This document shows, one piece after another, positions 1-64,000 of a stretch of DNA of 64,000 nucleotides. The notes beneath the pieces were generated by a model, which was given only the letters and a program-made list of their open reading frames with translations, had not been told where the DNA came from and did no database searches. The position numbers and the translations under genes were made by a program. How positions within the stretch are numbered: position 1 is the first letter of the stretch; each line of letters opens with the position of its first letter. The stretch spans positions 62,001-126,000 of the forward strand of contig JASHNW010000085.1 in the NCBI GenBank assembly GCA_030041435.1, read 5' to 3'. Source of the DNA: Acidobacteriaceae bacterium (lineage in GTDB: Bacteria > Acidobacteriota > Terriglobia > Terriglobales > Acidobacteriaceae).

Positions 1-643
1 GGACGGGCTTCCTGCCGGAGCGGTAGACCGAAACGGTTAAGTCGGCGCAGCGCTGCACCGCAGTCTGGACGGCAGGCATCTCTGCCAGTTCCGCATAGTC
101 GAGAAGGCCGCGCAGCAAACAGGCCTGCGTCCACAGTTCGCCGGGATGGACGAAGCGCGAATCCGCAGCGAACGCGCCGAGATAGCCGTCTTCATCCTGG
201 GAGGAGAGAATGTGGCGCACATAGTCGTCGGCCTCCCGCATGGTGCGCGGATCCCCGGTGAGGTACGCCATCATGATGAACCCAGCGCGCCAGTTGCCCT
301 CGGTTTCGCCGTTCCACCAAGCGACGCCGAGGTGATTGGCGACATCCTGCGCATGCCGCGAATTGCGATTCGTGACGAAGATGTCTGAGGAGGCTTCGTG
401 GCAGAGCTGTCCCAAACAGCCGGCAAACCCCTGGTTCAAATCGCGCAGCATCTGCGCCCGGATCCAGCCGGTGGGCCTGACGGAGCCGAGGGGCAGCCAG
501 GAGAACGCCGGCTGCGTCCCTCCGGCAGATATTCCTGCCGCCGGTTCCGAGTTGTCCGCCGCCATCGCCAGGGCAGTCCACGGTTGCAGCAGGGTGGCGC
601 CGGTGGCGGTTGTCAGCAGCTTGAGGGACTCACGTCGATTCAT
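1..643 (-). CDS. Glycoside hydrolase family 127-like (beta-L-arabinofuranosidase) protein, 5' part, runs off the window
   Basis: Reading from 643 towards base 1 gives about 214 residues and no stop. The N terminus (MNRRESLKLLTTATGATLL) is a basic, then hydrophobic export signal of TAT-like form. Next come PLGSVRPTGWIRAQM, the entry motif of DUF1680/GH127 enzymes, and the segments NHLGVAWWNGETEGNWRAGF and HPGELWTQACLLRGLLDY, which fit the alpha/alpha barrel of that family. Members remove terminal L-arabinofuranose from plant arabinans, usually after export. The start at 643 was chosen for the signal; an in-frame ATG at 649 is equally possible. The C-terminal two thirds and the catalytic residues lie outside the window, so the substrate is inferred from the family only. 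Confidence 0.72.
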   Translation of the reverse strand, partial: MNRRESLKLLTTATGATLLQPWTALAMAADNSEPAAGISAGGTQPAFSWLPLGSVRPTGWIRAQMLRDLNQGFAGCLGQLCHEASSDIFVTNRNSRHAQDVANHLGVAWWNGETEGNWRAGFIMMAYLTGDPRTMREADDYVRHILSSQDEDGYLGAFAADSRFVHPGELWTQACLLRGLLDYAELAEMPAVQTAVQRCADLTVSVYRSGRKPV

Positions 644-896
644 TTCCATTCCAGTCTTCGGGCCCCGCGATCGTTGCCGGCTCCTGACGTCGCGGGCAGA
701 CAGGAGACTCCGCAATCTCCGGAGGGGACCAGTCTGGGGAACATGCCGGAGACATGCGCGGGCAGGATGCTTCGGCGCGTTCAGCGTAATACGCCGGGAA
801 GGAGATTTTCCTCATCGGAATTGAGAGATTTGTGTACTCAATTGGCTCCTGACGCCCGCCACGAGCAGCGCCACGGCCAGCCAGGCGCCGGGGCAG

Positions 897-1826
897 TCAG
901 GCTCGCGTCCGGGACGACGGACTTTCGCTCCGCGTCTCGCGCAGCAGCGCGAATTCCGGCTCGGTATGGGAGCGAAACTGCCGGCGCAGAGTCCGTGGAC
1001 CATAGCCCTTGATGCGCTTGAACTGGCGGTTGAAATTCGAGCAATTGCCAAAGCCCACCTGGAATCCGATGTCGAGAACACTCCGGTCGGTGGTGGTCAG
1101 CAGCTGAGCCGCCGCGCCCACCCGCAGTTCGTTCACATAGGCCGTCATGGTGCGCCCGGTTGCGCGCTTGAAAAAGCGGCACAGCGAAGCCTGATCCATA
1201 TGCAGCTTTTCCGAGAGCTCGGCGTAATCGATCTCCTCGTCGAAGTGCGCGCTGAAATGGGCGCACACCGCGTCAATACGCTGCTGATCCTCGATGCGGC
1301 ACATGGGGCGCACGCGATCCGTGGAGAGTGGCTCCGCATCTGCCTCGAAGGCGAGCTGCAGAAGGATCTCGAGCAACTCGACGATCTGCTGGGCGGGCGA
1401 TTGCGCGAGATACTCCATCATCTTCGCAGCTGCGATGCGGCCCGATGGCGTGTGTCCGAAGGCCAGACCGCAGGCCGATCGCTGCAGCAGCCGCAGAATC
1501 GGCTCCATTTCGGGAATGTGGAAGAAGTCCGGGCCGAGAAAATCCTCGCGAAACTGAATGACTACGGCGCGGTGGCACCTCTGCTCCGCCATCCTGACCG
1601 GGCCGGAGCGCCAGCTGTGGGGAAGGTTAGATCCAAGCAGGACGAGATCGCCGGGGCCGTAATCGCCGATGCCATCGCCCACCAGCCGCTGCCCCTGACT
1701 GTCGACGATCAGAGTAAGCTCGAATTCGGGGTGGTAGTGCCAGTAGAACGGGAATTCCATATCGACCCGTTCAAAAGCCAGCAAAGATGCCGACCCGGAC
1801 GTCACCTTCTCGAAATGCGCCCGCAT
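897..1826 (-). CDS. AraC-family transcriptional regulator with N-terminal cupin
   Basis: 309 residues, usual length for AraC/XylS regulators. Residues 1-100 form a cupin-like sensor domain (FYWHYHPEFELTLIV, then GDLVLLGSNLPHSW), the pattern seen in sugar-responsive members. Residues from about 200 to 300 carry the two helix-turn-helix motifs, including DQASLCRFFKRATGRTM and the family signature VLDIGFQVGFGNCSNFNRQF. It is probably a cytoplasmic DNA-binding activator answering to a carbohydrate. It sits just upstream of the GH127 gene on the same strand and diverges from the gene at 1979 across a 152-bp gap, so either neighbour could be a target. No clear Shine-Dalgarno precedes the ATG at 1826. 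The effector cannot be read from sequence. Confidence 0.88.
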   Translation of the reverse strand: MRAHFEKVTSGSASLLAFERVDMEFPFYWHYHPEFELTLIVDSQGQRLVGDGIGDYGPGDLVLLGSNLPHSWRSGPVRMAEQRCHRAVVIQFREDFLGPDFFHIPEMEPILRLLQRSACGLAFGHTPSGRIAAAKMMEYLAQSPAQQIVELLEILLQLAFEADAEPLSTDRVRPMCRIEDQQRIDAVCAHFSAHFDEEIDYAELSEKLHMDQASLCRFFKRATGRTMTAYVNELRVGAAAQLLTTTDRSVLDIGFQVGFGNCSNFNRQFKRIKGYGPRTLRRQFRSHTEPEFALLRETRSESPSSRTRA

Positions 1827-1978
1827 AGGGGCAATTTAACCACGTTTGCTGAATTGCAGCCATATCCTTCCAAAAGTGCACAATACGATACAGAAACGCA
1901 TCAATCTCTGAGAGGATTTTCTCAGCGCGGCGGAGCTATTCTCCTCGGTACAGGCGCTGGAAGCGATAAGGAACCCAG

Positions 1979-3439
1979 ATGAATCAGGAATCGCGTCAGG
2001 ACGCGCAGGTAAGCCCGGGCCTGGCCGCTTACGCCGGCCATTCGCATCTGCCTCCGCTGGTGGGCCTGCAGTCGATGAGCGAGGCCAGCACCCGAGGGCT
2101 GACGGTTGCGGAATCGGTCGCCCGCCAGCTGCGCCTGCACTGGTCGCTGCGGCGGCTGCACATGATTTTTGTCTCGCGCATAGCTGCGGTGCCGATCTAC
2201 GAACTCAAGATGGCCTTCAGCCTGCACGCGCATATCTGCGCGGAGCATGTGGAGCCGCTGGCGAGCCGAGTCCGTGAAATGCGCCAGCCGCCCTATGGGC
2301 TGGAAGTTTCTCCCCATGCCGCGCTGGACACGTTCTTCGATGAGATCCAGTGCGCCGCCGAGATTCCCGCCCTGGTGCTGGGCATCTATGGCTACGCTGT
2401 GCCGGCGATGGTCCGCGCGCTGGAGCGCATCCTCGCCGACACGAATAAGCTCTTCGATCACCCGACCTGGCGCGTCTGCCGCTTCGCTCTGCTCGAAATG
2501 CACGATGTTCTCCACTATGGCGAGCAGGCTGTTGCCTGCCTGGTGGACGAGCCGACCCGGTCGTCGCTTGCGGCGTGGACGACGCGGCTGGAGGAGCTGT
2601 TGGCCGCGGCCGGCGACCTGGACGGCACGCAGCCGAAGTGCGGCGCCGAACCGCAGCGGATGTTCTCGTCCCAGCCCTTCCGCTACGATCCGGTTCCTCG
2701 CCGGGATGAGCGCTTTCGCGATCCCTACAACATGGGAGTGAATGCGGAGGCGTTCCTCTTCGATGCGGAGATTCCGCCGCGTCCCAAGTCGATCATGCTG
2801 TACTTCAAGCGGCTGCGGGAAATCGACGTTCCGGAGATGATGTCGAGCATTCTGGTCGAAACCCACGGAAAGCCGTGGGGCTATTACCGCGACATGACGC
2901 GTCAGCTGTGGGACGAGGCCCGCCATGCCATGATGGGGGAAATCGGCTTTGTCGCCATGGGCATCGACTGGACAACAATCCCATTCAACTTCACGTGGTC
3001 TCTGGGCCTGAACACGCAGTTGACGCCGCTGGAACGGCATGGCGTGCTCTACGCCATCGAACAGGGACTGATGCCGAAAAAGATCGGGAAGGAGTACGAG
3101 TGGGAGGTCGCGCTGGCCACGGCCAACCCTCTCACCGCGCTCATTCAGGATTACGACTGGGCCGATGAGATCCTGCACGCCCGCATCGGCCGCGACTGGC
3201 TGGTGCCCGAACTGGGCGGCCAGAAAGAAGCGCTGGCGTTCGGCGACCGCGCCTGGTCCCGCATTCTGGTGGACTGGGCCCGCTGGCGCGAGCAGGGGCT
3301 GACGGAGCATCGGAACTGGTGGCCCGAGGTCTATCGCGATGCCTGCCGGCATTGGGGCATTGAGCCGGATCCAGCCCTGCTGGCGTACCACACCACCTAC
3401 GAAAATACTCGCGCAGATTTGAAGCAGGTCGCCGGATGA
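1979..3439 (+). CDS. Ferritin-like (putative di-iron) protein of unknown function
   Basis: 486 residues, no signal peptide or membrane segment. I do not recognise the exact family. The C-terminal half has an acidic helical stretch starting at EIDVPEMMSSILVETHGKPW and ending WDEARHAMMGE. The E313-x-x-H316 pair (in DEARHAMMGE), preceded by Glu/His-containing helices, is the usual metal-ligand layout of ferritin-like four-helix di-iron proteins. A similar Glu/His-rich helix pair occurs in the first half (ELKMAFSLHAHICAEH; EMHDVLHYGEQA), which suggests an internal duplication. The start is set by AAGGAAC seven bases before the ATG. It diverges from the AraC gene and precedes an alcohol dehydrogenase. 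A redox or oxygenase-type role is inference. Confidence 0.6.
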   Translation: MNQESRQDAQVSPGLAAYAGHSHLPPLVGLQSMSEASTRGLTVAESVARQLRLHWSLRRLHMIFVSRIAAVPIYELKMAFSLHAHICAEHVEPLASRVREMRQPPYGLEVSPHAALDTFFDEIQCAAEIPALVLGIYGYAVPAMVRALERILADTNKLFDHPTWRVCRFALLEMHDVLHYGEQAVACLVDEPTRSSLAAWTTRLEELLAAAGDLDGTQPKCGAEPQRMFSSQPFRYDPVPRRDERFRDPYNMGVNAEAFLFDAEIPPRPKSIMLYFKRLREIDVPEMMSSILVETHGKPWGYYRDMTRQLWDEARHAMMGEIGFVAMGIDWTTIPFNFTWSLGLNTQLTPLERHGVLYAIEQGLMPKKIGKEYEWEVALATANPLTALIQDYDWADEILHARIGRDWLVPELGGQKEALAFGDRAWSRILVDWARWREQGLTEHRNWWPEVYRDACRHWGIEPDPALLAYHTTYENTRADLKQVAG

Positions 3440-3484
3440 AGGCAGCGCAGGCTGCTGCTGACTGAGCCCACTCTCCCGATGCCG

Positions 3485-3508
3485 GCTGCCGCATGCGATG
3501 GCGGCAGC
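3485..3508 (+). terminator. Weak hairpin in the 299-bp gap after the ferritin-like gene
   Basis: Eight-base arms GCTGCCGC (3485-3492) and GCGGCAGC (3501-3508) pair around an 8-nt loop, 45 bases past the stop at 3439. No T-run follows, so it is at best a weak or factor-assisted terminator. The rest of 3440-3738 shows nothing else I can name apart from the ribosome-binding site of the next gene. Confidence 0.3.
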
Positions 3509-3738
3509 GCGATGACAACAACACTTCGACAGACTTGGGAAGCGGGCCACCTTGACGACGGGCCGTGAAGAAAATTGGACGTCATGCCGCGATCTTGCCG
3601 CCGCTGCGATGGCTCCGGAAAGTGAATCTGCGCAGTCGTTCTATCCGACAGGCGCGGCACCCGATCAGGGCACCGGCCTTCCCTCCAGTTGCAAGCCGAT
3701 TACTTCAGCCGTTCTCGATATCTGAAGGGAGAATCCTC

Positions 3739-4809
3739 ATGGTCTCAGCCCAGGCAATCGTGACCGATGGCAAGGGTAACTTCGTGTTGGACGAGGTACG
3801 GATCGACGCGCCTCAGGCGAACGAGGTTCTTGTCGAGATCAGAGCGAGCGGCGTCTGTCACACCGACTTCGACTCCATGTCGTGGGGGCGGCCCTGCATC
3901 ATGGGGCATGAAGGGGCGGGCATTGTGCTGGAATGCGGACCCGGCGTCGACCATGTCCAGCCGGGCGATCGCGTCCTGCTCAACTGGGCGATTCCCTGCG
4001 GCGAGTGCTTCCAGTGCCGTCGCGGTGCTGAGAACATTTGTGAGCAGAAGCCCCTGGTCCCTGCGGAGAGATTCCGGCACGGGGCCGCTCCGATCGCAAC
4101 GTCCTTCCAGCTGGGAACCATGGCGTCGCATACGGTGGTGCCGAAACAGGCAGTCGTGAGAATCGATGTGGAGATTCCCTTCTCCTCCGCGGCGATTCTC
4201 GGCTGCGGGGTAATGACCGGTTTCGGATCCTTGGTGAATGCCGCGAAGGTCGAGAAGGGATGCTCGGTCGTGGTCCTTGGCTGCGGCGGGGTGGGGCTCA
4301 GCGTGGTCCAGGGCGCGGTCCATGCCTGCGCGGGGACGATCATCGCCGTGGATCTGAAGCCCAACCGGCTGGCTCTGGCGCGGCAGTTTGGCGCCACGCA
4401 TACGATTCAGGCGCAGCCGGACGATCGCGGATTGCTGCGCGCCGCGCAGCAAGTGCGCGCGCTTACGGAGCGGGGTGCGGATTATGCCTTCGAATGCACC
4501 GCCGTTCCGGCCCTCGGCGCTTCGCCGCTGGCGATGGTTCGCAACGGGGGAACGGCCGTGGCGGTTAGCGGCATCGAAGAGGTGGTGCCCGTGGATATGC
4601 AGCTCTTCGAATGGGACAAGCGCTACATCAATCCGCTCTACGGGCAGTGCCGGCCTTTCATCGACTTTCCCGTTCTGCTGTCGCTCTATCGGCAGCGGCG
4701 CCTGAAGCTGGATGAAATGGTGACGCGGACCTATCCACTCTCCGGTCTTGCCGAGGCGTTCGAAGACATGCGGCGAGGGGTGAACGCTAAAGGAGTGCTG
4801 CTTCCGTGA
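3739..4809 (+). CDS. Zinc-dependent alcohol dehydrogenase (MDR superfamily, class III-like)
   Basis: 356 residues. Catalytic-zinc ligands are visible at C40 (in GVCHTDFDSM) and H57-E58 (GHEGAG), with a third Cys in ILGCGVMTGFGS. The structural-zinc lobe is C87-x2-C90-x2-C93-x7-C101 (CGECFQCRRGAENIC). The Rossmann motif GCGGVGLSVV follows, with VDLKPNRLALARQFGATH as the cofactor-binding strand; the Asp suggests NAD(H). This is the mycothiol/glutathione-type alcohol and formaldehyde dehydrogenase pattern, acting in the cytoplasm on an unknown alcohol or aldehyde. The start at 3739 is preferred because GAAGGGAGA precedes it; an upstream in-frame extension to 3565 lacks family similarity. It faces the D-serine-dehydratase-like gene across a 132-bp convergent gap. 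Confidence 0.9.
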   Translation: MVSAQAIVTDGKGNFVLDEVRIDAPQANEVLVEIRASGVCHTDFDSMSWGRPCIMGHEGAGIVLECGPGVDHVQPGDRVLLNWAIPCGECFQCRRGAENICEQKPLVPAERFRHGAAPIATSFQLGTMASHTVVPKQAVVRIDVEIPFSSAAILGCGVMTGFGSLVNAAKVEKGCSVVVLGCGGVGLSVVQGAVHACAGTIIAVDLKPNRLALARQFGATHTIQAQPDDRGLLRAAQQVRALTERGADYAFECTAVPALGASPLAMVRNGGTAVAVSGIEEVVPVDMQLFEWDKRYINPLYGQCRPFIDFPVLLSLYRQRRLKLDEMVTRTYPLSGLAEAFEDMRRGVNAKGVLLP

Positions 4810-4941
4810 TGAATTCCTTTCAGGAGGCGAGAGCCCGGGATCGCCGCGGATGCGCGGTGTGAGGATGCGATCGGCGTTCCACTGGATGAACGCCGGATTC
4901 GTTCGTGAAAGTCGAACCCAAACAAACCGAGGAGCGCATCC

Positions 4942-6222
4942 TCAAAACCAGGTCTGAATCACGTCCACCACCTCGTACTGCTCATTCAGAATCGGCATCG
5001 CACGCCACTTGTCGAAGGTCAGGCATGGATGCGAGATATCGAAGGCGAGCATATCGCCGACGCGGAGATCGTCCTGAGCGGAGAGATGGAGGAAAGCGTG
5101 CTGGTCCATCATCTTTGTTATCGTCCAGTGCGCGGGCGCAACTTTCGGCAGGGAGTCTCCCGGACGGAAATGGAGAGCCGGAACAGGAAAGCCCGCGTCG
5201 AAAGCAGCATCACGCTTGCCCATCCCGATAATGGCGGTCCCGGGCTCCGGTCGTGACTGGACGTACGCCCAAACATGCAGGGCCGGCACCAATCCGGAAT
5301 GCATCTGGCGAGCGACAGGTTTGCTCGACAGAATCCTCGACTGCGCCTCGCGGTAGGCGCCCACATCGTGCGTGATGTAACAGCCGGGACGCAGAACGAT
5401 CTCGATCCCGGATTCGAAGCCTGCGGCGGAGAACGCTTCCGCCACCACATCGTACCAGGCAGAGCCGGCGCCTGAGATCAGAACAGGAGCGCGCTGGAAT
5501 CTCTTGTCCGAAGCCAGTCGTCGCGTCACATCGATAGCTCGCTGGAGAAACGCGCGGATCGCCGCTTCATCCGCGAGCACTCCCTCGTAGACTTCCACTC
5601 CGCTCAGCAGGAGAGCATCACGCCAGGCGGAGAGCGCGTCGAGAACACTCTTCAGCTGCTCCTCGTCTCGTACACCGGTGCGGCCACCGGTGACGCCCAG
5701 CTCCACAAGGACGGGCAGACGCTGGCCGCGCGCGCTGAAAAAAGAACCGAGTTGATGGATCTGGTCGGCTGAATCGACGAGGCAGAAGTACTCGAAGCCG
5801 GGATCCTCGATCAGCGACGAGACGATCCGCATGTTTTCCTTCCCCACCAGCTGGTTCGCCATCAGCACGCGGCGCACGCCATGCTGCCAGGCCACAAGCG
5901 TCTGCTGCGCGGTCGCCAGCGTGATGCCCCAGGCGCCATGCTGGAGTTGCCGCGCAAACAGTTGCGGCGACATGGTGGTTTTCCCGTGCGGCGCGAGCTT
6001 TGCCCCGTACTCGACGGCAAAACGTCTCATCCACTCCAGGTTGTGCGCCAGCTTCTCTTCGTAAAGCGCGGCGGATGGCAGGCTCAGATCTTCCCGCAGC
6101 AGGTTCCAGCCCAGCCGCTTCACCTCCGCGGGCTCGAGCGCGCCTGAGAAAAAATGCAGCCCTTTGTTGAACTGCGTACTTGCCGCTCCGGGCGTTTGAA
6201 CGGATATGCTGTCGGTAAGCAA
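4942..6222 (-). CDS. D-serine dehydratase-like / D-threonine aldolase-type PLP enzyme (alanine racemase fold)
   Basis: 426 residues from a TTG start. The PLP lysine is K81 in KLAPHGKTTMSP, followed by the TIM-barrel strands of fold-type III enzymes (WGITLATAQQTLVAWQHG; VLVELGVTGGRTGV). The C-terminal domain has HVWAYVQSRPEPGTAIIGMG and HDVGAY, as in eukaryotic-type DSD/amino-acid deaminase proteins. The expected reaction is dehydration or deamination of a D-amino acid such as D-serine. The start is decided by AAGGAGG five bases before TTG at 6222. An ATG at 6330 exists but would overlap the divergent gene at 6293. The neighbours (N-acyl-D-amino-acid deacylase, RidA, permease) support D-amino-acid catabolism; the actual substrate is inferred. 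Confidence 0.85.
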   Translation of the reverse strand: MLTDSISVQTPGAASTQFNKGLHFFSGALEPAEVKRLGWNLLREDLSLPSAALYEEKLAHNLEWMRRFAVEYGAKLAPHGKTTMSPQLFARQLQHGAWGITLATAQQTLVAWQHGVRRVLMANQLVGKENMRIVSSLIEDPGFEYFCLVDSADQIHQLGSFFSARGQRLPVLVELGVTGGRTGVRDEEQLKSVLDALSAWRDALLLSGVEVYEGVLADEAAIRAFLQRAIDVTRRLASDKRFQRAPVLISGAGSAWYDVVAEAFSAAGFESGIEIVLRPGCYITHDVGAYREAQSRILSSKPVARQMHSGLVPALHVWAYVQSRPEPGTAIIGMGKRDAAFDAGFPVPALHFRPGDSLPKVAPAHWTITKMMDQHAFLHLSAQDDLRVGDMLAFDISHPCLTFDKWRAMPILNEQYEVVDVIQTWF

Positions 6223-6292
6223 GTCAACCTCCTTGCGGTGGCGCAACCAGAGAGCGTGCGATGGAACCATCCTATAACTGCCCGGAACCCGG
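6223..6292. promoter_or_regulatory. Divergent promoter region of the D-amino-acid cluster
   Basis: Seventy bases separate the TTG start at 6222 (minus) from the ATG at 6293 (plus). A TATAAC hexamer at 6273-6278 is a plausible -10 for the plus gene and overlaps TATAGG on the other strand. AAGGAGG at 6227-6233 (minus strand) serves the dehydratase-like gene. No clear -35 box was found for either direction. Confidence 0.4.
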
Positions 6293-7747
6293 ATGCTGAA
6301 CTGCGATACGCTCATCCGCCATGCGAACATGCTGGACGGCAGCGGTCAGCCCGCTGCCATTGCAGACGTGGCGGTTCGCGAAGACAGAATCTGCGCGGTC
6401 GGACCGGCGCTTGACTGCAGAGCATCGAGTGTCATCGAAGCCGAGGGACTTTGCCTCAGTCCCGGTTTCATCGACACGCATACGCATGACGACAATTTCG
6501 TGCTTCAGGACCCTGCTATGCCCCCAAAGGTGTCGCAGGGGGTTACCACGGTGATTGTCGGCAATTGCGGCATCAGCGCGGCTCCGGTCACACTCCGCGG
6601 TGCGCTCCCGGATCCCATGAATCTGCTGGGGGACGCTTCGGCTTTTCGCTTCCCCACCTTCGCTGCGTATCGAACCGCAATCGAAACGGCGCGACCGGCG
6701 GTGAATGTCGCTGCGCTCGTGGGGCACACCGCGCTGCGGAACAATCAAATGGATCGGCTCGATCGGACCGCTAGTGCAGCCGAAATTGCCGCCATGCGCG
6801 CCCAGCTGCAGGAGGCGCTGGACAACGGAGCACTCGGACTCAGCTCAGGGCTCGCCTATCTGTCAGCCAACGCAGCCAGCGCAGAAGAAGTGCTGGGAGT
6901 AGCGCAGCCGCTGGCTGCGGCCGGCGCCATCTACGCCACACATATGCGATCGGAGGGGGACGCCATTCTCGATGCCATGCAGGAAGCGTTCACGATTGGC
7001 CGTCTCGGCCATGTGCCGGTCATCCTCTCTCACCTGAAATGCGCGGGTGTCGATAACTGGGGCCGCAGCGGCGAGGTACTGCAGGCTCTGGATGCGGCGC
7101 GAGAGTCTCAGTCCGTCGGTTGCGACTGTTATCCTTATGCGGCTGGTTCCAGCACTCTTGACCTGCGGCAGGTAGACGAGCGCGTCACGATCACCATTAC
7201 CTGGAGCAACCCGCACCCCGAAGCGGCGGGCCGCTCCCTGGCACAGATTGCCCAGCTGTGGGAGATGACGCAACTGGAGGCGGCGAAGAAACTCCAGCCC
7301 GCCGGAGCGATTTACCACAGCATCGCTGAAGAAGATATGCGACAGATCCTGCGACATCCGGCGGCCATGATTGGCTCCGACGGTCTTCCTCACGATCCGC
7401 TTCCCCACCCGCGCTTATGGGGAACCTTCCCTCGCGTGCTGGGCCGGTACAGTCGCGATGAAAAGATTCTGTCCCTGCCCGAAGCGGTTCGCAAAATGAC
7501 CGGATTGCCGGCGCAGCGATTCGGGCTGCGGGAGCGCGGGATGATTCGGGAGCGCTGGTTCGCCGACCTGGTACTGTTCGATCCGGCAACCATCATCGAC
7601 AAGGCGACATTCTCCGATCCGGTGCGTCCGGCTGAAGGGATTCGCGGTGTGTGGGTCAATGGTGTGCTCACGTGGACGGCAGAAGGAGCGACGCAAAACC
7701 GCAATGGGCGCTTCCTGGCCCGCGACCGACACTCATGGGCTCAATGA
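6293..7747 (+). CDS. N-acyl-D-amino-acid deacylase (D-aminoacylase), amidohydrolase superfamily
   Basis: 484 residues. The zinc-binding H63-T-H65 lies in GFIDTHTHDDNF, and the metal-bridging Cys typical of D-aminoacylases is C92 in VIVGNCGIS. Further family motifs are GLSSGLAYLSA, the His ligands in YATHMRSEGD and VILSHLKCAG, and the catalytic Asp in MIGSDGLPHD. The enzyme hydrolyses N-acyl-D-amino acids to the D-amino acid and a fatty or acetic acid in the cytoplasm, feeding the PLP enzyme encoded divergently. RidA and permease genes follow on the same strand with short gaps (22 and 54 bp), so an operon is likely. The start has only a weak GGAACCCGG upstream. Confidence 0.92.
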   Translation: MLNCDTLIRHANMLDGSGQPAAIADVAVREDRICAVGPALDCRASSVIEAEGLCLSPGFIDTHTHDDNFVLQDPAMPPKVSQGVTTVIVGNCGISAAPVTLRGALPDPMNLLGDASAFRFPTFAAYRTAIETARPAVNVAALVGHTALRNNQMDRLDRTASAAEIAAMRAQLQEALDNGALGLSSGLAYLSANAASAEEVLGVAQPLAAAGAIYATHMRSEGDAILDAMQEAFTIGRLGHVPVILSHLKCAGVDNWGRSGEVLQALDAARESQSVGCDCYPYAAGSSTLDLRQVDERVTITITWSNPHPEAAGRSLAQIAQLWEMTQLEAAKKLQPAGAIYHSIAEEDMRQILRHPAAMIGSDGLPHDPLPHPRLWGTFPRVLGRYSRDEKILSLPEAVRKMTGLPAQRFGLRERGMIRERWFADLVLFDPATIIDKATFSDPVRPAEGIRGVWVNGVLTWTAEGATQNRNGRFLARDRHSWAQ

Positions 7748-7769
7748 ACAGGAGAAAGCTGGAGGAAGG

Positions 7770-8165
7770 ATGAACATCAGGCGGTATGGCGCAGAAGGGG
7801 GCAGGGGTGCAGGCGGCCAGTCTCTGCCCTTCGCGCGGGCGGTCGAGGCAGACGGCTGGCTGTACGTGTCGGGGCAGGTTCCCATGGTGAACGGCGAAGT
7901 GGTAGCGGGAAATATCACTGCCCAGGCTGAACAGGCTATTCGCAACCTGCTCTCGGTCCTCGGCGAGGCAGGGTACGGGCCCGAGCATGTGGTGCGATGC
8001 GGCGTGTGGCTCGCCGATCCGCGTGACTTTGCCGCCTTTAACGCCGTCTTCAGGCGGTTCTTCGGGGAGCACCCGCCGGCCCGCTCGTGTGTTGTCTCCA
8101 GCATGGTGATCGACTGCAAAATCGAGATCGACTGCGTCGCCTGCAGACGTCCACAACCGGACTGA
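7770..8165 (+). CDS. RidA family (YjgF/UK114) enamine/imine deaminase
   Basis: 131 residues, typical of the trimeric RidA family. Seen are the N-terminal strand ADGWLYVSGQVPM, the helix AEQAIRNLLSVLGEAGYGPEHVV and the conserved Arg-containing segment PARSCVVSSMVID near the C terminus. RidA proteins hydrolyse reactive 2-aminoacrylate and related imines released by PLP dehydratases. Its place between the deacylase and the permease, opposite a D-serine-dehydratase-like enzyme, therefore makes sense as a clean-up step. The start at 7770 is fixed by GGAGGA immediately upstream; the open frame begins earlier, inside the deacylase gene, without support. Confidence 0.9.
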   Translation: MNIRRYGAEGGRGAGGQSLPFARAVEADGWLYVSGQVPMVNGEVVAGNITAQAEQAIRNLLSVLGEAGYGPEHVVRCGVWLADPRDFAAFNAVFRRFFGEHPPARSCVVSSMVIDCKIEIDCVACRRPQPD

Positions 8166-8219
8166 TCTGTTATCCATGCATTCAGGTAATCAACCCACTG
8201 CGGTGATCGCGTTCCCATC

Positions 8220-9569
8220 ATGGATTCTCACAGCGTTCTTCTGCTTGTCTCCGCCGCCGTCGCCGTTGTCGGACTGATCTTTCTGATCGCGGTCGTCAAG
8301 CTGAATCCCTTTATCAGCCTGTTTCTCGCGTCGCTGGCGCTGGCCCTCGTCGCGGGCATGCCGCTGGGGAGCATCGTCCATTCCTTCGAAGCCGGATTCG
8401 GCGGCACCATGGGGCACATCGCCATCATCGTGGCGCTCGGCACCATGCTGGGCAAGATGATGGCCGAATCCGGAGGAGCGGACCAGATCGCCCACACCTT
8501 AATTCGGTTCTTTGGAGAGAAGAACGTTCCCTGGGCCATGGTGTTGATCGGTCTCATCGTGGGCCTGCCCGCCTTCTTTGAGGTCGGGTTCGTTTTGCTC
8601 ATTCCTATCGCGTTCACCGTGGCCCGGCGCACCAACACATCGATTGTTGCGGTCGGACTGCCCATGGTGGCGGCTCTTTCGGTGGTGCACGGACTTGTGC
8701 CTCCCCACCCGGCTGCGATGCTGGCGGTCGCGATCTACGGAGCGAGCGTGGGCCGGACCATCGCCTACGCGCTGCTCGTCGGCATTCCCGCGGCCATTCT
8801 CGCCGGTCCCCTGTACGCGAAGTTGATCGCGCCTCACGTTCAGCTGGCCGAGGAAAGCTCCATGGCAGCGGAGTTTGTCGATCACGGCCGCGAGCGCAGC
8901 CTGCCGAACTTCTGGCTTACGCTGTTCACCATTCTGCTGCCGGTGATCCTGATGCTTCTCGGCAGCTGGGCAGACGCAGTCATGCCACCGGGAAGCGTCG
9001 CGGGGAGAGCCCTGCATCTGGCCGGCAATGACGATATGGCCCTCCTGATCGGCACGCTGCTGAGCTTCATCAGCCTTGGCCGGATGCGAGGGTTCAGCCG
9101 CGAAGCTATCCTGCGATTCTCGAATGAATGCCTGGCCCCGACGGCCACCATCACCCTGCTCGTCGGCGCAGGAGGAGGCTTCGGGCGCATTCTGCAGGAC
9201 AGCGGCGTATCCCGCGCGATCGTGTCGCTGGCCATGAACAGCCACATTCACCTGCTTCTGCTGGCGTGGCTGCTTGCCGCTCTCATGCGCCTTGCAACGG
9301 GTTCAGCCACGGTGGCCATGGTAACGGCGGCGCAGATCATCGCGCCGATTGCAATGCACACAACCGGGGTCCATCCGGAACTGCTGGCCATCGCCACCGG
9401 CGCCGGCTCGCTGATTTTCTCCCACGTCAACGATGGTGGATTCTGGCTGGTCAAGGAATATTTCGGGATGAGCGTGACACAGACGATCCGCACCTGGTCG
9501 GTTTGCGAAACCATCATCTCCGTGACCGGGCTGATCCTGGCCGGCGCACTGTCCGTGGTGCTCCGATGA
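8220..9569 (+). CDS. GntP-family permease (gluconate/D-serine type H+ symporter)
   Basis: 449 residues, about 12 hydrophobic segments through the length. Family landmarks are LNPFISLFLASLALALVAGM near the N terminus, ALGTMLGKMMAESGGADQIA, VGLPAFFEVGFVLLIPIAF, and VVHGLVPPHPAAM in the centre; near the C terminus the HVNDGGFWLVKEYF signature is clear. Known members carry gluconate or, in DsdX, D-serine. In this cluster a D-amino acid or N-acyl-D-amino acid is the likely cargo (inference from context). It is the last gene of the deacylase-RidA-permease set. Directly downstream lies a truncated PIN-domain remnant. Confidence 0.88.
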   Translation: MDSHSVLLLVSAAVAVVGLIFLIAVVKLNPFISLFLASLALALVAGMPLGSIVHSFEAGFGGTMGHIAIIVALGTMLGKMMAESGGADQIAHTLIRFFGEKNVPWAMVLIGLIVGLPAFFEVGFVLLIPIAFTVARRTNTSIVAVGLPMVAALSVVHGLVPPHPAAMLAVAIYGASVGRTIAYALLVGIPAAILAGPLYAKLIAPHVQLAEESSMAAEFVDHGRERSLPNFWLTLFTILLPVILMLLGSWADAVMPPGSVAGRALHLAGNDDMALLIGTLLSFISLGRMRGFSREAILRFSNECLAPTATITLLVGAGGGFGRILQDSGVSRAIVSLAMNSHIHLLLLAWLLAALMRLATGSATVAMVTAAQIIAPIAMHTTGVHPELLAIATGAGSLIFSHVNDGGFWLVKEYFGMSVTQTIRTWSVCETIISVTGLILAGALSVVLR

Positions 9570-9579
9570 GCGCGCCAGA

Positions 9580-9768
9580 ATGCGGCGCCGATTTGAACTC
9601 GCTCCGCTGACGGCCGATATCGCCATTGCCGCCGCTCAGCTGCCTGCCGATTTTCCTTCCGGTCCGTTCGATCGCATCAATGCAGCGACGGCCATGGCAC
9701 ATCGTGCCGTGCTCATTACCGCGGACGAGCAGATCCGGTGCTCGCGCGCTCTCCGCACCGTCTGGTAG
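9580..9768 (+). pseudogene. C-terminal remnant of a VapC-like PIN-domain toxin
   Basis: 62 codons remain. LAPLTADIAIAAAQLPADF, then PFDRINAATAMAHRAVLITA and DEQIRCSRALRTVW, align with the C-terminal half of VapC ribonucleases, including the Asp of the D-R-I/L-N-A-A-T-A motif and the ITADEQIR strand. The N-terminal half with the first catalytic Asp (DTN/DTS) is missing; immediately upstream is the permease stop codon. No VapB-like antitoxin is adjacent. It is most simply read as a decayed toxin gene left after a rearrangement. Confidence 0.7.
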
Positions 9769-9808
9769 CCTTCTCGCGCCGCTGCGCCGGCCGCCGTAAA
9801 ATATCCCT

Positions 9809-10579
<771 letters not shown>

Positions 10580-10668
10580 GTGCGCACCGGCGCATTCCGC
10601 TGTGCCGGCCCCGCAGGCTGCGGTAGACTGGGCCGTAGATTCTCTCCCGATCCGCCGAGGTTCACTGC

Positions 10669-11181
10669 ATGCGCGTCTGCGGCATCGACTGCGGAACCGA
10701 AACCACGGGCTACGGCATCGTCGAATCCGACGCGGGCTCCCGCAATCCGGACCTGGTGTGGCTCGCCGCCGGCGGCATTTGCCCTCCCAAGAAGGCTCTG
10801 CTGCCGCAGCGCCTGGCGCACATCCACGCAGAGCTCGCCGCGCTGTTCGTACGCTGGCAGCCTGAAGTCGTGGCTGTGGAAGAGGTCTTTTACTCGGTCA
10901 ACGCCAAATCGGCTATCAAGCTGGGGCACGTGCGCGGCGTAGCGCTGCTGGCTGCGGCTACCGCCGGGCTCCCGGTCGCCGAATACGCGCCGCTCACCAT
11001 CAAGTCCACCGTCACCGGCTACGGCCTGGCCGCCAAGGAGCAGGTTCAGTTCATGGTGGCGCGGCTGCTCCATCTCGCTGCGGCGCCCGAACCCGCCGAC
11101 GCCGCCGACGCCCTGGCCATCGCCATCTGTCACATTCATCACGCTCAAACGCTGGCGCTCCAGGAGGTGCGCGCACTTTAG
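10669..11181 (+). CDS. ruvC: Holliday junction resolvase RuvC
   Basis: 170 residues. The four RNase H-fold acidic residues can be placed: D7 (CGIDCGTETTGYG), E71 (VAVEEVFYSVN), and D144 with D147 (PADAADALAIAICH). The DNA-binding KSAIKLGHVRGVAL helix and TIKSTVTGYGLAAKEQV are typical. RuvC cuts Holliday junctions together with RuvAB during homologous recombination. ruvA and ruvB are not in the window; the gene is followed two bases later by a secreted-protein gene and may be co-transcribed with it. Confidence 0.96.
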   Translation: MRVCGIDCGTETTGYGIVESDAGSRNPDLVWLAAGGICPPKKALLPQRLAHIHAELAALFVRWQPEVVAVEEVFYSVNAKSAIKLGHVRGVALLAAATAGLPVAEYAPLTIKSTVTGYGLAAKEQVQFMVARLLHLAAAPEPADAADALAIAICHIHHAQTLALQEVRAL

Positions 11182-11183
11182 CT

Positions 11184-11870
11184 ATGCGAATGCACCCGGC
11201 ATCGATCCCGTTTCTCCTGTCTCTGGCGGCCCTCGCGGCAATCCCCGCCGCCGCGCAGACCTCGGCGCGCATCGTTTACACCTTCGAGCACCCGCAGCTG
11301 CAGCCCAGCCGCTTCACCATCACCATCGACGAGAACGGCGCCGGCCATTTCGACTCCCAGCCCGGTCCGGTCGGGTCCGATGTTTCCGACGATGTGTACC
11401 CCGCGCCCATCCAGCGCGACATTCGCATCGATAACGGCCTCCGCAGCGCGCTCTTCAGCTACGCCCGGGCTCACGGATTCTTCGATACCCATTGCGACCG
11501 CGGCCGCTCCGGGCTGGCGTTCACCGGCAACAAAACCCTCGCCTACACCGGTTCCGACGGCCACGGTACCTGTGCCTTTGTGTGGGCTGCCGACCCTGTC
11601 CTGCAGCGGATCTCCGATCAGCTGAATGCCGTCGCCTTTACGCTGGAAATCGGCCGCCGCCTCGATGTGGAGGTGCAGCACGACCGCCTCGGTCTCGACT
11701 CGGAGCTGGAGTCGCTCCAGGACGCGGTGAAGGACCAGCGCGCCTCCGACCTGCCCAACATCGCGCCGGAGTTGCAGACCATCGCCGCCGACCAGGAGGT
11801 GATGGACCGCGCCCGCAAGCGGGCCACCGCCCTGCTGAGCATTTGCGAGAATCCGAAAAAGGGAAACTGA
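11184..11870 (+). CDS. Secreted protein of unknown function
   Basis: 228 residues. A signal peptide covers about residues 1-24 (SIPFLLSLAALAAIPAAAQ, cleavage near AAA-Q). The mature part begins with a beta-rich segment (IVYTFEHPQLQPSRFTITID) and has two Cys residues (FFDTHCDRGRSG and DGHGTCAFVW) that could form a disulfide. It ends in a helical, charged region (LESLQDAVKDQRASDL). No enzymatic motif was found. Start two bases after ruvC suggests translational coupling. Similar small secreted proteins are common in acidobacteria, but I cannot assign a role. Confidence 0.7.
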   Translation: MRMHPASIPFLLSLAALAAIPAAAQTSARIVYTFEHPQLQPSRFTITIDENGAGHFDSQPGPVGSDVSDDVYPAPIQRDIRIDNGLRSALFSYARAHGFFDTHCDRGRSGLAFTGNKTLAYTGSDGHGTCAFVWAADPVLQRISDQLNAVAFTLEIGRRLDVEVQHDRLGLDSELESLQDAVKDQRASDLPNIAPELQTIAADQEVMDRARKRATALLSICENPKKGN

Positions 11871-12116
11871 ACGCTGGCCGCGACCCCGGCGATTCCCGCC
11901 GAATCACGCCGCTTCCGCCGCCCGGCGTTCTACAATAAGGCGAAACTAAAGCCTACCCTCGTGCGTTTAATAGGCAGAAGAGTTGTGGGTTCCGAGTGCT
12001 TCCGCTTCCGGTCTGCCGGTGGGAATGTCACGTGGGTGTTCGAACGAAGGACAGCCACTCGAACCGCATTCGCACGCCGCCGAGCCGAAGGGAACGCGCT
12101 CAAAGGAGGTGCCGAT

Positions 12117-13724
12117 ATGTGGCGCCGCTATTCGTTCCGTGACCGTCCATGGAGAGTGCATGAGCCGATACCCGTTCGCCGGCTGCTTCTGATCGCAGCG
12201 GCGCTCGCCTTTTGTCTTTCCGTTGTCACCGCGTTCTCCCAGGACACCGCTCCGCCTCCGCCTCCGCCGGATGTGCAGGCCGCCGCGCCGGATGCTGCGG
12301 CACAGAGCAACGTGCGCGCTGTTCGCCTGAGCGATGTCGAGGGCCAGGTTCAGGTCTTCCAGAACGGCCAGGTGGTCTTCGATCAGGCGGAACCGAATAT
12401 GCCCGCCGTCGAGGGCATGCGCTTCGTCACCGGCGACAACGGCCGCATGGAAATCGAATTTGAAGACGGCAGCGTCGCCCGCGTCACACCGAACAGCTCC
12501 ATCCGCCTGACCCAGCTAAGCCGCAACTCCGACGGCACTACCATCACCCGGATCGACGCCCTCACCGGCCTCACCTATTACGAGCTGAATCAGCACGGTG
12601 GCCAGATCAGCGTGCATTTCAGCGGTGACGCGGCCACTCCCATTGACAACGCCGTCTTCCGCGTCTCCCTTGACGCCGCCCCGAACGAGCTGGCCGTGAT
12701 GCATGGCGCGGTCCACGTCGATGACGGGCAGGGTATTTCCCTCGATGTCCATCCCAACCAGACCTTTCAGACCGATCCGCAGCAGCCCGGCGAGTTCACC
12801 GTAGCCCAGAACATCGCGGCCGATTCCTGGGACCAGTGGAATTCCGACCGCGATCAGGCTCTCTCCGAGCTGGAATCGAACGAGACGACCGCGCGCGCCG
12901 ACACCGGCAATCCCAATGACGCAGCCTGGAACGACCTGGATTACTACGGCGACTGGTATGACCTGCCGGGCTACGGCGAGGTGTGGGCGCCCTCTGGCGT
13001 CGATGCCAGCTGGGACCCCTTCGGCAGTGGCTACTGGGGCTACTATCCGGCTTTCGGATACACATGGATCTCCGGTTATCCCTGGGGCTGGTGGCCCTAC
13101 CACTGCGGCGCGTGGGATTACCTCAACACGTTTGGCTGGATTTGGGCTCCCGGAAACTGCGGCTGGGGACTCTACGGAGCCGGCTGGTTTCCCTACGCCA
13201 CAGTGTGGCAGGTGCCAAGGGGCTATATGCCGCCTCCGCGCCCGCACCCCGGCCCCAAACCGCATCCCACTCCGCTGCTCCCTGTGAATCGCGGCCCGCA
13301 GTTCTCCGCTCCGTTCCACTTCGATCGCGGCACACGGCCGCAGCCTCGCGTGCTTACATTTGACGGCAAGGCCATCCAGCCGATGGAGGCGGGGATTCAT
13401 CCGCTGGAACGCGGACCCGTCGGCGAGTCTTACACCTCGACCCTGGCCCGCACGCATCCTGAGCTGACTCTCAACGCAGGCCGCGCGCCGGGCTCCCGGA
13501 ATGCCTACGCTCCGGTCTACGGCGTCCGGCCGCTCGGCGCTCCGGCCGGCGCTGCGCATCCAGCCACAGGTGGATCGGCGCCGCACGGATTCTCCGGCTA
13601 CAGCGGCGGACACGCTGCAGCGCCGGCGCCCAGCGGAGGCGGCGGAGGCGGACATGCCGGGGGTGGTGCATCCAGCGGGGGCGGCGGCGGTGGCGGACAT
13701 GCTTCCGGCGGCGGACACCGCTAA
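12117..13724 (+). CDS. FecR-domain secreted protein with aromatic-rich block and Gly-rich tail
   Basis: 535 residues. The start is set by AAGGAGGT seven bases before ATG 12117. A signal anchor (RRLLLIAAALAFCLSVVTAF) and a Pro run lead to a FecR-like beta domain at roughly residues 65-160 (VRAVRLSDVEGQVQVFQNG; GDNGRMEIEFEDGSVARVTP). A central block, about residues 280-360, is packed with Trp, Tyr and Gly (GYTWISGYPWGWWPYHCGAW), then a Pro/His linker. The last 40 residues are Gly/Ser/His-rich. FecR domains in such proteins usually lie in the periplasm or on the surface. The function of this architecture, recurrent in acidobacteria, is not known to me; a surface or envelope role is inference. 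Confidence 0.82.
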   Translation: MWRRYSFRDRPWRVHEPIPVRRLLLIAAALAFCLSVVTAFSQDTAPPPPPPDVQAAAPDAAAQSNVRAVRLSDVEGQVQVFQNGQVVFDQAEPNMPAVEGMRFVTGDNGRMEIEFEDGSVARVTPNSSIRLTQLSRNSDGTTITRIDALTGLTYYELNQHGGQISVHFSGDAATPIDNAVFRVSLDAAPNELAVMHGAVHVDDGQGISLDVHPNQTFQTDPQQPGEFTVAQNIAADSWDQWNSDRDQALSELESNETTARADTGNPNDAAWNDLDYYGDWYDLPGYGEVWAPSGVDASWDPFGSGYWGYYPAFGYTWISGYPWGWWPYHCGAWDYLNTFGWIWAPGNCGWGLYGAGWFPYATVWQVPRGYMPPPRPHPGPKPHPTPLLPVNRGPQFSAPFHFDRGTRPQPRVLTFDGKAIQPMEAGIHPLERGPVGESYTSTLARTHPELTLNAGRAPGSRNAYAPVYGVRPLGAPAGAAHPATGGSAPHGFSGYSGGHAAAPAPSGGGGGGHAGGGASSGGGGGGGHASGGGHR

Positions 13725-13791
13725 GCGCCTCTAAAGATATGACCCTCCGCAGCGCCGGACGCCGCCAGACTGACGGCGCCCGACGATCCGG

Positions 13792-13910
13792 CTACAGTAG
13801 TTTCGGAAATGGTGTAGACCGAAGGCACTCGCTCAAGTGGCTTTTTAATCAAGAAAAAGCCACCCTGTACCAGCCTCAAAAAGCCTAGGTGTAATCCGAA
13901 ACTGCTCTAG
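13792..13910. repeat. 119-bp palindromic MITE-like element
   Basis: The ends are imperfect 16-bp inverted repeats: CTACAGTAGTTTCGGA (13792-13807), and on the minus strand CTAGAGCAGTTTCGGA (13910-13895), 14 of 16 identical. Inside is a perfect 10-bp hairpin. There is no coding capacity and no convincing target duplication. The right end supplies the stop codon of the minus-strand cysteine desulfurase gene (TAG at 13909-13907). It separates the convergent ends of the FecR-type gene and the desulfurase. Confidence 0.6.
13837..13863. terminator. Bidirectional-looking hairpin inside the palindromic element
   Basis: GTGGCTTTTT (13837-13846) and AAAAAGCCAC (13854-13863) pair perfectly over 10 bp with a 7-nt loop. 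Because the arms end in T/A runs, RNA from either strand could fold it. It lies between two convergent genes and may end both transcripts, although the U-run is within the stem rather than after it. Confidence 0.5.
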
Positions 13911-15085
13911 ACGGTGACGGCCGGGGTCTTCTTTGCCTGCTGCCAAATCGGAGACAATTCGCGCAGCCGCGCGACGGCGGCGGGGACAATCTCCAGCGCA
14001 AAATCGACATCGGCGCCGGTGTTTTGCTTGGTCAGGCTGAAGCGCAGACTGGCCCGCGATCGCGCCAGCGGCAGACCCATCGCCTTCAGCACATGGGATG
14101 GCTCCGTCGAACCCGACGAGCACGCCGAACCGCCGGACACTGCCAACCCCTTCAGGTCCAGCGCGATCACCAGCGCTTCACCCTCCAGATGATCGAAGTG
14201 GAGGTTGGACGTGTTGGGCACGCGCGGCTGGCCGGCGCCATTCACGCCGCATTCTTCCACTGCCGCCAGCAGCCCCTGCTCCAGCCGGTCGCGCAGCACC
14301 GCGATGCGGTCGACGGCGCCATCGGCAAGGCCGGCGAGCGCGATCTCCGCGGCTTTGCCAAGGCCCACGATGCCCGCCACGTTTTCCGTGCCGGCGCGGC
14401 GCTGGCGCTCGTGCGCTCCGCCAAATACCAGTGGCTCGAAGCGCGTGCCGCGGCGCACATACAGAATCCCGATGCCCTGCGGAGCATGCAGCTTGTGTCC
14501 GGAAAGGCTGAGCATGTGGCAACCGATGGCCTTCACGTCAATCGGAATCTTGCCGGCCGCCTGGACTGCGTCGGTGTGGAAGCAGACCTCCGCCTCGGCG
14601 GCGATTTTTCCGATCTGCTCGACGGGCTGGATAACGCCCGTCTCGTTGTTGGCCATCATCACGCTGATGAGCTTCGTGTTCGGCTTGAGCGCGCGATAGA
14701 CGTCCATCGGATCGACCGCGCCGCCGCCCGACACCGGCAGAAAGGTGACTTCCATGCCCCGATCCCGGGCCTTTTCCGCAGTGTGCAGCACGGCATGATG
14801 CTCGATCGCCGACGTGATCATGTGGTCGCCGGGGCGCAGCACGCCGAAGATTGCCGTGTTATCGCTTTCCGTCCCGCCCGATGTGAAGACGATCTCCGCG
14901 GCGCGGCAGTGCAGCAGCGCGGCTACCTGTTCGCGGGCGCGTTCCACCGCGGCGCGCGCGTGCTGCCCGTGCTGGTGGATCGACGAAGCGTTGCCGAAGG
15001 ACTCGATGAAGAATGGCCGCATCGCCTCCAGCACCTCCGGCAGCAGCGGCGTTGTGGCATTGGCGTCCATGTAGATGCGGCGCAT
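13907..15085 (-). CDS. Cysteine desulfurase (IscS/NifS family)
   Basis: 392 residues from ATG 15085 (MRRIYMDANATTPLLPEV), the canonical N terminus; a longer frame to 15148 has no support. The PLP lysine is K198 in SLSGHKLHAPQG, the PLP-contact segment VMMANNETGVIQPV is intact, and the persulfide-forming cysteine is C322 in SGGSACSSGSTEPSHVL, on a class I-type loop. The enzyme takes sulfur from cysteine for Fe-S clusters, thiamine or tRNA thiolation. Fe-S cluster supply would suit the cytochrome and hydrogenase genes further along, but no isc/suf scaffold gene is adjacent. The last codons and the TAG stop run into the end of a palindromic element (13792-13910). Confidence 0.95.
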   Translation of the reverse strand: MRRIYMDANATTPLLPEVLEAMRPFFIESFGNASSIHQHGQHARAAVERAREQVAALLHCRAAEIVFTSGGTESDNTAIFGVLRPGDHMITSAIEHHAVLHTAEKARDRGMEVTFLPVSGGGAVDPMDVYRALKPNTKLISVMMANNETGVIQPVEQIGKIAAEAEVCFHTDAVQAAGKIPIDVKAIGCHMLSLSGHKLHAPQGIGILYVRRGTRFEPLVFGGAHERQRRAGTENVAGIVGLGKAAEIALAGLADGAVDRIAVLRDRLEQGLLAAVEECGVNGAGQPRVPNTSNLHFDHLEGEALVIALDLKGLAVSGGSACSSGSTEPSHVLKAMGLPLARSRASLRFSLTKQNTGADVDFALEIVPAAVARLRELSPIWQQAKKTPAVTV

Positions 15086-15155
15086 AGAACTCCATTGTAT
15101 CGAGGTGCGATGAGACGAGCGCAGGACAGGAATCGGTCCCGCATGCAAATCCAGC

Positions 15156-17900
15156 TCAGGGCACGAGCTCGCCGCAGATCAGCCCCTTCTCTTCGGTAAG
15201 GGCGAAGCCCAGCTTTCTCGAGAGACTGCCCATTCGCTGGTTCTCCGGCAGGAAGTAGATGAGCACCCGTCCGATGCCTTCGGCGCGCGCGGCTTCGATC
15301 GCGCGGCGCATCAGCACCTCCCCGAGTCCCTGCCCCTGGAATTCGTCGGCGACAACCACGGCCAGCGTGGCGGACTCGCTGTCTTCCTGGTGGATCATGC
15401 GGCTGACGCCGGCGATGACCTTGCCCTCGACCGGATCGTCCTTTTCGGCAACCAGAGCCAGTTCGCGATCGTAGTCGATGAAACAGATGCGCGTGAGCCG
15501 CTCGTGCGCGGTGCGAGCGCCGAGCGCCAGCGAGGTAAAGTAGCGTTCGACCACGGTGCGCTCCGACAGCCGGTCGTGGAAGGCCACGATCAGCGGCTCA
15601 TCCTCGGGGCGGATCGGCCGGATGAGCAGGTTCGCGCCGTTCTTCGTCGTCCACGGCGCAATGTACTCCACCGGATAAGGCCGGATGGCCGGGCGCGGCA
15701 GATCGGACTCCTTCGTGTCCGCATCGAACAGCACCACGCGCGCGTCGAGTGCGATGAGGCCATCGGGCGAGGCCAGCAGCGGGTTGATGTCGATCTCGCG
15801 AATCCAGCGCTGCTCGACGACCAGTTCGCTGAAGCGGACAATCAGAGCCTCGAGCGCGTTCAGGTCCACCGGCTTGCGCCCGCGCACGCCCCTCAGAGCG
15901 GTGTAGATTTTCGTCCGCTCCATCTGGTGCCGCGCCAGGGTCGCGGTCAGCGGAGGCAGCGCCAGCGCACTGTCCTTATAAACTTCAACGAGCTGGCCGC
16001 CCGTGCCGAACAGGAGCACCGGGCCCAGCTGCGGATCGATGCTGCTGCCGATGATCAGCTCGTAGCCGTCAAGCTTTGCAAACGGCTGCACCGTGACGCC
16101 GAGGAAGTGCTGCGCGCCGGCTTTGGCGGTGACCGACGCCCGAATCTCGCTGAAGGCCTCGGCAACCTGGGTGACGGTGCGCAGGTTCAGCTTCACGCCG
16201 CCCACGTCGGTCTTGTGGGTGATGGTCTCGGAGTGCAGCTTGAGCACCACGGGGTAGCCGATCTCAGCCGCCCGGTGAACCGCCTCTTCGGCACTCTTCG
16301 CCAGCTCGGTGCGGACTGTGGGAATGCCATAGGCTGCGAGCAGCTGCTTGGATTCGTACTCGGTAAGGATGGTGCGCCGTCCCGCGCGGACGCGGTTCAC
16401 AATGCCCGTGGCCACGTCGCGTTTCGTATCGAGAACCGAGCCCGAACGGGCTGCGGGCGTCTCATACAGATCGTGCAGATGGCCGGTGTGCTTCCACGTG
16501 AGAACAAATGTCTCCGCCGCTGCGTCGGGATACGGAAACACCGGAATCCCGGCCGTCTTCAAGATCGATTCGCCCTCTGCGACCACATCGCCGCCCATCC
16601 AGCTGGCGATCACCGGCTTGCCGGTCGAGTGCGCGTACGGCGCGAGGTCTCTGGCGACCGCGGTGGCATCGGTCATGCCCTGCGGCGTCAGGATCACCAG
16701 CATGCCATCGGTGTTCACGTCCTTCGAGGCAATCTCCAGCGCCTTTGCGTAGCGATCCGATTCGGCGTCGCCGAGAATATCGACCGGATTGTTGTGGCTC
16801 CACGCGTCGGGCAGGAAGGCGTTGTATGTCGCGATGGTCTCCGGCGAAATCTCCGTCAGCTCGCCGCCGGCGGAAATGAGCGCGTCGGTGGCCAGCACGC
16901 CGGGTCCGCCCGCATTCGTTAAAATCGTAAGCCGCGGACCCTTCGGCCGCGGTTGCTTGGCCAGCGCCTCCGCCACATAGAACAATTCGCTGATGGAGTC
17001 GACGCGCAGCACGCCCGCGCGCTGGAACGCCGCGTCCAGCACCTCGTCGCTGCCCGTCAGCGATCCGGTGTGCGAGGCGGCAGCCTTCGCGGCCGCAGCG
17101 GTCCGCCCGGCCTTGATCACTAATATCGGCTTGTTCATGGCAACGGCGCGCGCTGCGGAAAGGAAACTGCGCGCATCGCCGATGGACTCCATATAGATGA
17201 CGATGGAGTCGGTGTTGGGGTCCTGGCCGTAGTGGTCGATCAGCTCGCCGAAGCTGACGTCGAGCATGGAGCCGGCGGAGACGAAGCCGCTCAGTCCCAC
17301 GCGCTCGCGAATGCACCAGTCGAGCACTGCCGTGCCCAGCGCGCCGCTTTGGCTGATGAACGCCAGCCGCCCGGCAGGCACCATCTCCTTCGCGAAATTC
17401 GCATTGACCCCGCCCACGGGATTCATGACGCCCAGGCAGTTCGGCCCGATAATGCGCATCTTCCCGCAAATGATCTCCGCGATCTGCCGCTCCAGCGCCC
17501 TGCCCGGCTCGCCGATTTCCTTGAACCCAGCGGAGATGATGATGCCCGCGGGCACGCCGGCGTCCACCGCCTCCTGAATGACGGCGGGAACGGTTGCAGC
17601 GGGAATGGTGACGACAATCAGATCGGGAACGTCCGGCAGTTCCGCAATGGATTTGTAAGCCGGCACTCCGAGCACGCTGGGCCGCTTCGGGTTCACCGGC
17701 CACACCGGGCCGCCGAACGGGCTGGCCATCAGGTTCGTCAGCACGGTGCAGCCAACGCTGCCCGGCCGTTCCGACGCGCCAATCACGGCGACCGACTTCG
17801 GCGTGAAGATCGGCGCCAGGGAACTGGTGCGAATGCTGACGAGGTCGTGCGCGGGATCGATGATGACGGGCTTTTCCGGGGCAACCGCAACCGAGGCCAT
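15156..17900 (-). CDS. ADP-forming acyl-CoA synthetase fused to a GNAT acetyltransferase (Pat-like)
   Basis: 914 residues from ATG 17900 (preceded by AAGGAG); in-frame ATGs at 17921 and 17939 are alternatives, the latter overlapping cydB. Domain order: CoA-binding Rossmann domain ([20 protein letters not shown]), succinyl-CoA-ligase-like domains with the phosphohistidine loop ([13 protein letters not shown]), an ATP-grasp domain ([40 protein letters not shown]), then a C-terminal GNAT fold of about 150 residues with its acetyl-CoA loop ([20 protein letters not shown]). The architecture matches protein acetyltransferases such as Pat/PatZ and acyl-CoA synthetases of acetate metabolism. Whether the ligase half is active cannot be judged here. 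It follows cydB closely, linking acyl-CoA status and respiration (inference). Confidence 0.9.
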
Positions 17901-17928
17901 GGGGAAGTTCTCCTTCAACATGAAATTC

Positions 17929-18972
17929 TCAGTGTCCATAGCCTGCTTCCGCGGATACTTTACCGCGGAACAGGCGATAGGACGTAATAAAGTATCCGAG
18001 CGCCAGAATCAGGCCGATCGTCCACCAGACGAGGCCCACGTGGAGCGAGTGCGGCCCGGTGAGCGCATTGGCAACGGTAATGTCTCGCGCGGGATCGCCG
18101 GACGACGGCAGCAGCGTGGGATACAAGCCCGCCGCGGCGCCCACCAGCATGAACACCAGATACAGGCACGACGACAGAAACGCCGCCAGCGGCCTCTGCT
18201 GCTTCGTAAAGCTCAGCATCCCGATCAGCATGGCCACCACCAGCAGCGGAATCGCGAACAGCGCCGGGTGCGCCCTGTAATTGTCGAGCACGGAGGGCCG
18301 CACTGCGATGGTGGCGGGCAGGCTGATAAACGTGACCAGCAGCAGCACGATCCACAGGCCGCCGGCGGCGCGGCGAGCGCGATTCTCCAGTTCGCCCGGA
18401 GCCTTGAGCGCCAGCCACAGCGCTCCATGGGTGGCCAGCGCAACCAGAGCGACCACTCCTCCGATCACGGTGTACCAATCGAGAATGCCGGGCTGCGCGC
18501 CGACTCTCCAGTTGGTCCACAAGGGCAGGAAGAAATACTGGTCGGGACCGAGCGGCACGCCGCGAATCACGTTGGCCAGCGCCGCCCCGAAGAAGATCGC
18601 CAGCAGAGCGCTGGCCACGAAGAACAGCCCGTCGAAGAAGCTGCGCCAGACATGGTCGTCGATGTGCATGCGCAGCTCGATGCTGGCGCCGCGGCCGATC
18701 AGCAGCCACAGCACGATCATCAGCGGCAGATAGAATCCGCTGAACGACGATGCGTAGAGCAGCGGGAACGCGAAGTACAGCGTGCCGCCGCCGGCCAGCA
18801 GCCACACCTCGTTGCCGTCCCACACCGGGCCAATGGAGCGCATCAGCATGCGCCGGTCGTCTTCCGAGCGGGCCAGAAAAGGAGAGAGGATGCCGACGCC
18901 GAGATCGAATCCGTCGAGCACGACGTAGGCGGCGATCATCACCGCGACTATCCAGAACCAGACAAACCCCAT
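17929..18972 (-). CDS. cydB: Cytochrome bd ubiquinol oxidase subunit II
   Basis: 347 residues, about eight transmembrane segments. The N terminus [25 protein letters not shown] and the following [27 protein letters not shown] are diagnostic of CydB, including the conserved Trp/Asp/Glu residues near heme d. CydB pairs with CydA in the inner membrane to oxidise quinol and reduce O2 with high affinity. It lies 16 bp after cydA and before the acyl-CoA synthetase gene, all on the minus strand, so one operon is likely. No CydX-like small ORF was recognised. Confidence 0.97.
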
Positions 18973-18988
18973 CGCCTTCTCCTCTCCG

Positions 18989-20344
<1,356 letters not shown>

Positions 20345-20380
20345 ACCATCCTCAAGGTAGCCGGGAGGGGGCGCCGGCTC

Positions 20381-20396
20381 TGTGACCCTTGTCACA
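20381..20396. promoter_or_regulatory. Crp/Fnr-type palindrome upstream of cydAB
   Basis: TGTGACCCTTGTCACA is a perfect TGTGA-N6-TCACA palindrome, centred 44 bp before the cydA start codon. The half-sites match the Crp consensus more than the classic Fnr one. The same layout recurs before the decaheme, hydrogenase and universal-stress genes in this window. No poly-A/T or other obvious promoter box is seen at the activator distance, so activation or repression cannot be told. Confidence 0.65.
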
Positions 20397-20481
20397 TCTG
20401 AATCCCGGCAACCGTCTGCTCATAGCGGCGGAAAATCCGGCAGAAACGGACGATCAGGCAGGGAACCCGGAGAGCTCGGGC

Positions 20482-20802
20482 TCAGGCGGTGACGGACACC
20501 ACGCCGCGCCGTTGACGCGCCGAACGCACACTGATCTCCACATCCTGTCCGAGGGCAGTCAGGAAACCGATCAGGCGTTCAGCCGAGAAAGAGCTGGATC
20601 GATTGCGCATGAGCGCGGAGACATGAGGCCGGCGGATGCCGGGGATTTTCCCCGCTTCCGCCTGGGTCAGGCCGCTGCTGCGGATGAGGCGGTCAATCTC
20701 GAGAGTGAGCTTCGCTCTGTTCAACTCCCTCTCGGGGTAAGGGAAGCCCAGATCGGCGAAAACATTGCCGCTGCCCGTTTGCAGCGAAATTGTACGTTCC
20801 AC
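20482..20802 (-). CDS. XRE-family HTH protein (HigA-type antitoxin-like), orphan
   Basis: 106 residues. NVFADLGFPYPERELNRAKL, the helix-turn-helix SGLTQAEAGKIPGIRRPHVSAL, and SAERLIGFLTALGQDVEISV form the pattern of HTH_37-type antitoxins that normally pair with a RelE/Gp49-like toxin encoded just upstream. No such toxin is present: the upstream neighbour, 38 bp away on the same strand, is a PIN-domain gene. It may act as a third member of the CopG-PIN operon or be a remnant of another toxin-antitoxin pair. The protein should bind DNA; its target is unknown. Confidence 0.78.
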   Translation of the reverse strand: MERTISLQTGSGNVFADLGFPYPERELNRAKLTLEIDRLIRSSGLTQAEAGKIPGIRRPHVSALMRNRSSSFSAERLIGFLTALGQDVEISVRSARQRRGVVSVTA

Positions 20803-20840
20803 TTGCGTGCCAAAATTCTATTTGCCATCGAAAACTGCCT

Positions 20841-21254
20841 TTAGCGGACTTCAGGAACAAACTGTTCCAAAAACTGCCGGACGGTCAGAACAGGTATCCC
20901 TGCATAGGAACCGAGATGAAGCAGATGGCGGTCGCCGCTGACGATCAGATCCGCCTTGCCCGCAACGGCACACTCCAAAATGCGATCGTCGTCGGGATCG
21001 TCTGCAACGGCCTGCAGTGTGAAGTCCGGATCGGCCAAACTCGCCGCGCCTTCCAGTCTTGCGCGAATCTGCGATACATCGCCTTCAGACACAGCAAATT
21101 TGCAGCGCAGCTTCTCATCGAGTTCGTCGAGAATTGCCCGCGACGATACCAGCGTAAATGCGCAGTTCAAGCCAAGGTCCAGAAACACGCCGGGCAAGCC
21201 GCCGAACATAAGCGCCGAAATATAAATGTTGGTGTCGGCGGCGACGCGCGTCAT
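20841..21254 (-). CDS. PIN-domain ribonuclease toxin (COG1569-type)
   Basis: 137 residues. The first catalytic Asp is in RVAADTNIYISALMFGG, and later acidic residues are in DELDEKLRCKF and VADDPDDDRILECAVAGKADLIVSGDRHLL, the normal PIN-fold cluster that binds Mg2+ and cuts RNA. It overlaps the upstream CopG-like gene by 4 bp (ATGA), the classic toxin-antitoxin arrangement in which the partner neutralises it. All catalytic positions appear intact, unlike the two PIN remnants at 9580 and 37846. Confidence 0.88.
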   Translation of the reverse strand: MTRVAADTNIYISALMFGGLPGVFLDLGLNCAFTLVSSRAILDELDEKLRCKFAVSEGDVSQIRARLEGAASLADPDFTLQAVADDPDDDRILECAVAGKADLIVSGDRHLLHLGSYAGIPVLTVRQFLEQFVPEVR

Positions 21255-21523
21255 TCGGATGGCAATCGACGCTTCTCTTCGCGAAATTCATCGGAGAGGC
21301 GCTCCACATCTGACTCGTTCGCGATTCCGAGTGCCTTGCCGGCTGTCCGCGTGCGGCGAAGCAAGGCCTCCCATTCCGGATCCGTGGACATGTAGCGCCG
21401 AAGGGCCTCCCGAAAAAGCTCGCTCATAGTGCGGTGCTCCCGCTGCGCCACCTCCTGAGCTTTGTCCAGGAGATCGGGCGGCAACGTAATGGAGATGGTC
21501 CGCGCAATTCTCATGTTTGTCAT
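21251..21523 (-). CDS. CopG/ribbon-helix-helix antitoxin
   Basis: 90 residues. RTISITLPPDLLDKAQEVAQ followed by HRTMSELFREALRRYM is the beta strand plus two helices of the ribbon-helix-helix DNA-binding fold; the C-terminal tail (LSDEFREEKRRL) would wrap the toxin. It forms an operon with the overlapping PIN gene. A perfect inverted repeat overlaps its start codon and is probably its operator. ATG 21523 and ATG 21514 are both possible starts; neither has a clear Shine-Dalgarno. Confidence 0.87.
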   Translation of the reverse strand: MTNMRIARTISITLPPDLLDKAQEVAQREHRTMSELFREALRRYMSTDPEWEALLRRTRTAGKALGIANESDVERLSDEFREEKRRLPSE

Positions 21524-21540
21524 TGTAGTACAATGACAAA
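21516..21540. promoter_or_regulatory. 25-bp perfect palindrome, likely operator of the CopG-PIN operon
   Basis: TTTGTCATTGTA (21516-21527), a central G, and TACAATGACAAA (21529-21540) form a perfect 12+12 inverted repeat, AT-rich in a GC-rich region. It spans the first ATG of the antitoxin gene and contains TACAAT-like -10 candidates. Ribbon-helix-helix antitoxins bind such symmetric sites to repress their own operon. It also sits 3 bp from the stop of the adjacent hexaheme cytochrome gene. Confidence 0.65.
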
Positions 21541-21542
21541 CA

Positions 21543-22991
21543 CTATTGTAAATGCAGCTCGTTCTGCAGGCCCAGGTCGTTCAGCACCCCGGGATTCGTC
21601 TCGTCGACAGCCAGCAGATTGTGGCACAGGCTGCAGTCGTTGCTCAGCGTCTTGCCGCTCTTCGTCGTGTGGCTGCCGTCATGGCAGCGGAAGCATCCTG
21701 GGTACGCCATGTGCCCGATGTTGTTCGGGTAGGTGCCCCACGTGACCTTCATATTAGGAAAGACGTTGCGGTCGTAGAGGGACACCAGCTTGTTCGCCGC
21801 CGCGTCCACCTGCGCGCGCTGCCCGCTCCACACCTGCGGGTACTGCGAGCGGTAGAAGTCGTCGAGACCCGCAACGATCTTCTGGCCCGCCTCGGCCTGC
21901 GAGGTGTAGGTGGCCTGGATCAGCTGCAGACCTTCCTTGTGCACAAACGGCAGGCTGGGACTGGGCGTGCCGCTGACCATGGCTTCGTCGATCGCATCCG
22001 CGGCCGTCTGGAAAACATGGGTCGCCTGATTGTGGCAGTCGATGCAGTCCATGGTGCGGCGCACTCCCTGGATGGGGCCCTTCCAGTCGGAGCTGACGTA
22101 CTGGGCCGTCGTGCCGTCGGGATTCGGTGCGCTGACCGAAATGATGGTCTGCAGGGTGTTATCCGTGGCCACGTATTCGAAGTGGTTGAGGTGGTGCCCG
22201 TGGATGCCGCTCAGGTGCGACACCGAATCGACGCCGCCCAGGTGCAGCACCAGCACCGTCCGGGTGAGCGAATTTTTTTCGTCGTCGCCGAAGGTCGTCT
22301 TCACCAGCAGCTTCTCGCCGCTGAAGCGTGTCGGCGAGTGGCACTCCTCGCAGGTTTCGCGCGCCGGGCGCAGAGCGTTCAGGTTGGCCCGGATGGGCGC
22401 CGGCCAGGTATGGAACGTCACTTCCACCATCTGTTTCGTTCCGTTCACCTTGGCCTCCACATAGGAATCGAAGCCGGACCCCACGTGGCACTCGACGCAG
22501 TCCACGTGCGAGTGCGGCGACTCCTGATACGCCGACCACTGCGGCGCCATCACATGGCAGCTCTGCCCGCAGAAGTGCGGCGAATCCATGTACGCGACCG
22601 CGCGATACGAGGCTGTGCCCACAATGACGAAGTTGACGAACGTCGCCACCACGACCACTTCGATGCCGCGCCGGAAAACCGGGTTCTGCAGATCGATTTG
22701 AGGATAAGCCGCAGGCACCTCTCCCCTGGCGATCAGGCTGCGCCGGCGCAGACCCATGCCGATGGGGATGAGGATGAGCCCAAGAATGAAGAGTCCCGGC
22801 AGAAATATATCGAAGATCAGCCCGAGGTAAGGATTGGTCGAACCGCCATGGCCGAAGATCGATACCACCCAGAAGCCGATCAGCACGAAGGCTGAGGCGC
22901 TGGTCAGCGCTCCGCCCAGCAGGCTAAGGGGATTGTTTCCATAGAACAGAATTGGCCGAAGGGTCTTCTCAACTCTTTTGAAATCCAGCAT
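21543..22991 (-). CDS. NapC/NirT-type membrane-anchored hexaheme cytochrome c (quinol dehydrogenase-like)
   Basis: 482 residues. Two or three hydrophobic segments at the N terminus (PLSLLGGALTSASAFVLIGF; PGLFILGLILIPIGMGL; VVVATFVNFVIVG) anchor it in the inner membrane. The periplasmic part has one C-x3-C-H site with a following Met (FCGQSCHVMAP) and five CXXCH sites (CVECH, CEECH, CIDCH, CFRCH, CSLCH). The first site plus Met resembles the quinol-proximal heme of NrfH/NapC and of Geobacter ImcH. Its likely job is passing electrons from menaquinol to periplasmic cytochromes. It is the last gene of the multiheme operon, 7 bp after the cytochrome b gene. The partner acceptor is inferred. Confidence 0.85.
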   Translation of the reverse strand: MLDFKRVEKTLRPILFYGNNPLSLLGGALTSASAFVLIGFWVVSIFGHGGSTNPYLGLIFDIFLPGLFILGLILIPIGMGLRRRSLIARGEVPAAYPQIDLQNPVFRRGIEVVVVATFVNFVIVGTASYRAVAYMDSPHFCGQSCHVMAPQWSAYQESPHSHVDCVECHVGSGFDSYVEAKVNGTKQMVEVTFHTWPAPIRANLNALRPARETCEECHSPTRFSGEKLLVKTTFGDDEKNSLTRTVLVLHLGGVDSVSHLSGIHGHHLNHFEYVATDNTLQTIISVSAPNPDGTTAQYVSSDWKGPIQGVRRTMDCIDCHNQATHVFQTAADAIDEAMVSGTPSPSLPFVHKEGLQLIQATYTSQAEAGQKIVAGLDDFYRSQYPQVWSGQRAQVDAAANKLVSLYDRNVFPNMKVTWGTYPNNIGHMAYPGCFRCHDGSHTTKSGKTLSNDCSLCHNLLAVDETNPGVLNDLGLQNELHLQ

Positions 22992-22998
22992 GCAGCCC

Positions 22999-23901
22999 CT
23001 ATCCCGCGATGTACGCGCTCAACGTCAGAATCAGGAGGGTCAGGCCAATCAATATAGCCGTAAACCCCACCACTCGCGAGAAATTTATCAACCAGTGAGG
23101 GGGTGCGTCTGTGATCCTTGTCGCAGACTTCCCCTCGCTCTGCATCCGCTGGTACTCCTCCGGTCGCCGGCTTTTGAACTCCTCTTCGCTCTCGCGTCCG
23201 GTGAAGATCACCATGTCCATGGGAAAGCTGTCCGGGCGCAGGTGCGTATTGACGAAGTGAATGGAGAAGATGAAAAGGATGGCCAGCAACCCTTCCTCAC
23301 TGTGAATCACCAGGGCCGCGTTCAGCGCCCAGCCGGGCAGGAAGCGCGCAAAAAAGGGCGCGAACCACATCGCGTAGCCGGAGAAGCCGATGACTACCAT
23401 CCCCCAGAACACCGCCCAGTAGTCGAACTTCTCCCAGTACGCATAGCGCTCGAACTCCGGCTTCGGCCCCAAACCGAGGAACCAGCGCATGTGTCCGAAG
23501 AGGTCCTTCACGTCCTTCCAGTTGGCCACCATGGACGTCGGCCCCCAGAAGATTCCCTTCTCGCGTTTGAAGATGCCGCGCGCCACGATCTCGCGCACGT
23601 GTATGAGGAACGCGAGGGTGAGGACCAGCGCGCAGAATTTGTGGAAGAAAAGGATGGTGCCGAAACCGTCCACAAGTCTGGCGGTGCGGATAGCCCACAC
23701 CGAGCCGCTGAAGCGCATGGTCAGACCCGTGGCCGCCAGCACCAGAAATGTCGTGAACAGAACGGCATGCAGGTAGCGCTGCCCCAGCGTGAAGCGGAGA
23801 AAGTACCGCCCTTTCGCCTCGGGCCCAGCAGCGGCCGCGTCCGTCTCTTCTGGCTGGATGGCTTCTTCCGGCTGGATTACAGACTCCACAGGCTCAGGCA
23901 T
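22999..23901 (-). CDS. Membrane cytochrome b (FdnI/HydC-like diheme), partner of the 11-heme protein
   Basis: 300 residues. Four or more transmembrane helices with paired His ligands are seen: LGQRYLHAVLFTTFLVLAATG, LFFHKFCALVLTLAFLIHV, DYWAVFWGMVVIGFSGYAM and HSEEGLLAILFIFSIHFVNTH. This is the fold of formate dehydrogenase/hydrogenase gamma subunits, which carry two b hemes and exchange electrons with quinone. The start follows GGGAGGAAAAA and overlaps the upstream 11-heme gene by 8 bp. Together the two genes look like a split version of the single fused protein at 25691-27853. A final hydrophobic helix (VVGFTAILIGLTLLILTLSA) is extra. Confidence 0.85.
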   Translation of the reverse strand: MPEPVESVIQPEEAIQPEETDAAAAGPEAKGRYFLRFTLGQRYLHAVLFTTFLVLAATGLTMRFSGSVWAIRTARLVDGFGTILFFHKFCALVLTLAFLIHVREIVARGIFKREKGIFWGPTSMVANWKDVKDLFGHMRWFLGLGPKPEFERYAYWEKFDYWAVFWGMVVIGFSGYAMWFAPFFARFLPGWALNAALVIHSEEGLLAILFIFSIHFVNTHLRPDSFPMDMVIFTGRESEEEFKSRRPEEYQRMQSEGKSATRITDAPPHWLINFSRVVGFTAILIGLTLLILTLSAYIAG

Positions 23902-25105
23902 TTTTTCCTCCCGCCGGCTTGTTTTTGACCTGCTGGAACCTGGAGCGGACCAGCCACAGAAAGGTGTGCAGCAGGAAGAATGTCAGCACGCTGGCGAGCA
24001 GCAGGTTCATAAACAGCCGGATGTAGTAGAGCGCCGGATTCAGCCTGCGATTGCGCGCGTTGGCATGCGGCTGATATTCGACAAAGCTCGCGTTCGCGCC
24101 GGCGTGACAACGGCCGCACGTCTTCACCAGGTTGGCTTTGGCGATGGGCGAGCTCGGATCGGATGCAGGCAGAACATCGTGCGCCTCGTGGCAGTCCCAG
24201 CACCTCGCCGTCTCCACATAGCCTCCCAGCAGGCCGAGCTGCGAGTGGAACGTATCGCGGTACGTGGAAAATTTATCGCGGTGGCAGTTGCCGCAGACCG
24301 GCGTCGACTGCATGCGGAAATCCGCCGAGGTCGGCTCCAGAATGCCGTGCGCCGTATGGCAGTCGGTGCAGACCGGCGCGTCCTTGTTCCCCGCGGCGAC
24401 GGCCTTGCCGTGCACGCCCTGCTGATACTGCTCGTTGATGCCGACGTGGCAGGTGCCGCACGTTCCCGGGATATTCGTCCGGTACGTCGAGCTCTGCGGA
24501 TCACTGTGGCTCAGAATCTTGTGCGAGCCGTGGCAGCTCGTGCAGTTGGCCGCCACCAGCAGCCCTTCCCTGCCGATCGCGAAGCCGTGAATGGAGTCGA
24601 TGTAGGTCGCGTAGACATTGTTCAGACCGTACCTCTTCGCCATGTCTGCGTTGGCATGGCAAGCTCCGCACGTTTTAGGGATGTTGAGCGGATAAACCGG
24701 CGAATTCGGATTTGTCTTCGGGACAATCTCGTGCTGGTTGCCGTGGCAGGTCAGGCACGCGTTCGGGGTCCCCTGGGGTGACTGCTCGCCGGCCTTCGCG
24801 TGGACGCTGCCGCTCAGCCCCGCTGCCTCGTCGGCGTGGCAGGTTTCGCACTGCACAGCCGCCGGCTGGTCAGGATGCGGATACCCCTTGATGTCGGCGT
24901 GGCAGTTGGTGCATGCCAGGCTGCCGTGGACGCTCGCGTGGAACTTGCCCGCATCGACGCCGATGCTGTGGCCGCCCGCGTCCTGCATGGTCGGGTCGCC
25001 GTGACAGCTGAGGCAGTCGGTCTGCGCGTGCAGCGGACGCGCCGGCAGGGCCAGAAACACCCCCGACACAAAAAAAGTCAGGGCAAAGGAGGAAACAGTC
25101 TTCAT
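23894..25105 (-). CDS. Secreted 11-heme c-type cytochrome with C-terminal membrane anchor
   Basis: 403 residues. The signal peptide ends at LPARPLHAQ. Eleven CXXCH motifs are spaced evenly (CLSCH, CTNCH, CETCH, CLTCH, CGACH, CTSCH, CGTCH, CTDCH, CGNCH, CWDCH, CGRCH), with extra His residues as distal ligands. Near the C terminus MNLLLASVLTFFLLHTFLWLV is a membrane helix with a short cytoplasmic tail. The N-terminal DCLSCHGDPTMQDAGGHSI region matches the start of the 13-heme domain in this locus. It should sit on the periplasmic face of the inner membrane, taking electrons from the cytochrome b encoded by the overlapping next gene. Such b/c pairs resemble Geobacter CbcL functionally (inference). 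Confidence 0.88.
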   Translation of the reverse strand: MKTVSSFALTFFVSGVFLALPARPLHAQTDCLSCHGDPTMQDAGGHSIGVDAGKFHASVHGSLACTNCHADIKGYPHPDQPAAVQCETCHADEAAGLSGSVHAKAGEQSPQGTPNACLTCHGNQHEIVPKTNPNSPVYPLNIPKTCGACHANADMAKRYGLNNVYATYIDSIHGFAIGREGLLVAANCTSCHGSHKILSHSDPQSSTYRTNIPGTCGTCHVGINEQYQQGVHGKAVAAGNKDAPVCTDCHTAHGILEPTSADFRMQSTPVCGNCHRDKFSTYRDTFHSQLGLLGGYVETARCWDCHEAHDVLPASDPSSPIAKANLVKTCGRCHAGANASFVEYQPHANARNRRLNPALYYIRLFMNLLLASVLTFFLLHTFLWLVRSRFQQVKNKPAGGKNA

Positions 25106-25211
25106 TTCTGCTCCGGTACTTCATGCCGCATCTCGCGGCGGCAGCGAGAGAGCCCCATGGGTTCCGGCCCTCCCGCCTTGCTCCGCAACTGCAGCCTGCG
25201 TCTCGTCTCCG

Positions 25212-25532
25212 CTATTTCTGCAGCGTGCGGATAAAGGAGACGACTTCCTTGATCTGGTCATCGGTCAGTTTGCCGTTGTACGCCGGCATCTTGCCTTTCC
25301 CATCTTTGGTGACGGCGATCAGCTCGGCGTCCGATGCCTTGACCACGCTGGGATCCTTGAAGGACGGGATCTTCATCATTTTTCCCATCGGTGTCGCTGC
25401 GGTGCCGTCGGGACCATGGCACATCTGGCACTTGGCTTTGTAGGTGTCGGCGCCGGCGCTCTGTGCGAAAACAGGCGCCGCAATGGACGCGGCGAGCAGA
25501 ATCATAGCCGCGGTTCTGATGGGATGCTTCAT
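25212..25532 (-). CDS. Periplasmic monoheme class I cytochrome c (second copy)
   Basis: 106 residues. A signal peptide (AAMILLAASIAAPVFAQ) precedes a single CQMCHGPDGTAATPMG heme site, the Met-bearing segment GKGKMPAYNGKLTDD supplies the axial Met, and QIKEVVSFIRTLQ is the closing helix of small cytochromes c. It is a soluble periplasmic electron shuttle. The ATG follows AAGGAG. It is clearly paralogous to the protein at 28034-28354 (same length and same C-terminal helix), and each copy precedes a multiheme/cytochrome b unit. Confidence 0.92.
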   Translation of the reverse strand: MKHPIRTAAMILLAASIAAPVFAQSAGADTYKAKCQMCHGPDGTAATPMGKMMKIPSFKDPSVVKASDAELIAVTKDGKGKMPAYNGKLTDDQIKEVVSFIRTLQK

Positions 25533-25690
25533 CGGTGATACTCCTTCATGGGGCGTTGGGGTCCCAGGTTCTTCCCTTCTGATATCGCTTCGCGCATAGC
25601 CCAGTCTGTGATCTGGCCCACAGCAGCGGGTTCATGGCAGCGCGCGGGGGTTACCTCCGGCGCCGCCGTCCCTGGGCCGCGGGGGCAGGC

Positions 25691-27853
25691 TCAGTCCTGG
25701 CCCTCGCCTTTGGCCTTGCCGGGCTCGCCTGCGGGATCGCCGCTCCCCGGCCTCCCACTCGCAGATTCTTCCCCGGCCAGTTCGCGGACCTCGTGTTCCG
25801 GCGCGCGCCCCGTCAGGAAAGTCCACTTCACCGGGTAGATCTCCGGGTCGAAAATGACCGCATAGAAATGCCAGATCAGGATGGCCAGCGTGGCCAGAAT
25901 TGCTTCAAAGAAATGGATTGCGGTGCTGATGGCCAGAATCGAGGCCGGATGCGGCAGATGGGCCAGAATCCAGTCGTTGAGCCACAGCGCGACCCCGGTC
26001 GCTGCCATCACCGCGGTTCCCCACACCAGCGCCCAGTATTCCGCCTTCTCTACATAGTTGAAGCGCCGGTAGCGGGGCAGCTGGTCGCGGCGGCCCAGGT
26101 TGTATTCCACCGTCTGCACCGCCTCTTTGGCGTCGCGCAGGTCGGGCACCATGTCTTTGAGCCAGCGGCGGCCGCTCTTCTTCAGCGTGAGATACACCAC
26201 GTGGTACACCGAGGCCCCGATCAGCACCACGCCGGCGATGCGATGGATCCAGCCCCGCACCGGGTAGCCGTGCTCCCAGTCGACAAAGGGCGCCGCCCAG
26301 AACGCATGCGGGAATTTGAGCGCGAATCCGGTGATGACCAGCACGATGAAGCTGACCAGCAGTACCGCGTGCTGCACGCGCTCGTTGAGGGTCATGCGCG
26401 GCTGGCCGCCCGCCTTGCGATCGTGCGCCAAAGAAGCTTTCGCCTTGCGCCGCCAGTCGAGGAAGTTGTGCAGCAGCATCAGCCCCAGCGTGACCGGGAT
26501 GACGATAAGGTAGAAAACTTTGACGAATTCGAGCACCCGTCCGCCCGTCGTCTTCGTCGACATTGCATGGACCGGCCCGATGGCGAAACGCCGGCCGGCG
26601 TCCGTGTGGCACTGACCGCAGGTCTTGCTCAGGTTCGCCTTGTTCACCGTGGATCGCGGGTCGCGGGACGGATAGATATTGTGCACGCCGTGGCAGCTGG
26701 CGCAGTTGGCCACCGTCTGCCGGCCCTCGTGCGCGGCCAGACCGTGGTAACTGTCTTCATACGTCGGCACGCGGTCCTGCGGCATGGCAAAGCCCGCCAT
26801 CAGCTGGGTATCCGCGTGGCAGCGCGAGCATGCCTCCTGCGCAACATTGGCCATGTAGACCGGCGACCCCGGATCGCCAGGCGCCAGGATCCTGTGCTCG
26901 CTGTGGCAGTCGGTGCAGGTAGCCGCCTGCAGGACCCCCCTGGCCACTGCCTGCCCATGAATGCTCTGTGCGTAGGAGTTGTAGACGCCTGCATGGCACT
27001 TGCCGCAGGTTGCGGCGACATTCTGCTTCCAGATCTTCGAGCGCGGATCGGAAAGCGGCAGGATATCGTGCGTGCCGTGGCAGTCGCTGCACGACGCGGC
27101 GTTCAGGTTGCCGCTCTGGATGGCCCGCCCGTGCACGCTCTGGCGCCAGGCTTCGACCGGGCGCACTTCGGTGAACATGTATTTTGCCGCCAGCTTCGCG
27201 TTCGAGTGGCACGACCCGCAGGTATCCGGCAGATTCCGCTTGTTGACCGGGGAGTGCGGATCGCTCGCCGTGAGCACAGCGTGGGTCGACCCGTGGCAGC
27301 TCTGGCAGGTAGGCACATCCGCATTGCCGTGATCGAGCGCCCGGCCGTGAACGCTGGCCTTGTATTGCGCCACTTCGTCCGCGTGGCAGCTCGCGCAGAA
27401 CTGCGTGCCGGCTGCCGCCCTGGTCACATTGTTCGTTCCATGGCAGGCAATACAGGTAGCGGAGTCGTTCGGATTGCCCAGCGCAGCATGCGCGCTGGCC
27501 GCGAGCGCCTTCGCCGCATCGGCGTGGCACTCCACACAGGACGCGGAGGCGTTTTTTGCATTATGCGTCTGAGCCGTCGCGCCCGCGTGGCAGTCCGTGC
27601 AGCCGAAGCTGCTGTGCGGACCCCTCATGTGCGTGGAAGGATTGACGCTGATGTCTTTGCCCTGGGAGTTTTTCAGGCCGACCGTAGGACCGTGACAGGT
27701 GAGGCAATCGGAACTTTGTTGCGCGCGGGCGGGGAGGTTGAGGAAAACAAGGAACAGAAAACAGAGGAGGACTGGGTGACAGAGGGTCGCACTTCCGGTT
27801 CTGTGAGGAGCCCTGCATCGCTCCGCACGCAGGTCTGCCGCATGGATCCCCAT
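25691..27853 (-). CDS. 13-heme cytochrome c fused to a cytochrome b membrane domain (CbcL-like)
   Basis: 720 residues. After a hydrophobic export segment (LLCFLFLVFLNLPARAQ) come thirteen CXXCH motifs within about residues 45-435, the first in DCLTCHGPTVGLKNSQGKDI and the last in TCGQCHTDAGRRF. A membrane helix (VFYLIVIPVTLGLMLLHNFL) leads to a b-type cytochrome domain with His-bearing helices (ERVQHAVLLVSFIVLVITGF; RGWIHRIAGVVLIGASVYHVV; ISTAIHFFEAILATLAILIWHF). The fused c-plus-b plan is that of Geobacter CbcL, an inner-membrane quinol oxidase for extracellular electron transfer. The start at 27853 has GAAGGAAC upstream; the N-terminal 25 residues before the signal are Arg/Cys-rich and unusual. 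Direction of electron flow is inferred. Confidence 0.88.
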   Translation of the reverse strand: MGIHAADLRAERCRAPHRTGSATLCHPVLLCFLFLVFLNLPARAQQSSDCLTCHGPTVGLKNSQGKDISVNPSTHMRGPHSSFGCTDCHAGATAQTHNAKNASASCVECHADAAKALAASAHAALGNPNDSATCIACHGTNNVTRAAAGTQFCASCHADEVAQYKASVHGRALDHGNADVPTCQSCHGSTHAVLTASDPHSPVNKRNLPDTCGSCHSNAKLAAKYMFTEVRPVEAWRQSVHGRAIQSGNLNAASCSDCHGTHDILPLSDPRSKIWKQNVAATCGKCHAGVYNSYAQSIHGQAVARGVLQAATCTDCHSEHRILAPGDPGSPVYMANVAQEACSRCHADTQLMAGFAMPQDRVPTYEDSYHGLAAHEGRQTVANCASCHGVHNIYPSRDPRSTVNKANLSKTCGQCHTDAGRRFAIGPVHAMSTKTTGGRVLEFVKVFYLIVIPVTLGLMLLHNFLDWRRKAKASLAHDRKAGGQPRMTLNERVQHAVLLVSFIVLVITGFALKFPHAFWAAPFVDWEHGYPVRGWIHRIAGVVLIGASVYHVVYLTLKKSGRRWLKDMVPDLRDAKEAVQTVEYNLGRRDQLPRYRRFNYVEKAEYWALVWGTAVMAATGVALWLNDWILAHLPHPASILAISTAIHFFEAILATLAILIWHFYAVIFDPEIYPVKWTFLTGRAPEHEVRELAGEESASGRPGSGDPAGEPGKAKGEGQD

Positions 27854-28033
27854 GACGTTCCTTCTTCCCTGCTCCGGCTGGAACCCTGGTTGAAGCCCCG
27901 GCCGGAACCTTCGGGTTCCTCGCGCATACGCGCGAAACCCGTTCTGCTGCGGCGCTCCCGCCGATCGGGAACACAGGGATTAACTGCTGAGCCGCGGTTG
28001 GCGGCCTCCCCGTGTTGCGCGCCTCTGGCCCCT

Positions 28034-28354
28034 CTACTTCTGCAGGGTCCGGATGTAAGCCACGACGTCGTGAATCTGGTCGTCGGTCAGCTTGCCCGCG
28101 TAGCCCTGCATCTTGCCCACACCCTCTTTGGTGTCCTTAAACAATTCGGCGTCGGTCGCCTTCACATCTTCGTCCGACTTCAGCGAGCGAACCTTCATCG
28201 CCTTGCCTGCCGGAGTGGCGCCGAGTCCGTCGGCTCCGTGGCACATCGCACATTTGGCTTTGTAGGCGGCTTCGCCGTTCTGTTGCCCCATCGCCGGAAT
28301 GGCCAGAGAGACTGCGAGCAGGGTAAATACTGCGATTCGGCCCAGCTGTTTCAC
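28034..28354 (-). CDS. Periplasmic monoheme class I cytochrome c (first copy)
   Basis: 106 residues from a GTG start with AAGGAG upstream. The signal peptide ends AIPAMGQ. The single heme site is CAMCHGADGLGATPAG, the axial Met is probably in GVGKMQGYAGKLTDD, and the protein ends DVVAYIRTLQK. Small cytochromes of this kind move freely in the periplasm, here presumably between the inner-membrane cytochrome b/c proteins and the decaheme. It lies between the outer-membrane barrel gene and the 13-heme fusion gene. It shares more than half of its mature residues with the copy at 25212-25532 by eye. Confidence 0.92.
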   Translation of the reverse strand: MKQLGRIAVFTLLAVSLAIPAMGQQNGEAAYKAKCAMCHGADGLGATPAGKAMKVRSLKSDEDVKATDAELFKDTKEGVGKMQGYAGKLTDDQIHDVVAYIRTLQK

Positions 28355-28413
28355 GTCTTGCTCCTTGTTGCGGCAGCCGAAGCTTGCCCCGGCCGCCGAT
28401 TCACTGCGGTTGC

Positions 28414-31029
28414 TCAGAATTCGTAATGCATTCCGAGGGTCACATTGTTCGCGTGGAAGTTCCGCGGCGCGGTTTCTCCTGAACTCGGCAGGGTCAGGCC
28501 CGTTTGCAGTCCGGCCAGCGAAGACGAGTTGCAGGGAACGACCGGCGACGGACTGGTGGGAGTGGGACCGACCGTGGTGCAGTAAGGCGCACCGGAGGGC
28601 CCGCCCTCGCCGTAGCCGAAGTAGTTGTATTCCGCCTTCCAGATGAATCCGGGATGGACCGTCCAGGCCAGGTTGACGAAAGGCGACTGATACGTGGAAA
28701 CCAGCGAGCCCGCGACGTCGCGTGCGTCGTTATAGAAGCGGGTGCCGTCCACAGAACTGACGCGATAGCCCAGGTTGGAGTGCAGGGTTTTGGACGGAGC
28801 CAGATAGAGGGCTACCGAGCCGGACTGCGTCGGAGCATCCATGAAGTCCTTCGCCGGGCCGAAATCCCACGTCCCGCCGCGGTTGGCGGCCGTGGCCGGG
28901 CACGCGGTGCCGCTGGGCGTCGCGGCGGCCGGCAGCGTGGCGCCGGCTCCGCCGAGATAGCAGATATTCGTCGCCGTGTACACGTCGCTGTAGGCGTAGT
29001 CGAAATCCACCCCGTAGCGCTCCGTGGGCATCAGCGTCGCGGCGGTGGTTACCACCCGGCTGTGCGCAACGTGATCGAGCGGACCGTCGAGCGGGGCGAT
29101 GCCGGTATTGTTCGTGTTGTTGTGCAGCTCCATGTCGTTGTACGCGCCGGAGAGGGTCGCCCACGACTTCGGCTTGTACAGGGCGTGCAGCCGGTAGTGC
29201 TGCTGCTCCCGCGGAGCCACCGGGGTGAAGACGTTGTCGGCATAGAGCACCTCCAGCGAGCCGTCGACATTCCACTGGCTGGTCGGGCGCAAAGCAACGT
29301 TCAGGATTCCGCCGTTCTGGTTGATGGTGACGGTTCCGCTGCCGGTGGGATTGGTGAAATTGGCGGGCAGGTTACCGGGCTCGGTCACAGCCAGCGCAGT
29401 GCTGTGCGGAATGCCCTCGGCGATCACCTGTTTGCGGTAGCGATACGTGAGCGAAACCGTGGCGCGCGACCAGCCGTACCAGGTCGCCGTCGCATCGTTG
29501 GTCAGGAACTTCTGACCGAAGAAGTCCGGCAGAGGCGTGCCGATGACGCCGCTGCCCTCGTAGGTGGAGGCGCCGGCTGCAGAGGCTTTCGAAGTCAGTC
29601 CGGCAGCGTTGACCGTTTCATTGCCGGCCGTCGCGGGCGTCGACACCGTGGTCAGGCTGGTCATGGTGGCCGTGCCCGGCTCCTGCGCGTGAGAGAAGGT
29701 AATCGCATCCGACACGCTCAGCTGCTGGCTGGCCTGCCAGTCGATGCCGTAATCGATCGCCGTGACCTCGCGCTTTGCGCTCGCCGTGGCCGTGTAGATC
29801 AGCTCGCGGGTCGTTTTCGCCAGCCCCTGGAAATTCTCGTAATAGCTGGGCAGGCTCATGTTTGCGCTGGTGTAACGCACATCGCCGTTCATCGTGACAT
29901 TGCGGAGACTCGAGCTCTGGAAGCGGAAGATCTCGGTGGGATAGAGGATGCGCGTGGGCTGATAGCGCTGGTAGCTGAGCACCACCGCGCATGCCGGATT
30001 CACCACCGGCAGACCGCCGGGTGTAGCCGGAGCGGACAGCACCGGCGTCGTGCCGACGCTGTTGGCGTTGCAGGCGCTGCTGGCGTAGGGCGTCAGGCTG
30101 TCGTAGTTGGCCAGCAGGGCGGCTTTGGTTCCGTCCGGCTCCTGCACCCTGAAGTAAGCGGGATCCATGCTGAAGTACGAATCCGCCTTGAAGTGGTCGA
30201 CCTGCTCCTCATACGTCAGCTTCGTAGCGCGCACGGGCTTCCAGTCGATGGCGCCGAAGAAGCGGTCGGTGCTGTTGCGCTGCATCTCCTGAAGCAGGAC
30301 GTCGTAGGAGCCGGCGAACTGGTAGCCGCTCGGGGTCAGGCTCGGCCCGGCAAAGATGTCCTGCGAATAACCCGCCCGGAAGCTCACCTTCGACAGCGGA
30401 AGCAGAGTCGCGCTGGTGTCCGTCATGCGGCGCACGGTGTTGAACAGGAATGGCGACTTCGTAACCTGCGGCCAGGCATAGGAGCTGGTGGGTGCTGTGG
30501 CGGGCCCGATGGGGATGGACTGCCCCGACGGAATGTTCGGGTTGCCGAGCAGATCGTAGTCGAAGTACTGCCGGTCGCGGCGGAAGATTCCCGAGAAGTC
30601 GTAGAGCCTGCCCTTGTAAAAGTCCATGCGGGTAAAGTCGTTCGGGTCGCCCCCCCACCCGCTGCTGAACGCCGAGAGGGAATCGACCAGGGTGTTCTTG
30701 GTCCCCGGCAGCGCGCGCAGCTCAAAGGTCTCGCCCAGCACGCGCGGCCCGGACTGCTGATTGACCAGCGTGTCGTACATGGAGCCGCTCCCGGACACGC
30801 CCACAATGTGCCCGCCCAGGTCGATGGACTCGTGCAGCGTGTACCCGGCCGGCGCTACCGGCTGTGTATCCGGCGGCGGAGTCTGGACGGCGGGTGTCGC
30901 AACCTGGGCGACAGCGATGCCCGCGGTCATCAGCAAAACGGCGGCTCCAATCCCCCCCGCGATGCGCTGGACTGCTGCGCCACGGGTGTGTTGACCGGAG
31001 AGCCGAGAAAACCAGCAAATCTTCATCAT
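28414..31029 (-). CDS. Large outer-membrane beta-barrel, putative porin of an MtrB/PioB-type electron conduit
   Basis: 871 residues from ATG 31029 (AGTGAGG seven bases upstream). A long signal peptide ends AGIAVAQ. The mature chain is a run of alternating amphipathic strands with polar turns (RMDFYKGRLYDFSGIFRRDR; WATLSGAYNDMELHNN; TLHSNLGYRVSSVDGTRFYN) and ends in Phe (LGMHYEF), as outer-membrane barrels do. It is larger than Shewanella MtrB (about 700 residues). It directly follows a decaheme MtrA/DmsE-type gene, the gene order of mtrAB and pioAB, in which the barrel sheaths the decaheme through the outer membrane. Sequence similarity to MtrB itself is weak by eye; the assignment rests largely on context. 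Confidence 0.72.
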   Translation of the reverse strand: MMKICWFSRLSGQHTRGAAVQRIAGGIGAAVLLMTAGIAVAQVATPAVQTPPPDTQPVAPAGYTLHESIDLGGHIVGVSGSGSMYDTLVNQQSGPRVLGETFELRALPGTKNTLVDSLSAFSSGWGGDPNDFTRMDFYKGRLYDFSGIFRRDRQYFDYDLLGNPNIPSGQSIPIGPATAPTSSYAWPQVTKSPFLFNTVRRMTDTSATLLPLSKVSFRAGYSQDIFAGPSLTPSGYQFAGSYDVLLQEMQRNSTDRFFGAIDWKPVRATKLTYEEQVDHFKADSYFSMDPAYFRVQEPDGTKAALLANYDSLTPYASSACNANSVGTTPVLSAPATPGGLPVVNPACAVVLSYQRYQPTRILYPTEIFRFQSSSLRNVTMNGDVRYTSANMSLPSYYENFQGLAKTTRELIYTATASAKREVTAIDYGIDWQASQQLSVSDAITFSHAQEPGTATMTSLTTVSTPATAGNETVNAAGLTSKASAAGASTYEGSGVIGTPLPDFFGQKFLTNDATATWYGWSRATVSLTYRYRKQVIAEGIPHSTALAVTEPGNLPANFTNPTGSGTVTINQNGGILNVALRPTSQWNVDGSLEVLYADNVFTPVAPREQQHYRLHALYKPKSWATLSGAYNDMELHNNTNNTGIAPLDGPLDHVAHSRVVTTAATLMPTERYGVDFDYAYSDVYTATNICYLGGAGATLPAAATPSGTACPATAANRGGTWDFGPAKDFMDAPTQSGSVALYLAPSKTLHSNLGYRVSSVDGTRFYNDARDVAGSLVSTYQSPFVNLAWTVHPGFIWKAEYNYFGYGEGGPSGAPYCTTVGPTPTSPSPVVPCNSSSLAGLQTGLTLPSSGETAPRNFHANNVTLGMHYEF

Positions 31030-31131
31030 TGGAAGCCTCACTTGAAAAGCGTCGCCCACACCGAAACCCTGAACCCGATCTCTGCTGCGCCGTCCGATGT
31101 GGTTGCAGGGCACGGCGCAGCTCCACTGCGC

Positions 31132-32052
31132 CTATCGGAGAAACGCCTGGTTGATGTTCGAACCGTGAATATTGGTGTGGCAGCTGGTGCAGGGCTGCAG
31201 CTCATCCGATCCCGCTCCCATTCCCGTCACCGTGTGGTTGGCCACGCGGCTGTGGCACTGGTTGCACAGCGTGTTGATTGAAGGCATGTTCAGCATCCGC
31301 GCATTCTGCGACCCGTGCGGCGAGTGGCAGCCGAGACATCCCTCCGCCCTGACCGCCGCGTGCTCGTAGACGAACGGCCCGCGCGTCTCCGCATGGCACT
31401 TCGTGCAGATCGCGTTCTGGTCCGCCGTCGCCCGCACGTTGTTGGGCTGGAAGGTGCCGTGCACGTCGTGGCAGTCGGCGCACTTCACCACGCCCTCGTT
31501 CACCGGGTGATGGAACGGCATCCCGAATGCCGGCTTCTGGTCCGCATGGCACTGGAAGCAGAGCTCAGGCTGGCTGGCCTTCAGCAGGGCCACATCGGTC
31601 TTGGCTTCATGCACGCTGTGGCAGCTGATGCAGCTGAGATCCGCTTTCGCGTGCGGCGAGCGCTCGAAGTTCGGATGCGTTCCGGCATGGCAGCTCAGGC
31701 ACGTCTCGTCGATCTGTTTGCTGCTGGCTTTGTCGAAGCGGACAATCTTCGTGACATCTCCGCCGCCTTCCACGTGCGCCTTGCCGGGTCCGTGGCAGCT
31801 TTCGCACGTCACACCCTTGCCGGCATGTTCGAGGGCGAGACGGGAATGAGGATTCGTGCCGAACTTCTTCGCGACATCCTCGTGACAAGTGGCGCAGGTA
31901 TCCTGCCCGACGTAATCCGCCGGACTCGCTGCCGCCTTCTCCTCGGAAGCCACCGCCTGCTGCGGGCCATGACCCGCGGCCTGCGCCGGCCTGGTTCCTG
32001 TGAACCCGGTCAGCAGCAGGAGACACGCCGTACTGATTAAGAATCGACGCAT
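31132..32052 (-). CDS. Periplasmic decaheme cytochrome c, DmsE/MtrA/PioA family
   Basis: 306 residues from ATG 32052. The signal peptide is MRRFLISTACLLLLTGFTG with cleavage near AQA-A. Exactly ten CXXCH motifs follow: CATCH, CESCH, CLSCH, CISCH, CFQCH, CADCH, CTKCH, CLGCH, CNQCH, CTSCH. The opening VGQDTCATCHEDVAKKF and VTCESCHGPGKAHVEGGGD segments are hallmarks of the DmsE family, which includes MtrA and PioA. These proteins form a heme wire that threads an outer-membrane barrel and connects the periplasm to the outside. The barrel gene follows 102 bp downstream. A Crp/Fnr-like palindrome lies 117 bp upstream. No extracellular MtrC/OmcA-like cytochrome is encoded nearby. Confidence 0.92.
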   Translation of the reverse strand: MRRFLISTACLLLLTGFTGTRPAQAAGHGPQQAVASEEKAAASPADYVGQDTCATCHEDVAKKFGTNPHSRLALEHAGKGVTCESCHGPGKAHVEGGGDVTKIVRFDKASSKQIDETCLSCHAGTHPNFERSPHAKADLSCISCHSVHEAKTDVALLKASQPELCFQCHADQKPAFGMPFHHPVNEGVVKCADCHDVHGTFQPNNVRATADQNAICTKCHAETRGPFVYEHAAVRAEGCLGCHSPHGSQNARMLNMPSINTLCNQCHSRVANHTVTGMGAGSDELQPCTSCHTNIHGSNINQAFLR

Positions 32053-32426
32053 TCGTATTGACCTCGCGCAGCCGGAAGGTGGAACAGACAGCCTGCAACT
32101 CCGTCGTCCGGCTGGAATGACTGCTACATGTACTGCTGGAGAATATCGGCGGCCAGGAAACACGCTCAGTGATGCCAATCACATCGGGACATTACTTTTT
32201 GTTCAATGATTAGAACCATTTAAGAATGTCGCCCCCTGCGCCGATTGACGACGTCCTGCGGCCATCGCACGCACCGCCAGGCATCGCTAAACCCAATAAA
32301 ATGGGCCTTTCGCAACGGCTGCGATCCGCCTGCGTCAAATGGCGCAGCCCAGAAGTCCCGTTACTTTTGTTTGCTGATTTTGCCGTTGAGGTGGTGACAG
32401 TCTGTCGAAGGGGAGCTTCTGCGCGG
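32053..32426. other. 374-bp intergenic region between the hydrogenase and decaheme operons
   Basis: Contains the regulatory palindrome at 32168-32183 and, 33 bp downstream of its centre in the minus direction, TATTCT (rc of 32140-32145) as a possible -10. An A/T-rich patch at 32190-32225 (ATTACTTTTTGTTCAATGAT) lies just upstream. No ORF with coding character and no strong terminator after the maturation-protease gene was found, so read-through from the hydrogenase operon remains possible. Confidence 0.6.
32168..32183. promoter_or_regulatory. Crp/Fnr-type palindrome upstream of the decaheme/barrel operon
   Basis: AGTGATGCCAATCACA contains the perfect inverted repeat GTGAT-N4-ATCAC, i.e. GTGA-N6-TCAC. 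It is centred 123 bp before the decaheme start codon. A TATTCT hexamer is placed 33 bp further downstream, close to the spacing expected for a class II activator site centred near -41.5. Confidence 0.6.
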
Positions 32427-32945
32427 CTACCAGTACCACGCCGACTCCTGCGCGGCGAGCTGGGGCAGGACCTGAGCGTCCTCCGCCCAGTCCTCCAGCT
32501 GCCGGAGCGCAGCATCGACCAGACGCTCCAGGGCCGCCTGCGCCGGCGCGCTCAGCTGCGTGCCCCAGGCGATCTTCTGCGGCTGCACGCCCAGCACAAC
32601 GATCTCCCGAGGCGCCTCGCCGGTGAGCCGCATGGCGCCGATCAGATCCGAAAATCCCAGCAGGTGGACGCTCTTCGCAGCCGGCAAGTCGGCAATGTCG
32701 TCGCCGGCAAAGCGCAGCAGAGTTCCTGGCGGCACGCCCGTGTCGATGGCGTCCAGCGCCAGCAGGTGCGTCACGCCCGCCAGCGGATGCAGCAGATCGA
32801 GGCCCAGCGTGCCGCCCTCGATGAGGCTGACGCTCTGCGGCAGGCGAAACTCCATGCGCAGGCGCTCAAGGGCCACCATGCCCACGGCATCGTCGGCCCG
32901 CATCAGATTGCCGAGACCGACGACTGCGATGCGCGGACCGCTCAC
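32427..32945 (-). CDS. Hydrogenase maturation endopeptidase (HupD/HyaD family)
   Basis: 172 residues from GTG 32945, which overlaps the cytochrome b stop as GTGA. RIAVVGLGNLMRADDAVGMV is the family N terminus with the nickel-sensing acidic residue; SLIEGGTLGLDLLHPLAG and LLALDAIDTG supply the other conserved Glu/Asp positions, and HLLGFSDLIGAMRLTG the His-bearing helix. This protease trims the C-terminal peptide of the hydrogenase large subunit after the NiFe site is loaded. It is the last gene of the small-large-b-protease operon. The general hypABCDEF maturation genes are not in this window and must be elsewhere. Confidence 0.9.
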   Translation of the reverse strand: MSGPRIAVVGLGNLMRADDAVGMVALERLRMEFRLPQSVSLIEGGTLGLDLLHPLAGVTHLLALDAIDTGVPPGTLLRFAGDDIADLPAAKSVHLLGFSDLIGAMRLTGEAPREIVVLGVQPQKIAWGTQLSAPAQAALERLVDAALRQLEDWAEDAQVLPQLAAQESAWYW

Positions 32946-33733
32946 CGGTCCCACGTCCGATTGCGGTGGATTCTGCGCTTCCCGAAGAGCTGCCGCGGCT
33001 CCAGCGCCGCGATCTCCAGTTCCTCGTCGATCGTTTCGTCGGTTACGAATTTGTAACCGCTGAAGACACTTTCCATCTCGGCGTTGCGCTCCGTTATGGC
33101 CACCAGGACCGCGCTGTACACGTGGTGGATAAAGAACGCCATCAGGAAGAACATGAACAGGAAGTGCACCAGGCGGATCCACTGAATGTCGATGATGGGC
33201 GGAATCCAGCCCACGAAGAACTTCAGCACCGGCGAGCCTTCGACGGCCTCGAACAGCACCAGGCCGGATACGCATTCGCACGCAATCATGAAATACACGA
33301 TGATGTAGGTGAGCCCGGCCAGCGTGTTGTGCCCGATCTGCTCGAAGGGCTTCCGCTGCTGGAAGGTGTAATAGCGCACCATCGCCTTCAGGCTTTCCCA
33401 CCGCCGCCGTGTCAGGGGCAGAAACTGCCGCCAGCGCGCCCAGTGGTTGCCCGCGAAGAACCAGTAAAACCGAACGATCAGCGCTCCGATCAGCTCAAAG
33501 CCCGCCAGTTCGTGGATGAAACGCACCGTCCCCATGGTCCACGCTGTCTTGTGCGGGAAGATGAGGAACGGATGGTTCAGGTAAAGGCCGGTCCAGGTCA
33601 GCACGGTTACCGCGGCCACGATGCCCCAGTGGGCCAGACGCACCGGCAGCTCCCACACATAGACGGGAACGAGGTGCTCCTGCCCTTCCGCTACATGCCG
33701 GCGCGGAACGAACGGGTTCACGATGCTGACCAT
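32942..33733 (-). CDS. [NiFe] hydrogenase cytochrome b subunit (HyaC/HupC family)
   Basis: 263 residues. PVYVWELPVRLAHWGIVAAV begins the first helix with a heme His; further helices are FIHELAGFELIGALIVRFYW, GHNTLAGLTYIIVYFMIACE and LVHFLFMFFLMAFFIHHVYS, the last carrying paired heme ligands. This subunit anchors the periplasmic hydrogenase and passes electrons to quinone through two b hemes. It overlaps the large-subunit stop by one base (TGATG) and the protease start by four. The C-terminal 45 residues are a charged tail (VTDETIDEELEIAALEPRQL) ending RNRTWDR, longer than in E. coli HyaC. Confidence 0.93.
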   Translation of the reverse strand: MVSIVNPFVPRRHVAEGQEHLVPVYVWELPVRLAHWGIVAAVTVLTWTGLYLNHPFLIFPHKTAWTMGTVRFIHELAGFELIGALIVRFYWFFAGNHWARWRQFLPLTRRRWESLKAMVRYYTFQQRKPFEQIGHNTLAGLTYIIVYFMIACECVSGLVLFEAVEGSPVLKFFVGWIPPIIDIQWIRLVHFLFMFFLMAFFIHHVYSAVLVAITERNAEMESVFSGYKFVTDETIDEELEIAALEPRQLFGKRRIHRNRTWDR

Positions 33734-35511
33734 CACAGGCCCCCGAAGACCGGCGCTGCAGGAGCCGGAAGAAGCGACGTGGATCCCTCCGGTTCCGGCA
33801 TGGCCATTGCTTCATGGCCGTACCTGCGGCCCTTCCCGTCGATCACGTGCACGGCGCAGGCCAGGCAGGGATCGAAGGAATGCACCGTGCGCAGTACCTC
33901 GAGCGGTCGCTCCGGATCGGCGATGGGCGTGTTGACCAGAGCGGCCTCATAGGCGCCGCGCTGGCCCTGCGCATCGCGCGGTCCCGCGTTCCATGTGGAA
34001 GGCACAATGGCCTGGTAGTTGACGATCTTTTTGTTCTCGATCTCCACCCAGTGCCCCAGCGAGCCACGCGGCGCTTCTTCGAGGCCAAACCCGGCGCAGG
34101 ACCTCGGCCAGCTTTCCGGATCCCACTTGTCCCCGTTGTGGATGCGCACGTCGCCGTGCGCCATGTTGTCGTCCAGCTGCGCGATCCAGTCGGGCAGCTT
34201 CTGCACCACGATATCCGCCTCGATGGCGCGCGCCGCGATGCGGCCCAGCGTCGAGAACAGCACCGTTGGCGGGGCGTTGAAGTGGGCCAGCACGCCATCG
34301 ACGGTATTCTTCACCTGCTCGTCGCCGGAGGCGTAGGCGATCAGCGTCCGCGCCAGCGGTCCCACTTCCATCGGCTTGTCGTCGTAGCGCGGCGATTTCA
34401 GCCAGGAGTATTTCGCCTCCGTGTCGAGCTGCTCGAACGGCGGCTTGGGTCCGGAATACTTCGGATTCGTCTCGCCCTTCGCCGGCGGCAGGCTGGCCTG
34501 ATCGCCCACCGAGTAGTCGTACCAGGAGTGCGCGACGTATTCGGTGATCCTGCCCGCATCCACCGGATGCACCGTGCCCAGATCGCGGCCCAGCAGCACG
34601 CCCCGCGGGAAGAAGAAGCCCGCCGGATCGTCGATGCTGCCCGCCGGCATGTCCCCGTAGGCCATGAAGTTGCCGAGGCCTTCTCCGTAGCCGAACCATT
34701 CCTTGTAAAAGCCGGCGACGGCCAGAACGTCGGGGACATAGACCTGCTGGACGAAGGTTTTGGCGCGAGCCGCAAGCTCATTAAAGAGCGTGATGCGTTC
34801 CGGATTAATGACCGCTTCCGGCTCGTTGCCATCGATTGCGGTAGACATCCCACCCACCAGGTACGTCTGCAGGTGTGGATTTTTACCGCCCAGGACCGCG
34901 TGGATGCGAATGAAATCCCGCTGCATATCAAGCGCTTCGATGTAATGCGCGACAGCAAGCAGGTTCGCTTCCGGCGGCAGTTGGTAAGCAGGGTGTCCCC
35001 AGTCACCGCTGCTAAAGAGAGACAACTGCCGGCTGGCCACGAGGGCCTTGACACGGTCCTGGACACCCTTAAAGTAGACAGCGCTCGACTTCGGCCATTC
35101 CGAAATCGACTGCGCAAGCTGCGAAGTCTTTGCCGGATCGGCCTTGAGGGCGAGGGTGACATCCACCCAGTCAAGCGCATGGAGATGGTAGAAGTGAACA
35201 ACGTGATCCTGCACGTTCTGCGCGCCCGCGATGATGTTGCGGACCAGCCGCGCATTGTCAGGAATGTCGATGCCGAGAGCGTTCTCGACTGCGCGCACTG
35301 AAGCCAGCGCGTGCACCGTGGTGCAGACGCCGCAGATGCGCTGGGCCCAGATCCACGCCTCGCGCGGATCGCGCCCCCGCAGAATCAGTTCGATCCCGCG
35401 GAACATGGTGCCGGAGCTCCACGCGTCGGTGACGCGGCCTCCGTTTACCTCTGTCTCGATGCGGAGGTGGCCTTCAATGCGCGTTACCGGATCGATCACG
35501 ACTCGCGCCAT
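33733..35511 (-). CDS. [NiFe] hydrogenase large subunit (group 1 uptake type)
   Basis: 592 residues from ATG 35511, GGAGGT upstream. The N-terminal NiFe ligands are C60 and C63 in RICGVCTTVHALASVRAVE and the C-terminal ones C549 and C552 in SFDPCLACAVH, giving the full four-Cys NiFe(CN)2CO site. The start VVIDPVTRIEGHLRIE is typical. The peptide after H555, expected to be cut off by the HupD-type protease encoded downstream, is 37 residues long and Pro-rich (AMPEPEGSTSLLPAPAAPVF), longer than the roughly 15-25 residues usual in the family. It pairs with the small subunit and is co-exported by its TAT signal. Confidence 0.96.
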   Translation of the reverse strand: MARVVIDPVTRIEGHLRIETEVNGGRVTDAWSSGTMFRGIELILRGRDPREAWIWAQRICGVCTTVHALASVRAVENALGIDIPDNARLVRNIIAGAQNVQDHVVHFYHLHALDWVDVTLALKADPAKTSQLAQSISEWPKSSAVYFKGVQDRVKALVASRQLSLFSSGDWGHPAYQLPPEANLLAVAHYIEALDMQRDFIRIHAVLGGKNPHLQTYLVGGMSTAIDGNEPEAVINPERITLFNELAARAKTFVQQVYVPDVLAVAGFYKEWFGYGEGLGNFMAYGDMPAGSIDDPAGFFFPRGVLLGRDLGTVHPVDAGRITEYVAHSWYDYSVGDQASLPPAKGETNPKYSGPKPPFEQLDTEAKYSWLKSPRYDDKPMEVGPLARTLIAYASGDEQVKNTVDGVLAHFNAPPTVLFSTLGRIAARAIEADIVVQKLPDWIAQLDDNMAHGDVRIHNGDKWDPESWPRSCAGFGLEEAPRGSLGHWVEIENKKIVNYQAIVPSTWNAGPRDAQGQRGAYEAALVNTPIADPERPLEVLRTVHSFDPCLACAVHVIDGKGRRYGHEAMAMPEPEGSTSLLPAPAAPVFGGL

Positions 35512-36641
35512 CACCGCACCTCCGTCGTTTGTTTTTCAGCCAGGGTTGTTTCCAGTGCGGATCCGTCGCCATTTCCGGGATGGAAGTGATCGCGCACGAC
35601 GTGGCCCACGGCATGGGCTGCCGTTGCTGCGGCTACGCCGGCCACCACCGTCCAGCCGATTTGACCGGCCGTCACATCCACGCCGAACCCCGCCGGATGC
35701 GGCAGCCGCTCGTAGAACGGCGATTTCGTGTCCCAGAAGCGCGGCGACGCGCACGCGATGCAGCCGTGTCCGGACTTCACCGGCCAGCTGGTCGCGCCGT
35801 TCCAGCGCACCGTGGGGCAGTTGTAATTGGCCTCCGGGCCCTTGCAGCCCATCTTGTACAGGCACCAGCCCTTGCGATGCCCTTCATCGCCCCACGCCTG
35901 CACGTAGCGGCCGGCATCGTAGTGCGCGCGCCGTTCGCACTGGTCGTGAATCAGCTGCCCATAGGCAAACAGCGGCCGGCCTTCGCCATCCAGCGCCGGC
36001 AGAACGCCAAAGGTGAGGTAGTGCACCAGCACCGCCGCCGTGTTGACGGAATTGTGCGGGCAGCCCGGCAGGTTCACGATGTTAATGCCCGGAACCGCCT
36101 CATGCAGCCCTGCCGCGCCGGTCGGATTCGGCCCGGCTTTCGGCAGCCCGCCATCCCACGCGCACGCGCCCACCGCGATCGTCGCCGCCGCCCCGCGGCA
36201 AACTTTGCTCGCAATGTCCATCGCCGTCCGGCCGCCGATGGTGCAGTACACACCGTCGTCCGCGGTCGGAATCGAGCCTTCCACCACCACCAGATACTTG
36301 CCCTTCTCCTCACGCACCACCCGCTCCAGCGCCGCTTCGGCGTGCTTCCCGTAGCCGGCCATGATGGTCTCGTGGTACTCCCAGGAAAGCGTCTCGAGAA
36401 CGATGTCTTCTACTGTTGGGTGCGTCGTGCGGATCATCGATTCGGTGTTGCCCGCGCAGTCCTGAAACTCCAGCCATACCAGAACCGGCTTGCGCTTCTG
36501 TGTCAGGGCCTCGGCGATGGTTTGCGAATACGCCTTTGGCAATGCCAGGGTCGCGGCCATGGTGCCGCAGAACTCCATGAACCGCCGGCGCGAAATCCCG
36601 CGCCTTTTGCATGTCTCCAGAACCGATTCTTCTGCGGCCAT
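35511..36641 (-). CDS. [NiFe] hydrogenase small subunit with TAT signal and altered proximal-cluster site
   Basis: 376 residues from ATG 36641 (GGAGG upstream). The twin-arginine signal is S17-R-R-R-F-M22. In the proximal-cluster motif, FQDCAGNTES, C62 is present but the second ligand (Cys in CTGCSES-type proteins) is N65. The two later proximal Cys are present (VGACAWDGG; NLPGCPHN). The distal-cluster ligands IHDQCERRAHYD and GWCLYKMGC and the medial-cluster YNCPTVRWN and GHGCIACASPRF are all intact. A C-terminal helix (GWTVVAGVAAATAAHAVGHV) anchors the enzyme. It relays electrons from the NiFe site to cytochrome b on the periplasmic face. The supernumerary Cys of O2-tolerant enzymes (CTCC, GC) are absent. 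Confidence 0.95.
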   Translation of the reverse strand: MAAEESVLETCKRRGISRRRFMEFCGTMAATLALPKAYSQTIAEALTQKRKPVLVWLEFQDCAGNTESMIRTTHPTVEDIVLETLSWEYHETIMAGYGKHAEAALERVVREEKGKYLVVVEGSIPTADDGVYCTIGGRTAMDIASKVCRGAAATIAVGACAWDGGLPKAGPNPTGAAGLHEAVPGINIVNLPGCPHNSVNTAAVLVHYLTFGVLPALDGEGRPLFAYGQLIHDQCERRAHYDAGRYVQAWGDEGHRKGWCLYKMGCKGPEANYNCPTVRWNGATSWPVKSGHGCIACASPRFWDTKSPFYERLPHPAGFGVDVTAGQIGWTVVAGVAAATAAHAVGHVVRDHFHPGNGDGSALETTLAEKQTTEVR

Positions 36642-36711
36642 CCGGCCCTCCGCCTGTATGCGATTTCCGGGGATTCGCAACAGACCCTATCGCCGGAGAA
36701 AAGCACCTGTA

Positions 36712-36727
36712 TGTGACTGCGATCACA
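36712..36727. promoter_or_regulatory. Crp/Fnr-type palindrome at the hydrogenase promoter
   Basis: TGTGACTGCGATCACA is a perfect TGTGA-N6-TCACA site, centred 78-79 bp before the hydrogenase small-subunit start. TAGGGT (rc of 36684-36689) lies 33 bp downstream of the centre, a weak -10 at class II activator spacing. It is one of three such sites in the 235-bp divergent region. Confidence 0.65.
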
Positions 36728-36790
36728 GTGGGCGATTTTTTTCTCCCGCCGGGGATGAGCCTGTTAGGAAACGAGCGGCGCCTGAATGCG

Positions 36791-36806
36791 GGTGACCCGC
36801 GTCACA
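36791..36806. promoter_or_regulatory. Crp/Fnr-type palindrome in the hydrogenase/usp divergent region
   Basis: GGTGACCCGCGTCACA contains the perfect inverted core GTGA-N6-TCAC (36792-36805). It is centred about 78 bp before the universal-stress-protein start, the same distance as the mirror-image site is from the hydrogenase start. It is therefore probably the site used by the plus-strand gene. Confidence 0.6.
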
Positions 36807-36812
36807 TGTGCT

Positions 36813-36828
36813 TGTGGCCGCAGTCACA
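36813..36828. promoter_or_regulatory. Third, imperfect Crp/Fnr-type site before the usp gene
   Basis: TGTGGCCGCAGTCACA matches TGTGA-N6-TCACA with one substitution (G for A). It lies 22 bp, two helical turns, after the site at 36791-36806, so two dimers could bind on the same DNA face. It is weaker evidence than the perfect sites. Confidence 0.4.
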
Positions 36829-36876
36829 GTTTTCGCGGCGGCGCGGCATCAGACTTCCCCCAGGAGGTTTTTCATC

Positions 36877-37794
36877 ATGAAAACCCTCGATGACCGCAGT
36901 GCTTCGAACCGCGCCCTTGTCGTGCCCGACAAGATTGTGGTGGCAACCGATCTGGCCGACGCCGATTACCTCATTCCCCATGCCGTCGCCCAGGCCCGCG
37001 CCTGCGGCGCGGCGCTGACTCTGGTCCACGTGATCCCCCCCGGCGATGCTCTGGCCCTCGATGCGCGCGCCATTCCGTTTGAGGACTCGGCCGCCATGGC
37101 CCGGGCGGCCACGAAAACCCTCGAAGACGTGGCCGCGGGCATTCGCGCGAACGGCACCGCCTGCGACTTCATCGTGGTCCAGGGTTTTCCCAGCGAGCAG
37201 GTCGCCGCCGTCGCGCGCCAGATCGGCGCCGGACGCATCCTCTGCGGCACCCACGGCCGCCGCCATCTGCGCCGGCTCCTGCTCGGCTCCGTCGCCCACG
37301 ACATCCTCCGCTCCGCCGAAGTTCCCGTCTTCACCATCGGGCCGCAGGCGCACGAAGCGTCCTCGTTCGGCGCGCCGCGCAAAATCCTGCACCCCGTCTC
37401 GCTCTGCTCCGGATACGAAGAGAGCGCCAGCATCGCCTTCGACCTCGCCCAGTTCTACCGCGCCGACATCACCTTGCTCCATGTGCTCTCGCGCAACGTC
37501 CAGGAACAGCCGGATGCCGATCGCGTGGTGGCATGGACCAAATCGGAAATGCAGCGAGTCATTCCCGACGAGGCCGAGCTCTGGACGCACGCAACCATTC
37601 AGGTGGAGATCGGCAACGTTGTCGACGAGGTTCTGAACGTCGGCGCGGAGATCTCTGCCGACCTGATCGTGCTGGGCGTCAACTGCGACGGTTCGTTCTG
37701 GCCCATCCGCGGCGACGACACCGTCTACAAGATCATCGCCCAGGCCAAATCGCCCGTCCTCAGCATCCGCCGGAGATCGGAGTACAGCGAGTAG
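36877..37794 (+). CDS. Tandem universal stress protein (two UspA domains)
   Basis: 305 residues from ATG 36877, preceded by AGGAGG nine bases away. Domain 1 begins PDKIVVATDLADADYLIPHAV and ends VPVFTIGP, with the ATP-binding loop degenerate in GTHGRRHLRRLLLGSVAHDIL. Domain 2 begins RKILHPVSLCSGYEESASIAF and closes SPVLSIRRR. Such tandem Usp proteins are cytoplasmic and respond to stress or low oxygen. It diverges from the hydrogenase operon across a region with three Crp/Fnr-like sites, so co-regulation with respiratory genes is likely (inference). Confidence 0.9.
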   Translation: MKTLDDRSASNRALVVPDKIVVATDLADADYLIPHAVAQARACGAALTLVHVIPPGDALALDARAIPFEDSAAMARAATKTLEDVAAGIRANGTACDFIVVQGFPSEQVAAVARQIGAGRILCGTHGRRHLRRLLLGSVAHDILRSAEVPVFTIGPQAHEASSFGAPRKILHPVSLCSGYEESASIAFDLAQFYRADITLLHVLSRNVQEQPDADRVVAWTKSEMQRVIPDEAELWTHATIQVEIGNVVDEVLNVGAEISADLIVLGVNCDGSFWPIRGDDTVYKIIAQAKSPVLSIRRRSEYSE

Positions 37795-37845
37795 CGCGCA
37801 GTTGCAGCTCACCGCCTGCACATTGAGGTCCGTAGATTTCTCCGC

Positions 37846-38055
37846 ATGCTGCGAGCGCTTCCCTGGGAAGAACATGCCGCAGATTTCTACGCCGAAATCC
37901 GGCGCCAGCTGGTCAGCACCGGCCAGCCCATTGGCGAACTCGATAGGTTGATCGCCGCGCATTCGCTTTCCGCAGGCGCCGTTTTGGTGACGAATAACAC
38001 CCGCCACTACGAGCGGATCGCGCAGCCACTGATCCTGGAAAACTGGAGCGAATAG
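37846..38055 (+). pseudogene. C-terminal remnant of a second VapC-like PIN toxin
   Basis: 69 codons. RALPWEEHAADFYAEIRRQL, GQPIGELDRLIAAHSLSAGA and VLVTNNTRHYERIAQPLILE correspond to the C-terminal half of VapC proteins (conserved GxxIGxxDxxIAAH and TNNxxxF). The N-terminal half with the first catalytic Asp is absent and no antitoxin gene precedes it; upstream is the universal-stress gene. The intact frame shows decay is by truncation rather than by frameshift. It is not the same subtype as the remnant at 9580. Confidence 0.72.
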
Positions 38056-38072
38056 CGCAGAGCCCCGGCCTC

Positions 38073-39104
38073 TTACCTTCGCACTCCCACCACGCTCAGC
38101 ATCCGCCCCGTCGATCCCTGCTCCGCTCGATACGAAAAGTACCGGTTGTTCTGGCAGCGTGTGCAGTCGCCGGCGACGGCGATTGACTCCTGCCGCAGGC
38201 CCGCATCGACGAGCTGCCGCCGGTTCGCCTCCATCAGATCCAGGTGCAGTTGCGGCCCCAGATTGCTGTGCCCCGGCGCGCGCGCGGTCAGAAACAGCAG
38301 CGGATATTTATCGCGGATCGGATCGGAATCCGACACCTCGGTGAACAGCTCCGGCGCATAAGCAAACTGCGACCCGAACTCGCTCCGCACCTCTTCGCCA
38401 ACCGCATAGCAGCACGCGGCGATCCCTGGCCCGATCGCGGCAATCAGATCTTCAGGCCGGCTGTGGAACTCCGACCGCATGCGCCCCACGCCCTTCTCCA
38501 CAATCCGCACAAGAGTGCCACGCCACCCCGCATGAAACGCGGCGACTGCTTTCTTCTTCACATCGGCCACCAGCACCGGAATGCAGTCCGCTGTCTGGAT
38601 CGCCAGCAGCAGGCCCGGCTCGTCGGTCATCATACCGTCGGCCTTCCACGGCTCGGCGCGATCCACATCGGCACGCCCCACGCGGCGCACCAGCGACGAA
38701 TGAATCTGTTTGAGCGTCACCAGCCGCGCGTCCGCCGCGCCCAGCGCCTCCAGAAAGCGCCGCCGGTTCTCGAGCACGTTCTCCCGCGCGTCCGTCTCGG
38801 TGAATCCCAGATTCAGCTCGCCCGCCCGCTGCCCTGGCCGATAGGCCCCCGTCACGCCGCCCGTGCGCGTGCTGAACCCATGCGCCAGCCATGGGTACGC
38901 ATTCCACTCGGGCGCGCGCACAATCTCCACGCGCGACTTCACGACGCGACGCGCCGTCTGCGGCAGGATGACGGGCCGCTCCGACTGCCGGCTTGTTCCA
39001 CTCCACCCCCGCTGGGTGCGCTTGCGCCGCGGCGTCAGTCCGCCCGCCGTGAGCAGCTTGTCCACGGCACGAATATCGGAGGAAGAGGAATGGGGAGACG
39101 CCAT
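38073..39104 (-). CDS. PgeF/YfiH-type purine nucleoside phosphorylase/peptidoglycan-editing protein (laccase domain)
   Basis: 343 residues. Family motifs are AHGFSTRTGGVT, LVTLKQIHSSLV, IQTADCIPVLVAD and AAFHAGWRGTLVRIV, with IGPGIAACCYAVGEEV following; the His, Cys and His of these segments form the metal/active site. Members were long called polyphenol oxidases and are now linked to purine nucleoside cleavage and to removing mis-incorporated residues from peptidoglycan precursors. The first 60 residues (SPHSSSSDIRAVDKLLTAGG onward) are an unusual basic extension before the conserved domain. AAGGAG is only two bases from this ATG, so a later GTG start is possible. Confidence 0.88.
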   Translation of the reverse strand: MASPHSSSSDIRAVDKLLTAGGLTPRRKRTQRGWSGTSRQSERPVILPQTARRVVKSRVEIVRAPEWNAYPWLAHGFSTRTGGVTGAYRPGQRAGELNLGFTETDARENVLENRRRFLEALGAADARLVTLKQIHSSLVRRVGRADVDRAEPWKADGMMTDEPGLLLAIQTADCIPVLVADVKKKAVAAFHAGWRGTLVRIVEKGVGRMRSEFHSRPEDLIAAIGPGIAACCYAVGEEVRSEFGSQFAYAPELFTEVSDSDPIRDKYPLLFLTARAPGHSNLGPQLHLDLMEANRRQLVDAGLRQESIAVAGDCTRCQNNRYFSYRAEQGSTGRMLSVVGVRR

Positions 39105-39157
39105 CGCTCCTTATTTTACCGGCGTGAAACTCCCGCGCGCCCGAAGCCCGGCCTGCT

Positions 39158-41380
39158 TTACTTCGGCAATTCCGCCGCGTAGATATTCGCCGTCGACAAA
39201 CGCGCGCTCACCAGCGGGACATCCCCCGGAGCCAGCCCTGCAAAGCGGTAGTCCACCACATTCGCCGAGCGCAGATCGTGCAGATCGGCCACGCGTTCTA
39301 CCTGGCCGCCCGGCACAGCCACGCGGTAGATCGGCTGGTCGGCCTGCGCGAAATCGTGGAAGTAAATTGCCGTGTCGTCGTGCGACCACGCCGGATCGGC
39401 GATATTCTGTTCGGCCAGCACGCGCCAGTTCTTTGCCGCTACGTCGTAGAGCATCAGTTTTTTCTGGTCGATCGACAGCGCCGCAATGTATTTCCCGTCC
39501 GCCGACCAGCGCGGGCTGAACAACCCGTCCGATCCCGGCAGCTTCGTCATCGCATGCCTGGCCAGATCGACCGTGTAGATCGCCTTGGGCTGCTCGGCTT
39601 CGGCCATCAGATCCGGCAGCCGCCCGAACACCAGCGTCTTCGCGTCCGGTGACCAGTCCGGATCCGCCTCGCTGCGGTCCTCGTGCAGCACTTCCTGCAG
39701 GTGCCCGCCGTCGGCATCCATGGTGTACACCTCCCACGGCTTGCCTGGCTGCCGTCCCATCAGCACCAGCTGCCGCGCATCCGGCGACCAGTGCATCATG
39801 AAGACCTGCATCGGCCGGCCCGTCAACTGCAGCCGCCCCGTGCCGTCGCTGCGGCTGCGCCACACGGATCCGTCGTCCTGCCGAATCCACGCCACCCAGT
39901 ATCCGTCCCGCGAGTACTCCACGCGCAGCGCGTTGCTCAGGCCGCCGCCGTTCGGGACGAACATGCTTGCGCTGCGGTCGTAGCGCAGCAGCTCCGACCG
40001 CGTATTCAGCCCGATAAAAAACGTCCGACGTCCGCCGCGCTCGGTGATCGGCGCCTGATAGTCGAGCGGCCCGTTCGTGATCGGAATCGGCGGCTGCGGC
40101 CGTCCGAAGAGGCTCCCGTGTTCCGGGATCGCCCAGATGTTGCTGTTCCCATCGCGCGCCGACTGGAAAACATAGTAGCGCCCATCGTCGGTCCAGCTGC
40201 CGCAGCACTCCGCCGCCGGCGCGCTGGTCCAGTCCGGCAGCAGAATGTGCGCGCCGCTCCCGTCGCTCGCCACTTCCCACAGCGCCGAGGTGTGCGTCTC
40301 GCTGTTCAGCAGCGTCAGCCGCAGCCGCGTGCCATCGGGCGACCAGCGCAGCCAGAATGCCCGTCCCGGCAGCGCCGCAAACTTGTGGCTCTCGCTCCCG
40401 TTGTCGCGCGCGATATATAAGTCGTCGCCGCTCGCGTACAGAATCCTCTGCCCATCCGGCATCCACGTCGCGTCGTGGGCCACAATACCCGGAATCCGCC
40501 GCGCCGTTCCGCCCGTCGTCGACACGATCCACAGCGCCTGCTCCGGCGCCGTCGCCAGATGGTTGCGCAGCAGCAGGCGCGAACCGTCCGGAGAAATGTC
40601 TCCCAGCGACGGCGCGGCGAGTTCGTCCGGCAGCGGCAGCGTGCTCGTCTCGCCGTCCGCAATCAGCGCCTGCGCCAGCATCGCGCGTCCGTTTTCTATC
40701 TGCGAAAAGTAAATGCGTGAGCCGTCCGTCGCCGTCCCCGCAAAGCTCTCGAACAGCGGATCGCCCGGTCCCACGCGTCCGGAAAAAGTCACCTGGGTGA
40801 TCCGCGGCGGCGCCGTATACGACGGCTTCTCCAATATCCCGGCCAGATAGCCGCCCGCCGCCAGCACGACCGCGGCCGCAGCAGCCAGCGCAATCGCCAG
40901 CCATCTTCGCGGAGGGCGCGCAGCGATCGTTCCGGGCGGCCCATGAACCCCCGCCGCACCCGCGTCCGCACGCAGCGCCTCAGAGGTAAAGTCCGGCCCA
41001 ACCGGAATTTTCTCCGCCGCGCCCGCACCCACCACCGTAACCGGCGCAATGAATCGATAGCCCCGCCGCGCCAGCGTCTCAATGAACCGCGGGTTCTCCG
41101 CCGAGTCACCCAGCGACTCTCTTAATTTATTGATAGCCGTTCCCAGGCTGTGGTCGAAATCGACAATCGTGTCCGTGCCCCACAACCGCTGCTGGATCTC
41201 CTCCCGGGTCACCACTTCGCCCGGTCGTTCCAGCAAACACACCAGCACCCGAAACGGCTGCGCCTGCACGCGAATGCGGACTCCCGATTTGCGCAGTTCT
41301 CCAGACTCAGCATCAGCCTCAAAAAGGCCGAATCGAAAACGAGCAGCCGTCTTTTCCCGATGCTCTGCTGAGGCCGGCAT
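39158..41380 (-). CDS. Membrane winged-helix regulator with TolB/WD40-like propeller (CadC-type architecture)
   Basis: 740 residues from ATG 41380; in-frame ATGs at 41404 and 41437 are alternatives. Residues 14-112 form an OmpR/PhoB-type winged helix (QAQPFRVLVCLLERPGEVVT; SLGTAINKLRESLGDSAENP; FIETLARRGYRFIAPV). A single membrane helix lies at about 160-182 (WLAIALAAAAAVVLAAGGYL). The rest is a periplasmic beta-propeller of PD40 repeats (DISPDGSRLLLRN; HWSPDARQLVLMG; DWSPDAKTLVFGR). This domain order is very common in acidobacteria and suggests direct signalling from the periplasm to a promoter. The ligand and target genes are unknown; the TonB receptor gene is encoded divergently. Confidence 0.88.
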   Translation of the reverse strand: MPASAEHREKTAARFRFGLFEADAESGELRKSGVRIRVQAQPFRVLVCLLERPGEVVTREEIQQRLWGTDTIVDFDHSLGTAINKLRESLGDSAENPRFIETLARRGYRFIAPVTVVGAGAAEKIPVGPDFTSEALRADAGAAGVHGPPGTIAARPPRRWLAIALAAAAAVVLAAGGYLAGILEKPSYTAPPRITQVTFSGRVGPGDPLFESFAGTATDGSRIYFSQIENGRAMLAQALIADGETSTLPLPDELAAPSLGDISPDGSRLLLRNHLATAPEQALWIVSTTGGTARRIPGIVAHDATWMPDGQRILYASGDDLYIARDNGSESHKFAALPGRAFWLRWSPDGTRLRLTLLNSETHTSALWEVASDGSGAHILLPDWTSAPAAECCGSWTDDGRYYVFQSARDGNSNIWAIPEHGSLFGRPQPPIPITNGPLDYQAPITERGGRRTFFIGLNTRSELLRYDRSASMFVPNGGGLSNALRVEYSRDGYWVAWIRQDDGSVWRSRSDGTGRLQLTGRPMQVFMMHWSPDARQLVLMGRQPGKPWEVYTMDADGGHLQEVLHEDRSEADPDWSPDAKTLVFGRLPDLMAEAEQPKAIYTVDLARHAMTKLPGSDGLFSPRWSADGKYIAALSIDQKKLMLYDVAAKNWRVLAEQNIADPAWSHDDTAIYFHDFAQADQPIYRVAVPGGQVERVADLHDLRSANVVDYRFAGLAPGDVPLVSARLSTANIYAAELPK

Positions 41381-41403
41381 AAAGAAAACCCCGCACGGGG
41401 ACA
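41381..41403 (-). promoter_or_regulatory. Short GC hairpin plus T-rich tract just before the winged-helix gene start
   Basis: On the minus strand CCCC-GTGC-GGGG is followed by TTTTCTTT and then the ATG at 41380. The stem is only 4 bp, but the GC arms plus U-rich tail resemble a miniature attenuator. It would fall inside the coding region if the ATG at 41404 were the real start. Confidence 0.25.
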
Positions 41404-41646
41404 TTCTGTTGTAACGCGAATGATACCTCCCGGTCAATGCACTGCCTAAGCTCGGAACTGGATGAAATCCTGCCGCATCTCTATGAAATTGAATTATTTA
41501 TCTGGTGATCAACGTTTGATCGAAAAAAGGCTCACTATGCATTGCCGGTCGTATGCGCGAACGAGTGTAGTTCACGCTGGCTCCGCAGTACGCAAAAGTA
41601 CAGGATTCGAATCTGCGGACACCGCAACGATTTTGGAGGCAACACA

Positions 41647-44600
41647 ATGATTACGAAAAGCAGATCGACGATACGATTCGGCGGACGCTGGCTCGGCTTG
41701 CTGCTCCTCGCAGCCGCCACCGCGCTCGGCGCCGGACACCTCTTCGCGCAATCCGATAACGGCAGCATCGTCGGCACGGTCACCGACCCGACCGGAGCTG
41801 TGATTCCGAATGCGACGATCGCCGTAACCAATCTTGATACCGGGCTGCAGTTCAACGCCGCGTCAGACAACGCGGGCGAGTTCCACATCCCCGCGGTGCC
41901 GCGCGGCAACTACAGGGCCGAAGTCAAATCGCAGGGCTTCCAGACCCAGGCAGTCAACTTCAGCGTTCAGGTGGCGACGGCACAGACCCTGATCTTCAAG
42001 CTGGTGCCAGGCGCGCAGACCACGACGGTCCAGGTCACCAGCGCCGCGCCGCTGGTCAATACCTCCAACGCCACCATCGGCGAAACCATTCAGGGCGAGC
42101 AGGTCACCGAGCTCCCTCTGAACGGCCGTAACTTTACCGGCCTGGCGCTTCTGGTTCCGGGCGTAACCCGCGGCGTGTACGGCGATGAGTCCAGCGGCGT
42201 CAGCGGGAATGCGGAAACGTTCCGCAACAGCGAGAGCGGCGGCGCCGCCCTTTCCGTCAACGGCCTGCGCCAGCAGGCGGATAACTATCTGCTCGACGGC
42301 CTCGACGACAACGACTCCCTGCTCAACACCATCCTCATCTTTCCCAACATCGACGCCACCCAGGAGTTCAAGCTCGACACCAGCGTGGCTCCGGCGGAAT
42401 ACGGCCGCGCCGGGGGCGCCATCGTGGCCAGCTCCATCAAGAGCGGCACGAACGAGTACCACGGTTCGGCGTTCTGGTTCTATCGCAGCGGGCACTTCGA
42501 TGCCAATCCCGACTACCGCTTCCTCGGTGCGTCGCCCAGCAAGAATCCTGAGTTCAACCGCAACCAGCCCGGCTTCTCCATCGGCGGTCCGTTTCTGAGG
42601 AATAAGCTCTTTGGCTTCGGCGATTATCAGGCCTTCCGCGAGAATCTGCCGCAGAACTCCTATTTCGTGACCGTGCCTACCGCCCGGATGCGCAGCGGCG
42701 ATTTCAGCGAGCTGCTCGCTTCTTCTCCCAATTTCGACGCGGCCAACGGGCCTGCGGTCGACAAGCAGTTCAGCGAACCGCATTGCCTTGCCGCGGGCGC
42801 CACGTACGTGAAGGACGGCCAGCTTTATAACCCGATGAACTGCACGCCGATTCCGGGCAATAACGTTGCGGCCGCCGGCATTCCTGAAAACACGGCCGCC
42901 CTCAAATACTTCAACGCGTACCCGACGGCGACGCGCAGCGGCGTGGTCAATAACTTCCTGACGCACAAGCAGGAGTACGTCCACTACAACACCTTCGACG
43001 GCCGCTTCGACTACGATGCGACGGCAAAGGACGTGGCCTTCGTCCGCTTCAGCTACGACAACTCCAACTTCACCGAAACTCCGGAACTGGGCACCCTGCC
43101 ATCCGGCTTCGGCACCGGATCTTCTTATGCGCATGCCCGCGCCTGGGGTCTGGGCTACACGCATACCTTCACGCCTTCGCTCATTAACGAGCTGCTCCTC
43201 GGCTACAACCGCGACGATTACGGCTACCAGCCGCCTTTCTACGGAGACGCGCTCTCGGCGGGCCTCGGTATCGTGAATGCCAACCGGAATCAGGAGACCA
43301 GCGGCGGGGCTCTGATCGGCGGCAATGCCGGCATCGATTACACCGGCGATTACGGCCTCTACGCGGTTCCGCAGAATACCTACGAGCTGAGCGACAGCGT
43401 GGACTGGGAACACGGCCGCCACTCCTTCAAGTTCGGCGCTACGGGCATCCTCCGCAATATGGAGTACTTCCGCCCCATCTCCGGCAAAGGCTACTTTAAC
43501 TTCGGCAACGGCGACTTCACCGGCTTCCCGACCGCGGAAATGCTCATCGGCTTCACCGACAGCTATTCCATCGGTTCGCAGAACGGCTACTTCAGCAACA
43601 TCTCCTGGGAGAACGGCTTCTTCGCGCAGGACGAGTGGCGCTACAGCCGGCGGCTCACGCTGCAGCTGGGCCTGCGTTACGACGTCATCACCTGGCCCTA
43701 TGAAGCGCAGAACCGCCAGGCCTCGTTCGATATCTCCCCCTCCAGCCCCACCTACGGACAGGTGCTCGAAGCCGGCAAGAACGGCGTTTCCCGCACCATC
43801 ATGAACAACAACTACGGCAACTTTGCCCCGCGCGTCGGCTTTGCGTACGACCTGCACGGCAATGGCAAACAGGTAATCCGCGGCGGGTACGGTATCTTCT
43901 ACTTCCCCGACTACGGCGGCATCAGCAACCAGCTTGGCCAGCAGATTCCGTTCGGCGGCAGCGTCGGGTACGGCGCCAACATCGGCTACTGCGTCACCTT
44001 CACCGGCCAGACCCCGGCTCCGGGCGCGGCCTATGGCTGCAACGAGTCCGCGCAGCAAACTACTCCGCTCCCGGCTCCAGGCTTCCCCGCCTTCAATCCC
44101 GCCGTTCCTCCGGCAGGTCTAAGCACTCTCGCCGTTAACCGTAACAATAAAAATCAGAATATTCAGGAATGGAACCTGCAGGGCGAGCAGCAGCTCAGCA
44201 GGTACGACGTGATCGACCTCGCCTATGTCGGCACCAAATCCGATCACCTCTCCACCTACTGGCCGTACAACATCTACCAATTCGGAACCGGGCTGCAAAA
44301 CTTCCCCACCTACGGCAGCATCACGTACGAGAACTACGACGGCTCCGGCAACTACAACGGCCTCCAGCTGCAGTACCAGCACCGCCAGGGCAATGACCTG
44401 CTGGTGACCGGTTCCTACGCCTGGTCGCACACCCTCGATAATTCGCCCGGCGCGGCTCAGGGATCGACGGCTCCTCTCTACTACGATCCTGCGGCGAACT
44501 ACGGCAACTCGCTCAACGATCAGCGCGAGGTCTTCACCTCGTCGATCCTCTACAAACTGCCGTTCGGCCAGGGAGAGCATTTCCTCGGCTCCGCCAGCTA

Positions 44601-45075
44601 TCCCGTCAACCTGATCGTGGCCGGATGGCAGATCAACATCATCGGGCGCATGGGCACCGGCACCCCGGTCGATCTGTCTGTCAACAACGGCAACGCGGAC
44701 AGCGATCGCCCGGACCTCATCGGGCCGATCTCGTATTCGAAGAGCATCAGCGGCACCTGGTTCGACACCACGGCCTTTGCAGCTCCTCCAACCGTGAAAG
44801 CCAATGGTCAAAACGTCTTTACACGGATGGGCACCCTCGGCCGCGATCAGGTTTACGGCCCCGGCGAGCGCGCCGCTGACGTATCGCTCCAGAAGAATAT
44901 CCCGTTCAGCGAGCGGTACGTCCTTGAGCTGCACGGCGACGCCTTCAACATTACCAACACGCCGCAGTTCACCAATCCGGACAGCGGCACCAACGATTCC
45001 GACTTCGGCCACATCACGGGCACGCAACTGGATTCGCAGCGCGAAATCCAGCTGGCTGCCCGCTTCACCTTCTAA
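41647..45075 (+). CDS. Oar-like TonB-dependent outer-membrane receptor with carboxypeptidase-regulatory domain
   Basis: 1142 residues from ATG 41647 (GGAGG eight bases upstream). The signal peptide ends GAGHLFAQ. Residues 35-125 are a carboxypeptidase-regulatory-like beta-sandwich (GSIVGTVTDPTGAVIPNATI; NAGEFHIPAVPRGNYRAEV). The plug domain has TELPLNGRNFTGLALLVPGV and NYLLDGLDDNDSLLNTI. The remaining roughly 850 residues are barrel strands, ending in AARFTF. These receptors are abundant in acidobacteria and are thought to import oligosaccharides or other large ligands with TonB energy. A terminator follows, and carbohydrate-active genes (GH13, GH115, CE15) lie downstream, so a glycan ligand is plausible. 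Confidence 0.92.
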   Translation: MITKSRSTIRFGGRWLGLLLLAAATALGAGHLFAQSDNGSIVGTVTDPTGAVIPNATIAVTNLDTGLQFNAASDNAGEFHIPAVPRGNYRAEVKSQGFQTQAVNFSVQVATAQTLIFKLVPGAQTTTVQVTSAAPLVNTSNATIGETIQGEQVTELPLNGRNFTGLALLVPGVTRGVYGDESSGVSGNAETFRNSESGGAALSVNGLRQQADNYLLDGLDDNDSLLNTILIFPNIDATQEFKLDTSVAPAEYGRAGGAIVASSIKSGTNEYHGSAFWFYRSGHFDANPDYRFLGASPSKNPEFNRNQPGFSIGGPFLRNKLFGFGDYQAFRENLPQNSYFVTVPTARMRSGDFSELLASSPNFDAANGPAVDKQFSEPHCLAAGATYVKDGQLYNPMNCTPIPGNNVAAAGIPENTAALKYFNAYPTATRSGVVNNFLTHKQEYVHYNTFDGRFDYDATAKDVAFVRFSYDNSNFTETPELGTLPSGFGTGSSYAHARAWGLGYTHTFTPSLINELLLGYNRDDYGYQPPFYGDALSAGLGIVNANRNQETSGGALIGGNAGIDYTGDYGLYAVPQNTYELSDSVDWEHGRHSFKFGATGILRNMEYFRPISGKGYFNFGNGDFTGFPTAEMLIGFTDSYSIGSQNGYFSNISWENGFFAQDEWRYSRRLTLQLGLRYDVITWPYEAQNRQASFDISPSSPTYGQVLEAGKNGVSRTIMNNNYGNFAPRVGFAYDLHGNGKQVIRGGYGIFYFPDYGGISNQLGQQIPFGGSVGYGANIGYCVTFTGQTPAPGAAYGCNESAQQTTPLPAPGFPAFNPAVPPAGLSTLAVNRNNKNQNIQEWNLQGEQQLSRYDVIDLAYVGTKSDHLSTYWPYNIYQFGTGLQNFPTYGSITYENYDGSGNYNGLQLQYQHRQGNDLLVTGSYAWSHTLDNSPGAAQGSTAPLYYDPAANYGNSLNDQREVFTSSILYKLPFGQGEHFLGSASYPVNLIVAGWQINIIGRMGTGTPVDLSVNNGNADSDRPDLIGPISYSKSISGTWFDTTAFAAPPTVKANGQNVFTRMGTLGRDQVYGPGERAADVSLQKNIPFSERYVLELHGDAFNITNTPQFTNPDSGTNDSDFGHITGTQLDSQREIQLAARFTF

Positions 45076-45088
45076 CCCTGTCGTCGTC

Positions 45089-45129
45089 CTGCGCCACGGT
45101 GAGGCCTCCCGCCGTGGCGCAGCTTTTCC
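45089..45129 (+). terminator. Rho-independent terminator after the TonB receptor gene
   Basis: CTGCGCCACGG (45089-45099) and CCGTGGCGCAG (45112-45122) form a perfect 11-bp stem with a 12-nt loop, followed at once by CTTTTCC. It begins 14 bases after the receptor stop codon. Confidence 0.8.
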
Positions 45130-45142
45130 GAGAACCCCAAAC

Positions 45143-45457
45143 CTGGAGGCTGTTATTAACTTTCCCACGACCGGCGCTGGGAGCCCATTTTTCTCAGTTC
45201 GAGGAGCGAGGAGCGACGCATACCGGATGTCTGCGGGCGACGAGCGACGACGAAATGGGGAAAATGGGCCCCAGCCCTCTGGGTTGCGGGGCAAATCGGG
45301 CCATACTTCATTCTCGCCCTCGCCGGTGGACCCGCCACAGCCTTCGGGCTCGGCTTCGTCTGGCCCGATTTTCGTCCGCAGTGGGGTCCCCGGTACGCCA
45401 GTTTTTGGCGCACTGGGGCAGAACGCCGGCCGCGCGAAAGTTAATAACAGCCTCTAG
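45143..45457. repeat. 315-bp MITE-like element with 34-bp terminal inverted repeats
   Basis: The left end 45143-45176 (core GAGGCTGTTATTAACTTTC at 45147-45165) is repeated in inverse orientation at 45424-45457 (GAAAGTTAATAACAGCCTC at 45435-45453). Across 34 bases, 30 match. The interior has no ORF that looks like a transposase. Clear target-site duplications were not found. It occupies nearly the whole gap between the receptor terminator and the amylase gene. A miniature inverted-repeat element mobilised in trans is the simplest reading. Confidence 0.7.
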
Positions 45458-45483
45458 ACTCTGAACCAGCGAAAGGCCACGTC

Positions 45484-47394
45484 ATGAAGGGCTCCGGGAG
45501 GCTCCTTACTCTAACTGCGCTGCTCCTCGCCTGCGCCGCTCCGCTGGTCGCGCAAAGCCAGGCAGCGCCCTGCTCCACCTCATCCGCATCGGCTGCCCCC
45601 TGCGTCGACAAAGTAGACCCGCCCAACTGGTGGGCGGGTCTTCCCTCCCCCATGCTCCTGCTCCACGGCGTCCACCTCAGCGGATCGAAATTCTCGCTCG
45701 AAGCCAGGGGCGTCTCGGTCGCGAAATCTCAAATCTCCGCGAACGGCCATTACGCCTTCCTCTGGCTCGCAACCTCGAGCGCCGCTCCGCAGCTCCTCCA
45801 CATTCGCGTCAGTGCGCCATCCGGGTCCACAACCGTCGACTTTCGGCTCGACCGCCGCACGTCAGCCGCGCACAGCGGCTTCTCCGCAACCGACGTCATG
45901 TACCTCATCATGACCGACCGCTTCGCCGACGGAGACACCTCCAACGACCCTCAAGCCTCCGAGCGCGACCTGCCCCGCGGCTGGCATGGCGGCGACTTTC
46001 GCGGCATCCAGCAGCACCTCGACTACCTGCAGCAGCTCGGCGTCACCACTCTCTGGACCACCCCCGTCTACGACAACGACGGTGGCAAACAGGCCTACCA
46101 CGGATACAGCGCCACCAACCTCTACCGCACCGATCCCCACTTCGGCTCGCTCGACGATCTCCGCAGCCTGGCAGCCGCCCTCCATCGCCGCGGCATGAAG
46201 CTCGTCCTCGACACCGTCCCCAACCACGTCGGCGCGGCGCATCCCTGGGCCCTCGACCCGCCCACCCCCGACTGGTTCCACGGCACCCTCGCCCATCACG
46301 CCATCGCCAGCAGCCGCTTTCAGGACGTCATCGATCCCCACGCTACATGGCAGGAAAACCACGCCGTCACCGAAGGCTGGTTCGCCAACGTGCTCCCCGA
46401 CCTCAACCAGGAAAACCCCCTCGTCCGCCAGTACCTCATCCAGAACGTCGTCTGGTGGGTCGAATCGACCGGCGCCGACGGACTCCGCTACGACACCTTT
46501 CCCTACGTGGGCCGGGCTTTCTGGCAGTCTCTCAACAGCGAGCTGCGCGTCCTCTATCCGCGCCTCACCACCGTCGGCGAAATCTTCAACGCCAATCCGG
46601 TCATCACCTCGTTCTTCGCCGGCGGCGTCGCGCGCGAGGGCATCGACACCGGCCTAACCACCCCCTTCGATTTCCCCATGCAGTTCGCCATCCGCAACGC
46701 CCTCTCCCATCGCGACTTCAGCGAAGGCGAATCCGCCCGCCACGATAACCTGACCGCGATCGAAGACGTGCTGCGCAACGACTGGCTCTACCCGCATCCC
46801 GAGCGCCTTGTCATCTTCCTCGGCAATCACGACACCATGCGTTTCCTCTCGCAGCCCGGCGCCACCGTCGAAGACCTCAAGCTGGCCTTCGCCCTGCTCG
46901 CCACGCTGCGCGGCATGCCGCAGATTTATTCCGGCGACGAAATCGCCATGCGCGGCGGCAACGATCCCGAAAACCGCCACGATTTCCCCGGCGGTTTCCC
47001 CGGTGACCCCCAGAACGCCTTCACCGCCGCCGGCCGCACACCCGAACAGGCCGAGGTCCATGACTGGGTCGCCTCCTTGTTTCAGTTCCGCGACCATCAC
47101 CCACTTCTCGCCACCGGCCGGCAGCAGGACATCTTCGTCGATCCGTCCGCCTTCGTCTTCGTCCGCACGCCCGACCTCGAAAAAGGCTGCGCCGCCGGCG
47201 CTGAGCACTACATGATTGCCGTCAACGATTCCGACCAGCCCCGCGACCTGCAACTCGATCTCGATCGCACCGCGCTCGAGGGCTGCACGGTCTTCACCGG
47301 CGCCGTTGGCTCGTCCGCTACGTTCCACGCCTCCGGCTCCCAGCTAATCCTTACCCTCCCCGCCAAACGGGCCGCGATCTTCACGGCAAACTAG
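45484..47394 (+). CDS. Secreted GH13 alpha-amylase family protein (cyclomaltodextrinase/neopullulanase-like)
   Basis: 636 residues. Signal peptide about 1-23 (LTALLLACAAPLVAQ). An N-terminal beta domain (DPPNWWAGLPSPMLLLHGVH; residues about 40-130) is of the cyclomaltodextrinase-N type. The catalytic barrel starts SATDVMYLIMTDRFADGD. The four GH13 regions are visible: DTVPNHVG, GLRYDTF with nucleophile D337, TVGEIFN with acid/base E366, and LGNHDTMR with D450. The C-terminal beta domain closes the protein. It should cleave alpha-1,4-glucans or cyclodextrins in the periplasm or outside. It is followed by xylan-related genes on the same strand. Exact substrate is not determinable. Confidence 0.92.
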   Translation: MKGSGRLLTLTALLLACAAPLVAQSQAAPCSTSSASAAPCVDKVDPPNWWAGLPSPMLLLHGVHLSGSKFSLEARGVSVAKSQISANGHYAFLWLATSSAAPQLLHIRVSAPSGSTTVDFRLDRRTSAAHSGFSATDVMYLIMTDRFADGDTSNDPQASERDLPRGWHGGDFRGIQQHLDYLQQLGVTTLWTTPVYDNDGGKQAYHGYSATNLYRTDPHFGSLDDLRSLAAALHRRGMKLVLDTVPNHVGAAHPWALDPPTPDWFHGTLAHHAIASSRFQDVIDPHATWQENHAVTEGWFANVLPDLNQENPLVRQYLIQNVVWWVESTGADGLRYDTFPYVGRAFWQSLNSELRVLYPRLTTVGEIFNANPVITSFFAGGVAREGIDTGLTTPFDFPMQFAIRNALSHRDFSEGESARHDNLTAIEDVLRNDWLYPHPERLVIFLGNHDTMRFLSQPGATVEDLKLAFALLATLRGMPQIYSGDEIAMRGGNDPENRHDFPGGFPGDPQNAFTAAGRTPEQAEVHDWVASLFQFRDHHPLLATGRQQDIFVDPSAFVFVRTPDLEKGCAAGAEHYMIAVNDSDQPRDLQLDLDRTALEGCTVFTGAVGSSATFHASGSQLILTLPAKRAAIFTAN

Positions 47395-47465
47395 CGCGTA
47401 CCGCTCTGCGGTTGCGCCGTGAACTATATTGTTCGGGACGCGAATTGGCTCGCGCCTCGACTCCC

Positions 47466-50411
47466 ATGCGCTGCCCGCTCCGCCTTGCCGCTCTCGCTCT
47501 CCTGCTGGCCCTCGCTCCCGCGCGCAGTTTCGCCCTCGGCCAGCCGCAGTACGTCACGACCACACACGTCCCCGGCGGCTTCGCGCTCGCGCAGAACGGA
47601 ACCGCCGCAAAGCTCTATGTCGATCCCGCTGACTGGCCTGGCGTCCTGCGCGCCGCGGGCGATCTCCAGCAGGACATCCAGCGCGTCACCGGCCTCCTGC
47701 CGGCCTTCCAGCCCGGCGCGCGAACCCCTCGTGGCGACGTCGTCCTCATCGGCACCATCGGCCGCAGCGCCGTCATCGATCGCCTCATCCGCGAGCGAAA
47801 AATCGACGTCAGCGCCATCCGCGGCCAATGGGAGTCGACCCTCACCCAGGTCGTCGACCGCCCGCTCCCCGGCATCGCCCGCGCGCTGATCATCGCCGGC
47901 AGCGACAAGCGCGGCGCCATCTACGGCATCTACGATCTCTCGCGGAACATCGGCGTCTCACCCTGGTACTGGTGGGCCGACGTGCCCGTCGCGCATAAGG
48001 ATGCCCTCTACATCGCGCCGGGACGCTGGATCGTCGGCGCGCCCACCGTCAAATACCGTGGCATCTTCCTCAACGACGAAGCGCCCTCCCTCACCGGCTG
48101 GGTCAACGAAAAGTACGGCGGCTTCAACCACCTCTTCTACACGAAAGTCTTCGAGCTTCTGCTGCGCCTGCGCGCCAACTTCCTCTGGCCCGCCATGTGG
48201 AACAGCGCCTTCGCCGCCGACGATCCTCTGAACGCAAAGCTCGCCGACGAATACGGCATCGTCATGGGCACCTCGCACGAAGAGCCCATGATGTGCGCCG
48301 AGAAGGAATGGAAACCCGGCGACGGCCCCTGGAACTACGTCACCAACCAGCAGCGTATCGACCGGTTCTGGCGCGGCTGCATGGAGCGCGACCACAACTA
48401 CGAGCAAGTCGTCACCCTCGGCATGCGCGGCCACAACGACACCCCCATGTCCACCGGCGACAACATCGCGCTGATGGAAAAAATCGTCGCCGACCAGCGC
48501 CGGATCCTGCAACAGACCGTCAACCCCGACCTCGATAAAGTCCCGCAGGTCTGGGCGCTCTACAAAGAGGTCCAGACTTACTACGAACAAGGCATGCGCG
48601 TTCCCGACGACGTCACGCTGCTCTGGAGCGACGATAACTGGGGCAATCTCCGCCGCCTGCCCACTCCCGAAGAAAGAAAACGCAGCGGCGGCGCCGGCAT
48701 CTATTACCACTTCGACTATGTCGGCGGCCCGCGCTCCTATAAGTGGCTGCTGACTTATCCCATCCCGAAGATATGGGAACAGATGAACCTCGCCTGGCAA
48801 TACGGCGCCACGCGCATCTGGGTGGTCAATGTCGGCGACCTCAAGCCCATGGAGTTCCCCATCTCCTTCTTCCTCGACATGGCGTGGAACCCCGCCCAGT
48901 TCAACCCGAACAATCTCCAGCAATACACCCAGGATTGGGCCGCGCAGCAGTTCGGCCCCGAACACGCCGCCGAAATCGCGCACCTCATCAGCGCTTACAC
49001 GAAGTACAACGGCCGCCGCAAACCCGAACAACTCGAGCCGAACGCCTTCAGCCTCGTGAATTACAACGAAGCCGGCCGCGTCTCCAACGAATGGCAATCT
49101 CTCGTCGATGAGGCCGAGCGCGTCAACCAGGAGTTACCCCCAGCTGATCGCGACGCATACTTCGAGTTAGTCCTTTACCCTCTAAAAGCATCCGCCATCG
49201 TCAACGAGTTATACATCGACACCGGCAGAAACCATCTTTACGCCACCCAGGGCCGCGCCGGCACGAACGACTTAGCCGATCAGGCACGCGCCCTGTTCGC
49301 CGAAGATGCCGCGCTCACCGGCCAGTACAATCACACGCTCGCCGGCGGCAAGTGGGATCACATGATGGACCAGACCCACATCGGCTACACGTTCTGGAAC
49401 GAGCCGCCCGTCAACGCCATGCCCGCCGTGCAATGGGTGCAGCCGCTCTCGGGTCCACACATGACCGTCGCTGTCGAAGGCTCACCCTTTGCCGCATCAG
49501 GCCCGCTCCCGCCGCTCACACTGCCCGCCTTCGACGCGCTCACCCGGCAAGCACGAACGATCGACGTCTTCAATCGCGGCGATCAGCCCTTCTCCTTCTA
49601 TACCTCCACAACGCAGCCCTGGATCCGCATCAACCCCGCATCCGGCACGGTCGCGAAAGACCAGCGCCTCGCCGTCAGCATCGACTGGGCCACGGCGCCT
49701 CAAGGCACAACGGCCGGCGAAATCAAAATCCAGCAGAACGGGGGCCCAGCCGTAACCGTCCACGTCGAGACCGTCCATCCCTCAGAGCCCACGCGCCTCT
49801 CCCTCGACGGCTTCTATGAGAGCGATCACTACGTCTCCATCGAAGCAGCGCACTTCACCGCCAAGTCCGGCGCCGGCCGCACGTCCGAGGATGTTCACTG
49901 GGTCGATATCCCCGACTACGGCGCAACGCTCTCCGGCATCACCATCCTCCCCGTCACCGCCGCCAGCATCCTGCCGCCCGACCCCGCGCCCACGCTCGAC
50001 TACCGCATGTTCCTCACCGACTCCGGCAAGTGCAGCATCGAAGCGGTGCTCGCGCCCACGCTCAACTTCGTCCCCGGCCGCGGCCTGCGCTACGCGCTCT
50101 CCTTCGACGATCAGCCGCCGCAAATCGTCGACGCCCTCGCCGATAACTCGCAGCACGCCTGGGAAGACGCGGTCAGCGACGGCGTCCGCAAAGTCGTCAC
50201 ACCCTGCAACCTCGCCGCTCCCGGCTACCACACCCTTTACTTCCGCATGGTCGATCCCGGCGTCGTCCTCGAAAAGCTCGTCATTGCCTTTCCCAATCTT
50301 GCTGCGCGGTTTCCCGGCATGTCCGCTCCAGCGGAGCCGGCCGCGCCTGCCAGTTATCTCGGCCCGCCGGAAAGCTATCACCGGATAACATCCGCTCCAA
50401 CGGAGAACTAA
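47466..50411 (+). CDS. Glycoside hydrolase family 115 (xylan alpha-1,2-glucuronidase)
   Basis: 981 residues from ATG 47466, chosen because a signal peptide follows directly (PLRLAALALLLALAPARSFA); an upstream TTG at 47412 would only add residues before it. Family segments are plain: IAGSDKRGAIYGIYDLSRNI, GVSPWYWWADVPV, VKYRGIFLNDEAPSLTGWVN, LWPAMWNSAFAADDPLN and GTSHEEPMM, then YKWLLTYPIPKIWEQM. The C-terminal third (about 700-980) is beta-sandwich. GH115 enzymes release 4-O-methyl-glucuronic acid from glucuronoxylan. The next gene, three bases on, encodes a CE15 esterase that acts on the same sugar, so the pair is likely co-translated. Confidence 0.94.
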   Translation: MRCPLRLAALALLLALAPARSFALGQPQYVTTTHVPGGFALAQNGTAAKLYVDPADWPGVLRAAGDLQQDIQRVTGLLPAFQPGARTPRGDVVLIGTIGRSAVIDRLIRERKIDVSAIRGQWESTLTQVVDRPLPGIARALIIAGSDKRGAIYGIYDLSRNIGVSPWYWWADVPVAHKDALYIAPGRWIVGAPTVKYRGIFLNDEAPSLTGWVNEKYGGFNHLFYTKVFELLLRLRANFLWPAMWNSAFAADDPLNAKLADEYGIVMGTSHEEPMMCAEKEWKPGDGPWNYVTNQQRIDRFWRGCMERDHNYEQVVTLGMRGHNDTPMSTGDNIALMEKIVADQRRILQQTVNPDLDKVPQVWALYKEVQTYYEQGMRVPDDVTLLWSDDNWGNLRRLPTPEERKRSGGAGIYYHFDYVGGPRSYKWLLTYPIPKIWEQMNLAWQYGATRIWVVNVGDLKPMEFPISFFLDMAWNPAQFNPNNLQQYTQDWAAQQFGPEHAAEIAHLISAYTKYNGRRKPEQLEPNAFSLVNYNEAGRVSNEWQSLVDEAERVNQELPPADRDAYFELVLYPLKASAIVNELYIDTGRNHLYATQGRAGTNDLADQARALFAEDAALTGQYNHTLAGGKWDHMMDQTHIGYTFWNEPPVNAMPAVQWVQPLSGPHMTVAVEGSPFAASGPLPPLTLPAFDALTRQARTIDVFNRGDQPFSFYTSTTQPWIRINPASGTVAKDQRLAVSIDWATAPQGTTAGEIKIQQNGGPAVTVHVETVHPSEPTRLSLDGFYESDHYVSIEAAHFTAKSGAGRTSEDVHWVDIPDYGATLSGITILPVTAASILPPDPAPTLDYRMFLTDSGKCSIEAVLAPTLNFVPGRGLRYALSFDDQPPQIVDALADNSQHAWEDAVSDGVRKVVTPCNLAAPGYHTLYFRMVDPGVVLEKLVIAFPNLAARFPGMSAPAEPAAPASYLGPPESYHRITSAPTEN

Positions 50412-50414
50412 GTT

Positions 50415-51764
50415 ATGCGCCCCGCTCGAACACTCGCCATCCTCACCGCACTGACCCTCCTCGCTCCGCTCGCCTCCGCTCAGTGCACCCCGGTTCAGCT
50501 CACCGCGGCGCAGGCACACCAGCGCATGATGGACCTGTTGCACATCGCATCCATACGTCCCGGCTTCTCCGGCAGCCCCAGCGGGCCCAACCCCGCTAAC
50601 TACGACGAGTCCAAAGCCGGACCTTTTTCGCCCGTCCCCAACCCGCTGGTGCTGACGAACGGCAAGCCCGTCACCTCGGCGAAGATGTGGTGGAAGCAGC
50701 GCCGCCCGCAGATTGTCACCCTCTTTGACGAAGACGTTCTCGGCAAAACCCCGGCGCACACGCCGGCCGTTCGTTGGGAAATTGTCAGCACGACGAACGA
50801 AATGAACGGCGACATTCCCGTCATCACGAAAAAGCTCCTGGGTCATCTCGATAACTCCGCGTGCCCCGCCATCAACGTCGCTATCCAGCTAACCTTGTCG
50901 ACCCCGGCAAATGCCAAAGGTCCCGTGCCGGTCATTATGGAGTTGGACCTGTCGCCGGAAGTGATGGCGATGCTGGCGAAGCGTTTTCCCAACCTCTTCA
51001 GGCAGCCCGCCGGCCCCACGTGGCAGCAGCAGGTTCTCGCCAAAGGCTGGGGCTACGCCAGCTACATCCCCACCAGCGTGCAGGCCGACAGTGCCGCCGG
51101 CCTCACCGAAGGCGTCATCGGCCTCGTCAATCGCGGCCAGCCGTCCTCGCCAGACGACTGGGGCGTGCTCAAGGCCTGGGCCTGGGGAGCCAGCCGCGCC
51201 CTCGACTACTTTGAAACCGACAAGGCTGTCGACGCGAAAAGGGTCGGCATCACCGGACACTCCCGCTACGGCAAGGCTTCGCTCATTGCCATGGCCTACG
51301 ACCCCCGCTTCGCTATCGGTTATATCTCCTCTTCCGGCGAAGGCGGAGCGAAGTTATACCGCCATATCTATGGCGAGGGCGTAGGGAACCTGGCCAGCGA
51401 CGAATATTACTGGATGGACGGTAACTTCATAAAGTATGACGGCCCGCTCACCGTCGACGACATTCCCGTCGACGCCAACGAGCTTATCGCTCTGGTGGCG
51501 CCGCGTCCCGTCTTCATCAGCGGCGGCTCCTCCGCACAACCGGCCGACGGGTGGATCGACGCCAAGGGCATGTTCCTCGCCGCTGCCGGCGCCAGCCCCG
51601 TCTACGAGCTCCTCGGCGCCAGGGGCCTCGGAACCAGCGTCTTTCCGCCCCCGCTCACCTCGCTCACCACCGGCGCGCTCGCGTTCCGCCAGCACGACCA
51701 GGGCCACACCCCCGTTCCGAATTGGCCGTTTTTTATTAGTTGGGCGCAGACCTGGCTCCAATAA
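50415..51764 (+). CDS. CE15 glucuronoyl esterase
   Basis: 449 residues with a signal peptide (LAILTALTLLAPLASAQ). The serine nucleophile is S283 in ITGHSRYGKASL, a CE15 variant of the canonical GCSRxGK motif (His for the usual Cys). An acid residue is E309 in SSSGEGG and the catalytic His is H431 in QHDQGHTPVP. The Trp-bearing WWKQRRPQIVTLFDEDVLG region near the N terminus is typical. The enzyme cleaves ester bonds between lignin alcohols and methyl-glucuronic acid on xylan. It completes a secreted two-gene glucuronoxylan unit with the GH115 gene just upstream. Its stop abuts the convergent gene at 51765 without any spacer. Confidence 0.93.
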   Translation: MRPARTLAILTALTLLAPLASAQCTPVQLTAAQAHQRMMDLLHIASIRPGFSGSPSGPNPANYDESKAGPFSPVPNPLVLTNGKPVTSAKMWWKQRRPQIVTLFDEDVLGKTPAHTPAVRWEIVSTTNEMNGDIPVITKKLLGHLDNSACPAINVAIQLTLSTPANAKGPVPVIMELDLSPEVMAMLAKRFPNLFRQPAGPTWQQQVLAKGWGYASYIPTSVQADSAAGLTEGVIGLVNRGQPSSPDDWGVLKAWAWGASRALDYFETDKAVDAKRVGITGHSRYGKASLIAMAYDPRFAIGYISSSGEGGAKLYRHIYGEGVGNLASDEYYWMDGNFIKYDGPLTVDDIPVDANELIALVAPRPVFISGGSSAQPADGWIDAKGMFLAAAGASPVYELLGARGLGTSVFPPPLTSLTTGALAFRQHDQGHTPVPNWPFFISWAQTWLQ

Positions 51765-52574
51765 CTACCGCCCGCGCGACGGGTCCGGCGACGAACCTGC
51801 ATCCAGGTCGACATAAGTTGACTCGGAGTGCGGCAGTCCCGGCACATAGCACTTACTGTCCGGCGCATAAGTGGCCGCACAGCCAGCCGAGTCTTCTGGC
51901 TTGCGCGGCGTAACCGCGTACTGCCACACCAGCGCGTGTCGATACCCGCTCTGCGCAGGCGATAACTTCTCCTGTACCACGCATCCCGGGGCCGGCGGAC
52001 ACCGGTCGTCCCACACCCACAGCTTCGTCCCGGGAAACCGCGCCTCCACATCCTGCGCTGTCGAGATAGCCATCGCCCCCGCCGCCACCGCAATTCCCGA
52101 ACAGTACACCCCCGCGTCGAATCCAGCCCTATGCACTCCCGCGATCCACGCCCCCATGTACGCCGCCTGCTCCGGCAGCAGCGCGCCGCCCTCTTCCTGG
52201 TCCAGAAAAATCGTCGCACCTCCGGGAAATCCCTCCCGCCGCGCCGCAGCAACTGCCTCTGCTGCATCGGCGCTTCCCAGCGCAGCCGCGTCCTGCCCCT
52301 TCAACTGCGCATCGAGCCGCCCGTTGAACAGCATCAGGAACCCAAACCCCGCTGCCCGCACCACTGCCCGCTTGCCCGCCCACGGATTCTCCTGCATCCC
52401 GGGCGGATCGTTCAGCCAGTAGCCCGCAAACGCAAACGTCCGGTGCAGCGCCGGCAGCAAATCGTCGCCGGGATAGCCCTCCTTGTCGAAGCCCATGTAT
52501 CCTCGCTGCGCGAGCGCAACGCTCGCCGCCGCAAGCAGCGTGCATCCCGCCATCCGTCGCACAGCCCGCCTCAT
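51765..52574 (-). CDS. DUF1906-like (glycoside-hydrolase-like, Rv2525c type) secreted protein
   Basis: 269 residues from ATG 52574, overlapping the SemiSWEET stop by one base (TGATG). The signal peptide is RMAGCTLLAAASVALAQ. YMGFDKEGYPGDDLLPALHR, TIFLDQEEGGALLPEQAAYM and GFDAGVYCSGIAV are strands of the TIM-barrel-like DUF1906 fold; the acidic residues (D, E, E) sit where glycosidases of related GH25-like families keep catalytic groups. WVWDDRCPPAPGC and CAATYAPDSKCYV may form disulfides. It probably binds or cleaves a glycan or peptidoglycan outside the cytoplasm. Function unproven in this family. Confidence 0.75.
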   Translation of the reverse strand: MRRAVRRMAGCTLLAAASVALAQRGYMGFDKEGYPGDDLLPALHRTFAFAGYWLNDPPGMQENPWAGKRAVVRAAGFGFLMLFNGRLDAQLKGQDAAALGSADAAEAVAAARREGFPGGATIFLDQEEGGALLPEQAAYMGAWIAGVHRAGFDAGVYCSGIAVAAGAMAISTAQDVEARFPGTKLWVWDDRCPPAPGCVVQEKLSPAQSGYRHALVWQYAVTPRKPEDSAGCAATYAPDSKCYVPGLPHSESTYVDLDAGSSPDPSRGR

Positions 52575-52846
52575 CACCGGCTCCCGAACCGGACCTTCAG
52601 CGCCAGAATCGCCAGCGACAACGCCAGCGTCACCGCATTCGCCACCATCACCGGCACAGAATGGATCAGCGCTCCATACACCAGCCACAACAACGTGCCC
52701 AGCGAGAAAACCAGAAACATGGTCAGCGAAATCTCCCGCGCGCTGCGCAGCCGCCACACGCGAATCAGCTGCGGCACAAACGAAATCGTGGTGCACACGG
52801 CAGCCACCATCCCAATCGCGTTCACCGCCGGTCCCGTCACCGTCAC
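52574..52846 (-). CDS. SemiSWEET-type three-helix sugar transporter
   Basis: 90 residues from GTG 52846, which overlaps the upstream permease stop as GTGA. Three helices are seen: NAIGMVAAVCTTISFVPQLI with the family PQ motif, LTMFLVFSLGTLLWLVYGAL, and VPVMVANAVTLALSLAILAL with the conserved Asn. SemiSWEETs work as dimers for passive sugar exchange across the inner membrane. The gene is tightly coupled to the TSUP permease before it and the DUF1906-like gene after it, though no common pathway is obvious. Confidence 0.88.
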   Translation of the reverse strand: MTVTGPAVNAIGMVAAVCTTISFVPQLIRVWRLRSAREISLTMFLVFSLGTLLWLVYGALIHSVPVMVANAVTLALSLAILALKVRFGSR

Positions 52847-53670
52847 ATACCACCCCGATGCACGAAGAAATAAATCGCCACCGAGAAGCCCAGCACGATG
52901 ATGAACGGCCGCAGCACGCGGTCGCTGATCCGCCGCGAGTTTCGCGCACCCGTGTACCCGCCCACCGCGCAGGCAATCATCATCAGCCAGCAAAAGCGCC
53001 ACTCGATCGCGCCGCCCACGATGAAGGTGATCACCGCTACGCCGTTCGCCACCGTCGTGATCACCGTCTTCAGCGCGTTGATCTCCGCTATCTTCTCCAC
53101 GCCACACATGCCCAGCGCCGCCATCGTCAGCAGCCCTGCGCCCGCGCCGAAGTACCCGATGTAATACGTAATCAGCAGCAGCACCGCGAGCATCGGTGCC
53201 ATCGCCACATGCTCTGCCTTTTCCGGATGCGCCTCGTGCTCTGCCACGCGCCGCCGCACCAGCCGCCCAATGGGCCCGCTCAGCGCGAAGCTGATTGACC
53301 CCAGCAGAAACAAATAGGGCACCAGCCGCAAAAACGACTCCTGACTTCCCCGCAGCAGGGTCAGCGCTCCGGCCAGCCCGCCGATCAGCGCCACGATGGC
53401 CGCCGGAATCACCAGCCTGCGATTCTTCCGCAGGTCTTCGCGGTACCCCGCAATCGACGTGAACTGCCCCGGCCACAGCGACACCGTCCCCGTCGCATTC
53501 GCCTCGATCGGCAGCAACCCCGCCTTCAGCAGCGACGGAAACACCAGAAAACTCCCGCCACCCGCGACGGAATTCACCATCCCGCCCAGAAACGCCGCAA
53601 ATGCCAAAAAGATGTAATGGAAGATCGTCGGATGCACTGGTTCGATTGTATGAGGTGCGCCGCAGAACAC
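52843..53670 (-). CDS. TSUP (TauE/SafE) family anion permease
   Basis: 275 residues with about eight hydrophobic segments. FHYIFLAFAAFLGGMVNSVA, GGGSFLVFPSLLKAGLLP and ANATGTVSLWPGQFTSIAGY form the first conserved repeat; LLITYYIGYFGAGAGLLTMA begins the second. The family exports or imports sulfite, sulfoacetate and other small anions. The start given is GTG 53670, six bases after the ABC-gene stop; another GTG at 53637 would remove 11 residues. It heads a coupled trio with the SemiSWEET and DUF1906-like genes. Confidence 0.88.
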   Translation of the reverse strand: MFCGAPHTIEPVHPTIFHYIFLAFAAFLGGMVNSVAGGGSFLVFPSLLKAGLLPIEANATGTVSLWPGQFTSIAGYREDLRKNRRLVIPAAIVALIGGLAGALTLLRGSQESFLRLVPYLFLLGSISFALSGPIGRLVRRRVAEHEAHPEKAEHVAMAPMLAVLLLITYYIGYFGAGAGLLTMAALGMCGVEKIAEINALKTVITTVANGVAVITFIVGGAIEWRFCWLMMIACAVGGYTGARNSRRISDRVLRPFIIVLGFSVAIYFFVHRGGM

Positions 53671-53676
53671 CCGCTT

Positions 53677-54447
53677 CTAACCGGCATTCATCACCGGGGT
53701 CGCCGCCACCAGATTCCGCGTGTACGCCTCGCGCGGCGTTTCGCACACCGCGTCGCGGCTCCCGAACTCCACCAGCCTGCCGCCCTTCAGCACCGCGATG
53801 TTCGTCGACAAATACCGCACCAGCGGCATCGAATGCGAGATGAACAGGTACGTCAGCCCAAACTCCCGCTGTAAATCCCGCAGCAGATTCACAATCTGCG
53901 CGCCCACGCTCACGTCCAGCGCCGACACCGGCTCGTCCAGCACCAGCATCTCCGGCCTCAGCGCCAGCGCCCGTGCAATGTTAATGCGCTGCCGCTGCCC
54001 GCCGGAAAATTCATGCGGGTAGCGACGCATCGCCGCGTCATCCAGCCCCACCTGCCGCAGCAGTTCCTCGCAGCGCCGCCGCCGCTCCGCCCGCCCCACG
54101 CGCTCGTGGATGGCCAGCGGCTCTGTCACAATCTGCTCCACGCGCATCCGCGGATTCAGCGCCGCATACGGATCCTGGAACACCGGCTGCATCCGCCGCC
54201 GCAGCGGAATCAGCCGGCTCTGCGCTACACCCGTCACCGGCTGCCCGTCGAACGTCACTGACCCCGCCGTCGGCTCCACCAGCCCCAGCACCATCCGCGC
54301 AATCGTGCTCTTGCCCGATCCCGACTCGCCCACCAGGCCCAGCGTCTCTCCACGCTCGATCGCGAACCACACATCGTCCACCACGCGAGCCGCATCCGTC
54401 CCGCGCCCATAGGTTTTGCTTAGCCCCTCAACAATCAGCAAGGCCAT
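53677..54447 (-). CDS. ABC transporter ATP-binding protein, oligopeptide/nickel (DppF/OppF) type
   Basis: 256 residues. Walker A is GLVGESGSGKSTIARMVLGL, the Q-loop QPVFQDPYAALNPRM, the signature FSGGQRQRINIARALAL, Walker B MLVLDEPVSALDVSV, and the switch His lies in LFISHSMPLV. The Q-loop text and the C-terminal oligopeptide-transporter motif place it with DppF-like ATPases. It is on its own: no permease, binding-protein or DppD partner is near. It may serve a transporter encoded elsewhere or be residual. Its stop lies seven bases before the TSUP start. Confidence 0.9.
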   Translation of the reverse strand: MALLIVEGLSKTYGRGTDAARVVDDVWFAIERGETLGLVGESGSGKSTIARMVLGLVEPTAGSVTFDGQPVTGVAQSRLIPLRRRMQPVFQDPYAALNPRMRVEQIVTEPLAIHERVGRAERRRRCEELLRQVGLDDAAMRRYPHEFSGGQRQRINIARALALRPEMLVLDEPVSALDVSVGAQIVNLLRDLQREFGLTYLFISHSMPLVRYLSTNIAVLKGGRLVEFGSRDAVCETPREAYTRNLVAATPVMNAG

Positions 54448-54471
54448 CTCGCCTGACCGGATTGTAGCCGA

Positions 54472-54506
54472 CCAGCTCCCGGCTCCCAGCTACCAGCTCC
54501 CAGCTA
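54472..54506. repeat. Heptanucleotide tandem repeat, 5 units
   Basis: Five head-to-tail units CCAGCTC, CCGGCTC, CCAGCTA, CCAGCTC, CCAGCTA lie between the divergent ABC-ATPase and helicase genes, 23 bases before the helicase start. The consensus is CCAGCTM. A second heptad array, which includes related CAGCTGC units, is at 63348-63424. Confidence 0.75.
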
Positions 54507-54528
54507 AAATAGAAGCTGAGCCGACCCC

Positions 54529-57294
54529 TTGCAGCATCTTCTCGACAAACTCAACCCGCAGCAGCGTGAAGCCGTCGAAGCCGTCGACGGTCCGGTCCTC
54601 ATCCTCGCCGGCGCCGGCTCAGGCAAAACGCGCGTCATCGTCCACCGCATCGCGTATCTCATCGACCAGCGTCGCGTCGCCCCCGACTCCATCCTCGCCG
54701 TCACCTTTACCAACAAGGCCGCCGGCGAAATGGCCGAGCGTGTCGATAAACTCATCGGCCACTCCTCGCTCGCGAAACCCCTCATCTCCACCTTCCACTC
54801 GTTCTGCGTGCGCCTGCTCCGCCGCGACATCGAAGTCCTCCGCATCGCTACCCCAGCGAGCCAGCTCGCCGGGGGCCCCGCTTACGAAGGCCTCACCCGC
54901 ACCTTCGCCATCTACGACGAGGCCGATCAGCAGGCCGTGGTCAAAGCCGTTATGCGCCGCATGGGTCTCGACGACAAGCAGCTCACCCCGCGCGTCGTCC
55001 TCTCCAAAATCTCCTGGGCCAAAAACCACAGCATCGATCCTCAGGAGTTTTACCTTCAGTCCTCCGATCCCATCAGCGAGCGCGTCGCGCACATCTTCGA
55101 AGGGTATCGCAAGGAGCTCCGCAAAGCCAACGCTCTCGACTTCGACGATCTTCTGCTCGAAGCCGTCCGCGTCCTCAAGGTCTCCGCCGAAACCCGCGAG
55201 CGCTACAACCGCCGCTATCGTTATCTCCTCATCGACGAGTACCAGGACACCAACCGCCCCCAGTACGAGCTGATGAAGCTGCTCGGCGGCAACCACCAGA
55301 ACGTCTGCGTGGTCGGCGACGAGGACCAGAGCATTTATTCCTGGCGCGGCGCCGATATCCGCAACATCCTCGAGTTCGAAAAAGATTTCCCCAACGCGAA
55401 AACCGTTCGCCTCGAGCAGAACTACCGCTCCACGCAGATCATCCTCGAGGCTGCATCGTCCGTCGTCGCGCGCAACCTGCAGCGCAAGGGCAAGCGCCTC
55501 TGGACCAGCCGCGAAGGCGGCGCGCTCATCGGCTACTACGAAGCGCCCGACGGCGAAAACGAAGCCCTCTTCATCGCCGACAGTATTCAGAAATACCTGC
55601 GCAAGGCCGACGATCCCGACGCCGCCAAATGCGCCGTCCTCTACCGCACCAACTCGCAGTCGCGCCTGGTGGAAGAAGCGATGCGCCGCTACGGCATCGC
55701 CTACACCATGGTCGGCGGCTTCTCCTTCTACGAGCGCGCCGAAATCAAGGACCTGCTCAGCTACCTCAAGCTCGTCCAGAATCCCCACGACTCCATCGCG
55801 CTGCAGCGCGTCGTCAACACCCCCGCCCGCGGCATCGGCAAAACGACCCTCGAAACCCTGGAGCGCATCGCTCTCGAAACCGGCTCCAGTCTGTGGACCG
55901 CCATCGGCCGCGCTCTCGACGCCAGGCTGCTCTCCTCGCGCGCGCTCTCCGCCCTCGATGGCTTCCAGCGCATCGTCACGGACGCCCGCGCCATGCTCGC
56001 ATCGGAACCGGGCGCTGGCTTCGCCGACAAGCTCGCTGCCGACGTTGCTCCCGGCGCCATCGAAAGCCTGGTCGCCTCCGCCGGGCCCGACACCAGCTTC
56101 GAGTTCGGCGAGCAGGCCACGCTCGCCCTCGTCCACGACAACAGCCAGGACGACTTCAGCGCCGAAGCCGCAGATTCCTTCGATCCCGCCACCTTCAGCG
56201 TCTCTGCCGAAGAACCGCCCGTCCCCCACGCCGCCGCTCCTGCTTCCGGCGACGCGCCCGACGCATCAGCGCCCGTGGTCGAGGGCTTCCGCGCTCCCGG
56301 CGGCGCTGCCACGCTGCCTGAGCTCATCAAGTTCATCATCGACCGCACCGGCTACATCCGCTCCCTCGAAGAAGAAGGCACGCCGGAAGCCTTCTCCCGC
56401 ATTGAAAACCTGAAGGAACTCGCCAACGCCGCTCAGGACGCGCAGGAACGCGGCGAAACCCTCCCCGAATTCCTCGACCACGCCGCCCTCGTCAGCGACG
56501 CCGACCAATACGACCCCGAATCCCGCGTCACCCTCATGACTCTCCACGCTGCCAAGGGCCTCGAGTTTCCCCTCGTCGTCCTCGCCGGCCTGGAAGAAGG
56601 CCTCTTCCCGCATTCGCGGACCCTCAACGATCCGCCGCAGATGGAAGAGGAGCGCCGCCTCTGCTACGTCGGCCTCACCCGCGCCATGGACGCGCTCGTC
56701 CTCACCCGCGCCCGCTACCGCCGCCGCTATGGCAACGACATGCCGGAGCCCACCGTCCCTTCGCGCTTTCTCGCCGAGATCCCGCAGCAGCTCCTCGAAG
56801 ACCTGAGCGGTGGACGCAACCGCGCCACATCCTGGGGAGGCTACGCCGCCGCGGCCACCGAATCCCCCTCGCGCTTCGGTCACAGTCACAGTGACGAATT
56901 CACCAGCCGCCACTATAGTTACGAGGACGAAGACCAGAGCGCAACCAGCCGCCACCCTGGCGGCACCGTGCCCGCACGCACCCGCCTCATCCATGCGCCG
57001 GCGGCGACGAGAGGCGGCGTCCCAGCCAAGGGCGATTCCGTCGACAACATCGCCCGCTTCTTCTCCGGCCGCGGCAATGTTCCCGCAAAGCCGGCCCGCC
57101 CCAAACTCGACGTTCCCGAGCCCACGGGCGCCAAGGGATTCAAAAGCGGCCAGCGCGTGCGCCATCCCAAATACGGCGAAGGCATCGTCTTCCGCCGCGA
57201 AGGCGAAGGCGACGACGCAAAAATTACGGTTCAGTTTCCAGGCGTAGGCGTGAAAAAGCTGGTCGAGAAATTCGCCAACCTCGAACGCCTCTGA
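54529..57294 (+). CDS. UvrD/PcrA-family superfamily 1 DNA helicase
   Basis: 921 residues from a TTG start (LDKLNPQQREAVEAVDGPVL follows, the standard PcrA N terminus). Walker A is LAGAGSGKT (27-34), with AVTFTNKAAGEMAERV, LLIDEYQDTNRPQYELMKLL, VVGDEDQSIYSWRGADI, LEQNYRST and LMTLHAAKGLEFPLVVLAGL as further helicase motifs. The C terminus (FKSGQRVRHPKYGEGIVFRR) is the PcrA Tudor-like domain that contacts RNA polymerase. About 100 Ala/Pro/acid-rich residues (roughly 490-594) are inserted before LPELIKFIIDRTGY. It unwinds DNA in repair and in removal of stalled polymerase. The gene diverges from the ABC ATPase. Confidence 0.95.
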   Translation: MQHLLDKLNPQQREAVEAVDGPVLILAGAGSGKTRVIVHRIAYLIDQRRVAPDSILAVTFTNKAAGEMAERVDKLIGHSSLAKPLISTFHSFCVRLLRRDIEVLRIATPASQLAGGPAYEGLTRTFAIYDEADQQAVVKAVMRRMGLDDKQLTPRVVLSKISWAKNHSIDPQEFYLQSSDPISERVAHIFEGYRKELRKANALDFDDLLLEAVRVLKVSAETRERYNRRYRYLLIDEYQDTNRPQYELMKLLGGNHQNVCVVGDEDQSIYSWRGADIRNILEFEKDFPNAKTVRLEQNYRSTQIILEAASSVVARNLQRKGKRLWTSREGGALIGYYEAPDGENEALFIADSIQKYLRKADDPDAAKCAVLYRTNSQSRLVEEAMRRYGIAYTMVGGFSFYERAEIKDLLSYLKLVQNPHDSIALQRVVNTPARGIGKTTLETLERIALETGSSLWTAIGRALDARLLSSRALSALDGFQRIVTDARAMLASEPGAGFADKLAADVAPGAIESLVASAGPDTSFEFGEQATLALVHDNSQDDFSAEAADSFDPATFSVSAEEPPVPHAAAPASGDAPDASAPVVEGFRAPGGAATLPELIKFIIDRTGYIRSLEEEGTPEAFSRIENLKELANAAQDAQERGETLPEFLDHAALVSDADQYDPESRVTLMTLHAAKGLEFPLVVLAGLEEGLFPHSRTLNDPPQMEEERRLCYVGLTRAMDALVLTRARYRRRYGNDMPEPTVPSRFLAEIPQQLLEDLSGGRNRATSWGGYAAAATESPSRFGHSHSDEFTSRHYSYEDEDQSATSRHPGGTVPARTRLIHAPAATRGGVPAKGDSVDNIARFFSGRGNVPAKPARPKLDVPEPTGAKGFKSGQRVRHPKYGEGIVFRREGEGDDAKITVQFPGVGVKKLVEKFANLERL

Positions 57295-57309
57295 CGCGCC
57301 CTCTCCGCG

Positions 57310-58962
57310 TTACAGGCTGCCCGCTTTTGCAGCCGTCACGGTGCTCGAAGACAGAAAGCTCTTCGCGTGGGCCAGTTCGGGTCGCGTGGTGTGCTCGCCG
57401 TTGCGAGTCGACTGCAGCAGCGCCGCAAAATATTCCGCAGCCGCCCTCTTGTTCCCCGCTTCCTCCGCCGCCATGCCCGCGTGGTAGAGCCCGTTGAATC
57501 GTTTCGGGCTCAGCCGCAGCGCCACGCGATACTCCGCCAGCGCCTGCTGCGGCTGGTGCAGAGCCAGCAGCATGTCGCCCAGCATCTCGCGCGCCGGAAT
57601 ATCCACTTCCCCCTGCCCCACTTTGTACTGCAGGTCCGCGGCCTCGCGCATACTCTTCAGCGCGCCATCCTGGTCGCCCGCTGCAAAGCTCGCCCACGCC
57701 GCAATCTCGCTGCGTTCGATCTGCGCCCCTGTCGAGTCCGCTTCATACGCATGCCGGCCCTTCCGCACCTCCGCCATCAGCGCGTCGAACTGCGCCAGAT
57801 CGTTCTGCGCCGCAGCAGCCTGCCGCAGATGCCCATCCGCAATCGCGCGCGCCCACCACGTCATCGCCGCATTCTCCGGCAGCGCGCCCGCAACCGGCTC
57901 CAGCGCCGCTGCCGCCTTCCAGTCGCGCATCTCCAGCGCGTAAAACACCGGAAATTTCGTGCGATAGTACGCACCCATATCGTCCATGTAACTCCGGCCC
58001 ATACCCCGCATCGCAACAATCTTATCCAGCACCGCCGCGCTCTCTGCCAGCACCGCCTTCGCTTTCGCGTCCTGCCCGCTCTGCAGGTACGCGTACATCA
58101 GGAAGTCGTACGAATGCGGCTCGTCCATGATGCCGCTCTCGTGCCGCGCCTCCGCCGCCTCCGAAGCCCGAATCGATCCCAGCTGCGCCGTGATGTCCTC
58201 CGGCCACATCCCCAGCCGCGCAAAGATGTGTCCCGACATGTGCACCGCGTGCGGACCTGACGCCGCCACCGTCCCGTATCTCTCCGCCGCCGCCAGCCCG
58301 TCCTTCGCCATCGCCGGATTGTCGCAGGCGTGAATGGTGTAATGGATCAGCCCGGGATGATCCGGATACTGCGCAAACAGCGGCCTCAGCACCGCCATCG
58401 CCTTGTGCTCCTGCGTCAGGCTGGTGTCGTTGGGAGCCTCCGCCGCCAGCAGCGACAGCGCGTAGAATGCCCCCGCATCCACGTCGTCCGGGTAATTCCT
58501 GTAGAGCCTGCCCATCGCCGCCGAGTAAGCCGTCACGCGCGTCATAAAGTCTGCCCGCCCAGGCTTGTAGAAATCCGCCAGCGCCGCGATGTACTCTCGC
58601 TCCCGCTCCGTTTTGGCGCCCAGCGACTGCGCCTTCTGCATCTCGGTCCAGCCCAGTTGCATGTCGCCTGCATCCGGACGATCCCAGATCTGGTGAAACC
58701 CGCTCATTGCGATGCCCCAGTGCGCCATCGCGCAACTCGGGTCGGCCTGCGCAATCCGCTCAAACTGCGGCCCGGCCTCCGCGTACCAGAAGTCGTGCAG
58801 CAGTGCGACTCCCCGGTTGAACGAAACCTGCACCTGCGGCGCGCACGAAACAGCAAACGAAACCGTCCCCAGCCGCTCACCGTTCATCGGCGATGCAGGA
58901 GAAGTTTGTGCAGTGGCAACCGCCGCGCCGGCGGCGAAGAGAAGAATCACAGAGGCTTTCAT
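57310..58962 (-). CDS. Secreted TPR-like repeat protein
   Basis: 550 residues from ATG 58962; a frame to 58992 is possible. The signal peptide is ASVILLFAAGAAVATAQ. The N-terminal part is helical (FNRGVALLHDFWYAEAGPQF; ADPSCAMAHWGIAMSGFHQI), and helix pairs with TPR spacing recur to the end (MLGDMLLALHQPQQALAEYR; NGLYHAGMAAEEAGNKRAAA). A His-containing core (PDHPGLIHYTIHACDNP; SGPHAVHMSGHIFARLGMW) is highly conserved-looking and may bind metal. TATAAT lies ten bases before this ATG, which would give a leaderless or near-leaderless mRNA. Protein-protein interaction in the periplasm is the likely role. It converges on the helicase gene (15-bp gap). Confidence 0.82.
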   Translation of the reverse strand: MKASVILLFAAGAAVATAQTSPASPMNGERLGTVSFAVSCAPQVQVSFNRGVALLHDFWYAEAGPQFERIAQADPSCAMAHWGIAMSGFHQIWDRPDAGDMQLGWTEMQKAQSLGAKTEREREYIAALADFYKPGRADFMTRVTAYSAAMGRLYRNYPDDVDAGAFYALSLLAAEAPNDTSLTQEHKAMAVLRPLFAQYPDHPGLIHYTIHACDNPAMAKDGLAAAERYGTVAASGPHAVHMSGHIFARLGMWPEDITAQLGSIRASEAAEARHESGIMDEPHSYDFLMYAYLQSGQDAKAKAVLAESAAVLDKIVAMRGMGRSYMDDMGAYYRTKFPVFYALEMRDWKAAAALEPVAGALPENAAMTWWARAIADGHLRQAAAAQNDLAQFDALMAEVRKGRHAYEADSTGAQIERSEIAAWASFAAGDQDGALKSMREAADLQYKVGQGEVDIPAREMLGDMLLALHQPQQALAEYRVALRLSPKRFNGLYHAGMAAEEAGNKRAAAEYFAALLQSTRNGEHTTRPELAHAKSFLSSSTVTAAKAGSL

Positions 58963-59299
58963 GTGGAAGGCATTATAGCCGTCCCATCCCACCCCACGCT
59001 CCGCCCAATCGGCACTGAGTCAGCTTCCGGTCTGGCAACGATCCGCCCGGAACAAGTCGATGAGCGCTAAGCCTTGAAGTCAACCGTCGAAATTGACGAT
59101 TCGCTGAACACTAGCCGACATTTCAGTACCTAACGCCTCACTGAGACCATTCCGGCAGCCCAAAGCACAAGTCCGACATGGCCGTTCTACGGCCAAGTGG
59201 ATTGGATTTGTAAACACTCGCCAACTCTTCAGTACCTAAGCGCGCCCCTTCTGCGTTGCGCCTTGGGGAACCTCCTGTCTGTCCCCGTGTTCCCCTAAC
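58963..59299. other. 337-bp gap with a 27-bp direct repeat and a hairpin
   Basis: Two copies of a 27-bp sequence, sharing AACACT at one end and TTCAGTACCTAA at the other, lie at 59107-59133 and 59213-59239. Between them TGGCCGT (59179-59185) and ACGGCCA (59189-59195) form a perfect 7-bp stem. No ORF or tRNA was found. The region marks the border between typical high-GC genes and the lower-GC pair at 59300-60975. Confidence 0.6.
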
Positions 59300-60091
59300 T
59301 TAGACCTTGAGTGACGGGATGATCTTCTCGATCACTCTCTTCTGGCCTCTCGGTGTGAGCGCCAATTCTCCAGGAGTCGTTGTGACTCGAATCTCATTGG
59401 CCCTCGTCAAACGAGATATGGCAGTGTCGACTGCCTGGGGGGTATTGTTCTTCGCCTGTGCACGGAGCATGTCACGCTGCAGTCGGTTCCCATCAGCGTG
59501 ATTGAGAAGCAGCAGAATCTCAACTGGAGCACTCACCGAATCGTCGAGCACGAGCGGGACTCCGTCCAACTCATGAATGAGGGAGTACTCAAGCTGAACT
59601 ATCTGCGCAATTGTCGCAGCGATTATCTCCTTGTCCTTCTTCCAGGCGAGACGGAGAAACTCGGCAAACAACCATTTACCCGCATGCACGATCAGCATGG
59701 AGTCCATGAAGTCGGCTTTGTAGTGCGGAGAGATGTGGACTGAGCCTCGCGAGGACCGGAACTTGTAAACAAGGCCGATCGCTTTGCACATGTGCAGTCG
59801 ATCAGGCTGCTGCAGATTATGCTGACGCTGGGGCTGTGGTGGATCATCCTCGATCTTCTCGCACAGTTCTTTCGGCAACTGGCTGTGTGTCACCGTTCCA
59901 GAATCCATCTGGTGTACGGCCCGCGCAACCGCTTCGCAGAGGCGTCCGCCATCCAATTCGGTCGGCTGCCAATCACCGGCGAGAAACCGCTGCTGCATCT
60001 CGACATAGCTTGTGACTACGGCGTCAGCAAGGGTCTGATCGATGATTTTGGACAGTTCGGTGATCAACTGCGCGGAGGTTAGAGGTTTCAT
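59300..60091 (-). CDS. Unknown protein with C-terminal winged-helix-like segment, partner of the zinc-ribbon gene
   Basis: 263 residues, no signal or membrane segment. I do not recognise the family. The N-terminal half is helical (SAQLITELSKIIDQTLADAV; LDGGRLCEAVARAVHQMDSG). The centre contains GSVHISPHYKADFMDSMLIV and KWLFAEFLRLAWKKDKEIIA. The C-terminal 80 residues (RLQRDMLRAQAKNNTPQAVD; AISRLTRANEIRVTTTPGEL; LTPRGQKRVIEKI) read like a winged helix. Its start overlaps the stop of the upstream zinc-ribbon gene by 4 bp, so the two proteins are probably made together and may act as a complex. Codon use and GC are lower than in neighbours, hinting at transfer. A defence role is speculative. Confidence 0.72.
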   Translation of the reverse strand: MKPLTSAQLITELSKIIDQTLADAVVTSYVEMQQRFLAGDWQPTELDGGRLCEAVARAVHQMDSGTVTHSQLPKELCEKIEDDPPQPQRQHNLQQPDRLHMCKAIGLVYKFRSSRGSVHISPHYKADFMDSMLIVHAGKWLFAEFLRLAWKKDKEIIAATIAQIVQLEYSLIHELDGVPLVLDDSVSAPVEILLLLNHADGNRLQRDMLRAQAKNNTPQAVDTAISRLTRANEIRVTTTPGELALTPRGQKRVIEKIIPSLKV

Positions 60092-60975
60092 CCCTTCTTC
60101 TTGGCTCTCTTCCTCACGTGATAGCTGTCACGATTCCATGTCTCTGGCACGTTTGGGTCCAGAGCATCGTTCAATGCCTTCTTCGCTTCCTCCCGCCCCC
60201 CTGCAAGCAGCTTGACGCGATCATCTCCATCCTTCGCATAGCCAATGTGCTTAGCCAACCACCGAAGTGTATTCCCGCTGGCGTCCATTGCCTTCGCTGA
60301 TTTCAGGAAAGCGCGTAGATCAGTATCGAGAGCGGATGTGCGACCATCGCACTCGTGCGCGTACAGGTAGAGATATGTCATGCGTCGCGTGTAGTCGGCA
60401 AAGTTCTTGGCTTTCACGCGATTGTCAGCGACCTCGAAGGTATCGCCTTTCGGCACCAGGATGCGATGGATTCGTTCGCTGTCAGGGCTTGGCGGCTTGG
60501 CTGCCGAACCGTTCAAGGTCGGAGGAGGGGGAGGGGAAGGAGGAGGAGTCTCCTGTGCCTGTTGCCCGGCGGTTAATCCTTTAATCCCATCCAGAAGCGG
60601 AGTCTCCTCGGCATTGTGACGGTGCAATGTGGCTGCGGGCCTAGTTGCATCGCGTCGGACGAACAACTCTCCGAACACGTCACCGAGGCTCTGCATCGCC
60701 TCGTCCGTCAACGACGCCTCACAGACACGCGAATTGCGATCCTCTCGGTAGCTCAGTGTGTTTCGATTGGCCGCCAGTGCGGCAGGGGCTGATGCTGTGG
60801 CTCCGACGGCGTCGACCCCCTCTGGCCGCTCGCCTACCCGCGCACCACATTCAACGCAGGCCACGGCATCTTTCTCAAGGAGCGCCTTGCACGCCAGGCA
60901 TTTCCCTTGGTTGCCACATGCCTTACAGAAACATCCTCTTTCGGACAGGAGAGTACCGCAAGCAGGGCAGTGCAT
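60088..60975 (-). CDS. Zinc-ribbon protein with Pro-rich linker and unrecognised C-terminal domain
   Basis: 295 residues. A double zinc ribbon is formed by C3-x2-C6, C17-x2-C20, C26-x2-C29 and C40-x2-C43 (MHCPACGTLL; CKACGNQGKCLACK; ACVECGARVG). A flexible region follows with a Pro run (TPPPSPPPPPTLNG, about residue 150). The C-terminal 120 residues form a compact, charged, helical domain (ADYTRRMTYLYLYAHECDGR; NTLRWLAKHIGYAKDGDDRV; AKKALNDALDPNVPETWNRD). I cannot name this domain. It is the first gene of a two-gene unit with the overlapping gene at 59300. An AT-rich promoter-like stretch (ATAATG over the start, TTATCTAATC upstream) precedes it. Confidence 0.75.
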   Translation of the reverse strand: MHCPACGTLLSERGCFCKACGNQGKCLACKALLEKDAVACVECGARVGERPEGVDAVGATASAPAALAANRNTLSYREDRNSRVCEASLTDEAMQSLGDVFGELFVRRDATRPAATLHRHNAEETPLLDGIKGLTAGQQAQETPPPSPPPPPTLNGSAAKPPSPDSERIHRILVPKGDTFEVADNRVKAKNFADYTRRMTYLYLYAHECDGRTSALDTDLRAFLKSAKAMDASGNTLRWLAKHIGYAKDGDDRVKLLAGGREEAKKALNDALDPNVPETWNRDSYHVRKRAKKKG

Positions 60976-61454
60976 TATAGGTCCTCAACTCTGAATTGAT
61001 TAGATAAATGATAATCCTCCCGGTGTTCATGCCCTCTCAAAGAATTTCAGGCCTCATTTCCCCGCGCAACGGCCGGAATCCAGGTAGCTAACAGCACTCC
61101 GACTGACAAGTGTCCCCCATTGACGCGGGGCGACGGCTGCTGGCGTGAGGAACCTTGGAAAATTCAGAAATCCAGGGACGGACGGTGCGTTCCTCATCCT
61201 GAGCCCCGCGAAATGGCGACCGACCGCAATTAGCCCTCATAAACGCGCTTCTCGCAAGCGAATTGCTCTCCTCGATGAGCGAAAAATCGCCGCGTCGCTC
61301 ACCGACCTGCTCTGGCGGTTGCACAGCTGCACGGAAATCGTCCCATCGCCGACCCTCCCCGCCCAGTTCCCATTCCCCTCCCTTCCGCTTTAATCTATTA
61401 GCTGTACCAAATCATTTGCAGAAAGCGCGCTGCCCCACGGCAGCCAGGATTCTC
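60976..61454. other. 479-bp region without a recognisable gene
   Basis: The first 45 bases are AT-rich and contain a likely promoter for the minus-strand zinc-ribbon gene. The rest holds scattered short frames, the longest being 82 codons at 61145-61393 on the plus strand, with no ribosome-binding site, odd composition and no family resemblance. AATCTATTAGCTGTACCAAA near 61392-61411 is a possible promoter segment for the small basic protein gene at 61455. Confidence 0.5.
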
Positions 61455-61610
61455 ATGGCCAATACGAAGTCCACGACCGACAAGGCAGAACGCAAGAAGA
61501 TCAAACGCACGGCCCGCAAAAAGGCCGCCCCCAAAGCGAAGCGCACCACCCCCCGCGGCTCGCTGAAGAAAAAGGTGAAGAAGCTCGTCCGCGGCCAGAG
61601 CAAGCGCTAG
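61455..61610 (+). CDS. Small Lys/Arg-rich basic protein, 51 residues
   Basis: 51 residues, about 22 of them Lys or Arg (KKIKRTARKKAAPKAKRTTP; SLKKKVKKLVRGQSKR). AGGA lies six bases before ATG 61455 and a strong hairpin follows the stop, so it looks like a real single-gene unit. The composition recalls histone H1-like, HU-tail or small ribosome-associated proteins; binding to nucleic acid is a fair inference. I do not recognise the exact family. It is too small for standard domain evidence, and a spurious call cannot be excluded, although in-frame Lys codon bias argues for coding. Confidence 0.65.
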   Translation: MANTKSTTDKAERKKIKRTARKKAAPKAKRTTPRGSLKKKVKKLVRGQSKR

Positions 61611-61637
61611 CTGCCGCAGCCCGCCCAAATTCATCGG

Positions 61638-61664
61638 GACTGGCGAAATGCCCTTTCGCCAGTC
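61638..61664 (+). terminator. Strong hairpin after the small basic protein gene
   Basis: GACTGGCGAAA (61638-61648) and TTTCGCCAGTC (61654-61664) form a perfect 11-bp stem with a TGCCC loop, 28 bases after the stop. There is no T-run. The ATG at 61648, a possible start for the permease, falls inside this structure, which argues against its use. Confidence 0.6.
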
Positions 61665-61716
61665 TCCACCGTCCGTTACACTCTCTCCAATCCCATCTTC
61701 CTGGCAGGAGCCGTCG

Positions 61717-63336
61717 TTGCCGGAACAACCGGTGATCCCATCTCGGCCTGAGAGAACCTCGACCGGGCCCCAGCCCGCCGCGCGCAAGACGCAGGTCTTC
61801 GCCTGCAAATCCATCGACAAGCTCATCGCCGACTCCGAGCGCCCCGAGCACGCTCTCAAGAAGACCCTCGGTCCCGTCTCCCTCACTGCTCTCGGCATCG
61901 GCGCCGTCATCGGCTCCGGCATCTTCACCGTCATCGGCACCGCCATCGCCGGCCAGCAGTTCCCCACCGCGTCGATCGAGAACACGCCCCTCATCGACTA
62001 CGTCGTTCGCCACACCGCCATGCTCGGCCGTCCTGGCGCCGGCCCGGCCCTCGCGCTCTCGCTCGTTCTTGTCGCCATCGTCTGTGCCTTCACCGGCCTC
62101 TGCTACGCCGAGCTGGCCTCCATGATCCCCATCGCCGGCTCCGCCTACACCTATACCTACGCCACCATGGGCGAGCTCATCGCCTGGATCATCGGCTGGG
62201 ACCTCATCCTCGAATACGCCTTCTCCAACATGTCGGTCAGCGTGGGTTTCGCCGCCCATCTCGTCGACCTGCTCGACTGGTTCGGCATCCATCCGCCTCT
62301 GCGATGGATCTCCCCCGCCTATCTGCCGGAAGGCCTGCAGGATTTCTCCGGTAACAACCTCTACAATCCCGGCTGGCACTTCGGCTTCAACATCCCCGCC
62401 TTCCTCATCGTCATGCTGCTCACCGTCGTGCTCGTGCGCGGCATCCGCGAATCAGCGGAAACCAACAACATCATGGTGCTGGTCAAGATCGCGGCCATTC
62501 TCATCTTCGTGTCGTTCGGCGCCAGCTTCATTCACCCGCACTACTACCATCCCTTCTCGCCCAATGGATGGTCCGGCATCCTCACCGGCGGCTCCATCAT
62601 TTTCTTTACCTACATCGGCTTCGACTCCGTCTCCACCGCCGCTGAAGAATGCAAAAACCCGCAGCGCGACGTCCCCTTCGGCATCCTCGCCACGCTCGCC
62701 GTCTGCACCGTTCTCTACATCGGCGTCGCCGTCGTGCTCACCGGCATGGTGCCCTGGAAGAGCGTCATGGGCGATGCGGCCCCGGTCGTCAACGCCCTCA
62801 GGCGCCTCTCCGTCCTGCCCGGCGGCCACCGGCTCCACTGGATTCGCCTCTTCGTCGTGCTCGGCGCTATCACCGGCATGATCTCCTCCATCCTCGTCTT
62901 CCAGCTCGGCCAGGCGCGCGTCTGGTTCTCCATGTCCCGCGACCGCCTGCTCCCCGACGTCTTTTCCCACGTCCATCCCCGCTACCGCACGCCGGCCGTC
63001 GCCACCTGGGTCGCGGGCTTCGTCGTCGGCGTTCCCGCCGGCCTGCTCGACATCGGCACCGTCTCCAACCTCTCCAACATCGGAACCCTCTTCGCCTTTG
63101 TGCTCGTCTCCGCCGGCGTCCTCATCCTGCGCTATCGCGAACCTGATCGCCGCCGCGGCTTCCGCGCACCCTTCGGCCCCATCATTCCGCTGCTCAGCAT
63201 CGTTTTTTGCGTCATCCTCATGACCGGTCTCGAGGTTCTCACCTGGATTCGCTTCTTCGCCTGGCTGGCCATTGGCCTGGTGATCTACTTCACCTACTCC
63301 CGCCACCGCAGCGAATTCGCCAAGAGCCGCGGGTAG
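61717..63336 (+). CDS. APC-superfamily amino acid permease (cationic amino acid transporter-like)
   Basis: 539 residues from TTG 61717, which has AGGAG six bases upstream; ATG 61648 lies in a hairpin. After a 45-residue polar N terminus come twelve or more membrane helices. LGPVSLTALGIGAVIGSGIF is the first helix with the APC substrate loop; GLCYAELASMIPIAGSAYTY, LIAWIIGWDLILEYAFSNMS and IIFFTYIGFDSVSTAAEECK with NPQRDVPFGIL are the hallmark segments of the CAT subfamily (TC 2.A.3.3). It imports amino acids, probably basic or broad range, by proton coupling or exchange. It stands alone, followed by a heptanucleotide repeat array. Confidence 0.92.
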   Translation: MPEQPVIPSRPERTSTGPQPAARKTQVFACKSIDKLIADSERPEHALKKTLGPVSLTALGIGAVIGSGIFTVIGTAIAGQQFPTASIENTPLIDYVVRHTAMLGRPGAGPALALSLVLVAIVCAFTGLCYAELASMIPIAGSAYTYTYATMGELIAWIIGWDLILEYAFSNMSVSVGFAAHLVDLLDWFGIHPPLRWISPAYLPEGLQDFSGNNLYNPGWHFGFNIPAFLIVMLLTVVLVRGIRESAETNNIMVLVKIAAILIFVSFGASFIHPHYYHPFSPNGWSGILTGGSIIFFTYIGFDSVSTAAEECKNPQRDVPFGILATLAVCTVLYIGVAVVLTGMVPWKSVMGDAAPVVNALRRLSVLPGGHRLHWIRLFVVLGAITGMISSILVFQLGQARVWFSMSRDRLLPDVFSHVHPRYRTPAVATWVAGFVVGVPAGLLDIGTVSNLSNIGTLFAFVLVSAGVLILRYREPDRRRGFRAPFGPIIPLLSIVFCVILMTGLEVLTWIRFFAWLAIGLVIYFTYSRHRSEFAKSRG

Positions 63337-63347
63337 AACCTTCCAGC

Positions 63348-63424
63348 TACCTGCCAGCTGCTATCTGCTATCTGCTATCTGCTATCTGCTATCTGCCAGC
63401 TGCTATCTGCCACCCGCTACCCGC
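63348..63424. repeat. Heptanucleotide tandem array, 11 units
   Basis: Eleven 7-bp units in register: TACCTGC, CAGCTGC, five copies of TATCTGC (63362-63396), CAGCTGC, TATCTGC, CACCCGC, TACCCGC. The array fills the gap between the convergent permease and glycosyltransferase genes. Its last units cover the TAG stop of the latter (63419-63417). Copy number in such arrays often varies by slippage. Confidence 0.85.
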
Positions 63425-64000
63425 CGTCCCGCGCCGCCGACCACAAAAACCATCCCGCCACATAGCACACCGGCGCAAAGTAAAACGCCGTCGCCACCGG
63501 CGCCATCAGCAGCAGCAGAAACAAACTCAGCACCAGGTCCCACCGCTCCCGCAACAACGGCCCCGCCAGCAGCAGGGAGTAGTGATACCACGCCAGCGGC
63601 GACGCCAGCATCCCCACGCTCAGCGCAATTCCGCTCGTATTCCGCAGCGACGGCCGCTTCCACGCCACGATCCCGATCCCCGCCAGCAGCAGCGCCGCGG
63701 AAGCAGCCTCGCCCAGCGTGCGATGCCCCATCCGTGTCGCGAAGCCCGTGATCGAAACCTCGTTCGGAAAGAACCAGTGCGGATCGCCCGCCACCGCCCG
63801 CATCCACTCCCCATAAATCCCCGGCCCGTAGAGCGCCAGGGGCAGCGCGCTCAGCGCCGCGGCCACACCGGCTCCCACCGCGGCCGCCCTCCATCGTCCG
63901 CAGAACACCAGCAGCAGCGCCCACAGCGCGTAATTCGGTTTGGCCGCAATCAGCAACCCCAGCAGAATCCCGGCAACAATCTCCCGCTTCCGCTCCAGCA
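63417..64000 (-). CDS. Polytopic membrane protein, probable GT87/DUF2029 glycosyltransferase, C-terminal part
   Basis: About 194 residues, open at the window edge, so the 5' part with the catalytic region is missing. Hydrophobic helices follow one another: EIVAGILLGLLIAAKPNYAL, ALWALLLVFCGRW, AAAVGAGVAAALSALPLALY, EAASAALLLAGIGIVAW, GIALSVGMLASPLAWYHYSL, VLSLFLLLLMAPVATAFYF. The AAKPNYAL and SPLAWYHY segments match the C-terminal part of GT87-type polyprenyl-phosphate mannosyltransferases. It would add sugars to a periplasmic acceptor. Assignment is tentative because only the tail is visible. Its stop codon lies in the heptad repeat. Confidence 0.68.
   Translation of the reverse strand, partial: LERKREIVAGILLGLLIAAKPNYALWALLLVFCGRWRAAAVGAGVAAALSALPLALYGPGIYGEWMRAVAGDPHWFFPNEVSITGFATRMGHRTLGEAASAALLLAGIGIVAWKRPSLRNTSGIALSVGMLASPLAWYHYSLLLAGPLLRERWDLVLSLFLLLLMAPVATAFYFAPVCYVAGWFLWSAARDGG

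Follow-up and report, generated by a model that had tools for sequence, protein, structure and literature searches.

An MtrA-like decaheme cytochrome and a divergent MtrB-type barrel form a probable outward electron conduit in Acidobacteriaceae

Two adjacent genes in an Acidobacteriaceae genome, encoding an MtrA-like decaheme cytochrome and a large outer-membrane barrel, probably specify an MtrAB-type outer-membrane electron conduit that is fed from the quinone pool and passes electrons outward, a reading to which we give a probability of roughly 0.7. Both lie on the minus strand, as do all features described below, of the window analyzed here, a stretch of 64,000 nucleotides from contig JASHNW010000085.1. 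Sequence comparison and structure prediction support the pair itself, the homology of its cytochrome to MtrA, the remote homology and similar fold of its barrel and MtrB, the fixed pairing of the two genes, and their neighborhood. Conduits of the MtrAB kind are already known; what is new here is a divergent and so far unnamed branch of barrels.

The MtrA/DmsE-type decaheme c cytochrome (31132-32052; ORF 31132-32178) has a precursor of 306 aa counted from the ATG at 32052. It contains exactly 10 CXXCH motifs, against a mean of 0.12 and a maximum of 2 when the residues of the same protein are shuffled (n=2000). Its score against TIGR03508 (264.9 bits, cut-off 192.2) places it among the MtrA/DmsE decahemes, it is the single protein genome-wide to pass that cut-off, and along its length it can be aligned with chain A of 6R2Q, which is MtrA (E 2.9e-40, span 29-300). 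By these comparisons the window cytochrome is MtrA-like. In a decaheme tree, the cytochromes paired with the new barrel and those paired with MtrB form two clades (support 100/100, 100% of bootstraps).

About 100 bases separate the decaheme stop codon from the start of the barrel gene (28414-31029), which is single-copy in the genome and encodes 871 aa, signal peptide included, from an MM start in an ORF that reaches upstream to 31113. An earlier note on this DNA had described a ten-CXXCH decaheme followed by an 871-residue barrel, and the motif count and the matches to TIGR03508 and 6R2Q chain A confirm it. Its further suggestion, that the barrel may belong to a separate family, stood in one respect and not in another. 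The profile search that it had proposed gave no match: the window barrel matches nothing in Pfam, NCBIfam or PHROGs, including PF11854 and TIGR03509, and so falls outside the MtrB/PioB family as defined by scores above those two cut-offs. The window's own genome is PF11854 negative, and acidobacterial MtrBs in the same library score 280-405 bits on TIGR03509. By name the barrel thus looks like a separate family, since neither the Pfam nor the NCBIfam profile for MtrB/PioB sees it.

Profile-profile alignment and the predicted fold nevertheless identify a remote relative of MtrB. With hhalign, the barrel family aligned with MtrB at E 2e-20 to 2e-28 over ~600 columns (5e-25 in the controlled comparison), whereas two kinds of control, LptD, likewise a barrel of 26 strands (PMC7198977), and the other family's profiles in reverse, gave E no better than 1.7e-3; the MtrB set itself aligned with 6r2q_B at E 2e-103. 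When only the close, window-type barrels were compared with MtrB no link appeared (probability 5%), and it is because distant and intermediate relatives were added to the alignment that the relationship becomes visible. An AF2 prediction from a 16-sequence alignment (pLDDT 39) was discarded in favor of one from 59 sequences, which reached a pLDDT of 81.4 and a pTM of 0.77 and has 26 strands by count. Searched with Foldseek against solved structures, this model returned MtrB (6r2q_B) as the top match (E 8e-13, TMt 0.69), and other barrels among the top 50 had TMt values of at most 0.46. MtrB homology, a predicted 26-strand barrel and an adjoining decaheme place the protein in the MtrB superfamily in the wide sense; judged from profiles and model, it is a remote MtrB homologue on a deeply diverged branch.

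The barrel is larger than MtrB, as the earlier note had remarked, and the added size in the window's lineage is predicted to sit in outward-facing loops. Length and Cys pattern define three putative extracellular loops, at mature residues 247-306 (29986-30165; median 66 aa in window-type barrels vs 13 in other families), 648-683 (28855-28962; 40 vs 13 aa) and 767-815 (28459-28605; 46 vs 7 aa), with invariant Cys pairs at 278/305, 648/668 and 775/791, respectively; these pairs may be disulfide bonded. A gain of cysteines that tracks the loss of MtrC was considered and is not strictly upheld, since many barrels of other families without a nearby MtrC have zero Cys; several Cys also occur in some MtrB barrels.

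The barrel family is present in 48 of 396 sampled Acidobacteriota genomes and in 39 of the 80 sampled from the window's family, and a decaheme adjoins the barrel relative in every case where the contig permitted checking. In several other lineages OmcA/MtrC completes a trio of mtrC, decaheme and barrel (loci L129, L130, L143, L147 and L163), which points to an MtrB role for the barrel. Among cultivated relatives, Bryocella elongata DSM 22489 (L023) has the pair.

The window's lineage departs from this arrangement. Across all six frames of the window, at least two CXXCH occur only in the ORFs of the decaheme, of a 13-heme protein fused to b561, of a membrane-anchored protein with 11 hemes and of an ImcH-like protein (five, plus one CX3CH); no OmcA/MtrC lipoprotein is among them. 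Nothing scores above the TIGR03507 (OmcA/MtrC) cut-off in the whole assembly (5.77 Mb, 99.7% complete), whose cytochrome inventory comes from profile searches, or in the 80 sampled family genomes. The absence of a nearby MtrC/OmcA-like decaheme, claimed by the earlier note for the surroundings of the pair, thus extends to genome and family, and the MtrC homologue elsewhere in the genome that the note had named as counter-evidence did not appear above that cut-off. By that cut-off the window genome does not encode an MtrCAB system, which includes an OmcA/MtrC-family extracellular cytochrome. Matches to PF22113 (MtrC/MtrF domain) were dropped as evidence of MtrC, given that even the decaheme and the 13-heme fusion exceed the cut-off of that profile. 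Because an OmcA/MtrC gene stands immediately upstream of this pair in other Acidobacteriota, the missing extracellular cytochrome is, as far as profile searches indicate, a trait of the lineage and not of the family. A different outer partner could lie elsewhere in the genome. Candidates are two proteins on contig 133, one with 16 hemes (517 aa) and one with 11 (630 aa), whose N termini resemble signals and in which inspection by eye shows no obvious membrane anchor. The 11-heme protein and the barrel occur together in 22 of the 80 family genomes, the barrel only in 17, the cytochrome only in 8 and neither in 33, a co-occurrence above expectation (Fisher p 0.001, shared ancestry not corrected for). 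However, 17 of the 39 barrel-bearing genomes, including the single-contig G407 and G434, do not have it, and the contig 133 cytochromes are unlinked to the pair; as candidate outer partners we consider them unlikely.

Genes beside the pair could supply electrons from hydrogen and the quinone pool in this soil acidobacterium. On one side are a small monoheme cytochrome c of 106 aa, likely a periplasmic shuttle (28034-28354; PF13442 and PF00034), of a type that many relatives also encode close to the pair; the 13-heme c-type and b561 fusion, a CbcL-like quinol oxidase or quinone reductase (25691-27853; 13 CXXCH then TM helices; PF01292 60.8 bits), whose b561 domain follows the hemes and has about four TM segments by hydropathy, the CbcL/MtoC/MtrH layout having a six-TM b-type part; a second small monoheme cytochrome c, assigned by sequence (25212-25532), with a cytochrome c at the matching position in relatives L010, L011, L020 and L024; the 11-heme cytochrome, identified by its heme motifs and C-terminal membrane anchor (23894-25105), and its probable partner, a b561-type membrane cytochrome (22999-23901; TIGR01583 30.1 bits; PF01292 29.3 bits, slightly below cut-off). 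Beyond these are an ImcH-like quinol oxidase with a NapC/NirT domain (21543-22991) and subunits I (18989-20395; PF01654 498 bits) and II (17929-18972; PF02322 290 bits) of a cytochrome bd oxidase. The layout of the ImcH-like protein (TM-like segments at 22-40, 57-75 and 105-123, CX3CH at 141, five CXXCH) agrees with the description of ImcH as having three N-terminal TM helices, one CX3CH and 5-9 CX2CH (PMC6295460). On the other side lie a NiFe hydrogenase small subunit with an RRxF Tat-like signal (35511-36680; TIGR00391 408 bits; PDB matches), the large subunit (33733-35514; PF00374 756 bits), a hydrogenase b-type cytochrome (32942-33736; TIGR02125 124.1 bits, cut-off 121.5) and a HyaD/HybD-like maturation protease (32427-32936, start approximate; TIGR00072 125.6 bits, cut-off 47.45). 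Across 29 loci, an ImcH-like neighbor lies within 7 kb at 13, a CbcL-like one is found at 5, a small cytochrome c lies within 3 kb at 14 and a hydrogenase large subunit within 9 kb at 4.

We infer that decaheme and barrel form a complex and conduct electrons, and in which direction and to what acceptor. Organic carbon and, in the window's lineage, the adjacent H2-uptake hydrogenase would feed the quinone pool, which electrons would leave via the ImcH-like and CbcL-like quinol oxidases; the small cytochromes c would carry them over the periplasm to the pair, where the decaheme would thread the 26-strand barrel as a ten-heme wire and deliver them outside to Fe(III), humics or acceptors of that sort. 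Without an OmcA/MtrC cap, the surface facing outward would consist of the enlarged, Cys-paired loops. More tentatively, and as a possibility we consider rather unlikely, the pair may represent a second, anciently separated MtrAB lineage in Acidobacteriota, in which the Acidobacteriaceae lost or never had MtrC, the enlarged, disulfide-stapled barrel loops became the outer contact, and the ten-heme wire directly reduces acid-soluble Fe(III) or humics with electrons that include those of H2, all through one gene cluster.

Sequence alone leaves the direction of electron flow unfixed, and it is the context that favors the outward one. The earlier note had held an inward role to be as possible as metal reduction. 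Such a conduit, comparable to PioAB or MtoAB, would take electrons from Fe(II) or another outside donor and hand them through the pair to the small cytochromes c or to the quinone pool. It counts against this that Fe(II) under acidic conditions is not a strong enough donor for quinones without reverse flow. An outward, reducing role is favored because ImcH-like and CbcL-like quinol oxidases, a linked uptake hydrogenase and a bd oxidase are nearby, RuBisCO was not found, and Acidobacteriaceae isolates are reported to reduce Fe(III) (PMC8790237). PioAB and MtoAB are nonetheless known to run inward, PioAB without MtrC (PMC8805035), four COX1 homologues are a possible electron sink, and CbcL/MtoC/MtrH homologues are known in Fe(II) oxidizers as well as in reducers (PMC6295460). 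Overall, the two directions are not equally likely, and we regard inward flow as unlikely.

The family to which the decaheme belongs, TIGR03508, is named for DmsE, which could suggest a DmsEF-like module supplying an extracellular terminal reductase and not minerals. That name, however, says nothing about substrate, since MtrB-paired and trio-type decahemes also fall within the family, and the window genes examined included no reductase gene adjacent to the pair; we find such a module very unlikely. Equally, the lack of a PF11854 or TIGR03509 match would fit a barrel unrelated to MtrB that neighbors the decaheme by chance, for example, a transporter, the outcome that the earlier note had said would overturn its reading. 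The controlled hhalign comparison, MtrB as the top fold match, the fixed pairing across families and the mtrC trios contradict this and make it extremely improbable.

Pairs of this kind (48/396 Acidobacteriota, 39/80 family genomes) escape any survey built on MtrB/PioB profiles or on the presence of mtrC, a point of relevance to the identity of the iron and humic reducers of acidic peat and soil. Its linkage to ImcH-like and CbcL-like genes also makes the pair a candidate exit through the outer membrane for acidobacteria with ImcH, where mtrAB neighbors had been reported missing (PMC6295460).

Among known systems, the pair shares with Shewanella MtrAB (MtrCAB, 6R2Q) a ten-heme MtrA homologue followed by a predicted 26-strand barrel and, in some relatives, an OmcA/MtrC trio. 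It differs in a barrel that TIGR03509 and PF11854 do not see and that bears large outer loops with paired Cys, in a decaheme from a clade apart from the MtrB-paired ones, and in the window lineage's lack of MtrC and its ImcH/CbcL-like quinol oxidases in place of CymA. PioAB and MtoAB likewise combine a decaheme and a barrel without an extracellular cytochrome, but the window barrel is on a different branch, its neighborhood favors outward flow, the 306-aa precursor is too short for the long N-terminal extension of PioA, and no PioC HiPIP gene is among the annotated neighbors. Acidobacteriia MtrCAB group 5 is also an outer-membrane conduit in Acidobacteriota (PMC8805035); MtrC-less pairs with the new barrel fall outside the criteria of that survey because it demanded mtrC, mtrA and mtrB matches in one cluster. 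Geobacter GSU2203-GSU2204 (OmcK and partner) likewise combines a decaheme with a barrel of the outer membrane that is not part of the core MtrB family; hematite or magnetite raises its transcript levels 1.5-2.7 fold (PMC4070692). Membership of the window pair in this group is ruled out by cut-offs (decaheme NF041028 220.7 vs 325 bits; barrel without an NF041027 match), and in the cases compared standard MtrBs score higher on NF041027 than the new barrels. The three TM helices and the CX3CH and CXXCH motifs of the ImcH-like protein resemble Geobacter ImcH, compared by description, and the multiheme c and b-type membrane architecture of the fusion resembles Geobacter CbcL (PMC6295460), the fusion having 13 hemes where CbcL has 9. 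That same study reported no mtrAB next to imcH, whereas in the window the ImcH-like gene shares a cluster with the decaheme-barrel pair.

The window lies on contig 23 of a draft Acidobacteriaceae assembly (G000, 134 contigs) whose closest relatives are Acidobacterium-like MAGs. On the minus strand, the gene for a decaheme cytochrome (31132-32052) is followed by the 871-codon gene for an outer-membrane barrel (28414-31029), the only copy in the genome. The cytochrome carries ten CXXCH motifs, a number beyond chance, is the only protein in G000 to pass the cut-off of the decaheme profile TIGR03508, and aligns over its full length with chain A of the Shewanella Mtr complex (6R2Q; E 2.9e-40); judged by sequence, it is an MtrA-type protein. 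The earlier note described the pair as lacking an MtrC/OmcA cytochrome, and this extends to the whole genome and to 80 sampled Acidobacteriaceae genomes, where no protein of that family exceeds the cut-off.

The barrel has no match in Pfam, NCBIfam, or PHROGs, and in the proposed HMM check against MtrB and PioB profiles it was likewise unmatched, whereas ordinary acidobacterial MtrBs score 280-405 bits on TIGR03509 (the MtrB profile) in the same library. Relatives were gathered across the phylum, 16 close ones first and then distant ones, and the family is present in 48 of 396 Acidobacteriota genomes. The close set alone gives no profile-profile match to MtrB; the set including distant members, to which the window-type barrels (close relatives of the window's own) are linked at E 5e-51 or better, matches MtrB at E 2e-20 and 4e-25 and, once re-aligned, at 5e-25 and 2e-28 across some 600 columns. 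As controls, neither LptD, likewise a 26-strand barrel (PMC7198977), nor a reversed alignment of the other family gave E better than 1.7e-3; a family against its own reversed alignment can reach 1e-6. A second AF2 model (pLDDT 81.4, pTM 0.77; 26 strands by count) has MtrB as its top PDB match (E 8e-13, TMt 0.69), with the remaining barrels among the top 50 at TMt 0.46 or below. By this controlled profile match and modeled fold, the barrel is a divergent MtrB-type protein. The suggestion of a separate family holds insofar as the barrel falls outside the named families, but it is remote MtrB kin.

As had been noted, the barrel is larger than MtrB, and model and alignment place the surplus in predicted extracellular loops: median lengths in window-type barrels versus other families are 66 vs 13, 40 vs 13, and 46 vs 7 residues, with two further loops at 37 vs 14 and 42 vs 21, while the one periplasmic turn measured is nearly constant. 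Three enlarged loops carry two cysteines each, invariant in 18 of 18 window-type sequences and presumably disulfide-bonded; the remaining Acidobacteriaceae barrels mostly have pairs one and two, with nearly none in other families.

Among distinct relatives, the decaheme lies directly upstream of the barrel in 62 cases; at the three loci where it does not, the contig edge is reached (L019, L073) or the decaheme adjoins the barrel on the opposite side (L145). In a tree of 86 decahemes, one branch (support 100/100) separates the 62 partners of the new barrel from 24 partners of MtrB, a split recovered in 200 of 200 bootstrap trees tested. Both kinds of conduit reside together in some genomes, and in the relative's locus L130 (3635-12758) they form a tandem of OmcA/MtrC, decaheme, new-type barrel, decaheme, and MtrB, with the single OmcA/MtrC gene in front. 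Such a gene is directly upstream of the decaheme at L129, L130, L143, L147, and L163, and at greater distance at L165; the trio of OmcA/MtrC, decaheme, and barrel is the best genomic evidence that this barrel does MtrB's job. At three related loci, the barrel-paired cytochrome has 11 CXXCH motifs, not ten (L132 2076-3221, L142 2001-3146, L146 1415-2560).

The genes upstream of the pair encode NiFe hydrogenase subunits together with a b-type cytochrome and a maturation protease. On the downstream side, a CbcL-like fusion stands between two small cytochromes c; beyond these come an 11-heme protein and its b561 partner, an ImcH-like protein, and finally cydAB. Four relatives' loci (L010, L011, L020, L024) share this arrangement to the extent of their contigs. 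Of 29 loci compared, 13 have an ImcH-like gene within 7 kb of the pair and 5 a CbcL-like gene; 14 have a small cytochrome c no more than 3 kb away, and 4 a hydrogenase large subunit no more than 9 kb away. In the window's hydrogenase small subunit (35511-36680, minus strand), CAGN aligns with CTGC of 1h2a, so that one of the cysteines that usually ligate the proximal iron-sulfur cluster appears to have been replaced. In another Acidobacteriaceae genome (L151, 4129-14100), the large subunit and protease are directly upstream of the decaheme, with small subunit and b561 on the opposite strand. Elsewhere in the window (41542-45075, plus strand) lies the gene for a large TonB-type barrel (OMP_b-brl_4) that includes a carboxypeptidase-like regulatory domain; beside it are a GH115 gene and one of the alpha-amylase family.

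Electrons from hydrogenase or organic carbon would likely enter the quinones, pass through oxidases resembling ImcH and CbcL, the Geobacter quinol oxidases, to small cytochromes, and from these cross the decaheme inside the barrel to an acceptor outside the cell. An inward, oxidizing role had been considered equally possible, but the neighboring genes lean outward, as do the absence of any RuBisCO found in the genome and published accounts of Fe(III) reduction by Acidobacterium capsulatum and Acidicapsa (PMC8790237). Nor is the absence of MtrC an obstacle, since MtrAB alone can move electrons across a membrane (PMC4245776). The outer partner might instead be a cytochrome outside the OmcA family: contig 133 of G000 encodes secreted-looking 11- and 16-heme proteins, and the former is found together with the barrel more often than expected (Fisher p 0.001, ignoring kinship of the genomes), but it is missing from 17 of 39 barrel-bearing genomes. 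On that contig (L026, 9249-13900), 16-, 4-, and 11-heme cytochromes, possibly secreted, cluster with NHL/six-bladed propeller proteins; contigs 1, 28, 82, 87, and 124 (L027-L031, L036) hold several 5- to 8-heme cytochromes, some with TPR-like tails.

Parts of this picture are known: earlier studies flagged MtrA-like decaheme genes in Acidobacteria as marking possible Fe reducers (PMC3669403), noted PioA/MtoA homologues in Acidobacteriia (PMC10654088), and described a small acidobacterial MtrCAB group (PMC8805035). In the non-subscription literature searched, we found no description of this barrel as a separate branch, of its pairing with a decaheme throughout the phylum, or of the linkage to ImcH-like and hydrogenase genes. 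The window's ImcH-like protein has the layout of ImcH (PMC6295460); in that study mtrAB is absent beside imcH, whereas here the ImcH-like gene lies near the decaheme-barrel pair.
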